Below are positions 1 through 40,236 of a stretch of DNA of 40,236 nt, piece by piece (positions within the stretch are counted from its first letter, which is position 1; each line of letters begins with the position of its first letter). The notes below the pieces were generated by a model that was not told the DNA's origin, made no database searches, and worked only from the letters and a program-made list of their open reading frames with translations. Both the position numbers and the translations under genes were made by a program. Source of the DNA: Vulcanimicrobiota bacterium (GTDB lineage Bacteria > Vulcanimicrobiota > Vulcanimicrobiia > Vulcanimicrobiales > Vulcanimicrobiaceae); contig JAAXMC010000053.1 in assembly GCA_013036315.1 (NCBI GenBank), positions 1 to 40,236 on the forward strand, given 5' to 3'.

Positions 1-344
1 GTCACGGCAAAATGGCGGACTGCCGCAAGATCCCCTTCGGACGGAACCTTCGACTTTGAGAGCTCGAGTTTTATGACGGTTCCCGTTTGGTCGAACGTTA
101 CACGCGCGTATTGGCGAGGCTGCGGCGGACCAGCCGGTTTTGCCGTGTTGTACGCGACGATTGCGAGCGCGGGCGATACGCGAAATCCGTCGCCCGTCGT
201 AAAGAAGACGTAGCCGTTCTGGTAATCGAGAAGCTGCGCGGTCACTACCACCGTGCCGGCCTGAGCGGATGCATGAAAGATCGTAGCCGAAAGGATTGCG
301 GCCACGAGTGTCAGCGCCGACGCAATGCGGACAGCGGTCTTCAT
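1..344 (-). CDS. Secreted protein of unknown function (partial, C-terminus outside window)
   Basis: This reading frame starts at an ATG (342-344) and stays open to the window edge, giving about 114 residues of an incomplete protein. The start overlaps the stop of the upstream 847-residue gene in the arrangement ATGA, so the two are probably translationally coupled. The N-terminus is a clear signal peptide: a Lys at position 3, a hydrophobic run rich in Ala, Leu and Val, then a likely cleavage site after His-Ala-Ser-Ala. The mature part begins with a beta-rich stretch that I do not recognise as a known family. Coupling to an outer-membrane-type protein suggests an envelope role, but no function can be assigned from this fragment. 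Confidence 0.7.
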   Translation of the reverse strand, partial: MKTAVRIASALTLVAAILSATIFHASAQAGTVVVTAQLLDYQNGYVFFTTGDGFRVSPALAIVAYNTAKPAGPPQPRQYARVTFDQTGTVIKLELSKSKVPSEGDLAAVRHFAV

Positions 345-2884
345 TGCAGCACCTGGAAGACGAAGTGCGGGCTCCAGCGCAGATTTGAATAATTGAAATA
401 GTACGTGCGCTGAATGTCGATCGACATGTGCGGATTTATCCGCAGGCGCAAGTCGCCCGTCACGTCATAGGGCGGCTGTCCCAAGTAATCTTGAACCGTG
501 AAGTTGCCGAGCAAGTCCGGCTGCGCGAACTGGAAGAAGAACGGAATTGGCGCGGGAAAATCCGTGTGCTTGCGCAGGAGCATATTAAACGCGACGTTGC
601 CGCCGTTGCTGTAATTGAGTCCCAAGCTCAAGGTGCGGAACGTCGCGATGCCGTGAAAGGCTTGATACCCCGGATAAGAAACGCCGTTCACGACCGGCGT
701 GAAGCCCGGATATATCGTTGACTGCAGCCCGCCGCTGTAGACGTCGCCGACGTTCTCAACCGTATAGTCGAGATACGAGAGAACGTGGCTGTCGAGGATT
801 TTGCTGAGGCTGATTTTACTCTGCGTCGTGTCGATGTAGTGCGGCGTCGAATTCCACTGGCGCTGTTTTTCGAACGAGGCATTGATCGCGTAATACTTCG
901 TCGGAATGTTCAAATCGGAACCGAATTTGAGATCCGGCATGTACAGCCCGAATCCCAGTTGATGCTGCCAAATGGTCGTATAGGGAACTCCGCCCAGCGT
1001 TTGCAGGGCGCCGGCTGGATTCGCGTCGCTTAAGAAGGCTTCGTGCTGGAAGCCGAACCCAAACGAAAGATGGCCGTAGATGCGCGCGCCTTGGAAATAG
1101 TGCGTCAGCGGCCGGTCGTACCTTTGCAGCGTCAGTTGTGCGCTCGACGGATGGAAGGGTACCGTGCAGTGGCCTTGATAACAGCCCAGCGGCAGCAGCG
1201 AAAAATTCTCAAATTGATAGCTTGCCTGCAAGAACGATCCGCTCAGTGCCTGCGTCGCCTGAATGGTCGTGACCTGTTGCGCTTCCAACGGCGATTTCAG
1301 CCCGAATTGAAATGTGTGCAGCTGCGTGAAGGTGCGTATTTGCGTCCGGTCGGACGGACGGTCCGACAGTAAGAGAGCCCAGAACTTAGACGGGCGCGTC
1401 ATCGGATTGAGCGAGAAAACGGCATACGCTTTCCGCCCGCTCAGATGCTGTTCGAAAGCCATATACGTCTTGTTGACCGTATCGTAACGGAAATGCAGCG
1501 CGCTGATCGCATTTGCGTTGCCCGCGAATTCCCAGGTCGCATCGTAGTTAGCGCCGGCGAGCGAGTTGTCTCCCAGATGCTGGTCCGTTGAAAAATTCAC
1601 ATAGTACGACGGAACCGGGATGTACAATCCGAGGCCCTCTCCGGCGTCGAACCGGCCACCGCCGAACCGGACGAACGAGTGCGATCCGATGACGGCCGAC
1701 GTGCCGGTAAGGTAGGGCTTCGCGTTACCGAGATCCGGGAAGTAAAATGTATCTCCCGGCATTTCGCGCCCCTTGGCGGGATTCGCAAAATCACCGTTGA
1801 TGAACGTCCAGCGATCGGGAATGCCCGTTGCCGATTGTGATTCGCGCGTCAGCGGCACGAAATAGATACGGTCGAACTCAAGAAAGTCGGCGAGCGCGGC
1901 GCCGTCTTGGGCGCCCGATGGATTCTGCATGTGCACGTGGCCGGCGAGCAAGAACCGGTTCAGCTTGAGATCCATGGAAAACGTATCGCCGGACATCGTC
2001 ATCCCATTTGACGTGCGCACGCGCACATTTCCGTCGGCTTCAACGAGAAAGCGGTCGTAGAAGAACTGCACGCGATCGGCACTCAATCGCACGAGCGTTG
2101 GCCCCGGGCTCGAAGTTGGCGAAGGCGTCGGCGCCGGCGCAGAGCGCACGGCAATCAGCGCAGGTGTTGCCACCGGCGCCGGCAGCGGCGCAGCTGTCGG
2201 CAGTGGCGCGATCGCAAGGTGTTTCACCGGAACCGGCGAGGCGGTGGCCTGCATGCTGACGTGCGCTTGGGCTACTACTTTTGCGGTGACTTTCTTAGCG
2301 ATAGCGTGCTTCGGCGCGGCGCGCGCAACGGCTAACGTTCTGGTGGCGACTCTCTGAACGCCTTGCATGTTGGCTTCGACCAAGTTCGTTCCGGCCAAAT
2401 TTGCGTCGATCAAGTTCGCGTTTTGAAGGTTCGCCGTTTGAAGGTTGGCGCCGAACAAGTTGGCTTGCTGCAGGTTCGCACCCCGCAAGTCCGCACCATA
2501 TAAGAGCGCGCTCTGTAAGTTTGCCTTTTGCAAGTTTGCGTTCTGAAAGATCGTGTCTTGCGAATTGGCTTGCTGCAAGCTCGCGCTTCGGAGAATCGCG
2601 CCTTGCAAATTCGCGCCCTGGAGACTTGCGCTTTGCAGGTTCGCACTGCGCAAATTCGCGCCGCGCAGATTGGCGCCGCGCAGGTCGGCGCCCTGCAAGT
2701 CGGCGCGCTGCAGATTTGCGCCCTGAAAGTTGACGTTCTGCAGGCTGGCATTCTCAAAATTGGCGCCGACCAAGTACGCATTTTCGTAGTTCTGCGTTTG
2801 CGCGAGAGCCGATACCGGCAGCGCCCCGGCAAGGAATGCCACGAGACAGGCGGTTGCGCAAATGGTGCGAGCCCCAGAGAACAC
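341..2884 (-). CDS. Pentapeptide-repeat / OstA (LptD-like) outer-membrane barrel fusion protein
   Basis: An 847-residue exported protein with an unusual domain order. A signal peptide (about residues 1-29) is followed by about 28 uninterrupted pentapeptide repeats of the A(N/D)Lxx type (about 36-174), an Ala/Pro-rich linker (175-262), an OstA/LptA-like beta segment (about 265-325, with a SADRVQFFYD start) and about 480 residues of aromatic-rich alternating sequence typical of an outer-membrane barrel. I place the start at the GTG at 2882-2884. It has AGAGAAGG just upstream, puts the signal peptide at the extreme N-terminus and leaves 56 bases to the divergent deoB gene; a longer in-frame ATG at 2957-2959 would overlap deoB. 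OstA domains belong to LPS-transport proteins, so a role in glycolipid export or insertion is possible. The pentapeptide part probably forms a rigid right-handed beta-helix in the periplasm. Domain calls are by eye. Confidence 0.8.
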   Translation of the reverse strand: MFSGARTICATACLVAFLAGALPVSALAQTQNYENAYLVGANFENASLQNVNFQGANLQRADLQGADLRGANLRGANLRSANLQSASLQGANLQGAILRSASLQQANSQDTIFQNANLQKANLQSALLYGADLRGANLQQANLFGANLQTANLQNANLIDANLAGTNLVEANMQGVQRVATRTLAVARAAPKHAIAKKVTAKVVAQAHVSMQATASPVPVKHLAIAPLPTAAPLPAPVATPALIAVRSAPAPTPSPTSSPGPTLVRLSADRVQFFYDRFLVEADGNVRVRTSNGMTMSGDTFSMDLKLNRFLLAGHVHMQNPSGAQDGAALADFLEFDRIYFVPLTRESQSATGIPDRWTFINGDFANPAKGREMPGDTFYFPDLGNAKPYLTGTSAVIGSHSFVRFGGGRFDAGEGLGLYIPVPSYYVNFSTDQHLGDNSLAGANYDATWEFAGNANAISALHFRYDTVNKTYMAFEQHLSGRKAYAVFSLNPMTRPSKFWALLLSDRPSDRTQIRTFTQLHTFQFGLKSPLEAQQVTTIQATQALSGSFLQASYQFENFSLLPLGCYQGHCTVPFHPSSAQLTLQRYDRPLTHYFQGARIYGHLSFGFGFQHEAFLSDANPAGALQTLGGVPYTTIWQHQLGFGLYMPDLKFGSDLNIPTKYYAINASFEKQRQWNSTPHYIDTTQSKISLSKILDSHVLSYLDYTVENVGDVYSGGLQSTIYPGFTPVVNGVSYPGYQAFHGIATFRTLSLGLNYSNGGNVAFNMLLRKHTDFPAPIPFFFQFAQPDLLGNFTVQDYLGQPPYDVTGDLRLRINPHMSIDIQRTYYFNYSNLRWSPHFVFQVLQ
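2366..2785 (-). repeat. Array of about 28 tandem pentapeptide (15-bp) codon repeats
   Basis: Within the fusion gene, every fifth codon encodes Leu or Phe (in a few units Ser or Met), with Ala two residues before it and usually Asn or Asp one before it, without a break across about 140 codons. The DNA is a degenerate 15-bp repeat, which also explains the apparently repetitive open frames on the other strand. It is a protein-coding repeat, not an array of intergenic repeats. Confidence 0.9.
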
Positions 2885-2940
2885 AAGTTCGCCTTCTCTA
2901 GAGGCCAGACCCCAGGCCTCTTCGAAGGGCCGAGTTCCTA

Positions 2941-4071
2941 ATGTCGCGTTTTGCCGCATTCGTCATCGATTCGGGTGGAGTTGGTGCGCTGGACGATGCC
3001 CCGAGCTACGGGGATGCGCCCGGTGCGAATACCATAGGTAACGTCGCGGAGCGCCTGGGCGGTCTCACGTTGCCGAATTTCACTAAACTTGGGCTCGGCT
3101 GTTTGACCGATATTCGCGGCGTACCGGCAGTCGACGATCCGCGCGCCCGCGTTGCGCGCCTGCGCGAGCGCAGCAAAGGTAAAGACACGATTACGGGTCA
3201 TTGGGAGATGGCCGGCATCATCACCGAAACGCCGTTTCCTACCTATCCCAACGGCTTTCCGCCAGAGGTCGTCGACGCGTTTACGGCGATCGCCGGCAAG
3301 CCGCCGCTCGGCAACAAGACCGCCTCGGGAACCGAGATCATCGAAGAGCTCGGACCCGAGCACATGCGCACCGGCCGGCCCATCCTCTACACATCCGCGG
3401 ACTCCGTTTTTCAGGTGGCCGCGCACGAAGAGGTCGTGCCGCTGCCGCAACTCTACGACTGGTGCGAGCGGGCTCGCGCCATGCTGGTGCCTCCACACGC
3501 CGTGAACCGGGTTATCGCTCGCCCCTTCACCGGCTCGCCCGGCGCGTTCGTGCGGACCCCCAACCGCCGCGATTACGCGATCGCTCCCCCGCCCAGCATA
3601 TTGGACCGGCTGGCAGCGGGCGGAATTCCCGTTCACGCCGTAGGGAAAATCTGCGATATCTACTGCGGGCACGGTATCGCTTCGACGGTACGCGTGGCCG
3701 ATAATCGTGATGCTATGGAGAAGGCCTTCGGGCTCCTGGAGAGCGTCGATCAAGGATTTATCTTCGTCAACCTTAATGATTTTGACTCAAAGTACGGTCA
3801 TCGGCGCAACGTGCGGGGGTATGGTGAAGCCCTGGAAGCACTCGATGCTCTTCTTCCGCGTTTGGAGTCATATTTGAGACCTGGCGACGAGGTGTTGTTT
3901 ACTGCCGACCACGGCTGTGATCCGACTGCCCCGGGCAGCGATCATACTCGCGAATATGTGCCGTTTGTGCACCTTGGGGCCGCCGCCGGTGTTAACATGG
4001 GGGTAGTCGACGGATTGGATCTGGTCGGCAAAACGGTATCTGCGTCTTTTGAAGGGGCTGCGTGCAAGTAA
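2941..4071 (+). CDS. deoB: Phosphopentomutase
   Basis: A 376-residue enzyme of the alkaline-phosphatase superfamily that interconverts ribose-1-phosphate (or deoxyribose-1-phosphate) and the 5-phosphate in the cytosol. Family signatures are all present: the N-terminal metal-binding IDSGGVG (residues 9-15), the DTITGHWE motif (82-89) whose second Thr (Thr85) matches the phosphorylated catalytic Thr of characterised phosphopentomutases, NDFDSKYGHRR in the C-terminal half, and TADHGCDPT followed by SDHTREYVP, which supplies the remaining metal ligands. Length is near the usual 390. The start ATG is only 56 bases from the divergent start of the barrel fusion. It overlaps the following sugar-phosphate transferase by 10 bases. 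A nucleoside-salvage enzyme at the head of a glycan operon is unexpected; it may simply be co-transcribed. Confidence 0.93.
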   Translation: MSRFAAFVIDSGGVGALDDAPSYGDAPGANTIGNVAERLGGLTLPNFTKLGLGCLTDIRGVPAVDDPRARVARLRERSKGKDTITGHWEMAGIITETPFPTYPNGFPPEVVDAFTAIAGKPPLGNKTASGTEIIEELGPEHMRTGRPILYTSADSVFQVAAHEEVVPLPQLYDWCERARAMLVPPHAVNRVIARPFTGSPGAFVRTPNRRDYAIAPPPSILDRLAAGGIPVHAVGKICDIYCGHGIASTVRVADNRDAMEKAFGLLESVDQGFIFVNLNDFDSKYGHRRNVRGYGEALEALDALLPRLESYLRPGDEVLFTADHGCDPTAPGSDHTREYVPFVHLGAAAGVNMGVVDGLDLVGKTVSASFEGAACK

Positions 4072-4778
4072 TACACGAGCAAGCGGCGACATCTCCGAGT
4101 GTCATCCTGAGCTCGCCAAAGGACCCCGAGCAGGGTTCCTTTGCAACCCGAGTCGGGGGAAGTCGCATCATTCCACGGTGGTGGCTCCGCGCAAAGCGCG
4201 GAACCGACATCGTGCTGGGTTCGCTGTTGTTTTTGATCGCGCTCCCGATAATTGCGATCGCTGCGCTCGCAATCATGCTGGTCGATCGCGGTTCGCCGTT
4301 CTATGCGCAAGAGCGGGTCGGACAAAACGGCAAACGCTTCCGGATGTTCAAGTTGCGAACCATGGTGCGCGGCGCGCACGCGATGCGGGACGACATTCTG
4401 CATCTCAACGAAGCTGACGGCCCGGTTTTTAAGATCCGCAACGATCCGCGTCTGCATCCGATTGGCGGTTTTCTGCGCCGCACGAGCATTGACGAATTGC
4501 CGAACCTCGTCAACGTCATCGCGGGCGACATGGCGCTGGTTGGGCCGAGACCTCCTTTGCCGTCGGAAGTCGAGCATTACGATGCAGCTGCGCGCCGCCG
4601 CCTTTCCGTACCGCAAGGCATTACGTGCCTCTGGCAGATCAACGGACGGTGCGAAGTAACGTTTGAGTATTGGATGGCGCTCGACAATCGCTACATTGAC
4701 ACGTGGTCACCGTGGAGCGATTTCACGATTCTCGTGAAGACCGTGCCGGCCGTCATCCGAAAGGACGGCGCGCATTAA
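4062..4778 (+). CDS. Polyprenyl-phosphate sugar-1-phosphate transferase (short WcaJ/PglC-type)
   Basis: A 238-residue initiating enzyme that moves a sugar-1-phosphate from a nucleotide sugar onto a polyprenyl phosphate on the inner face of the inner membrane, the first step of glycan repeat-unit synthesis. One hydrophobic segment (about 50-74) is followed by the family core: ERVGQNGKRFRMFKLRTM (84-101), RTSIDELPNLVNV with the catalytic Asp144-Glu145 pair, GDMALVGPRPPLPSE, and GITCLWQINGR. It lacks the four extra N-terminal helices of full-length WcaJ, so it is the short monotopic form. The start is a GTG inside the end of deoB, preceded by GAAGGGG. The first 40 residues are unlike the family and are partly encoded by a REP-like palindrome (4117-4143). 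Sugar specificity cannot be read from the sequence. Confidence 0.9.
   Translation: MQVIHEQAATSPSVILSSPKDPEQGSFATRVGGSRIIPRWWLRAKRGTDIVLGSLLFLIALPIIAIAALAIMLVDRGSPFYAQERVGQNGKRFRMFKLRTMVRGAHAMRDDILHLNEADGPVFKIRNDPRLHPIGGFLRRTSIDELPNLVNVIAGDMALVGPRPPLPSEVEHYDAAARRRLSVPQGITCLWQINGRCEVTFEYWMALDNRYIDTWSPWSDFTILVKTVPAVIRKDGAH
4117..4143. repeat. REP-like imperfect palindrome inside a coding N-terminus
   Basis: Bases 4117-4127 and 4133-4143 pair over 10 of 11 positions around a five-base loop GAGCA, with a single C-T mismatch at 4124/4136. The flanking sequence contains GTCATCCTGAGC (4101-4112), which resembles a family of extragenic palindromic repeats seen in many bacterial genomes (from memory, not searched). 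Here it lies within codons 14-27 of the sugar-phosphate transferase, in the part without family similarity. Confidence 0.6.
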
Positions 4779-6399
4779 GCCGGTTCTGCACGTTGTTTCT
4801 CCGGTCGAATCCAATCGCGTCGCGCTGGCAGGCTCGACGCTTTTTATCATGGCGGCGACCTTGGGATCCACGCTGCTGGGGTTCATGCGCGAAGTCGTCA
4901 GCGCAAAATATTATGGCACCCGGTGGGAAATGGACACGTTTCTCGCCGCTGCAGTCGTACCGACGATTCTTTTCGGGGTCTTCAACGGCGCGCTTGTCAG
5001 TGCGCTCGTCCCGACTTTTTCCGAATAACTGACGCATAAGCGCGACGACGAAGCCTGGAGCCTTGCCAACACGGTCATCAACGGGCTCTTCCTTATACTG
5101 GCCGTCTGCGCCGTATCGGGATATTTCCTCGCGCCGTGGTTTGTGCCGATTATCGCGCATGGCTTTCCGCCGCCGCAGATGGGCGTGGCGATTCACATGA
5201 CTCGCTGGTTGATGCCGAGCATCATCGCGGTGAGCCTTTCGGGAGTCTTCGCGGCGATCTTGAACGCGCATCACCGTTTTCGCTCGGCGGCCCTCACTGG
5301 AATTGCGCTTAACGTCGTAACTATTGGCATCGTGCTGCTGTTTGGCGACCGCGGGCACCTCGGAATCTTTGCCCTTGTCCTCGGAACCTCGCTCGGACTG
5401 ATGGTCCAAATGGTCGTGCAGATCCCCGCCCTGCTTTCAATGGGCAAGTACCGGTTCACGCTTAATCTTCATCATCCGGGTCTCCGCCGCATCGCGCAAG
5501 TCCTAGGACCGATCGTGGTTGGATCCGCGGCCGGACAGACGGCGTTGTTTTTTGATCGTTTTTTTGCATCAACGCTGAGTCCGGGTTACATCGCGGGCAT
5601 GAACTATGCAACCAAACTCGTGAATTTTCCGCAGCAAATCTTTGCCGCGGCCATCGCTACGGTCATTTTCCCTCTGCTTGCTTCGCAGTTTGCGAATGCC
5701 GATCGGCGTGGCGTTGGACAGAACGTTTCGACTGGATTGAGGCTCGTTACATTTATCGCCATACCCAGCGCTTGCGCATTGATCGCGCTCGCGCGGCCGA
5801 TCGTGCAGACGCTCTTCGAACGTGGAACCTTCGGCCCGACCGCGACGGATTTGTGTGCCGGGCTGCTGCCGTATGCCGCCGTCGGCCTGATCGCGCTCTC
5901 CGCGAACGTCATCCTCACACGCGTGTGTTTCGCGTGCAAAGAAACCGGCTGGGCTGTCGCGACGTCGATAGTTGCCGTTGCCCTCAATGTCGTGCTTTCA
6001 TTGGCGTGGCTGCCGACACTCGGAGCTCGCGGCCTGCTTTTGGCCAATTCCCTCAGCCAATTGTTCCAGGCGGTCCTCCTCATGATGATCGCGGTGAGAT
6101 TAGTTCAGGGCGTGAACTGGGGCAGCCTGGCACTCTCGGTCGTAAAGATTTCTGTGGCTTCGCTGTCGATGATCGGAGCGCTCCACTGGATCGCGGCGCT
6201 CGGCGTGCAGCCGACAGCGCAGTTTGCATCGCGATTCTGGTTTCTGATCGGTCAACTTGCAATCGGCGGCCTCGTGTTCCTCGCCGTCGCGAGGCTGCTT
6301 GAGGTCGAGGAGCTGCCGCTGGTCGGACGGCTCATGCTGCAGAAATTCGAACGCAACGTTCCGAGCGCCCCCGATAACCGCGAAGCACCTATTGCGTAA
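4774..6399 (+). pseudogene. murJ-like (MviN) lipid-linked glycan flippase, interrupted by in-frame TAA at codon 85
   Basis: The frame from an ATT at 4774 (AAGGA at 4761-4765, overlapping the previous stop as ATTAA) encodes a 541-residue MurJ-type flippase of the MOP superfamily: LLGFMREVVSAKYYGT and a conserved segment ending LVPTFSE, then TAA at 5026-5028, then LTHKRDDEAWSLANTV and the rest in the same frame. E. coli MurJ has AEYKSK at this place, so the stop stands where a conserved Tyr is expected; one base change (TAC or TAT to TAA) explains it. The downstream part alone has an open frame from 5143 (418 residues) covering most helices. There is no frameshift. Either the gene is a recent nonsense pseudogene, or the base is an assembly or sequencing error. 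The C-terminus overlaps the start of a second flippase. Confidence 0.85.
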
Positions 6400-7696
6400 G
6401 TCGCCCCGCGCGGCGGTGCCGTGGGAGTTCATCCGGCACAGCTCTTGGATTTTTTCCGCAACGCTTTTCGTGAACGTCGCCATGTTTGCGTTTCACTTCG
6501 TCTTGAGCCGCAAACTTGGTTTAGCGCAATACGGCGCGCTGTACACCGTCATCAGCATGGCAACGTTCATAGCCGTCTTAGGCGGAATTTTGACGATCGT
6601 CATCGCCCGATTGATCGCAGAGCATCGCCGCGAGCCCCAGAAACTCAGTCTCTTGTGCGGTTCTGCGCTCAAGATGAGCTCGTATATCGGGATCGCTTTT
6701 TTCTTCGTGCTGCTCGCTCTGTCGATCCCGATCGCGCAATTTCTGCGCGTGCCCGATATCGCCGTCGTCATGTTTCTGGCACTGTTCGCCGGCGGTCAGC
6801 TGGCGCTGGCGGGATTGCGCGGCGTACTCCAAGGCCTCCAAGAGTTTCCGCGACTGGCAATGACGTTGATCGTTGAGGCATTCGTGCGCACGGGCCTCGC
6901 CATCGCGATGGCGACGCTGGGCTCAGGCATCGCCGCGGCGGTAGGCGCGTACGCGGTTGGAACGATCATCGCGATCGCGTACGCGGTGCTGGCCGTGCGC
7001 CGGTCCACGCACTTAAGTTTCGGCGCGGCCGGCATGGCCGCCGGCCGGGTTGCCCGGCTTTCTTTCGGCGCGGCATTTTCAACGTTAGCGATCGCGGCGT
7101 TGGGAATTATCGACGTGCTGCTCGTCCGCCACTATTTTAGTAACGCCGCGTCGAGTATCTACGGCGCAGTCTCCCTGGCCGGAAAGATGGTGTACTTCGC
7201 GGTCGGCTTCTTGCCCACGATCGTGTTGCCCAAGGCGACGGCCGGCGCGCTAAGCGGAGACAGGCCGGCGCGCGTGCTGCTTCCGGCATCGCTGATAATT
7301 CTGTTCATGTCGTTCGTGTCGCTGGCCGTCTTTTGGCTGCTCCCCGGCCCGATCGTTGCGGCGATGGCGGGCCATCAGTACGACGCCGCGGTGCCGCTCG
7401 TTTTTCGATACGCGGTGGCGATGACGTTTCTCGGCGCGTCGAATGCGTTTGTCGCCTATCGCTTAGGCGTGAATGATTTTTCGTTCATTCCCGCGGCGCT
7501 GCTGCTCGTCGTTGCCGAAGGCGTCGCCATAACGTTCTTGCATCGCACGCTCGACGAGGTCATTGCGATCGTCATCGTCGTCAACGCCGTCGTGCTGGCC
7601 GCCGTGCTATTCGGACTCGGCCGAAAGAGCGCGTTCACGCCGCGCGTGCTCGAGATCGATCCGATGCTGATCGCCGAAGAGATTCAGGCTCACTGA
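6392..7696 (+). CDS. Polysaccharide (O-antigen/lipid-linked oligosaccharide) flippase, MOP superfamily
   Basis: A 434-residue polytopic protein with 12 or more hydrophobic segments and the layout of Wzx-type flippases, which move a lipid-linked oligosaccharide across the inner membrane. The N-terminal part (RKLGLAQYGALYTVISM) and the YAVLAV region at mid-protein are typical of the family. I favour the TTG at 6392, which overlaps the murJ-like stop and is preceded by GAAG; an in-frame GTG at 6416 is the alternative. A longer frame from 6257 would overlap the previous gene by 140 bases and adds a Ser/Arg-rich stretch that looks non-coding. The gene ends 7 bases inside the convergent membrane-protein gene. 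With the murJ-like gene broken, this is the only intact flippase seen in the window. Confidence 0.85.
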   Translation: MRKSPRAAVPWEFIRHSSWIFSATLFVNVAMFAFHFVLSRKLGLAQYGALYTVISMATFIAVLGGILTIVIARLIAEHRREPQKLSLLCGSALKMSSYIGIAFFFVLLALSIPIAQFLRVPDIAVVMFLALFAGGQLALAGLRGVLQGLQEFPRLAMTLIVEAFVRTGLAIAMATLGSGIAAAVGAYAVGTIIAIAYAVLAVRRSTHLSFGAAGMAAGRVARLSFGAAFSTLAIAALGIIDVLLVRHYFSNAASSIYGAVSLAGKMVYFAVGFLPTIVLPKATAGALSGDRPARVLLPASLIILFMSFVSLAVFWLLPGPIVAAMAGHQYDAAVPLVFRYAVAMTFLGASNAFVAYRLGVNDFSFIPAALLLVVAEGVAITFLHRTLDEVIAIVIVVNAVVLAAVLFGLGRKSAFTPRVLEIDPMLIAEEIQAH

Positions 7697-9861
7697 CTCC
7701 GCGCAGCATAGAAAAGAAGGCACGCTACGAGCGCAAGCGCCGCGATCAGCTCCAAGAAGAGCTGCGTTGCGGCCACCGTTTCGATGAAGATAACGTGTCG
7801 CGCCTCTGATGACGGGGGAAGCACCCAGCCGTTTACCATTCCGTCGAGCGCGACGTGCTCCAGCGGAGTTGCATGAAGGTACGCTGCCCAATGCGGATCG
7901 TAACGCACGTTGTAGCGCAGCGTCGCTTCCGCGGATGGCGGGACGTCCGCAATGGCTAGCCACGCCGTGACGGCGTGCAGCGCGACCTGCGTATATGGCG
8001 GCGCGGGCGCATGTTCGGGACCGGCCGGCGGATGCATCAGCGCCGCTACGACGATGCACTCACCCGCACACTGAAGCGCGCGCGTGCCGGGCGGCAGATT
8101 CCACCAGCGCAGCAACGGACTTCGAACTGCGACGGTATCGCCGCGTTCGTTTACGAGCCGCCGCGACGTTTGCGCCAGGATCGCAGCGCTGTCCGGGAGC
8201 TGAAGCATCAAACGGCCGGACGTCGCAACGCCGCCCCACGGGTTGCCCCAAGCCGGTCTTTCGACGAAAGCCGTGCGCGCGTCGATCCACCCGCGTGTCG
8301 GATCGATCGTCGTGCGATCGGGCGCAAAACGATAGGCGGATGCCATGACGGGCGTGACGGAGTCTTCGCCGGGAGCGTCTCCGATCGAAACCGCCCGTGG
8401 CGTGCCCGCGTACATCACCGCGATCGGCAACGCCGTTAGCGTTTGCGCGTGCAGCTGCTTCACATGGAGCGGCCGGCGGAACGCGTGTTGATACTGGAGC
8501 ACGCGCCAGTCGGAAGTGTAATCGCTGCGCGATATGATCTGCGCGACGCTCAGCGCGGAGAGAAGGCGGAAGTCTCCCGTATGCGCCGATGCGAGCGCGA
8601 CGTCTACAGGGTAACTAGGCATCGCCGTGTTGATCGGAAGCATCTTACCGGGTCGTGAGAACGCATCCGGGTCGATTCCCGAACCTCTGCCTGCGTATGT
8701 TAAAGGTTGAAATGCCGGCAGATACGCGACGCGATAGACCGATCCGGCGGGCGCATTCGTCACCGGAAGCGCTCCGGCCGGGACAAACCAATAATATGCG
8801 GGTTTTTGCATCCAGGGAACCAGCAAGAGCGCTGCGAGCACCGCGCACGCCGCCGCGACCGGCCGGTTGCGCATGGCGCTCGCCGCCAAGACGATGTAAC
8901 CCACGATGACGAAGGCGAGCAGGTCGAATAATTCCCGGAATACTCCCGATTCCACAACATGCGCCACGACGTAGCTGTACGCGAAGGCCAGTGGACCGCG
9001 CGTTCCCGTCGCCAGGATCAGGCAAACGACGGCGACCGCGACGATCGTGCGATCGGTGCCGCTGCGCCACACCTTGGCGACCCCCGTGAGCGCCAGCAGC
9101 GCAAAGATCGCAATAACCCAGCGCCAATTTTCGAATGCGCTCGCATAGTGAAAAGGATAGCCGAGCAGCACGAGCGCCATATCCGGCGCGAGCGATTGAG
9201 CCCTCTGCCATTCCAGATTGTAGCTTGTGCCGATCAGCGTCGCGTACGACGTTGCGATTCCGACCGCGATCGGAAGCGCCGACAAACACGCGATCGCGAC
9301 CGGCACGTATCTGCGCGTGGCGATGCACCATACGACCAACGGCACGATCGCGACAATCCAGAATTCGATCTGCGTGATCAATAGGGCTGAGAGCACGCAC
9401 AACGCCCACGTTCTTGGTTGCGGACGAGTGATTTCGGCAACCATACCAAGCAGGAGCGCGTACGAAAAAACCATGACGATGTGCCCGGCCACGAACTCGC
9501 TGTACACCCACGGGTTCAGGATCGCAAAAACCGCGAGCACGATGCCGGCGCTGCCGCTGCCGCGATTGATGCCGATACGATGCGCCGCGCAAGCTGCGAT
9601 GATGATCGAAGCCGTGGCGATGCAACCGGCGGCCGCTAAGGGCGTGAGTATGGAGTGCAACGGCCACAGGATGAATCCGACGTAGTAAAATGTCGGATAT
9701 GGTTGCGCTTCGCCAATGCCGGCCGGCACCCAGCCTTCAAAGAACGTCGCTAACATCGGTCCGAGCGCTGCAGCATCGGCCGGGAAGCGCCAATCATGGC
9801 GAAGCATCGGGAGTCCGTGTCCGAAGATCGACCAATCAACGATCGCGATCAACGCGATCAA
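7690..9861 (-). CDS. Large polytopic membrane protein, GT-C-like, with C-terminal extracytoplasmic domain
   Basis: A 723-residue protein. The first 340 residues hold about ten hydrophobic segments, residues about 350-690 are mostly soluble, and one last hydrophobic segment (about 697-718) closes the protein. The overall plan, a membrane N-terminal half with an acidic loop after the first helix (HDWRFPAD) and a periplasmic C-terminal half, resembles GT-C glycosyltransferases such as the arabinofuranosyl- and mannosyltransferases, but I cannot name a family. The start is weak. The first standard codon is a TTG at 9861 that would cut into the first helix, and the frame stays open upstream without ATG, GTG or TTG. 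It is transcribed alone against the two neighbouring plus-strand units. Confidence 0.65.
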   Translation of the reverse strand: MIALIAIVDWSIFGHGLPMLRHDWRFPADAAALGPMLATFFEGWVPAGIGEAQPYPTFYYVGFILWPLHSILTPLAAAGCIATASIIIAACAAHRIGINRGSGSAGIVLAVFAILNPWVYSEFVAGHIVMVFSYALLLGMVAEITRPQPRTWALCVLSALLITQIEFWIVAIVPLVVWCIATRRYVPVAIACLSALPIAVGIATSYATLIGTSYNLEWQRAQSLAPDMALVLLGYPFHYASAFENWRWVIAIFALLALTGVAKVWRSGTDRTIVAVAVVCLILATGTRGPLAFAYSYVVAHVVESGVFRELFDLLAFVIVGYIVLAASAMRNRPVAAACAVLAALLLVPWMQKPAYYWFVPAGALPVTNAPAGSVYRVAYLPAFQPLTYAGRGSGIDPDAFSRPGKMLPINTAMPSYPVDVALASAHTGDFRLLSALSVAQIISRSDYTSDWRVLQYQHAFRRPLHVKQLHAQTLTALPIAVMYAGTPRAVSIGDAPGEDSVTPVMASAYRFAPDRTTIDPTRGWIDARTAFVERPAWGNPWGGVATSGRLMLQLPDSAAILAQTSRRLVNERGDTVAVRSPLLRWWNLPPGTRALQCAGECIVVAALMHPPAGPEHAPAPPYTQVALHAVTAWLAIADVPPSAEATLRYNVRYDPHWAAYLHATPLEHVALDGMVNGWVLPPSSEARHVIFIETVAATQLFLELIAALALVACLLFYAARSQ

Positions 9862-9913
9862 CGCGGAATAAAATGCCGCGTTACGCTTTATGATACTCGC
9901 GCTGAGGGGAATT

Positions 9914-9946
9914 ATGCGAGTGACTAGAATCCTCCCGACCGAATGA
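9914..9946 (+). CDS. Possible 10-codon leader peptide upstream of the TPP enzyme
   Basis: A tiny frame, ATG to TGA, would encode MRVTRILPTE. It is preceded by GAGGGGA (9904-9910), the best ribosome-binding sequence in the area, though the spacing is short. Its TGA overlaps the ATG of the TPP-enzyme gene as ATGA. The TPP gene has no purine-rich site of its own (CTCCC lies upstream), so coupled translation through this leader is a simple reading. A TATGAT at 9889-9894 could be a -10 element. No run of a regulatory amino acid is present, so classical attenuation is unlikely. Confidence 0.4.
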   Translation: MRVTRILPTE

Positions 9947-11739
9947 AATACAGCGACCTTGTAGTTGATTGGCTTAGCGAGCTAGGCTATACCCACTGCT
10001 TCTTCGTCGCAGGGGGCAATATCATGCACCTGCTCGACGGCGTGCGCTCGCGCATGACGTGCGTTCCGGTGGTGCACGAGGTTGCGGCGGGGATCGCCGT
10101 TGAGTATTTCAACGAAGCGCAGCTTGCTGATAAGCGCGCGTTCGCTATGGTGACGGCGGGACCGGGACTTACGAACGTGGTGACGGCGATCGCGGGCGCT
10201 TGGCTCGAGAGTCGCGAGCTGCTCATTCTCGGCGGCCAAGTAAAGTCAACGGACCTTTCAAATGGAGCGGTCAGACAGCGCGGCGTCCAGGAGATCGACG
10301 GCGTTGCGATCGTTCGTCCGATCACCGCATTGTCGCAACGCATCGAACGTCCGGTCGATCGTGCGACATTCTTGAATTACATCGAAAGCGGGCGCACCGG
10401 TCGCAAGGGCCCGGTCTTTTTAGAATTTTGTCTGGACGCGCAAGGCGCTCCGGTAAACCGCGAGGACCTTGAAAAGCCGTGGTCCGGATCGCAAGGGATC
10501 GCGCCGGCCCACATTAGCGCAGCCCAAGCGAGCGCGGAAAAAGTCGCGGAGATGGTTCGCGCCGCCGAGCGGCCGGTTTTTTTGCTGGGAGCCGGCGTCT
10601 CGCGCGAAACCGCGACGGAACTCCGCGCGGATTTGGAACGGGCCGGCGTCGCGCTCATGACAACGTGGAACGGGATCGATCGCGTCGACGCTTCCGCGCG
10701 CAACTACGCCGGCCGGCCGAATTTGCACGGACAGCGGCGTTCAAACGTCCTCATTCAGCAGGCTGATCTCGTCGTCGCATTCGGCTCGCGGCTGGGAATT
10801 CAGCAGACCGGATTCAATTGGCAGCAGTATACAACGTTGGCAAAGACCGTCCAATACGACATCGATCCGGCCGAACTGGAAAAAGGCCATCCGCGCGTGG
10901 ACGTGCCGATCAATGGAGATGCAAACACTGCATTACGCGCGATCCTGGGCCGGCCGCTCGGCGAGCACCGGCAATGGCTTGAATTCGTGAGCTTCGTGAA
11001 GACCAAATTGCCGTTGCGGGATCCGCAGAGCGTCACGTCTGCCGGCTATGTCAATCCGTATGAATTCATCTTACAGCTGTCGGGCGCGAGCTCGAAGGAA
11101 GACGTCGTCATCCCGTGCAGCAGCGGCGGCGCCTACGTAACGATGATGCAAGCGTTCGAACAAAAATTTGGACAGATCATCATCAATAATAAAGGCCTGG
11201 CATCCATGGGCTACGGCTTGTCGGCGGCAATCGGCGCCTCAATGGCGCACCGTGAGCGCCGAACGATCTTGATCGAAGGCGACGGCGGTTTCTCGCAAAA
11301 CCTTCAGGAGCTTGCGACGGTGGGGATCAATTCGCTCTGGCTGAAGATCTTTATCTTCAGCGACGAAGGCTACGCCTCGATCCGGGGAACGCAACGGAAT
11401 TATTTCGGTGGAGCATACCTCGGATGCGATCCCAAGACGGGTTTGGGCTTCCCGGACTGGTCGAAGCTGTTCGAGGCCTATGCGATTCCGGCCATGGAGC
11501 TCGGCGAGCGCGGGTTGGAGACGCCCGGATTCAACGCGCTGTTCGGCCAGCCGGGTCCGGCCGCGTTTATCGTGCCGATCGATCCTGCGCAAATTTACCA
11601 GCCGAAGCTTCCGAGCCGCGTGACCGCGAGCGGCAGCATGGAGTCGGCGCCCTTGCATCTCATGGCCCCCGATCTGCCGCCCGAAACGGCGCGGGAGGTT
11701 ATGCCGTTCCTTGAGGACCGGACGTTAGAACCGGCTTAA
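9943..11739 (+). CDS. Thiamine-pyrophosphate enzyme, acetolactate-synthase-like (sugar-locus type)
   Basis: A 598-residue protein with the three-domain plan of acetohydroxyacid synthases: pyrimidine-binding domain (about 1-170) with the catalytic Glu46 in VVHEVAAG, a central domain (about 195-330), and a pyrophosphate-binding domain (about 370-550) with EGDGGFSQN at 445-453. Such enzymes transfer an activated two-carbon unit, usually from pyruvate, to an acceptor carbonyl. Relatives in polysaccharide loci, such as YerE for yersiniose, add it to a CDP-keto-deoxyhexose. Context supports a sugar role: it heads a cassette of aldolase, reductase and cyclase, and CDP-sugar genes lie downstream on the other strand. 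Oddity: the NN that usually closes the TPP motif reads SD (FSDEGYAS). It is probably not the branched-chain amino-acid enzyme, as no small subunit or ilv gene is nearby. Confidence 0.85.
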   Translation: MKYSDLVVDWLSELGYTHCFFVAGGNIMHLLDGVRSRMTCVPVVHEVAAGIAVEYFNEAQLADKRAFAMVTAGPGLTNVVTAIAGAWLESRELLILGGQVKSTDLSNGAVRQRGVQEIDGVAIVRPITALSQRIERPVDRATFLNYIESGRTGRKGPVFLEFCLDAQGAPVNREDLEKPWSGSQGIAPAHISAAQASAEKVAEMVRAAERPVFLLGAGVSRETATELRADLERAGVALMTTWNGIDRVDASARNYAGRPNLHGQRRSNVLIQQADLVVAFGSRLGIQQTGFNWQQYTTLAKTVQYDIDPAELEKGHPRVDVPINGDANTALRAILGRPLGEHRQWLEFVSFVKTKLPLRDPQSVTSAGYVNPYEFILQLSGASSKEDVVIPCSSGGAYVTMMQAFEQKFGQIIINNKGLASMGYGLSAAIGASMAHRERRTILIEGDGGFSQNLQELATVGINSLWLKIFIFSDEGYASIRGTQRNYFGGAYLGCDPKTGLGFPDWSKLFEAYAIPAMELGERGLETPGFNALFGQPGPAAFIVPIDPAQIYQPKLPSRVTASGSMESAPLHLMAPDLPPETAREVMPFLEDRTLEPA

Positions 11740-11828
11740 AGGCGCTTGCTCGTTCAAGGAGACGCGCCCGGGGGCGCTGAACCGAGGCAATTCCCGTTAT
11801 ACTTTCATCTACCGGAGGCTTTCTTTTT

Positions 11829-12632
11829 GTGAATTCCACTGAACGTCAAATGGTCGACATCCTGCGACGCGAGGCCCAAACATATGGGTGCGTCGCCGTA
11901 AAGGCGGAGTTCGAAGCCGAAGGCACGCGCACCGACGAGCTGCTCAGACTCGTTGACATCGCTCGTCGCGCGGGCGTTCAACTCGCCTTAAAAATCGGTG
12001 GCTGCGAAGCGATTCGCGACCTGCTCGAATCGAAGCAGATCGGTGTGGAGTACATCATCGCCCCGATGATCGAAACCCCCTACGCTCTTACGAAGTATAT
12101 CGCCGCCAAACAGACGGCGTACAACGAGGACGAAGCGCAAAGCACGGACTTCTTGTTCAATATCGAAACGACGACCGCGTTTCAACAAAAGGATCACATT
12201 CTCGATATCGCCGCGGGTAAACCGGGCGTCGAAGGAGTGGTTTTCGGTCGCGTCGACTTCGTCGGTTCGCTTGGAGCGCACCGCGACAGCATCAATTCCG
12301 ATTTCATTACCGAGCGCGTGCTCGAAGTTGCGAAAGCTTGCAAAGCACGCAACCTCGATCTCGTCGTAGGCGGAGGCGTCGGAAAAGATGCGCTGCCGGC
12401 TCTACGGCGGATCCGCGACGTGCACCTCACGCGTTTCGAAACGCGCAAGGTTATCTTCTCGGCCGAAGCTTTGGATATTCCTCAGCTCGAGCAGGGTCTG
12501 GCCGATGCGGTGCACTTTGAGCTGCTGTGGCTCATGAATAAACGTAATTACTATGGATCGATCTACCAAGAGGACGAGAAACGCATCGAGATGTTGGAAG
12601 CTCGTTACAACGTCCTCAAAGATGCGGTGTAG
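11829..12632 (+). CDS. HpcH/HpaI-type aldolase (citrate-lyase-beta-like)
   Basis: A 267-residue TIM-barrel protein. Features of the HpcH/HpaI family are visible: an early KAEFEAEG strand, LKIGGCEA (54-61), APMIETPYAL (78-87) whose Glu is the usual metal ligand, and GRVDFVGSLG, where the Asp is the second ligand. The family performs reversible metal-dependent aldol reactions with pyruvate or related C3 enolates. The GTG start is preceded by ACCGGAGG at ten bases, and TATACT at 11798-11803 could be a -10 box. A strong terminator follows 35 bases after the stop. Placed between a TPP enzyme and a cyclase-like protein, it probably supplies or adds a carbon fragment to a sugar precursor; that is inference. 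The C-terminal 40 residues are helical and specific to this subgroup. Confidence 0.8.
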   Translation: MNSTERQMVDILRREAQTYGCVAVKAEFEAEGTRTDELLRLVDIARRAGVQLALKIGGCEAIRDLLESKQIGVEYIIAPMIETPYALTKYIAAKQTAYNEDEAQSTDFLFNIETTTAFQQKDHILDIAAGKPGVEGVVFGRVDFVGSLGAHRDSINSDFITERVLEVAKACKARNLDLVVGGGVGKDALPALRRIRDVHLTRFETRKVIFSAEALDIPQLEQGLADAVHFELLWLMNKRNYYGSIYQEDEKRIEMLEARYNVLKDAV

Positions 12633-12667
12633 CCCGCAGCGGGCGCGCGCATGACTTCGAACGTCAA

Positions 12668-12699
12668 GAGGGCGCTCAGCAATGAGCGCCTCTCTTTTT
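12668..12699 (+). terminator. Rho-independent terminator after the aldolase gene
   Basis: GGCGCTCA (12671-12678) pairs perfectly with TGAGCGCC (12683-12690) around a GCAA tetraloop, with a possible extension through GAG/CTC. It is followed by TCTC and five T (12695-12699). It lies 35 bases after the aldolase stop and just before the SDR start at 12709. An apparent upstream start for the SDR at 12682 falls in the hairpin loop and is therefore unlikely. Confidence 0.85.
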
Positions 12700-12708
12700 A
12701 AGAGCGCT

Positions 12709-13383
12709 ATGACGGCAACACGCAAGGTCTTGGTGACCGGCGGCGCGCGCGGGATCGGGAAAGCCATCGCCGATCGCTTTCGAAAAAGCGGGTACACCGT
12801 GCTTACGCCCTCGCGTTCCGAAGTGGATTTGAGCGATCTCTCCGCGGTGCAGGTGTTCGCTTCCGGCGAAGCCGCATCGGGCATAGACATTCTCGTGAAT
12901 AACGCCGGCGAGAACAAGCCCCTGCGCCTCGAAGAGATCGAGCCCGCCGACCTCCAGCGCATCCTCACGGTCAATGTCGCGGCTGCGTTTTTGTTGGCGC
13001 GCTATCTGGGCGTGCGCATGGCCGAGCGCGGCTGGGGGCGCATCGTCAACATCAGTTCGGTGTATAGCATGGTCAGCCGCGAGCGCCGGTCGATGTATTC
13101 GACGTCGAAGTCCGCGCTCAACGGCCTGACGCGCGCGCTGGCCGTAGAACTCGGTCCGCGAAACGTGCTCGTGAACTCGGTCTGCCCCGGTTTTGTGGAT
13201 ACGGACCTCACGCGCCAAAACAACACGCCTGAGGAAATCGCGAACCTCTGTGCGCTCGTGCCGCTTCGGCGGCTGGCAACCGTGCAAGAAGTGGCCGATT
13301 TCGCCTATTTCCTCGGCTCTGAAGAAAACACGTACGTCACCGGCCAATCGCTGGCGATCGATGGAGGCTTCCTATCTCAGTAG
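12709..13383 (+). CDS. Short-chain dehydrogenase/reductase (FabG-like)
   Basis: A 224-residue classical SDR. Signatures: the nucleotide-binding TGGARGIG (10-17), NNAG (64-67), catalytic Ser116 or Ser117 in NISS, and Tyr130-x-x-x-Lys134 in YSTSK. The C-terminus (SLAIDGGFLSQ) matches the end of 3-oxoacyl-ACP-reductase-like SDRs. Such enzymes reduce a ketone or oxidise an alcohol with NAD(P)H. In this cassette a keto-sugar intermediate is the likely substrate, by inference. The start at 12709 is chosen because the alternative ATG (12682) is inside the terminator loop. The gene lies 17 bases before the cyclase-like gene, so these two probably form one unit behind the terminator, or depend on read-through. 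Confidence 0.87.
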   Translation: MTATRKVLVTGGARGIGKAIADRFRKSGYTVLTPSRSEVDLSDLSAVQVFASGEAASGIDILVNNAGENKPLRLEEIEPADLQRILTVNVAAAFLLARYLGVRMAERGWGRIVNISSVYSMVSRERRSMYSTSKSALNGLTRALAVELGPRNVLVNSVCPGFVDTDLTRQNNTPEEIANLCALVPLRRLATVQEVADFAYFLGSEENTYVTGQSLAIDGGFLSQ

Positions 13384-13400
13384 ACGCGGCGCGCTCCATC

Positions 13401-14471
13401 ATGACGGTCCGGTCGGCGCAGGGCGACTACGACGTGACGCCGGTCGCGGACGCGGCATCATTTTCCGGACTCGTGCGCGATCTTGACGATCCGTTCGTCG
13501 CGATCGACGCGCGCGTCGCGCAGCTGCATCCCCAGATTGTGTCGGGCATAGACAAGGCGCGCGTCTACGCAATACCTGCGACCGAAGAAGAGAAGACGCT
13601 CGCAGGCGTCGAGCGGCTCAGCCTGTTTCTGCAGGAGCGAGGTGCTTCAAAACGCTCGGCCCTGGTGGTCATCGGCGGCGGGATCATTCAAGATATCGGT
13701 ACGTTCGGCGCGCACATTTATTATCGCGGCATTCCGCTCCATTATGCGCCTACGACGCTCTTGAGCATGGCGGACAGCTGCATCGGCGCGAAATGTGGCG
13801 TGAACCTTGGACGCTATAAGAATCAGCTCGGCTTCTTTAAATCGCCGGCCAGGGTCTATGTATGGCCGCGATTTCTGGAAACGCTTACGCCGGACGACGT
13901 ACGGTCCGGTTTGGGCGAGATCGTAAAACTGGCCGTCATCTCCGGCACGGCGTCATTTGAATCGCTGGAACGCCGTTTCGAAAAGTACGGCGCGGGCCTC
14001 GATGCGATCGATGAGGCGATCTTTTCCAGCTTGGATACGAAACGCCGCGTCATCGAAATCGACGAGTACGAGCGTGACCTTCGGAAAACGCTCAACTACG
14101 GACACACGTTCGGCCACGCGCTGGAAGCGGTTACCGGGCATGAAGTGCCGCACGGCCTGGCCGTTGCGTGGGGCATGGACGTTGCCAACTACGTCGCTCT
14201 GCGCAAAGGACTCTTGCCCGAATCCGCGTTCGCGCGGATACACCGTCTGCTGGCGCGCTGGTTTTCGCTGGATATCAAACACGACTATGATGCCGCTGCT
14301 TTACTCGAAGGCATGCGCCGCGACAAGAAAGCCGACGCAGCGACGGTGACGCTTATTCTGCCGAAGGCGTTAGGCGAGCTGCAACTGGTGAAGACGCCCC
14401 TGGATGAGGCGCTTGGCGCGCTGGTCGCGGACTATATCAAAGAGCACGATATTTTTCGTAAAACGCGATAG
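13401..14471 (+). CDS. 3-dehydroquinate-synthase-like sugar cyclase
   Basis: A 356-residue member of the dehydroquinate synthase / sugar-phosphate cyclase superfamily, which turns a keto-sugar phosphate into a carbocycle using bound NAD and zinc. The cofactor motif VVIGGGIIQDIGTF, the YAPTTLLSMADSCIGAK core and GRYKNQLGFF are intact. Zinc ligands by analogy with E. coli AroB are Glu173 (GLGEIVK), His235 (GHTFGH) and His251 (PHGLAVAWG), with His239 in the catalytic position. The segment DEYERDLRKTLNYGHT is close to true dehydroquinate synthases, so quinate-type activity cannot be excluded. The neighbours contain no other shikimate gene but do contain a TPP enzyme, aldolase and CDP-sugar genes, which favours a cyclic or branched sugar product. 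Its 3' end overlaps the convergent epimerase gene by 35 bases. Confidence 0.83.
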   Translation: MTVRSAQGDYDVTPVADAASFSGLVRDLDDPFVAIDARVAQLHPQIVSGIDKARVYAIPATEEEKTLAGVERLSLFLQERGASKRSALVVIGGGIIQDIGTFGAHIYYRGIPLHYAPTTLLSMADSCIGAKCGVNLGRYKNQLGFFKSPARVYVWPRFLETLTPDDVRSGLGEIVKLAVISGTASFESLERRFEKYGAGLDAIDEAIFSSLDTKRRVIEIDEYERDLRKTLNYGHTFGHALEAVTGHEVPHGLAVAWGMDVANYVALRKGLLPESAFARIHRLLARWFSLDIKHDYDAAALLEGMRRDKKADAATVTLILPKALGELQLVKTPLDEALGALVADYIKEHDIFRKTR

Positions 14472-15483
14472 TCCGGTCGATCCCTTCGGTCAGCGGAGTC
14501 CACTCTTCCAGGCCCAGCTCTTCGCGGGCGCGGCGGTTTCCCGGAACGTACCGGTCGACGGGGCGCTTCGGGTCGGGAGCTTGCATGATCTCGACGGCCG
14601 GCGGTTCGGAAGCGGCCTGGGCGACGCGCGAAGCCAAATCGGCGATCGTCACCGGGCGCTCGGAACCGACGTTGTACGCCCGCAAGGGCTCTCCGCGGGC
14701 ATAGATTCCTAAGAGCCACGCCGTCATGTCGGCGGCGTACATGTAGGAGCGAACCGTCGTCCCGTCGCCCTGAACGCGAATCGTTCTTCCTTCTAATACG
14801 TCTCTAATAAAGTTCCCCATGGCATAGTGGATGTCGAGCGGCAAGTAGGGCCCGACCTGGGCAAAGATGCGCGCGATCTTCGGCTTGAGCCCAAAACTCT
14901 TGGCGGCGATCGCGCACTGGAGTTCGCCGATGCGCTTGCCTTCGTGGTAAGCGCTCAGCGGTTCCAGCGGATCGGGCCCACCCACATACGTCTCATCAAC
15001 CCGCGATAGGCTCGAAGGGGGACGCCCGTAGACCGCGCCCGAGCTCGTGAAGAGCAAAGGTATAGCTCCCGAACGGCTCGCCACGTCCATAACCGCCCTG
15101 CCGCCCTCGACGATCGTATCCAACATGAGTTGAGGATCGTTCTTGAGCAGCTCGGCGCTGGCCGATGTCGCGGCGTGCACGATGCCGTCGAAGACGCCGA
15201 GATCGGCCGGAATCGACCGCACGTCGCCCTCAACGAATGAAAACGAACCGTTCGAAGCGAGATGCGGAGCGTTGTTCGTAAAACGTTCGACCGATCGCGT
15301 CAGCACAACGGCGCGGATGTCCAGCTCTAATCGCTCGTTGGCCCAAGCCAACGTTTCCAGCAGCCATTTGCCGACGAAACCGGTGCCGCCGGTAATGAAG
15401 AGCAGGGTTCCGCGAAGCGATCGGAGATCGTCCGACGCCCACGTCAGAATACGCTCTAAGTCGTCAGCGACCGGCGATTGCAT
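14437..15483 (-). CDS. NAD-dependent epimerase/dehydratase (extended SDR)
   Basis: A 348-residue extended SDR acting on a nucleotide sugar. It has TGGTGFVG (31-38), SSGAVYG (147-153) and the catalytic Tyr179-x-x-x-Lys183 in SAYHEGK; the C-terminal half has the substrate-binding features of the family (VRSYMYAADM, NVGSERPVTI). It could be a 4-epimerase, 4-reductase or 3,5-type enzyme; the sequence does not settle which. The ATG start overlaps the end of the CDP-glucose dehydratase gene by 20 bases, so it is the last gene of the minus-strand operon and probably uses the CDP-4-keto-6-deoxyhexose made by its neighbour. Confidence 0.85.
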   Translation of the reverse strand: MQSPVADDLERILTWASDDLRSLRGTLLFITGGTGFVGKWLLETLAWANERLELDIRAVVLTRSVERFTNNAPHLASNGSFSFVEGDVRSIPADLGVFDGIVHAATSASAELLKNDPQLMLDTIVEGGRAVMDVASRSGAIPLLFTSSGAVYGRPPSSLSRVDETYVGGPDPLEPLSAYHEGKRIGELQCAIAAKSFGLKPKIARIFAQVGPYLPLDIHYAMGNFIRDVLEGRTIRVQGDGTTVRSYMYAADMTAWLLGIYARGEPLRAYNVGSERPVTIADLASRVAQAASEPPAVEIMQAPDPKRPVDRYVPGNRRAREELGLEEWTPLTEGIDRTIAFYEKYRAL

Positions 15484-16456
15484 TGCGAGACAGAAAGGCC
15501 CGGTACCACGCCACGGTCTCCCGCAGTCCTCTGTCGAGATCCCACTCGGACGTCCAAGCGAGCTGCTTGCGCGCCTTGGCGGAGTCGAGCGTTTGATTGA
15601 GGATTTCCATGCGCGCAGAGTTTTCGATAACCGGGTCGGCCGCGACGCTCATGGCCGCGCCGATGCGTTCGACGATCTCGAGCACGTTATGCTTGTTGCC
15701 GGTGCTGAAATTAAAGGCTTGGCCGCGCACGCCGTCTTCGGTGGCGCGTTCGGCCAGCAGAATATATGCCGAGATGACGTCGCGCACGTAGATGTAGTCG
15801 CGTATCATCGTTCCATCGCTGCGCAGAATCGGCCGTTCACCCAAGAACAAGCTGCGTATCGTTCCCGGAACGATGCGGCTCCAGTTCAGGTCGCCGGCGC
15901 CGTAGATGTTGCCGCAGCGCGCGATCGTGACGCTCATGTCGTATGTGTGCGCGTAAGTGTGGCTCAACAAGTCCGTGCAGCTCTTGGAGACATCGTACGG
16001 GTGACTCCCTTGCAGCGGCATATCCTCGGTGTAAGGAAGGATCTCGGAGTCTCCGTACGCCTTGTCGCTCGACGCGACGACAAAGCGCGACGCAAGTCCG
16101 GGCAGCCTGCGCGCCGCTTCGAGCAGGTTGTACGTCCCGCGGATATTGCTTTCGAAGCATTCGAGCGGATCGCGCAAAGCCGCGCCGACGATCGTTTGGG
16201 CGCCGAGGTGAAAGACTACGTCGGCATCGTGAGTATTTATCGCCCGCATGCAGTCGGTGAATTCCGCCAGGTTGCCGCGCACGACCGCGCACCGGCGATC
16301 GATCGACTCGGCGTAGAAACGCGATTGCGGATCGTCGTCGAGGACCATGGCGATAACGCGCGCGCCCCGCTCGAGCAACGCTTCGCAGAGCCACGATCCG
16401 ACTATGCCGGTCGCGCCCGTCACGAGCGCGGGCCGCTCGATCCAACTAAACGGCAC
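15464..16456 (-). CDS. rfbG: CDP-glucose 4,6-dehydratase
   Basis: A 330-residue extended SDR that converts CDP-glucose to CDP-4-keto-6-deoxyglucose. It has TGATGIVGSWL (13-23), the substrate-site HLGAQTIVG (83-91), ESNIRGTYNLLEAAR, SSDKAYG (129-135), which replaces the usual Thr-Asp-Glu of dTDP-glucose dehydratases, and Tyr154-x-x-x-Lys158 in YDVSK. The start is a GTG that overlaps rfbF by 11 bases. Pairing with a glucose-1-phosphate cytidylyltransferase in the same operon is the classical rfbFG arrangement and is the strongest support for CDP specificity. It is somewhat shorter than typical RfbG (about 360), mostly at the C-terminus. Confidence 0.87.
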   Translation of the reverse strand: MPFSWIERPALVTGATGIVGSWLCEALLERGARVIAMVLDDDPQSRFYAESIDRRCAVVRGNLAEFTDCMRAINTHDADVVFHLGAQTIVGAALRDPLECFESNIRGTYNLLEAARRLPGLASRFVVASSDKAYGDSEILPYTEDMPLQGSHPYDVSKSCTDLLSHTYAHTYDMSVTIARCGNIYGAGDLNWSRIVPGTIRSLFLGERPILRSDGTMIRDYIYVRDVISAYILLAERATEDGVRGQAFNFSTGNKHNVLEIVERIGAAMSVAADPVIENSARMEILNQTLDSAKARKQLAWTSEWDLDRGLRETVAWYRAFLSRNAIAGR

Positions 16457-17225
16457 GATTATCTCGCACCCACGGCGGCGATCCGCTGGCCCAAAGGTCT
16501 TCGAGCAGACGCTTCTCGCGCAGCGTATCCATCGGCTGCCAGAAGCCTTCGTGTTTGTACACGCTCAGCTGTCCGTCGCGCGCCAGCTGCATGAGCGGTT
16601 CGTGCTCCAACAGCGTTTCGTCGCCTTCTATCAGATCGAAAATCCCAGGCTCGAACACGAAGAAGCCTCCGTTGATCCAACCTTCGCTGGTCTGCGGCTT
16701 CTCGGCAAACTGCACCACGCGGTCGCCGTCGATTTCAAGCGTGCCGAAACGCGCAGGGGGACGAACGGCGGTGATGGTTGCCATGCGTTTTTTCGAGCGG
16801 TGAAACTCGAGCAAACGCTTGACGTCGATCGAAGCGAGGCCGTCGCCATACGTGCACATGAACGTTTCGTTACCGATGAGCGGCTGCAAGCGCTTTATTC
16901 GCCCGCCCGTCATCGTCTCCAAGCCGGTATCGATGAGGTGGACTTTCCAATTCAACCGCGCGCGCTCGCGAAACTCGATGTGGCCGGTCGCGAAATCGAC
17001 AAGGAAATCATTATTCGTAGAGTAGACGGAGCGAAAATAATCTTTAATGACATCCTGTTTGTAGCCGAGCGCGATGACGAACTCTTCAAAGCCGGCCGAG
17101 GCGTAGATATTCATCAGGTGCCAAATAATGGGGAAACCGCCGATATCGACCATCGGTTTTGGACGGGTCGCGGTTTCTTCGGACAGACGCGTTCCCAAGC
17201 CGCCCGCCAGCAATACGACTTTCAA
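16446..17225 (-). CDS. rfbF: Glucose-1-phosphate cytidylyltransferase
   Basis: A 259-residue nucleotidyltransferase that makes CDP-glucose from CTP and glucose-1-phosphate. The N-terminal AGGLGTRLSEET (7-18) and RPKPMVDIGG form the nucleotide and metal site. Other family features are ALGYKQDVIKDYF, the VHLIDTGLETMTGGRIKR segment, TYGDGL, and GWINGGFFVFEP followed by YKHEGFWQPMDT near the C-terminus, all characteristic of RfbF rather than RmlA. Length is typical. The start is TTG, two bases after the stop of the 753-residue membrane protein gene, and the gene overlaps rfbG downstream. Together they commit glucose-1-phosphate to CDP-deoxysugar synthesis. Confidence 0.93.
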   Translation of the reverse strand: MKVVLLAGGLGTRLSEETATRPKPMVDIGGFPIIWHLMNIYASAGFEEFVIALGYKQDVIKDYFRSVYSTNNDFLVDFATGHIEFRERARLNWKVHLIDTGLETMTGGRIKRLQPLIGNETFMCTYGDGLASIDVKRLLEFHRSKKRMATITAVRPPARFGTLEIDGDRVVQFAEKPQTSEGWINGGFFVFEPGIFDLIEGDETLLEHEPLMQLARDGQLSVYKHEGFWQPMDTLREKRLLEDLWASGSPPWVRDNRAV

Positions 17226-17227
17226 GG

Positions 17228-19489
17228 CTATGTATTTCCCTGTGAGATTGGTTGGAGCGGAATTCGCCTGCCTCCTGGAAGCTCGACGGGCAATCCGATG
17301 GGAGCTGTGCCGCGATCAGGCTCCATTAACCACCGCGAACCGGGAATCAAACGGCAGTAGGCCGCTTCGTAGTTTTCAGTCTTCGCATGTTTGACGGTGA
17401 TCAAGCGAGGTGACAGCTCCCTGCAGTCGGCCGGCTCCCGGTACGTGATATACCAGCCTTGCGGATTCGCGCTGTCGTCCAAATATCGTTCTATGTAGGC
17501 AATGCGTCTTGGAAACGGCAGCGTGAGCCACGCATTGTAATTGCCGAGTGGACTGAGTGGCAGCCACGCACTGCGCTGTTGTATAGTGCCTTGCGGGCCA
17601 CGTTCCAGCGGTAGCAGGACGCCGCTCGAGAGTTTGACCCACACGGGCGAGTTTGGATAGATCGCGGCGTCCGCCGGTTTGAATCCCGCCGCATCCTCTA
17701 GTCTGCGGAGTTCGCCGGAAATCGGCGGCAAGCCCGATGAAAAATTCGATGTATAATTGCCTAGAAAGGGAGAGCGAATATCCGCTATGCGGGACGGTCC
17801 CCCGAACGCAGACGCAATCAACAATACAAAAACCGGAATGAACGAAAGGCGAATGAGCAGCGCCGTAAGACCGCCCGTCAAGTTTTTTTCCGTCGCCCAA
17901 AAAACGATGGCTCCGACCAAAACGATTATTCCGCTCAGCATGTTGACGTGTTCGTTGAAAGCTTCACCGACGTAATACGAACTTGTCGCCCACATCGCAC
18001 ACCAACAAGCAGCGAGTAGAGGAACGAGCCGGTAGTGTTGCTGGCGCAGGCTGACGAGGGTCAGTGTCGCTACTGCTGCCAGTACGAGCAGGATCGTCCA
18101 GCCGCCGCCGATGCCGTCGACTGCCACGGCAAATTGAAGCGAGCTCGTATAGATGGCGCTGAACTCAAAATAGCCGAGCCAGTCGGGGCCGTGGCCGAAA
18201 TGCGCGCGATAGATGAGCTCGATGACCCCAATCGCAGCCGCGAGCAGAGCGGCCGAGATTCCAAAGCGAGAGAGCAGCAGCAACAGCGAGCGGGCAATGT
18301 CACGGCTTTCTAGCCAGTTCGCAGCCGATTCCGCGAGGAGATATCCAAACCAGATCACCGTCGTCCATACGCCGGTTTCGAACGACCACAGGACGCCAAA
18401 TATCCAGCCCGCGTACCCCAAGGAGAGAAACCATGTTTGCAGTCGCGCGGACGTCGCGTAGCGATAGCGGCAGAACGCCGCAAAAAGCACCATGAGCGGC
18501 CAGACGAATCGCAGCCCCTCTTGCGGGTAAAGCCGGGGACCAAGCGGATAATGGGCGCCCTGCGAGCTATAAAAGCAGGCCGCGCAAAGAAGAACCGAGA
18601 GAATGAAGTTCAACCATCCGCTTCGGCGGGAGCGCAGAACCAAGTATACGATGCAAGCCTGCGCCAGCAGAATAAGAGCCGTCAGTAAGTACAGCGAATC
18701 GTAGGTCGTTCGCCCGGGCATCGCGGCAATCGTCAAAATCGACAAAAACCCGTACTGAGACGGTATGTCCCAAAGCAGCCAGTGATGAGCTTGAACGAGC
18801 GACGCCGGCGCGACGAAATAGTTCTGATGGTAGGGAATCCATGCCGTGAGCTGATTATCCGTGCGGAACCCAAGGACGAAAAAGATGCCGAATGCGATCG
18901 CGAATTGCACGATAGGCAATGAAGGTTTCTCGTGGGTGGCCTGCTCTTCGCGACTGACGGCCAGATAGAGTGCGATCGCGAAGGACAAAAAGAAGGTGGG
19001 GATCGCTAGACCGCTCGAGCCGGTAGCATTTACCAAGAAATCGGCGACGTGCGTGTAGGTGAAACCCAATGTTAAGGCCCACGATGCAAGCGCTGCCACG
19101 AATATTCCCAGCATCCAACTCGCCGACCGCGTGTTCTTAGGCATTAGTTGATAGGCTATGATGGTCTCTGCGAGCGCCAGAATGATCGCGTATTTTCGAT
19201 GCGATGCCCACAAAAGCGCGGCTACCGTAACGAAATAGAGCGCGACAAACGCCCAGGCCAGCGCGTTCCGGGCGATTCCAAGGAAGGCGGCCCGATGATG
19301 CACTTGCAGTCCGTCGGCTAGCACGTAAAGCGGCAGTACAAAACCGATAGCTATCCAGGCCGGCGTTAGAGCGATTCCGGCTTGGCCCGCGGGATGCAAG
19401 AGGAGGGCCGGCAGCAAGGTCAATGCGCAGATCAATCCTCCGGTGATCGCCAAAGCGGACCCGCCGAAAAAACGCTCCATTGAAGTCAC
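17228..19489 (-). CDS. Giant polytopic membrane protein with WLLWD-PSQYGF motif, probable GT-C glycosyltransferase
   Basis: A 753-residue protein with about 14 hydrophobic segments (roughly residues 8-590) and a soluble C-terminal tail of about 150 residues rich in Pro, Arg and Tyr. It shares WLLWD(I/V)PSQYGFL (starting at Trp237) and the following layout with the 868-residue protein at 24269-26875; the two are paralogs. The motif sits in an extracytoplasmic loop after YHQNYFVAPASLVQAHH, as do catalytic loops of GT-C enzymes that use polyprenyl-phosphate sugars. That is inference from topology. The start is GTG at 19489, whose GTGA overlaps the upstream stop; ATG at 19480 is the alternative. 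A longer open frame upstream reads over the previous gene and is not real. Confidence 0.72.
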   Translation of the reverse strand: MTSMERFFGGSALAITGGLICALTLLPALLLHPAGQAGIALTPAWIAIGFVLPLYVLADGLQVHHRAAFLGIARNALAWAFVALYFVTVAALLWASHRKYAIILALAETIIAYQLMPKNTRSASWMLGIFVAALASWALTLGFTYTHVADFLVNATGSSGLAIPTFFLSFAIALYLAVSREEQATHEKPSLPIVQFAIAFGIFFVLGFRTDNQLTAWIPYHQNYFVAPASLVQAHHWLLWDIPSQYGFLSILTIAAMPGRTTYDSLYLLTALILLAQACIVYLVLRSRRSGWLNFILSVLLCAACFYSSQGAHYPLGPRLYPQEGLRFVWPLMVLFAAFCRYRYATSARLQTWFLSLGYAGWIFGVLWSFETGVWTTVIWFGYLLAESAANWLESRDIARSLLLLLSRFGISAALLAAAIGVIELIYRAHFGHGPDWLGYFEFSAIYTSSLQFAVAVDGIGGGWTILLVLAAVATLTLVSLRQQHYRLVPLLAACWCAMWATSSYYVGEAFNEHVNMLSGIIVLVGAIVFWATEKNLTGGLTALLIRLSFIPVFVLLIASAFGGPSRIADIRSPFLGNYTSNFSSGLPPISGELRRLEDAAGFKPADAAIYPNSPVWVKLSSGVLLPLERGPQGTIQQRSAWLPLSPLGNYNAWLTLPFPRRIAYIERYLDDSANPQGWYITYREPADCRELSPRLITVKHAKTENYEAAYCRLIPGSRWLMEPDRGTAPIGLPVELPGGRRIPLQPISQGNT

Positions 19490-21570
19490 GGTTGAGCCGC
19501 CTTCGTATCCGCGTATTCGATCCCTTGGATTTGAACGAACAGGTGAATATCGGTCACCGGTATTTTCTCGCTGCGAGGTACCATGGTGTCCACTGAAGCA
19601 GCCGGTGTGAGCGCGGTAATGTGAACGGTTGATTTGCCATGCGCGGGAATGCTCAGCGCCAATAGCGCGGCTGCGCCCGATTGGCTTATCGGAAAAGTGT
19701 TTTGCGAAGCTGCGGCTAGCGTCGGCCCCGCGGCCGGTGGCTCGGAGTATTTCAGCAACTTCGCGCCGCGGATTTTGATGGATCCCGGGAAAGCCGAATA
19801 CAGCAACAATCCCAGGTTGACGGTGATGTTTTTTCCGCAATTGTCGGACGTGAGGACAAGATCGGCCGACCGCCGCGCATAGCGCCAGAGGGGGTCTCGG
19901 ATATACTGCGTGTCCAGCACCTTCGCGCGAATCTGCGGAATCGCGACGGGGTTCGGAAATTGGTTCGGATAAAAACCGGTCGACCAAGTGTGTCCGGGTC
20001 CCTCGGGCCGGAAAACTCTCGACAGGGCCACCGGGCCGCACGTGCGAGTGACGTCGACGAGGATATGTGTGTCGTCAACCTCCCTGATGTGCGTCTTGAT
20101 TCCACGCGAACGCAAAATCAGGCTCAGGGTAAAAGCCGAGCGTTCGTCCTGGGTAAGGTACTCACGATACTCCTCGGTACGGTCGGTCTGCAAACCGCTT
20201 GCGGTTCTCCGCAAGTGAAAGAGCTCGATTTTGCGAGTTTGGAAAGGTTGAATATCTTCGCGCAAGAGCCATCCGCCGTCGCGTTTTGATGCGACAAACC
20301 GTTTTCCGCTCAACGCAAAAAACAGGCGTTGTTGCGCGCCAGGAGAGGGCGCAAAGATGAGCAGCTCCGATTTCGTTGAAAGCGCCACGGCGGTTCCGTC
20401 ATTGATGCCTTTAAAGAGATGACGCTGTGCGCCGCGCTGCACCGTAAGAAACGCTTCCCAAGGTTTTTGAAGGTTATGAACGATGAGCTTATTCGCGCGT
20501 ACGTTGCCGTAGAGGACGAGTAACATGGTGACGGCTACCAGCGCGGGAACGATGCGAATCGCCTCCGGCCGAAGGCGATTCAGCAGTTGGAGCGCGCCGA
20601 CGGCCGCCAGTGCGAATCCAAAGCATTCGAAATAGCTGCCGCCCGTTTGCCAGAACGCGGCGCATATCCAAAGCGCTATTCCAAGAACTGCACATTTGGC
20701 TGAATTTTCGCGGGCTCGTGAAGATGACAGGTACCAGTAGACGAACGCTGCGCAGAGCACAACGACTATCCAACCGATGGTATCGATGCTCGGAAGCCGG
20801 TCGAAACTGGTGTTCCGGTCGGTACCCGAGAGCACGTCGTGAATGATGTTTCCCGATGCGCGATAGGCGGCGGGGATCACGGCAACGAAATTTCTCGGCG
20901 CGTCGTGCCACGAGGCATAGGCAACGTGTTGAAGACGCACGATTGCGAGCCCGGCTGCAGTGAACGCGACCACGAGCGCCGAGTCCGATAAAGCTTGGTC
21001 GCGTGCTCTGGCGAACCAGGCGTAGGCGATAAAGACGGCTGCGAACGCGGCGCACGCCGGCAAGGCCGCGATTGCCAAACCGAGAAAGGCGCCCGACGCC
21101 AGCCGCCGCCATATGATCTGGGAGCCGCCCGGCGGCGCGACGAAGAAGAGGAGCGCCGTTAGCACGAGCTGCGCCGCGAACGGATAGACGAACAGGTTTG
21201 AGAGATATGGATCGCCTGCTGTGTGAAACTGGGTTGCGCCTAAGGCGATCACGACCGCGAACAGCGAAGCTGATTTGCTGCGTGTGAGCTGCGCGGCCAA
21301 AAAGAAGAAGGTGCACATGTTGGCGGCAATTCCAATAATCTGCAGGTAATGCGCGAAGCTCGGATTGAGCGTCACGTACCACAGTGCCATCGGAAGAGCG
21401 GCGAGCGGCCCGAACTGCCCGGCACGCACGCCTTCTCGAACGAGCAGCTCTAATTCCGCCCACTTGCTGATATGGTCGTAGGCTGCGTTCGAGCCAAGCA
21501 GGTAGCGCCAGAGGTCGATCGTGGCGAAACCAGGCGGCGCCATCACGATGAAATAGCCGATCGAAAGCAA
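19486..21570 (-). CDS. Large polytopic membrane protein with C-terminal extracytoplasmic domain
   Basis: A protein of at least 694 residues: about ten hydrophobic segments in the first 350 residues and a soluble, beta-rich C-terminal half of about 340 residues that ends in KAAQP. The plan is like GT-C glycosyltransferases with a periplasmic domain, but I cannot identify a family. The TTG at 21570 is the first standard start yet falls within the first hydrophobic segment. The frame continues upstream as a Lys/Arg/Ala-rich stretch to a CTG at 21660 that overlaps the preceding TGA as CTGA, the same type of overlap as at the next gene junction (GTGA), so the true start may be that CTG. It is followed without gap by the 753-residue membrane protein. 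Confidence 0.65.
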   Translation of the reverse strand: MLSIGYFIVMAPPGFATIDLWRYLLGSNAAYDHISKWAELELLVREGVRAGQFGPLAALPMALWYVTLNPSFAHYLQIIGIAANMCTFFFLAAQLTRSKSASLFAVVIALGATQFHTAGDPYLSNLFVYPFAAQLVLTALLFFVAPPGGSQIIWRRLASGAFLGLAIAALPACAAFAAVFIAYAWFARARDQALSDSALVVAFTAAGLAIVRLQHVAYASWHDAPRNFVAVIPAAYRASGNIIHDVLSGTDRNTSFDRLPSIDTIGWIVVVLCAAFVYWYLSSSRARENSAKCAVLGIALWICAAFWQTGGSYFECFGFALAAVGALQLLNRLRPEAIRIVPALVAVTMLLVLYGNVRANKLIVHNLQKPWEAFLTVQRGAQRHLFKGINDGTAVALSTKSELLIFAPSPGAQQRLFFALSGKRFVASKRDGGWLLREDIQPFQTRKIELFHLRRTASGLQTDRTEEYREYLTQDERSAFTLSLILRSRGIKTHIREVDDTHILVDVTRTCGPVALSRVFRPEGPGHTWSTGFYPNQFPNPVAIPQIRAKVLDTQYIRDPLWRYARRSADLVLTSDNCGKNITVNLGLLLYSAFPGSIKIRGAKLLKYSEPPAAGPTLAAASQNTFPISQSGAAALLALSIPAHGKSTVHITALTPAASVDTMVPRSEKIPVTDIHLFVQIQGIEYADTKAAQP

Positions 21571-21656
21571 GCAGGTCGCGGCCAGCCCTAGCAGGGTTGG
21601 TCTGGCCGAGAGCCTTGCCGCGAGCTTTTCTGCCGCGAGCTTTAATGAAGGAGCGT

Positions 21657-22277
21657 TCAGCGCCGCTGCCTGAGAGATTTGATCTCTGCCCGTAGCAGCG
21701 TCACCTCTCGCTCAAGCGTAGCGACCTTGGCGCCGAGCTCTTGCGTCGCAGCCATGTTGATCGATAGCGAATTGTTGAGATTAAACGACGTATGCTCGGG
21801 CCCCGTGAACTGAGCGGGCGCGTCCTCTGCAATGAATCCTATATGTGGGGAAACGGACTCGCCTTCATTCCTATAGCGGTAAGAAACGATGCGGACGCGG
21901 CTCAACAGGTCGAGCGCGTCGTCCCGGTACACCTGGATGTCTTTCTTTTCCGCGCGGCTCGAACGAGACGCGACGATGCCGCGAATGCCAAGGTTCCCAT
22001 TGATATCGAGCGTCAGCTCGTTTGCATACAGCGCCTGCCGGTTGAACACCGACACGGTAAGAACGCGGCCGTCAATTCCAGCTTGAATCGCGTCCGGGTT
22101 CGAGAGGAGCACGGTCGTAAAAGCCTTGTCGAGTGAGTTCGGATAAGAGATGATGGCATTGCCGGGCAAATCGGCGGCGGCGACCGTTCTTACACCTCCC
22201 GAAGCGCATCCGGCAAGCAATACAAACGCGCCGCAAAAAGCGACGCGGCCAATCCAATATTTTAGCCGGTCTTCCAA
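21657..22277 (-). CDS. Lipoprotein with C-terminal S74-type intramolecular chaperone domain
   Basis: A 206-residue protein. The N-terminus is a lipoprotein signal with lipobox LLAGC (Cys24). After a short beta-rich middle (about 30-103), residues about 104-203 match the peptidase S74 / tail-spike chaperone domain: Ser106 and Lys111 in SSRAEK, the position of the self-cleavage Ser-Lys pair; DALDLLSRVRIVSYRYRNE; HIGFIAEDAP; and a final coiled coil (about 175-203, MAATQELGAKVATLEREV). In phage tail spikes this domain helps a trimeric beta-fibre fold and then cuts itself off. Here it is on a lipoprotein within a glycan operon, between a methyltransferase and two membrane proteins, with almost no fibre in front of it. 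Whether it cleaves and what it folds are unknown. Confidence 0.8.
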   Translation of the reverse strand: MEDRLKYWIGRVAFCGAFVLLAGCASGGVRTVAAADLPGNAIISYPNSLDKAFTTVLLSNPDAIQAGIDGRVLTVSVFNRQALYANELTLDINGNLGIRGIVASRSSRAEKKDIQVYRDDALDLLSRVRIVSYRYRNEGESVSPHIGFIAEDAPAQFTGPEHTSFNLNNSLSINMAATQELGAKVATLEREVTLLRAEIKSLRQRR

Positions 22278-22295
22278 ATTAAAGGCTCCGATCTG

Positions 22296-23240
22296 TCAAT
22301 CCGAGACGGATAGTTGGGGCTTGGCAACCGTGATGAAGTTTCCCAACCGCAGCGGGATCTCCCATCGTGCCAAGGCGGGGAACTCGGCCCGCGCGCCGAG
22401 GACCAAGGCGGCCTGCTTGGCGAGAAATGAAAGCGGAAAGTGGTTCACACTCTTGACGGTGGACGTGACCTCAAAGCCGCCACTCGCGAGCAATCGCCGT
22501 ATCGATTCCGGATTGAAGAGGTGCGGATGCTGTAAGCAATACGCGGGCCACTTCGCGCGTAGAATGCGGGCGAGCAGGGAGCTCTCGTCATGGGTAACGA
22601 TCAAAATAATCCCCGCTGGGGCCATCTTCGGACGCAGCTCGCGCAAAAACTGAACTGGGTCGACAATGTGGTCGAGCACATGGATCATTGCTGCGACGGT
22701 AACGGCTCCCTCCGGTACGATTGAAAGATCGAGATGAGCCGTTGAGATCTCCACATCTGCGCCGGATAGCCTGCGTCTTAACTCGGCGTGGGCACCCGCG
22801 TTTGGCTCGAACATCCAGAATTTTTGAAAAGTTCCGTTTCGCAGGCAGAGCTCGGCGAACAGCCCGGTGTCGGGTCCGATCTCCAAGAACTGGCCGCGCA
22901 ACGCCGCGTTGCGTTGCAGTTGATCGAAATAGCCGGCTTGCGTGCGCGCGAGGGATCCGGGCGACACCTCTTCCATGTTGGCCGGCATCGAGGCGTATAA
23001 GTCCGTGAGCTGCGCTTCGCTGAAATATTGCGCGCAGTAAAGCATGCCGCATGTTTTGCAGCGATCGTAAGCAAAAAAGCGTTTATCTTTGAAGAAGCCG
23101 TACCAATATTTGCGGAGGGTTTCGAACGGCTCGCTTTCCGCCGGTGGCGTGGACATGATGGAGCGCCCGGCGTTGTTTGTGCCGCAAGCGGGACAGCTGC
23201 GCCCCAGATAGGAGCGATTCGAAATCAATCCGGATTGCAT
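22296..23240 (-). CDS. Zinc-finger class I SAM methyltransferase, sugar C-methyltransferase-like
   Basis: A 314-residue protein. The N-terminal CPACG (16-20) and CKTCG (61-65) form a four-Cys zinc-binding site as in the C-methyltransferases of deoxysugar pathways (NovU, TylCIII). The SAM-binding motif I is EIGPDTGLFAE (120-130), an unusual version of the E-x-G-x-G-x-G loop, and later strands are normal (HVLDHIVDPVQFLRELRPKMAPAGIILIV). It lacks the long C-terminal domain of canonical C-methyltransferases, so O-methylation is also possible. The ATG at 23240 places the zinc site near the N-terminus; a longer frame to 23333 adds an Arg-rich tail and is less likely. It is the first gene of the minus-strand operon containing rfbF and rfbG and diverges from the LamG gene across 144 bases. 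Confidence 0.78.
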   Translation of the reverse strand: MQSGLISNRSYLGRSCPACGTNNAGRSIMSTPPAESEPFETLRKYWYGFFKDKRFFAYDRCKTCGMLYCAQYFSEAQLTDLYASMPANMEEVSPGSLARTQAGYFDQLQRNAALRGQFLEIGPDTGLFAELCLRNGTFQKFWMFEPNAGAHAELRRRLSGADVEISTAHLDLSIVPEGAVTVAAMIHVLDHIVDPVQFLRELRPKMAPAGIILIVTHDESSLLARILRAKWPAYCLQHPHLFNPESIRRLLASGGFEVTSTVKSVNHFPLSFLAKQAALVLGARAEFPALARWEIPLRLGNFITVAKPQLSVSD

Positions 23241-23384
23241 GGCCGTTAAACATACCTTTCTCGAATCCAAGTCCCTTTTGCGCGAACCTCCGCGACGCGC
23301 CCGGACACTGCAGACAGGAGCCGTTGCCGTCATGCATAATGGCTCTTTGGGCCGCCATGTCCACCGAATCTACGGAGCTTAAAC
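23241..23384. other. Divergent intergenic region between methyltransferase and LamG genes
   Basis: These 144 bases separate two diverging operons and must hold promoters for both. A CATAAT at 23335-23340 is a possible -10 element for the plus-strand unit, without a good -35. CGGAG at 23370-23374 is the ribosome site of the TTG-started LamG gene. No RNA gene or operator could be recognised. Confidence 0.4.
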
Positions 23385-24230
23385 TTGAAAAAGCAGACCC
23401 TGTTTGGCATCCTGTTGTGTATTAGCGTTGTTGCATTAGTACTGCTGTTTGTAGAAACGAACGCGCTCGAATACAAAACGCTAAAGTCGGTTACGGAAAC
23501 GAGAATTAATTTTGACAGCCATGCCGGCGGCGGAAATTCTGCGTCCCAGCCCAGGGCATTCAACGAATCGAGGAAGGCCCCGCTAAAAAGAATCTCGATA
23601 CAGATGAGTTTTTTCGTGTATTCCATCGGGGAGCACAACAATATTTTTCAGACGGCCCCCGTGAACGGCGGTTTGCGGCTTGAACTCACCAAGCCCGGTA
23701 CGCTGGCGGTGATCGCCGGCGCGCGTAACACGCGGAAATTTCTGCCGTACGTATTGACCACGAACCTTGCGCTGAAAGAATGGCACACGCTCGCAATTGA
23801 TATCGACCCCGAGAATCACGTCGTCATTTTGCTGGACGGCGACAGAATGGACGCTACGGACCCCGCTCTAGCCTATGATATCTCAAACATTATCTTTGGC
23901 GCGGGCTTCAGCGCAACGCGTCCTTTTGATGGCCAAATCAAAGACGCTTCGATTTCTTATCAATATGTTGAACACCGCTATAGCGGAGGAACCATCACGG
24001 CGTTGCGCGCGGTATTTCTTGTGGCTGCTCTCATTTGCTTGGTCCTTTTTAGCGGCTTAGATAGGCGCGCTGTCGCCATCTATAAAGAGATCCTCGCTGA
24101 TGAGGATGACGGGGTCGTCGGCGATCTCCCCGAAGCGAATGGCGCCGGCGAAAAGGCAGCGGGCGTGGTTCCGCCACGCACTGAGAGAGATGCCTCTCGG
24201 CGAGGCTTTGGTAATGACGAAGCCTGGTGA
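23385..24230 (+). CDS. LamG-like (concanavalin-A-fold) domain protein with two membrane anchors
   Basis: A 281-residue protein with a hydrophobic N-terminal segment (about 6-23), an extracytoplasmic LamG/concanavalin-like beta domain (about 65-200) and a second helix (about 205-223). The LamG assignment rests on the pattern NNIFQTAPVNGGLRLEL, a Trp-His before a beta strand (KEWHTLAIDID), a DG turn and the end GQIKDASISYQ. Such domains bind sugars or proteins. It is clearly paralogous to the 243-residue gene at 30121-30852 and shows the same fold as the N-terminal domain of the next gene. The start is TTG with CGGAG upstream. The C-terminal tail after the second helix is about 35 residues longer than in the paralog, and its last codons run through a set of hairpins (24163-24224) that looks like an intergenic repeat captured into the frame. 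Confidence 0.75.
   Translation: MKKQTLFGILLCISVVALVLLFVETNALEYKTLKSVTETRINFDSHAGGGNSASQPRAFNESRKAPLKRISIQMSFFVYSIGEHNNIFQTAPVNGGLRLELTKPGTLAVIAGARNTRKFLPYVLTTNLALKEWHTLAIDIDPENHVVILLDGDRMDATDPALAYDISNIIFGAGFSATRPFDGQIKDASISYQYVEHRYSGGTITALRAVFLVAALICLVLFSGLDRRAVAIYKEILADEDDGVVGDLPEANGAGEKAAGVVPPRTERDASRRGFGNDEAW
24163..24224. repeat. Cluster of short palindromes at the 3' end of the LamG gene
   Basis: Three hairpins follow one another: GCGTGG/CCACGC (24163-24168 with 24174-24179), GCCTC/GAGGC (24192-24196 with 24202-24206), and GGCTT/AAGCC (24204-24208 with 24220-24224). The stretch GGCGAGGCTTTGGTAATGAC resembles, with several differences, the reverse complement of the REP-like segment at 4101-4122. 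It encodes the last 20 or so residues of the LamG protein. Confidence 0.4.
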
Positions 24231-24268
24231 CAAAGCGCAGTAGGCGAATCTCCTAGGAGATCCGGAAG

Positions 24269-26875
24269 ATGACAAATTCGCTCAGCGTTCGCCTGCTGCT
24301 CGTGCGCATGTGCCTGCTCGTGGTCCTTGCGGGCGCGGTGATCGCGCTGGACGGGCTTTCCTCACGCAACGACTATTCAGTCACGGGCATTACGTACGAT
24401 TCGGCGACGGGCGCGCCGTTTGAGATTCAGACGCCCGTGGACCTTCCCCGTTATTTCGATCTGCGTTTCAATGCGCTTGTGAACGATGCCAATTACGGCA
24501 GTCTCTTGCAGGCTTCAGGGCAATCGGGGTCTACTCTGCGGCTCGAGGTCGATCCGCCGCGACGCCTAGTTTTGACACTTTTCGGAATCGATGAGTCGCC
24601 CATTACACTTTCCGACACTTTTTCGTTGCGCAGATGGCACCATATTGCCATCAGCGGCATGCGCGATGGTCGCTTCGACGTTGCAATCGACGGCGCCGTA
24701 ACCGCATTCGAGATCTCGTCGATTCACCAGCTACAATCGTCGGCCGAAATCGGCTCCAAGGATCTTGGCTTCCACTTTGGGAGGCTGGAGATCGGTGCGG
24801 ACTTCCTACATACCCGACTGTTGAACGGAAAAATCGCAAACCTATCTCTTCGCAGCATGTACGTAAGAGCGTTGCCCCTGCCGCTCGCCGTAACTGCGGA
24901 CGCGCTCGTTGCGGCTGCGGCGCTGTGGCTCCTGTGGCCATGGTTGCGTCGACTTCGCAGGCCGGAAGTATCCAGCGCCGAGCTGTTTGTTCTTGTCGTT
25001 CTAGTTGCCAGTGTCGGCGTGGGGTTTGCCGTAAACGGTCTCGGCGTGCCGGGAGGCCAGTGGGCGATATTGCTGGCGATGGGAGCTGGAACGATCTTAG
25101 GCGCTGCACTCGTGGGGCGCTTTCGGCTACCGCAGCTACCTGAAAATGCAGCCGCCCTAGCGGCGCCCTGCCTCGCGATTCTTGTTGCGGCATCGTTGCT
25201 CACGCTTCCGAATTATGGCGCGACGGTCAGGATGTTCGAGCGCTGGCCGCTTGCCTCAATGTTTGCCGTGATGCTTGCAGTGTGCGTGGCTGCCATCGTT
25301 TTGGACGCATCGTCTCGCCACTCGACTCCTTCGCGAATGTGGCGCTGGTTTGCGTGGCTTCCGTACGTGCTCTTCGCACTGCTAGCGCTTCGAACCGACT
25401 CGGTTTTCGCCCCGATTAACGCGCTGCACTGGGAGTACGTCGTGGGCCCGATCCGCGCGCTCCACCAGGGCGGCTGGCTGCTCTGGGACGTGCCATCGCA
25501 ATACGGGTTTCTCGATATCCTGATCCCGGCGTTTTTGCCCATTCGCCCGGCGGTAGACGCCTTTTATTGGTTCCAAGCCGTGGCTCTTTTCGCGGCCGCT
25601 GCAACCTTCTATCGAACCCTTTATACGGTCCTCGGTGTTAACGTGCTCGCCGCGGGCGCTTTAGTAGCCGCGTTCCTCTTCTTGGCTGATCCCTTGCTCA
25701 TCGGACCGACGCCGTATCCATCGATGAGCGCTGTGCGCTTCCTATGGTGTTACATTCTTCTCGCAATTGCGGTAACGAATATCCTAGGGGCGCGGCCCTC
25801 GATGTCGAGATACATTCGCTCCGGTACCATTCCCTGGATCGCCGGGCTGCTCTGGTCGGCTGAGAGCGCTATCTACGTGACGGTAATTTTTTTCACGCCG
25901 TTATTCGTCAGGCTCTTTCTGCGCCGGCAAGAGGCGACTTCGCCTCGAGAAGCGCTGAGCGCCGCCGTCAAACTTCTAAAGCTCCCCATTCTCTGCGCGC
26001 TGGCCGCGTTTGGCATAGTGGAAGCGTGCTACTTTGTCGCGCTGGGACACGGCCCGGACTGGTCAATGTTTATAGCGTACAGCCGTTCGTACGGTGGAGG
26101 ATATGGTGCGCGCCCTATTCCGTTATATGGTCCCATTTGGACAATAGCGGCGATCCTATTCGGCGGCGCTGCAACGTTCCTCGCGCTGCGGCGTAAGGGC
26201 GCGGAAGGCCGCGGGTATGCGACCGCGGCGGCGATGGCATTAGTCTGGATCATTTCGTCGTACTACGTCGGGCGAGCGTATCCGATCGCTGTGACGATGC
26301 TCTCTCCGCTGTACGTGTTCGCTGTTTTTGCAATCGTTCGATCGGGCTCGGTCCTTGACAGAATTTCTATCCAAGCCGCGATGGCCTTACCGCTCGTGGC
26401 TCTTGGGCTCGTTTCGGCTTTTTGGAATGCCGAGAGTCCGGCCGTGGCGAAGAATTTATTGACCCCAAATGTCCATGCCTGGACGCGGCTCCCAGAGGCT
26501 AGTCTTGAACTTGAATCGCTGCTTCGGAATGCCCACGTTACCCTGTTGACGCCGGTCGTCTACTACGATACCTGGATTGCGATGCCACGTGCTGCAGATG
26601 GACCTTATGAGCAGAATTGGCTGCCAACGCCACTTGAGGATCTCGATGAGCCAATACCAACGGCCATGCGCGATGAAATCGTGGCGCGTTTCGTGATGCG
26701 CCATCATTTATCGGGTTATCTCGTGCAGGCGACAAACGGAAGCAACGTACCCGAAACCGCCCAGTCGTGGATATCTCTTCTCTCGCGGTTTTACACTGTC
26801 AGGGAGGTCGCACATAGTCAAGACTATCGCCTTTTGCAATTCTCGTTGCGCGCGGCTTCCGGCGGCGCTCAATGA
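24269..26875 (+). CDS. LamG-like domain fused to a giant GT-C-like membrane protein (WLLWD-PSQYGF family)
   Basis: An 868-residue protein with two parts. Residues 1-25 are a membrane anchor and about 30-205 are a LamG-like domain (LRLEVD, RRWHHIAISG, NGKIANLSLR), which corresponds to the separate protein encoded just upstream. Then come about 14 hydrophobic segments with WLLWDVPSQYGFLDIL from Trp403, shared with the 753-residue protein at 17228-19489, and a soluble C-terminal tail. The fusion shows that the LamG domain and the membrane core work together. GT-C glycosyltransferase activity with a polyprenyl-linked donor is the best guess, from topology only. The ATG is preceded by GGAAG. The stop overlaps the next gene as ATGA. 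Confidence 0.75.
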   Translation: MTNSLSVRLLLVRMCLLVVLAGAVIALDGLSSRNDYSVTGITYDSATGAPFEIQTPVDLPRYFDLRFNALVNDANYGSLLQASGQSGSTLRLEVDPPRRLVLTLFGIDESPITLSDTFSLRRWHHIAISGMRDGRFDVAIDGAVTAFEISSIHQLQSSAEIGSKDLGFHFGRLEIGADFLHTRLLNGKIANLSLRSMYVRALPLPLAVTADALVAAAALWLLWPWLRRLRRPEVSSAELFVLVVLVASVGVGFAVNGLGVPGGQWAILLAMGAGTILGAALVGRFRLPQLPENAAALAAPCLAILVAASLLTLPNYGATVRMFERWPLASMFAVMLAVCVAAIVLDASSRHSTPSRMWRWFAWLPYVLFALLALRTDSVFAPINALHWEYVVGPIRALHQGGWLLWDVPSQYGFLDILIPAFLPIRPAVDAFYWFQAVALFAAAATFYRTLYTVLGVNVLAAGALVAAFLFLADPLLIGPTPYPSMSAVRFLWCYILLAIAVTNILGARPSMSRYIRSGTIPWIAGLLWSAESAIYVTVIFFTPLFVRLFLRRQEATSPREALSAAVKLLKLPILCALAAFGIVEACYFVALGHGPDWSMFIAYSRSYGGGYGARPIPLYGPIWTIAAILFGGAATFLALRRKGAEGRGYATAAAMALVWIISSYYVGRAYPIAVTMLSPLYVFAVFAIVRSGSVLDRISIQAAMALPLVALGLVSAFWNAESPAVAKNLLTPNVHAWTRLPEASLELESLLRNAHVTLLTPVVYYDTWIAMPRAADGPYEQNWLPTPLEDLDEPIPTAMRDEIVARFVMRHHLSGYLVQATNGSNVPETAQSWISLLSRFYTVREVAHSQDYRLLQFSLRAASGGAQ

Positions 26876-28800
26876 GCGGACCGTCTTTGGCATGGCGAGC
26901 GTTCGGCGCACGTGCCTTGCCGTATCTGGCCTGCGCCCTCCCGATCGCACTCTATCAGGCCCTTTACGTGAACGGGTTCTACGCTGTCACCGAAGGGTGG
27001 TTCTCCGAGTACGCCCGCCTCATTCGAACCGGGGCCGTTCCATACCGTGATTTTTCGCTGATACTTACCCCGCTCTATCCGATGCAATTGGCTGTTTTCC
27101 AAACTTTTTTTGGTGAAGGTCTCTTTGCTCTGCACATCCTAGGCATCTTCGTCACCTGCGCGATCGCGTTAGCGCTTCTCGATCTTCTGCGTAATTTTTT
27201 CAACCCTTGGACGAGTGCGTTTGCGGCCGCCGTCGGCGTGGTCTACTACGAATCCGGAGTTGCCTTCTTCGGCTACGATTTCACGCAATTTGTCACGCTG
27301 TACCTACTTCTCGCGACGGTACTATTGGTTCGCTCGCTAAGGCCCGTTCCGGCAACCGGCAGCGAGTCCAAAGCGCTCTGGCTGTGCGCGTGCGCGGGCC
27401 TGTTCCTAGCGCTCGCATTGCTCATAAAACAGTCGAACGGTGCGATCGCCGGCCTGATAGTTGGTCTGTCGAGCATCGTTGTGGCGGCAGCGATGTACCG
27501 GCCGCGTGCCGTGCTGTTGCGCACTGCCGCGTTGGCCGGCGGATTTTTCTTGCCGATCGCCGCTGTGTTGCTTTACCTGACTGTTACGGGAGCGTTTGCG
27601 CCATTTTTGGCAGATGTGTTCGTTGGCGCTGCCAGGGCCAAGGGTGGACTCAATGTATTCGCTTGGACCGGGCATTACTATCTCGATCCTCCCGGCATTG
27701 TGTTCCATGCGCTAACAGCCCTTATGAGGCTCGCAGAGCTTCTCGTCGCTATGCTGTTGGTTGCGGTAGCGGTAGAAGGAGCAGCGGCTCTTTCACAGCG
27801 GCGGCGGTTAAATCGTGCGCAGTTGCGTGCGGCCTTGCGCCGACTCGTCGGATTCTCTCACGCACCAGCGTCCGGTCAGGCGCTGTTCATATCAAGCATC
27901 GCGTTGGCCGTGCTCTGCGTTCTTATCTTCGCAGTCGCTCACGGCGATTATTCCATGGATTGCAACGCGCTGAATTGCATCGGCGGGATGGTCGTGGAGT
28001 CGGCATACGTGTGGTCAGTTAATTTCTATCTGATCGGATTTGCGGTAGCCTTGGTTCTCTTGTTGCGGTCCAGGCGTCAGGGCGCGGCCCGGTTCTGCGT
28101 TGTGGCGGCGCTTGGCATTGGGCTTACGTTCGGCAACGGGGCGTCGGCCGGTCTCTCCGAGATTAGCATGTTCCTCGGCATCGCAATACTTTTCGCGTTT
28201 CTGATCGACATGTGGGTCACGTACTTATTCCCGGCCTTCCTGCCGGTCGCCGTAGCTCTCTCGTTCTGCGTTTTCTTCGTTGAAGCAAAATTCAAAGCGC
28301 CATATGCCTGGTGGCAGGTCGCATCATCCCCAGTGCGCACCACCGAATGCGCAGATGCCGGCGGCGCTCTCCGCGGCCTGTGCATGCCGCCTGACGATTA
28401 CGCCTCAATTGTCGGGATCGAGAACGCCATCCTTAAGAACAGCTCCGCCGGCGAGGAGATCTACGTTTATCCGCACATGCCGATCTTCTATCTCCTGACA
28501 AGCCGCCGTCCATTTGACAACGCGGTTGTCAGTTGGTTCGATTTCACTAGCGATCAACTTGCGGACGACGTGAGCCGGCGTTTGCGCACCAGCCCGCCGT
28601 CGGTGATCATCATGGCCGAAATACCCAATAGTGTTCTGACCGCTCACGAGCATCTTTTTCGCAACGACAAGCCGCTGCCCCAGCGAAGGATCCTCGCGTC
28701 GATTGCCGCTCTGAAATCGAGCGGGCTGATACGGCGCATCGATCATGTGGAAAATCTAAACGGTCTGACGATCGACGTGTATAAGCGGGTCACCCAATGA
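26872..28800 (+). CDS. GT-C-type membrane glycosyltransferase-like protein
   Basis: A 642-residue protein with about 13 hydrophobic segments and a soluble C-terminal 150 residues. The first extracytoplasmic loop reads YAVTEGWFSEYARLIRTGAVPYRDF; an acidic residue followed by a segment of the form GxxPYRDF is common in GT-C enzymes of the ArnT/PMT type (GT39/GT83 style), which move a sugar from a polyprenyl-phosphate carrier. It starts within the stop of the LamG fusion gene (ATGA) and ends six bases before the convergent GT87 gene, so it is the last member of the 23385-28800 operon. Acceptor and donor are unknown. Confidence 0.72.
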   Translation: MSGPSLAWRAFGARALPYLACALPIALYQALYVNGFYAVTEGWFSEYARLIRTGAVPYRDFSLILTPLYPMQLAVFQTFFGEGLFALHILGIFVTCAIALALLDLLRNFFNPWTSAFAAAVGVVYYESGVAFFGYDFTQFVTLYLLLATVLLVRSLRPVPATGSESKALWLCACAGLFLALALLIKQSNGAIAGLIVGLSSIVVAAAMYRPRAVLLRTAALAGGFFLPIAAVLLYLTVTGAFAPFLADVFVGAARAKGGLNVFAWTGHYYLDPPGIVFHALTALMRLAELLVAMLLVAVAVEGAAALSQRRRLNRAQLRAALRRLVGFSHAPASGQALFISSIALAVLCVLIFAVAHGDYSMDCNALNCIGGMVVESAYVWSVNFYLIGFAVALVLLLRSRRQGAARFCVVAALGIGLTFGNGASAGLSEISMFLGIAILFAFLIDMWVTYLFPAFLPVAVALSFCVFFVEAKFKAPYAWWQVASSPVRTTECADAGGALRGLCMPPDDYASIVGIENAILKNSSAGEEIYVYPHMPIFYLLTSRRPFDNAVVSWFDFTSDQLADDVSRRLRTSPPSVIIMAEIPNSVLTAHEHLFRNDKPLPQRRILASIAALKSSGLIRRIDHVENLNGLTIDVYKRVTQ

Positions 28801-28806
28801 GCGGTC

Positions 28807-30090
28807 TCAACCCGTCACGTGGGATCCCGCAAGCTTGCGCGACGCATCCCGTTCACGCATGTCGCCCGATGCGCCGGCTTTGGTCCGCGCAAATCCCGAC
28901 CAGATAATCGTTGCCAGCATTGCGATCATAACGAGTGGATTGATCACGGTGTTCATCGATCCGTAAACATCGCCCCACAAGTCGCTATAGAGCGCTGCTT
29001 TGGGGATCAACAGCAACGAGAACATAATAATGAAGGTCAGGTCGAGGCGCCATTCACCGGGCTCCGCCCGGTGGTTGATGAACAGGTACAAAGGAATCAG
29101 AAAATACATTAACTTGTAATCCGTCGAGGTGAAGGGCAAAAGGCACATTGCGATTGTAAGGACTGCGACCCGCCTCCAAAGAATTTTTTCTACAAAGGTT
29201 ACATACGCCGCGGCGGCAAGAAAGCAAGCCGCAGCGAAGACCATGTACGGCCACAAGATCTTCGAAGTACCCGGATAGTATGGCCCAGCAACAGCTTGCC
29301 ACGCGTTCAAGAGGCTATGTCCAAAATGCATTCCGGAAACCGAAAATATCATCAAAGCCGAATACATCCCGAGACTCTCGTGGAGGCGGTGTAGGTACCC
29401 GGGGAGCTGGCCCGGGCCAAAAAAGCCGCCGTCAAAGATTAAGAGCGGCAGAAACGACAACGCGATTGCAAGCGCGATGCAGGCCGCAAGGTCGCGCCAA
29501 CGCCGGTCCCTGACGTATAAGACTAGGAAGACGGCCGGAAAGAGTTTCATCGAAGCCGCGGCCGCAAGGCAAAACGCAGCGGGCGCCCAATCGCCACGCC
29601 TATATAAGAATATAAAAAGGCAAACGAAAACGAATACGATGCCCTCGAGGTTGAGGGTCGTGATCTCGAAAAGGAGCGGATAACTCATCAAGACAATGAT
29701 TGCCGCGTCACGAATCGACGTCACGACGTTGTCCGTTTTAACGTTAAAGAACGTGTAGATCAGCGTAAACGACGTGACGAACGCGGCAAACACCAACGCG
29801 GATACTATCGTGGGCGAAAAGATTGCAAAGGGCGCCAAAAAGAGAAACGTACCCGGAAAATACGCCATCCCGTACCCCACGTTGTTGAATTGACCGTGAC
29901 GCCAAGCTTCTGCGGATCCAAAATAGTCACCGAAAAGGCCGTTGACCAAGAACGTGTTGTGCGGATAGGCTGCGTGAGCCCAGAAGGTCCAGTAGTAGTA
30001 GAGACAGCAGTTCGCCAGGAACGCAACGACGATGACAGTCGTGACCAACCCAATCTTGCCTTCGCGCGAGACTACTAAATTTCTAAGCAT
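28807..30090 (-). CDS. GT87-family (DUF2029, PimE-like) polyprenyl-phosphate glycosyltransferase
   Basis: A 427-residue membrane protein with about ten helices. The first loop after helix 1 (NGLFGDYFGSAEAWRHG) carries the early Asp expected in this GT-C family, and the order of short helices with RRGDWAPAAFCLAAAASMKLFPAVFLVLYVRDRRWRDL in the middle is highly typical of GT87 (the K-x-x-P motif with flanking Arg). Known members are mycobacterial mannosyltransferases such as PimE that use polyprenyl-phosphate mannose on the outer face of the membrane. Here the GT2 protein at 33188-34183 could make the donor. It is the last gene of the minus-strand operon, 30 bases after the LamG gene. Confidence 0.82.
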   Translation of the reverse strand: MLRNLVVSREGKIGLVTTVIVVAFLANCCLYYYWTFWAHAAYPHNTFLVNGLFGDYFGSAEAWRHGQFNNVGYGMAYFPGTFLFLAPFAIFSPTIVSALVFAAFVTSFTLIYTFFNVKTDNVVTSIRDAAIIVLMSYPLLFEITTLNLEGIVFVFVCLFIFLYRRGDWAPAAFCLAAAASMKLFPAVFLVLYVRDRRWRDLAACIALAIALSFLPLLIFDGGFFGPGQLPGYLHRLHESLGMYSALMIFSVSGMHFGHSLLNAWQAVAGPYYPGTSKILWPYMVFAAACFLAAAAYVTFVEKILWRRVAVLTIAMCLLPFTSTDYKLMYFLIPLYLFINHRAEPGEWRLDLTFIIMFSLLLIPKAALYSDLWGDVYGSMNTVINPLVMIAMLATIIWSGFARTKAGASGDMRERDASRKLAGSHVTG

Positions 30091-30120
30091 ACTGGAGATC
30101 TCCGGCTCCGGATTCAGGGA

Positions 30121-30852
30121 TTATTCCGGGTTTGGGTCATCCGTAACCGATGCATTGTCAGCATCTGAAATCTCTCTACGTTTGCCTAAACCGCTCAGAA
30201 GAAATAAGAAAACGAGAGCGCCGATAATAAATATCGCACGCAAGGCTGTAACTGTCCCAGCGCTTGAATTCTGCCTTATCAGTTGATAAGAAATCGAAGC
30301 ATCCTTTATTTGGCCGTAAAACGGGCGCGTTGTATCGAAGCCTGCTCCAATCTCAACATCCGAAATGTCATACGCTAAATCCGGAGCCATTTCACTGGCG
30401 TTCAGCTGGCCGTCGAAGTATATGGTGATGTGATTCTGCGGATCGATCTTGATGCTCAATTTGTGCCAGCGATTGAGCCGAAAATTACTTGTAAGAAGAT
30501 AAGGCCTGTACCCGCTGTCATTTTTGGCGTGCGCGATAAGCACCAGATTGCTCGGCTTTGAAAGTTCGAGTCGCAGTCCTTTGTTCAGGGGCGCCGTTTG
30601 GAAGAAGTTGTCGTACTTATGTATTGAAGATGCCTCAACGCTCATCGTCAGATCGATGCTTTTTAAATCGCTGGATGCATCTTCCGCATGCAGATAGATG
30701 CGCTTTGCGCCAACCGCGCCGTTGTAGTTGATGTTGCCAATCTGGAACGACTTGAAAGCCCTGTATTGAATGGCGTTTGCAAAAAGAAATGTGGCTAGTA
30801 AAGCAACAAGGCATCCGGCGAGTAAGACGGCGTAGAGTGTGCTTCTCTTCAT
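30121..30852 (-). CDS. LamG-like domain protein with two membrane anchors (paralog)
   Basis: A 243-residue protein built like the one at 23385-24230: N-terminal hydrophobic segment, extracytoplasmic LamG-like domain and a second helix near the C-terminus. The two share FFQTAPLNKGLRLELSKP, AYDIS, and GAGFDTTRPFYGQIKDASIS with few changes, so they come from one duplication. The C-terminal tail is short (about 20 acidic residues), unlike the extended tail of its relative. It lies 12 bases after the 717-residue membrane protein and before the GT87 gene, again next to GT-C-type proteins. Sugar binding is inferred from the fold only. Base composition is lower in G+C than most of the window. Confidence 0.75.
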   Translation of the reverse strand: MKRSTLYAVLLAGCLVALLATFLFANAIQYRAFKSFQIGNINYNGAVGAKRIYLHAEDASSDLKSIDLTMSVEASSIHKYDNFFQTAPLNKGLRLELSKPSNLVLIAHAKNDSGYRPYLLTSNFRLNRWHKLSIKIDPQNHITIYFDGQLNASEMAPDLAYDISDVEIGAGFDTTRPFYGQIKDASISYQLIRQNSSAGTVTALRAIFIIGALVFLFLLSGLGKRREISDADNASVTDDPNPE

Positions 30853-30864
30853 TTTACTTCAACC

Positions 30865-33018
30865 TTATTGGGCGGAAAGGTACTTGAGCCCGAAAGTATA
30901 GTCGCATTGCGATCCCGGTAGATCGGGCCAGTCTCCATTGTCATTGATGTTCAAAGTACTAAGCGTGTAGCGCTTGGCCTCCTTTGTACATATGTCCTTC
31001 AGTTTTTCTCCCGTGCTCAGGAGAACGTAGGAATCGTTCATGTAAGCAATTTGCTTACTGAATCGATGAATAAAACAGGTTCGGCAAAGCAGGTCGTCGC
31101 TTCTAAAGATTACGCCAACCGGCGCCTCAAGGTAAGGCGCGATGTATTTTTCTGCGTCATTTTCGTTAACCAGGTTCATCGATATTATGGGAACTAACAT
31201 CAGGTCGGCTATTGACGGCTGCCGGCGAGGCACGAGAAGAGCCAAGTCATTGAATTGACGGGCGCCGTTCGTGTATTTGTACATGGAAAACATATCGGCG
31301 TTGACGTAGCCGCTTTGAGCCAGGTATTGGCTTATGTAGACCACGCCGGTTACCGCCACGGTAATAAGCGCCGCGGCCCCCGCGTACGTGGCTACGGATT
31401 GACCTCTGGTCGCAACATAGCGGCCAAATCGCTTCCCAAGACCGCCGCGTTGTCTTAGAGAGTCGCCCAAGTTTGTAAAGAAGCGCTTGTCCTGAGTTAG
31501 CCGGTACAATGCGCTGAAGACCACGCAGACGAGCAATGGCGTGAGCATGATATAGATCTTCATGTACGGATAATTTAGGATATGATCCATAAGATTCATC
31601 TTGAGATATGCTGCGAGTATGATCGCCGGGGGCGCGATCCAGAAGCTGCTGTCAAGGTCTCGAGTTCTTAGCATAAAGCGAACAAAAACTGCAGCCAAAA
31701 GAATCGAGAGGACGATGCTGATCACTTCATTTGGCAGCGAGCGCTGGAGTAATACATACCAAGGCGGATGGTACATATTAAGAAACCCGAGAATCTCAGC
31801 GAAGGACCCCCAATGGGGTTGCCAAAACCCTGCGACGGATAAACGCCGCAGGTTCGCGATCGTGTAGAAGAGCCATTGGTTGCTAAAGGGCAACACGGCA
31901 ATAAAACCGCCGAGAAATCCCAGGCCGGCGTAGACGAGCGACGTCCTGTCGATCCGCCGGTAAAAAACGAGATCGAGTAGACTTACGACGACGACGAAAG
32001 CGACGAGAAGCACCAACGCTTCATTGTATGCGCTGTACATGAACGCAACTAGAAGTATGAAGAGGAGAAGCGACTTTATGAACGCTGAGGAAATCCGCAG
32101 GCCTTTCCCGCTGGTGGCACTTCGCGCGCGTAAATATAGTATCAGCGTTAGCGTGAAGTAGGGCAACGTAAAAATCTGGGTCAGTTGACCTTCGTAATAC
32201 ACATTTATTAGATTGCAATTGAGCGCCAGAACGCTCATAACGGCGAAAGAAGGGCCGCTCGGCAGCCTGAAATAATCGCGGAGAATTCGGAAAGCAAGGA
32301 CGAGCATGAGAGCGTAGCTGAAAACATCAAGCAAGAACTCAACCTTGTAGACGTGTGTACTCCCCGTCAGGAATGTGAGAGCTGCTAGTGTCCCCGGGAA
32401 TCCCCAACGGTAGGCCTTTAGCAGAAATTCACTGTCCACATAGGTTTGAAAATTAAGCGCCCTCAAGTTCTGCGCTTTCGCCTTGCTCATGTCCGCGGTG
32501 TTCAGTTGGGCGAGCAGAGTGACGCGTATTTTATTGAGCGTGCCTCCCTCAAGCAGATATTGCGCAGTTTCAGCATATCCGACCTGATCGATTCCGTATC
32601 GGTAAGGAGTGGTCGGCATGCCCGCGCGAACCGCCGGAGCCATCACGACGGCTAGGAGTACTGCGAAAAGCCCGGCCTTGGCTGACAAAGAAATCCAGGT
32701 CTTCGTCGGGGTCCTTAATATCCGGCGGATCTGCGCAGTAAAGGCGAATTGGCGCAGGGATTCGTCCAGCAACACGGCCGCGATTAGTGTGGCGAGTCCG
32801 ACCACTGCCGAGACGTAGAGCGAATCGACAACCGGAACCGACAGGTAGATCAGGTATGCGCTAACGATAGTCAACTGCAGTAAGCCTAATCCCGGAATGA
32901 AAACCAGCCCGAACGAGGCCTGTTTAAGAAAACCGGGCGTCAGCAGGCGATATAGACCAAAGCCCGTTAGAAACGAGAATAGATAGATAACGATAAGATC
33001 TGCGAGGATGTCGAACAC
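30865..33018 (-). CDS. Large polytopic membrane protein, probable GT-C-type glycosyltransferase
   Basis: A 717-residue protein with about 14 hydrophobic segments and a soluble C-terminal domain of about 150 residues with paired Cys (CRTC, and Cys near the end). A long loop after residue 125 reads PYRYGIDQVGYAETAQYLLEG, a position and style (acidic residue, then Tyr-Ala) seen in GT-C first loops. I do not recognise a named family, and it lacks the WLLWD motif. The start is GTG at 33018 without an obvious ribosome site. The gene is visibly A+T-richer than the rest of the window (one 60-base line, 31021-31080, has 22 G+C, against 37 for 13261-13320), which may mean recent acquisition. Confidence 0.68.
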   Translation of the reverse strand: MFDILADLIVIYLFSFLTGFGLYRLLTPGFLKQASFGLVFIPGLGLLQLTIVSAYLIYLSVPVVDSLYVSAVVGLATLIAAVLLDESLRQFAFTAQIRRILRTPTKTWISLSAKAGLFAVLLAVVMAPAVRAGMPTTPYRYGIDQVGYAETAQYLLEGGTLNKIRVTLLAQLNTADMSKAKAQNLRALNFQTYVDSEFLLKAYRWGFPGTLAALTFLTGSTHVYKVEFLLDVFSYALMLVLAFRILRDYFRLPSGPSFAVMSVLALNCNLINVYYEGQLTQIFTLPYFTLTLILYLRARSATSGKGLRISSAFIKSLLLFILLVAFMYSAYNEALVLLVAFVVVVSLLDLVFYRRIDRTSLVYAGLGFLGGFIAVLPFSNQWLFYTIANLRRLSVAGFWQPHWGSFAEILGFLNMYHPPWYVLLQRSLPNEVISIVLSILLAAVFVRFMLRTRDLDSSFWIAPPAIILAAYLKMNLMDHILNYPYMKIYIMLTPLLVCVVFSALYRLTQDKRFFTNLGDSLRQRGGLGKRFGRYVATRGQSVATYAGAAALITVAVTGVVYISQYLAQSGYVNADMFSMYKYTNGARQFNDLALLVPRRQPSIADLMLVPIISMNLVNENDAEKYIAPYLEAPVGVIFRSDDLLCRTCFIHRFSKQIAYMNDSYVLLSTGEKLKDICTKEAKRYTLSTLNINDNGDWPDLPGSQCDYTFGLKYLSAQ

Positions 33019-33052
33019 GGTCAGGTCTTTACGCCACGCACGTCATTGAAAG

Positions 33053-33086
33053 AAAAAAAAACCCATACGATCGTGAGGCCATGGTT
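33053..33086 (-). terminator. Possible weak terminator downstream of the GT2 gene
   Basis: On the minus strand, AACCAT pairs with ATGGGTT (one bulged G) around a long loop and runs straight into nine T (complement of A at 33053-33061). It lies about 100 bases after the GT2 stop and about 35 before the next gene. The stem is weak, so termination would be partial at best. Confidence 0.35.
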
Positions 33087-33187
33087 ATTTCAGCCACTGC
33101 CAAAAATTTCCGCAGCCTAATAGTGCGGTCCTTCATCCTAACACCGCGTTTACGAAGCGTTAAGGAGGCTATATATCGTCGACAGCG

Positions 33188-34183
33188 CTAGCCGATCCGG
33201 CGCTCGATGCCAACTTCCCGGCTTATTTCTTCGGGCTCGGCAGCATGCCGATCGAGCCCGTAGGTTTCTTGTGCGATGAAGATCGGCCGGTTACGGACTT
33301 CTTCGAAGATCAATCCGATATACTCGCTGTTTATGCCGAGCATCAGGAAGAGCAAACCGAAAAGGAGTAGCATGAGCGCGAGGATCGTGCCGAATCCGTT
33401 GAAGGGCACGCCGCCGACGTACCACCGGATCGCGAACGCAATAAGAAGCACGAACGAAAAGAGCGAAAGCGTTATTCCGAAAAATGGGATGACCTTGAGC
33501 GGCGTTGTCGAGCTGCTCATCAAGCCGCGTACGGCGAACGCGATGTTCCTCGAAAGGCCGTAGGTCGAACGTCCGCCGTGGCGAGGAGGCCGATCGAAAG
33601 GCACGCCGATGGACTTCCCTCCGATCCAAGTCCACATCGTGCGAAGAAGCCGGCTTTTCTCGTTTAGTTGGTTCAGCGTCAGGTAGAGAGAACGGTCGAC
33701 GAGCCGAAAGTCACTTGCATTTTCTGGGACGGGCTGCTCGTTGATGCGGTTCGCCAGCCAGTAGAACGCTTTTGTGAAAACTCTGCGAAGAACGTTTTCG
33801 TCGCTGCGGTGGCGTATTGACCCGAAGACGTTTTGGTAGCCTTGCTCCCAGCATTCGATCATGACGGGAATCAATTCGGGAGGATCCTGCAGATCCGCGC
33901 ACATGATGATGGCCGCGTCGCCATGGATGGAGCGTAGGCCCGCCGTCACGGCCGCCTCGATTCCAAAGTTGCGAATGAGGCGAACAATCTTAAAACGGCG
34001 ATCGGTGTTATGAATGCGGAGGAGCTTCGCAAACGTAGAATCGACCGATCCGTTTTCCACGATAACGAACTCGAAGTTGTAGCGGTGTTGCAAGCCGCGG
34101 GTGACGTCCGCCAATCGGCGAGCGAGCTCGTCCACGCATTCCTCTTCGTTAAAAGCGGGAACGACGACAGAAATCGTTTTCAA
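33188..34183 (-). CDS. GT2 polyprenyl-phosphate glycosyltransferase (GtrB/ArnC/DPMS-like)
   Basis: A 331-residue GT-A enzyme. The N-terminal VVVPAFNEEECVDEL (6-20), the acidic metal site CADLQDPPELIP and the downstream RHGGRSTYGLSRN segment match the dolichol-/undecaprenyl-phosphate glycosyltransferase group, followed by two C-terminal helices (about 230-250 and 262-285) as in GtrB and ArnC. It loads a sugar from a nucleotide donor onto polyprenyl phosphate on the cytoplasmic side, to be used after flipping by GT-C enzymes. The neighbouring GT-C and GT87 genes are the natural users. It is first on the minus-strand unit and diverges from the SGNH genes across 94 bases. Confidence 0.88.
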   Translation of the reverse strand: MKTISVVVPAFNEEECVDELARRLADVTRGLQHRYNFEFVIVENGSVDSTFAKLLRIHNTDRRFKIVRLIRNFGIEAAVTAGLRSIHGDAAIIMCADLQDPPELIPVMIECWEQGYQNVFGSIRHRSDENVLRRVFTKAFYWLANRINEQPVPENASDFRLVDRSLYLTLNQLNEKSRLLRTMWTWIGGKSIGVPFDRPPRHGGRSTYGLSRNIAFAVRGLMSSSTTPLKVIPFFGITLSLFSFVLLIAFAIRWYVGGVPFNGFGTILALMLLLFGLLFLMLGINSEYIGLIFEEVRNRPIFIAQETYGLDRHAAEPEEISREVGIERRIG

Positions 34184-34277
34184 CGCCCCCTTTTACGACA
34201 ATCACGCGAAAATCACCCGCAATGATGACCGCAGCATGAATGGGAGGCGTGCGTCAGGAATCGAAGGTGCCGTGGTT

Positions 34278-35903
34278 GTGAGCTATCGCATCATTTCGGG
34301 TGCCGCCTGCATTTTGCTCGGCGTCGTTTGCGCGGCGGTCGCGCGCCAGGCGCCCGGTTTCCCCGGTAGCGCGAGTTTTCCGGTTGGGAAGACCGCTAGC
34401 TATGCGGCTATCCCCCTGGTCAGCGGATCCCTCACGGTCGTCGGAGGGGGTGGCGGGATCATTATTCCAGCGAGTGATGCGCGCCCAGGTGCAACAATGT
34501 CTGCGCTTGCCGTACCTTCGTCGGGCTCGAACTCGCCGGGCATGGCAGTTGAAATCTTCAGATTCGCGTTCAGCCGCGACGTCACATTTGGCGGTTTTCC
34601 GGGCTTCAAGCCGAGCTTTCCGGGCGGTACGAAATCATCGCCGCCCTACGTCGTGGAAATTCGAGACGGTACCAACGGGCGGCTCCTCGGAATCATGCCG
34701 TCTTTCTCCCGCTCTAAAGTTGCGTTTTTGGCTGATCCTAGCGTTCCGTTTAAAGCTGTGCGAAATCGGCCATATTTCGCTAGCGTCATAGCTAATGCGC
34801 CGTACGAGATATCGGTCGACGTTTCTAAGAAAGCAGCTGCAGTGCCGTTACCTAGCGTCGACGGCATTCGGGCAATCGTCAACCTGCCGGCGGCGACCGT
34901 TCCGGCCGACTCAGTAGGTTCGTCAATGGATGTTGTCGTTTCAAAGATACCACCCGCTGGGCTGCCACCGTTACGCGGGCCCGCGGAAGAGTCGCCCTTT
35001 TACGCAAGCGTCACAGTGACAGGAACGGCACGATACGCGGGGCCGGCCGTCGCGCAAATCAGTGTGCCCCCGTCCTTTCTGCGCGGCCGGCCACAAGTAT
35101 TTCTCGCTGCTTATGATTCAGGGTTTGCTCGTTTGGGATGGTTTTATGGAATTCGCCCACAAAGGCAGAATGGCCGAACGCTCACGTTCGTCCTGCCCCT
35201 GCCGCGCTTCATAGGTTGGCGGCAGTATGGGCTTGCGCTTTACCGTGCCCGGGCATCCGTGCAACAGCCATCTCGCCTCCCGGGTCCCTCGCCGGCAATC
35301 GTGGTTATCGGTGATTCTGTTTCATATTTAACCGTCATCCCGCCATCCGGAAGCGGTTGTGTTCCGGATTGGAAGCCGCTTCCGTATTGTCAATACTCGC
35401 ACGATCCGAGCGTAACGTGGCCCGGCATCCTCGCAGAAATCACTGGCAAGAGCGTTCTCAACTTGTCTCAACTTGGCACGACGACGACGGTCGATGCATT
35501 CTTCGGTCCGTCGATGATGGGTCTCCAGGTGCCGCAAATTCCAGCCGATGTGAAGGTCGTGATTTGCGAATGGGGTGATTCCGACTTGGGTTTCAGCGGT
35601 CAGGTTCCGGCAACGAGCGCGCGAGCCGCGGTGATGACCAAAGCGATCTTGAAAAGGGCCCCCCACGCGCACCTTATCTACATAGGAATCCATTGCACGC
35701 CCGCTTGCGATAAACGGGGCATTGCCGCCTGGGAGGAAGAGGATAAGCGGCTCGCCGCAGAATATGGCGCGTACGTTGATCTCACCGAGGTCGGCAAGGA
35801 TGGAATGAACGCCGACTTCCCGGATGGAGGCCATCTAAGTCTACGGGCTGCTCGCGCGTTGGCCGCGCAAGTTGCCGCACGTATGCACCAATTGGAGTAT
35901 TGA
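34278..35903 (+). CDS. Secreted SGNH/GDSL-type hydrolase, first tandem copy
   Basis: A 541-residue exported protein: signal peptide (about 1-24), an N-terminal beta-rich domain of unknown type (about 30-320), and a C-terminal SGNH domain. The nucleophile is Ser347 in GDSVS; the catalytic Asp516 and His519 are in PDGGHLS; WGDSDLGF and GIHC lie between. The family contains esterases and acyltransferases, so removal or addition of acyl groups on the glycan is plausible. I place the start at GTG 34278, ten bases after GAAGG, which gives a clean signal peptide; the frame extends upstream to ATG 34236 and into the divergent GT2 gene. It ends in HQLEY, and its TGA touches the ATG of a second copy as TGATG. 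Confidence 0.8.
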   Translation: MSYRIISGAACILLGVVCAAVARQAPGFPGSASFPVGKTASYAAIPLVSGSLTVVGGGGGIIIPASDARPGATMSALAVPSSGSNSPGMAVEIFRFAFSRDVTFGGFPGFKPSFPGGTKSSPPYVVEIRDGTNGRLLGIMPSFSRSKVAFLADPSVPFKAVRNRPYFASVIANAPYEISVDVSKKAAAVPLPSVDGIRAIVNLPAATVPADSVGSSMDVVVSKIPPAGLPPLRGPAEESPFYASVTVTGTARYAGPAVAQISVPPSFLRGRPQVFLAAYDSGFARLGWFYGIRPQRQNGRTLTFVLPLPRFIGWRQYGLALYRARASVQQPSRLPGPSPAIVVIGDSVSYLTVIPPSGSGCVPDWKPLPYCQYSHDPSVTWPGILAEITGKSVLNLSQLGTTTTVDAFFGPSMMGLQVPQIPADVKVVICEWGDSDLGFSGQVPATSARAAVMTKAILKRAPHAHLIYIGIHCTPACDKRGIAAWEEEDKRLAAEYGAYVDLTEVGKDGMNADFPDGGHLSLRAARALAAQVAARMHQLEY

Positions 35904-37582
35904 TGCTTCGTATGACGCAACGGGTAGCCGCGTTACTTATGTGTGGTGCGCTTGCCATTGTCTGCGCGCCGCGCGCGCAGTCCCAAGTCATTGCGGCAGC
36001 GCCGCTCGGTAATACAGAGTTTCCAGTAGGTACGATCGCAAGCTATGCTAGCATATCGCTCATAGGCAGCTCGTCCGGGAGCGCAGGATCGGGTGGGGCC
36101 ATGATCGTCCCGAGCAGTGATGCACCGCCAGGCACGATAATGACGGCGGTGGCGACGCCATCGTTCGGTTCCAATCTGTCGGGAACGACAATCGAAACGT
36201 TCAAATTTTCGTTCAACCGGGATGTTACATTTAACGGCTTTCCGACGTTCAAAGCAAGCATTCCAGCAGGCACGAAACCTTCGCCGCCATACGTCGTGGA
36301 GATCCACGACGGTACGAGCGACCGGCTCCTGGGAATCATGCAGTCTTTGAACTCAGCAGTTGATTTTAGAGGCGATCCCGGTGTGCCTTTTAAGGCGTTT
36401 CGTAATCGGCCGTACTACGCAAATGTCGTGGCGAACGCGACGTACGTGTTAGCGCAAGGTATTCCAACCCACGCGGCGTCGGTTGTGCTGCCGTCCCTTG
36501 ATGGCATTCGCGCGTCGATCGATCTGCCCGATGCGGAAATAAGAAAAAATGCCGGTGCCGGATTCGATGTGGTCGTATCGCGGATACCCGCCACCGGATT
36601 GCCGCCTCTTTCCGGAACGGACATCGAAACCCCAATCTATTACGCAAGCGCCACGGTTCTGGGAACGGAGTGGTATAAGGGCCTGGCGGCGGCGGTTGTT
36701 AAGATTATTTTGCCGCCGGCGTTCCTGAGCGGAAAGAAAACGTACTCCCTTGCCGCTTATGATTCGGGATTTGCGCACGCAGGGTGGCTCTACGGGATCC
36801 GTCCGGTAGAGCAAAAAGGCGCCGCCTTCACGTTCGTTCTACCGATGCCGCACTTTATAGCATTCCGACAGTACGGCTTTGCACTATATGCGTCCGCTAA
36901 GCCCGCTCCCCACCCGTTCCGCCTCGCGAGCCCATCTTCGGCGATCGCGGTGGTTGGCGACTCGCTTTCTTATCTAACCGTCATACCGCCCTCGCGAAGC
37001 GGATGCTCTTTTGGCTGGGGCCTACCTCCGGATTGTCAATACTCGACCGATCCCAGCGTCGAGTGGCCGGGAATTCTGGCGCGCATCACGGGAAGAAGCG
37101 TCTTGAACTTGTCTCGAAATGGTGCGACTACGATAGTCAACGCTTTTTTCGGCCCGTCGATGCTCGGGCTGCAGGTTCCACAAATTTCACCCGACACGAA
37201 GGTTGTCGTCTGTGAATGGGGCGATGCTGATATGGGCCTGGCGGGTCCAGACCTTCCGAAATATCCTGATAGACTCAGCGGGCGATCGGCCCTTATGACG
37301 CAAGCAATCTTGAAGCGGGCTCCGCGCGCGCGTCTCATCTATATTGGAATCCATTGCGGCGGAGATAAAAACGGGCCTGCCTGTTACCCACCAGGTATTG
37401 CAGCTTGGAGAGAAGAGGACAAACGCCTGGCCGCAAAATATGGTGGCGCGTACGTGGATCTGACGGAAGTCGGTAAGGACGGGATGAATGAGGACTTTCC
37501 GGACGGGGGGCACCTCAGTCTGACCGGGGCACGCAAGCTAGCAGAGAAGGTTGCGGAACGCATTCACCAGTTGGAGTATTGA
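35903..37582 (+). CDS. Secreted SGNH/GDSL-type hydrolase, second tandem copy
   Basis: A 559-residue paralog of the preceding gene along its full length: signal peptide (about 1-25), the same beta domain (KPSPPYVVEI(R/H)DGT shared), and the SGNH domain with Ser354 in GDSLS and Asp534/His537 in PDGGHLS. Catalytic residues are intact in both copies. The ATG shares its first base with the upstream stop, with TTGGAG just before it; a TTG three bases earlier is less likely. The end of both copies, including the HQLEY codons and TTGGAG, is conserved, so the duplication included the ribosome site of the following gene. Differences are spread along the length, so the duplication is not recent. Confidence 0.83.
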   Translation: MLRMTQRVAALLMCGALAIVCAPRAQSQVIAAAPLGNTEFPVGTIASYASISLIGSSSGSAGSGGAMIVPSSDAPPGTIMTAVATPSFGSNLSGTTIETFKFSFNRDVTFNGFPTFKASIPAGTKPSPPYVVEIHDGTSDRLLGIMQSLNSAVDFRGDPGVPFKAFRNRPYYANVVANATYVLAQGIPTHAASVVLPSLDGIRASIDLPDAEIRKNAGAGFDVVVSRIPATGLPPLSGTDIETPIYYASATVLGTEWYKGLAAAVVKIILPPAFLSGKKTYSLAAYDSGFAHAGWLYGIRPVEQKGAAFTFVLPMPHFIAFRQYGFALYASAKPAPHPFRLASPSSAIAVVGDSLSYLTVIPPSRSGCSFGWGLPPDCQYSTDPSVEWPGILARITGRSVLNLSRNGATTIVNAFFGPSMLGLQVPQISPDTKVVVCEWGDADMGLAGPDLPKYPDRLSGRSALMTQAILKRAPRARLIYIGIHCGGDKNGPACYPPGIAAWREEDKRLAAKYGGAYVDLTEVGKDGMNEDFPDGGHLSLTGARKLAEKVAERIHQLEY

Positions 37583-37584
37583 TC

Positions 37585-38055
37585 ATGATTCGACGAATTG
37601 CGACGATGATGCTTACCCTGGGCACTATATGTGGCACGATTGCCTTTGCCGGATCCGTTCGCCCCATTGCTGGTCCTGTTGTTTTTGCGCGTGGCGGTTC
37701 GTCGGCAGCCTACATTTGGGATGCGACTGCATACGTCAATCGGCTTACGGCCGATCATTTGCTGGGCTCCGCAGGCCTGCGCGCGATCGAAGCAACGGCG
37801 GTCTCCGCGCTTTCGCAAAAGGCGAAATCCTCGATTGCGAAGACACTAGAGCTTTCTGTTGTCTATCGGCCTCTATCTCGGATGAGCATCTATGGAAGAC
37901 CCGTGTTCGCCGGACAAGAAAAACTCGTGATCGTTACCCTGCCCAGAGCCGATGCGGCCGCTCACGGGGCCGGCTGGGCACAGGATGTCGCCAGCGGCCG
38001 AACGCCGCCTCAGGTAAGTGTTCACGTCGTAGGCAAGCTCCCGCCGTCGAGGTAG
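37585..38055 (+). CDS. Small secreted protein of unknown function
   Basis: A 156-residue exported protein. It has a signal peptide (RR near the N-terminus, hydrophobic run, cleavage near AFAGS) and a mature part of about 130 residues without a motif I know. The ATG at 37585 is eight bases after GGAG of the TTGGAG site carried at the end of the second SGNH gene. It lies between that gene and the third SGNH gene in the same direction and probably belongs to the same envelope unit. Confidence 0.65.
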   Translation: MIRRIATMMLTLGTICGTIAFAGSVRPIAGPVVFARGGSSAAYIWDATAYVNRLTADHLLGSAGLRAIEATAVSALSQKAKSSIAKTLELSVVYRPLSRMSIYGRPVFAGQEKLVIVTLPRADAAAHGAGWAQDVASGRTPPQVSVHVVGKLPPSR

Positions 38056-38104
38056 TCGCGTTCGCTTCCTGATCTCAGGCCTGATCGTTGTAGCGGTCGC
38101 GACA

Positions 38105-39010
38105 GTGCTGTTCGTTGCGGAAAACGTCGCGGTCCGCGCTTACTTCCCGCACCTCAGCCGCGTGAACTCGGATTTTTCTGCAGCGTATCTGCAGCGCGAG
38201 CTGCAAGCGATGGCGGCTTCTCCCCCGCAAGCAGTCTTTCTAGGCGACTCGGTGCTCTGGGGATTCAGGCTGAAGCCGCAGCAGATTGCCGTTTCACTGC
38301 TGGCCGAGAAAGGCTGCCGGTGCCGCAACCTTTCCTTTAAAGCGAGCAGCCCGCCAAACTACTTCGCGTTGACGGAATTGTTGTTGCACTACGGCGTCCG
38401 CCCAAGAGTCGTCGTTCTCGAAATCGACCAACGCGTTCTGAACCCAGCCAATGACGCATACCAAACGCTGCACCCGGCGATAGCCGAGCTAGCCGAACCG
38501 CTGCTGTCGCTGTCGGATCGCGCGGCTCTTGGATTGGCGTCCAAACGTGAGACATTCAAAGACAAGGCCGATCGCATCGCATCTTCGCTTTTCCTGGTGT
38601 ATGCGATGCGCGCCGACATTCGCGAAACGGTCTACCCGGTGCCCGACGTCGTGCCGGTCTGGCATCCGACGGCAAGCATGTTCGAAGGCGAATATGATTT
38701 GAGCCCGTTGAGCGGCGCCAACACCGGTGTGCGCTATCTAGAAAAGACCGCGGACGCGTTGCGTGCCGCACGGATTCCAACCTTGGCTTTCATGACGCCG
38801 ACCAATCATGCGCTGCTGCATGACTACATCGACGGTCCCGAATACCGCTCTAATGTAACGTTCCTAAAGCGGATGCTCGAACGTCACGGCGTGCGCGTAC
38901 TTGATCTTGACCAGGCATTTTCCGGAAGCGATTTTTACGACAACGCCCATCTGAAACCGGCGGCGCAGGTTCGCCTCGCTAAAATCCTCGGAAAGGTTTT
39001 ACCGCCTTAA
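38105..39010 (+). CDS. Membrane-anchored SGNH-type protein (acyltransferase/esterase-like)
   Basis: A protein of at least 301 residues with the SGNH pattern: Ser49 in GDSVLWG, and Asp279 and His282 in DNAHLKP. The overall length and spacing resemble SGNH proteins of polysaccharide-acetylation systems (AlgX/AlgJ, DltD-like), which act at the outer face of the inner membrane, but this is an analogy. The GTG at 38105 is the only standard start, yet it would cut a hydrophobic segment; the frame extends upstream to 38033 with RRRSGRVRFLISGLIVVAVAT, a good anchor, and with CTG at 38069 or a GTT at 38060 behind GAGG. The true start may therefore be non-standard. Stops of this gene and the convergent one share TTAA. 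Confidence 0.72.
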   Translation: MLFVAENVAVRAYFPHLSRVNSDFSAAYLQRELQAMAASPPQAVFLGDSVLWGFRLKPQQIAVSLLAEKGCRCRNLSFKASSPPNYFALTELLLHYGVRPRVVVLEIDQRVLNPANDAYQTLHPAIAELAEPLLSLSDRAALGLASKRETFKDKADRIASSLFLVYAMRADIRETVYPVPDVVPVWHPTASMFEGEYDLSPLSGANTGVRYLEKTADALRAARIPTLAFMTPTNHALLHDYIDGPEYRSNVTFLKRMLERHGVRVLDLDQAFSGSDFYDNAHLKPAAQVRLAKILGKVLPP

Positions 39011-40236
39011 GGGGGCGACTGCATCGCACGGACTATAGGAAGCATGGCGTCGAGCGGGTCCGCACTCTCACTCGGCATCACCGTCGCGGTTTGGTCCGTC
39101 AACAGGCGCGGCAAGCGTTTTACGATAACGCGCACGCCGCGTTCGAACCGGTTCATGTCGGCGCACAACGCTTCGCCCGCCGCCTTGGCCATTGCGTACT
39201 CGGTCAGGTCGCGCGGGCGTTCGTCCACAGCGACAGACGACGGATAGAACGCGCGGAGCGGCCCTCCGGGATTCCGCAGCGCCGAACACATATCGGCGAA
39301 GCCGTCCACGTAGATATCGCAAAACTCGGCGAAACGCGCCGGCGAATACCATCCGGACTTTTGGCGTGAGATGTACGTCGTCGCGAAATAATAGAGCTGT
39401 TGGACGTCCCACGTGAGCGGCGCAAGCTGCGCTTCGGCGCTCTCGCGAGCGTCGTACCGCAGAACGCAACTCGATTCCGGGCCGATTTCCTCGGCGATCG
39501 CGAGCGCATCGGCTTCGCCTGTGACGTACGTGATCGCGACGCGGCCGCCGCCCGCGGCGATGATCTTGGCAGTCAGCGCGCCCAGTCCGCGCGATCCGCC
39601 GGCAACGAGCGCCGTGACGCCGTAAAACTCGTCGGGTTTTACCAACGCTTTCAGCTCGGCAACACTGCGCTGCGCGACGGGCGCCTGTCGCACGAATGCA
39701 GTCACCTCGCCGGCGATGCGTCCTCCGGCCACGGCCAGCTCGACCATTCGAAAGCGCTCGTCAACGTTTCGTACCGCAAAGCTCAGCTCGCCCGTGCCGT
39801 CCGAATCGTCGATCGCGCGAATCGTGAAGCCGCTAAAGATCGAATGGAGGCCCGGGCACACCATCCCAACTAGCGTCGAGAGTTGCGCAACGGCAGCCAA
39901 GCGATCTTGACCGAGCGCGCGCGCCGCGTGCGGAAATGTCTTCGCGACACGGTCACTGTCGGCGCTCGACAGCAATCCGGAGCGGCCCTCGATCGTTGCG
40001 ATGTCCAACTCTAGCGGACGTGACCATTCGATGTGTTGCGAGCTGAGTTGCACGGCGGGCTCCGGGAGTGCCGTGCCTAAGGCGATATCGATCGTGGTTG
40101 TCGTGACGCCGTCGGAAAGAATGTCGGCGCGGAGCGAGGCCTCGGTTACGCGAGATACTCTTAGCTCCGCTTCCGCTCCGACGTAGATGAATTTTTGGAA
40201 GCGCACGGCTAGCGACGCGATCGGACCCTTCACGGT
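39007..40236 (-). CDS. Hotdog (MaoC-like) domain fused to SDR ketoreductase (partial, N-terminus outside window)
   Basis: The frame is open from the right edge and encodes at least 409 residues. The N-terminal part holds hotdog signatures of MaoC-type acyl dehydratases: RFQKFIYVGAEAELRV, and then CPGLHSIFSGFTIRAI, in an order that implies a first half cut off at the window edge (a double hotdog). From about residue 205 an SDR follows with VAGGSRGLGALTAKI and, near the end, EYAMAKAAGEAL in the place of the catalytic Tyr-x-x-x-Lys (Tyr-Ala-Met-Ala-Lys). Fusions of a hydratase and a reductase act in acyl or polyketide chemistry; in this setting it might make an acyl or keto-acid group for the glycan. 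The GTG at 40233 is probably internal. Confidence 0.72.
   Translation of the reverse strand, partial: TVKGPIASLAVRFQKFIYVGAEAELRVSRVTEASLRADILSDGVTTTTIDIALGTALPEPAVQLSSQHIEWSRPLELDIATIEGRSGLLSSADSDRVAKTFPHAARALGQDRLAAVAQLSTLVGMVCPGLHSIFSGFTIRAIDDSDGTGELSFAVRNVDERFRMVELAVAGGRIAGEVTAFVRQAPVAQRSVAELKALVKPDEFYGVTALVAGGSRGLGALTAKIIAAGGGRVAITYVTGEADALAIAEEIGPESSCVLRYDARESAEAQLAPLTWDVQQLYYFATTYISRQKSGWYSPARFAEFCDIYVDGFADMCSALRNPGGPLRAFYPSSVAVDERPRDLTEYAMAKAAGEALCADMNRFERGVRVIVKRLPRLLTDQTATVMPSESADPLDAMLPIVRAMQSPP

Follow-up and report, generated by a model that had tools for sequence, protein, structure and literature searches.

Organization of the locus

The window, i.e. the complete stretch of 40,236 nucleotides that was analyzed, is contig C53 of a genome assembly of 1.67 Mb with a completeness of 57%, which derives from an uncultured bacterium. 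A sequence-only reading of this DNA had placed two stand-alone LamG-like proteins, here called LamG1 and LamG2, and an 868-aa protein with a fused LamG-like domain side by side with large membrane proteins. The open reading frames were present at the positions stated. The features considered here are as follows (basis of the assignment in brackets):

17228..19480, minus strand: LamG-free homolog of the GT-C type core, likely ATG start at 19480 (29% identity to the core of the fusion)
19486..21570, minus strand: polytopic membrane protein, frame of 694 aa, partner of 17228 (homologs beside the core in the genomes G042, G016 and G030)
21657..22277, minus strand: lipoprotein with a Peptidase_S74 (endosialidase chaperone) domain (Pfam, E 1.1e-9)
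23385..24230, plus strand: LamG1, stand-alone TM-LamG-TM protein of 281 aa, TTG start with GGAG upstream (Laminin_G_3, identity to LamG2, hydrophobic segments)
24269..26875, plus strand: 868-aa fusion of TM1, LamG-like domain (residues ~30-200), TM2 and a GT-C type core (homology, Foldseek)
26872..28800, plus strand: 642-aa polytopic protein, probably of GT-C type, with an E-G motif in the first loop (topology, motif)
28807..30090, minus strand: 427-aa GT87 (PimE-type GT-C) glycosyltransferase (Pfam GT87)
30121..30852, minus strand: LamG2, stand-alone TM-LamG-TM protein of 243 aa (Pfam, AlphaFold model, Foldseek)
30865..33018, minus strand: 717-aa polytopic protein, possibly of GT-C type, orphan in the phylum (topology, acidic residue in a first-loop-like motif)
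33188..34183, minus strand: GT2 carrying two TM helices at its C-terminus, similar to the polyprenyl-phosphate sugar synthases PgfS/ArnC/GtrB (Pfam, NCBIfam)

Operon 1 on the plus strand comprises LamG1, followed after a gap of 38 bp by the 868-aa fusion, which overlaps the gene of the 642-aa protein by 4 bp. Operon 2 on the minus strand runs from the GT2 (34183-33188) via the 717-aa protein (33018-30865) and LamG2 (30852-30121) to the GT87 (30090-28807), with gaps of 12 bp before and 30 bp after LamG2. Within the operons all gaps thus lie between -4 and 38 bp, except for the 169 bp separating the genes of the GT2 and the 717-aa protein. The two operons converge at 28800/28807, as had been proposed, and they are embedded in a polysaccharide cluster that also contains genes for an initiating sugar-phosphate transferase and a flippase of the MurJ/MATE type (5143-6399), as well as CDP-glucose genes (a glucose-1-phosphate cytidylyltransferase and a CDP-glucose 4,6-dehydratase-like protein). 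A dedicated flippase adjoining the GT2 and GT-C genes was not found in the gene cluster of the window.

LamG1, LamG2 and the fused LamG domain

In a BLASTP comparison LamG1 and LamG2 were 46% identical over 252 aa (E 4e-74), which identifies the two as paralogs. The N-terminal part of the 868-aa protein is homologous to LamG2 (30% identity over 114 aa, E 8e-11). Both the paralogy and the fusion claimed from the sequence are therefore borne out. Laminin_G_3 (PF13385) matched LamG2 with 31.0 bits, above the cut-off of 27.6 bits, and LamG1 with 23.3 bits (E 7.8e-5), below this cut-off; the 868-aa fusion gave no Pfam match at E <= 1. The identity of LamG1 and LamG2 at codon positions 1, 2 and 3 amounted to 0.58, 0.71 and 0.39, a pattern that indicates a selected coding sequence in which constraint is kept. 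A profile built from the three LamG sequences detected no further copy in the available 1.67 Mb of the genome (57% complete), which confines the three known copies to a stretch of 7.5 kb.

Hydrophobic segments flank the domain of LamG1 at ~5 and ~204, and LamG2 likewise carries one before and one after its domain. In the 868-aa protein the LamG region is bounded by such segments at 9 and 204, with the core following. AlphaFold, run with four sequences, modelled LamG2 as a helix at 3-27, a beta-sandwich and a helix at 198-226 (mean pLDDT of 71.6). Foldseek returned 379 matches with E <= 0.001 for this model, the first of them a sialic-acid-binding CBM40 module; CBM40 sialidase modules and neurexin LNS domains were matched with a probability of 1.00 and E values of about 1e-7 to 1e-6. 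According to the model, the fold of LamG2 is the concanavalin-type beta-sandwich that had been predicted, located between two TM helices. Binding domains of clostridial toxins among the Foldseek matches were rejected as kin of LamG2, since these matches reflect the shared beta-sandwich only. With EmbC and GT136 ORF12 as tested precedents, sugar binding and the presentation of an acceptor by the LamG domain can reasonably be inferred.

Two other roles of the LamG domains have to be weighed at this point. The stand-alone LamG proteins could be chain-length or assembly factors like the Wzz-type co-polymerases, touching the growing polymer and not the GT-C enzymes. The topology of a periplasmic domain between two TM helices would fit such factors, as would the presence of flippases and an initiating transferase in the surrounding polysaccharide cluster. 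The fold of Wzz is alpha/beta, whereas the LamG fold is a beta-sandwich; furthermore, one LamG copy is fused to a GT-C core, the LamG2 gene has GT-C type genes immediately on both sides and that of LamG1 immediately precedes the fusion, all of which makes this role improbable. The domains could also bind protein, comparable to neurexin LNS, and merely stabilize the membrane enzymes or link them with one another or with the S74 lipoprotein. LNS domains are indeed among the nearest folds, and the gene of the S74 lipoprotein is a neighbor conserved beside LamG in another genome of the family (G042). Nonetheless, the first Foldseek match is a sialic-acid-binding module, the context is glycan synthesis and the known CBMs fused to GT-C enzymes bind acceptor glycans, and we consider binding of protein to be an unlikely explanation. 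Binding of an acceptor glycan is the role preferred here.

The GT-C type core of the fusion and its relatives

The core was modelled apart from the LamG domain, because a combined alignment misaligned the LamG rows; in the model of the 868-aa protein, whose alignment held no LamG rows, the LamG part is accordingly not resolved. The eight best Foldseek matches of the core model in the PDB were all GT-C enzymes (DPY19, AftA, OST (OST-B), ArnT and PglB), with probabilities of 0.57-1.00 and a modest agreement (best E 8.8e-4, TM about 0.2-0.4). These matches support the GT-C fold that had been suspected for the fused core, and glycosyl transfer would be the predicted chemistry. A sequence search of the PDB gave no match of the core to Emb or any solved GT-C.

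The core shows 29% identity over 508 aa (E 5e-28) to the LamG-free protein at 17228-19480, for which the frame of 937 aa is over-extended. In a collection of 84,980 species, the core search yielded relatives at 17 loci in other genomes, spread over Gemmatimonadaceae, Nitrospinales, Chloroflexota, Armatimonadota and others. The family has no Pfam entry and is marked by WLLWDxPSQYGFL. The 'WLLWDVPSQYGFL' core thus represents a GT-C-like family distributed over several phyla, which could be named and tested. Among 16 core proteins the polar residues Y412, R490, S530, E532, D597 and Y665 are fully conserved, which resembles the pattern of an active site. The acidic position of the first GT-C loop apparently corresponds to H387, with His in 13 and Asn in 3 of the 16 proteins; since the usual acid of this loop appears to be replaced, the catalytic residue of the core is unsettled.

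In a tree of the cores, the 17228 protein and its counterparts from G042, G016 and G030 formed a native clade (100/100), with the core of the fusion outside. The fusion was consequently assembled on a different core, which was possibly imported.

Neighboring membrane proteins, GT2 and lipoprotein

The 642-aa and the 717-aa protein each comprise 11 hydrophobic segments and gave no Pfam match. Distant homologs of the 642-aa protein with an invariant E41-G42 occur in G028 and G142, and an hhalign profile comparison with the core of the fusion was not significant. For the 717-aa protein no homolog besides itself was found in 148 genomes of the phylum. From topology and motif, the 642-aa protein is probably and the 717-aa protein possibly of GT-C type. 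In contrast, the 427-aa protein was assigned to GT87 by Pfam with an E value of 1.5e-13 (51.5 bits, cut-off of 25). The description of the neighbors as GT-C-like thus stands for the 868-aa core by structure match and for the 427-aa protein by Pfam, and is a prediction for the remaining two.

The GT2 at 33188-34183 matched Glycos_transf_2 in Pfam and PgfS in NCBIfam (E 1.2e-63, below the cut-off of that equivalog). In G030 and G042, neighbors of the core are 61-62% identical to it, and in L017 (Gemmatimonadaceae) and L019 a GT2 gene lies immediately next to a core homolog. A GT2 of the polyprenyl-phosphate-sugar synthase type, present both in the cluster and beside core relatives in Gemmatimonadaceae, agrees with the polyprenyl dependence that had been suggested, and its type and position support a polyprenyl-phosphate donor as the predicted substrate of the core.

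Homologs of the 19486-21570 protein immediately precede the core in G042 and G016 and are located near it in G030. Together with the 17228 homologs they form a conserved polytopic pair in four genomes of the family (this window and the loci L012, L014 and L016), for which no Pfam family exists. At L016:6845-7935 (G030), beside the core, short frames were observed that match the C-terminus of the 642-aa protein with 36%, perhaps a decayed or frameshifted relative. The short lipoprotein at 21657-22277 contains a Cys lipobox and an S74 domain without any fiber domain.

Recurrence in other genomes

A profile search of 149 genomes of the phylum revealed a TM-LamG-TM protein in two of them, the present one and G042, a genome of the same family, and in addition one ordinary LamG protein. 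The G042 protein is 28-29% identical to the LamG proteins described here. Its gene lies about 2.5 kb from a core homolog, with a GT2 nearby, and this corner of the cluster matches that of LamG1; a homolog of the S74 lipoprotein (45% identical) stands divergently beside it. Since the G042 copy occupies the same cluster position at this low identity, the TM-LamG-TM protein appears to have been kept over a long time. A LamG match in G016 was rejected as a recurrence, because it is an ordinary LamG protein on a different contig from the G016 core. Another relative of the same family with a homologous cluster, L028, is labelled Candidatus Eremiobacterota.

A LamG profile scan of the collection of 84,980 species confirmed no relatives. 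LamG was found in none of the 17 core relatives from this collection, nor was the fusion, from which it follows that LamG is dispensable for the core family. Among TM-x-TM proteins beside the core relatives, the sole extra candidate was a SCO1/SenC protein. LamG searches were extended to 346 genomes from the L017 phylum (Gemmatimonadaceae; without a positive control) and 291 from the L022 phylum (Capsulimonadaceae). They either returned no match or hit large LamG proteins of the ordinary kind, none with the membrane layout. Of the recurring LamG/GT-C neighborhood that had been anticipated, a stand-alone LamG near a GT-C in one other of the phylum genomes remains, while the fusion was not seen again; the neighborhood thus recurs weakly. 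A 'Rosetta stone' argument from G042 is weakened by the fact that its core falls into the native clade and that of the fusion into a different one.

These data also bear on the question whether the neighborhood is an accident, i.e. a local LamG duplication and a chance fusion in a fast-changing polysaccharide island that lack a working link to the GT-C enzymes. The restriction of the fusion to one genome and the scarcity of TM-LamG-TM proteins in the phylum would be in line with this, as would the lack of a relative of the 717-aa protein. The G+C content points in the same direction: it dips to about 0.50 across 30000-33000, with most of the window at 0.58-0.61, and is lowest in LamG2 (0.473) and the gene of the 717-aa protein (0.514), which possibly reflects a recent acquisition of both. 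On the other hand, LamG1 and LamG2 are under coding constraint, the operons are tightly spaced and a TM-LamG-TM protein occurs near the equivalent cluster of G042 at 28-29% identity. Altogether, a mere accident has little likelihood compared to a functional link.

Comparison with known systems

The assumption that no system of this form had been described does not hold, since mycobacterial EmbB comprises TM1, an N-terminal beta-sandwich carbohydrate-binding module, TM2 and a GT-C core (PMC7341804). The 868-aa protein shares this order with EmbB, in which the beta-sandwich lies outside the cell and the core uses a polyprenyl-phosphate sugar (PMC7341804). Moreover, Foldseek places the core near another arabinosyltransferase, AftA. 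Unlike EmbA, EmbB and EmbC (GT53), the 868-aa protein shows no sequence similarity to this family and no recognized C-terminal CBM. Arabino_trans_N (PF17689) had no match in the genome and no Emb or arabinosyltransferase profile matched the 868-aa protein. Based on these comparisons it is Emb-like in its predicted layout, but not a member of Emb. To our knowledge, Emb proteins have no stand-alone CBM partners.

The principle of fusing a CBM to a GT-C enzyme is already known from EmbB, EmbC, AftD and ORF12. AftD differs from the 868-aa protein in the arrangement of its CBMs and in its sequence family. Like the fusion it is a GT-C enzyme, and as cited in PMC11127046 its fused carbohydrate-binding modules make contact with the acceptor. 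Mutations of tryptophans in the C-terminal module of EmbC cut both acceptor binding and activity (PMC3044687), and the module of the GT136 enzyme ORF12 from Citrobacter youngae binds O-polysaccharide and is dispensable for catalysis (PMC11127046). Like the ORF12 and GtrABC-type three-component systems, the locus pairs a GT-C enzyme with a polyprenyl-phosphate sugar synthase (here the synthase-type GT2) among surface polysaccharide genes, and the GT-C carries a fused CBM, a putative one in the case of LamG (PMC11127046). The differences are that the CBM of ORF12 is C-terminal, that the synthase of its system makes a pentofuranose donor and that no dedicated flippase was identified here, the one of the MurJ/MATE type not adjoining the GT2 and GT-C genes. 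The LamG domains share the concanavalin-type beta-sandwich with Laminin_G_3, CBM40 and neurexin LNS (Pfam, Foldseek), but are framed by two TM helices and stand beside or inside GT-C enzymes.

Three features of this locus are new: a GT-C family that is unrelated, a module of the LamG type, and LamG proteins that stand alone and are anchored in the membrane. Among the papers searched, none described separate membrane-anchored lectin proteins beside GT-C enzymes, and none named exopolysaccharide glycosyltransferases together with LamG, or GT-C and polyprenyl together with concanavalin A-like domains. Judging by the fusion, the Emb-like layout of TM1, beta-sandwich, TM2 and GT-C seems to have arisen more than once, here in an unrelated GT-C family.

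Proposed function

The 868-aa protein is best read as an independently assembled Emb-like glycosyltransferase that would decorate a surface polysaccharide. With some reservation, we consider it probable that the whole module is a side-chain or chain-extension unit of the surface polysaccharide cluster, in which the fused LamG domain holds the acceptor and LamG1 and LamG2 act in trans. The GT2 would charge polyprenyl phosphate with a sugar at the inner membrane face, and a flippase, which we infer, would turn the lipid-linked sugar over. The GT-C enzymes (the 868-aa fusion, the GT87 and probably the 642-aa and 717-aa proteins) would then pass the sugar to the growing polysaccharide outside. The CBMs of EmbC and ORF12 bind their acceptors, and the fused LamG domain, held between TM1 and TM2, could likewise keep its acceptor close to the active site. 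LamG1 and LamG2 would represent the same module as separate membrane-anchored subunits, probably serving the neighboring LamG-free GT-C enzymes, with which they might form a complex; that they may be carbohydrate-binding subunits in trans is suggested by their position alone. A more far-reaching idea, which is tentative and rather doubtful, is that the TM-LamG-TM subunits in trans are a split form of the Emb/AftD/ORF12 architecture, with interchangeable acceptor-binding subunits setting the specificity of several GT-C enzymes. If the LamG proteins do act in trans, carbohydrate-binding subunits would be separate from the glycosyltransferases, a layout of which we found no record.

Further genes of the window

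Adjoining the CDP-glucose genes, a row on the plus strand at 9943-14471 encodes an acetolactate-synthase-like TPP enzyme, an HpcH/HpaI aldolase, an SDR and an AroB-related protein ('putative sugar phosphate phospholyase (cyclizing)'), which possibly points to an unusual branched or cyclitol-like sugar. The 872-aa protein at 341-2959 (minus strand) starts with N-terminal pentapeptide repeats, followed by a part that by eye resembles the LptD/OstA-type outer-membrane proteins. The genes at 34101-35903 and 35900-37582 (plus strand) are by eye tandem paralogs with a C-terminal GDSL-type hydrolase domain, which was matched by Pfam in the 35900-37582 member.
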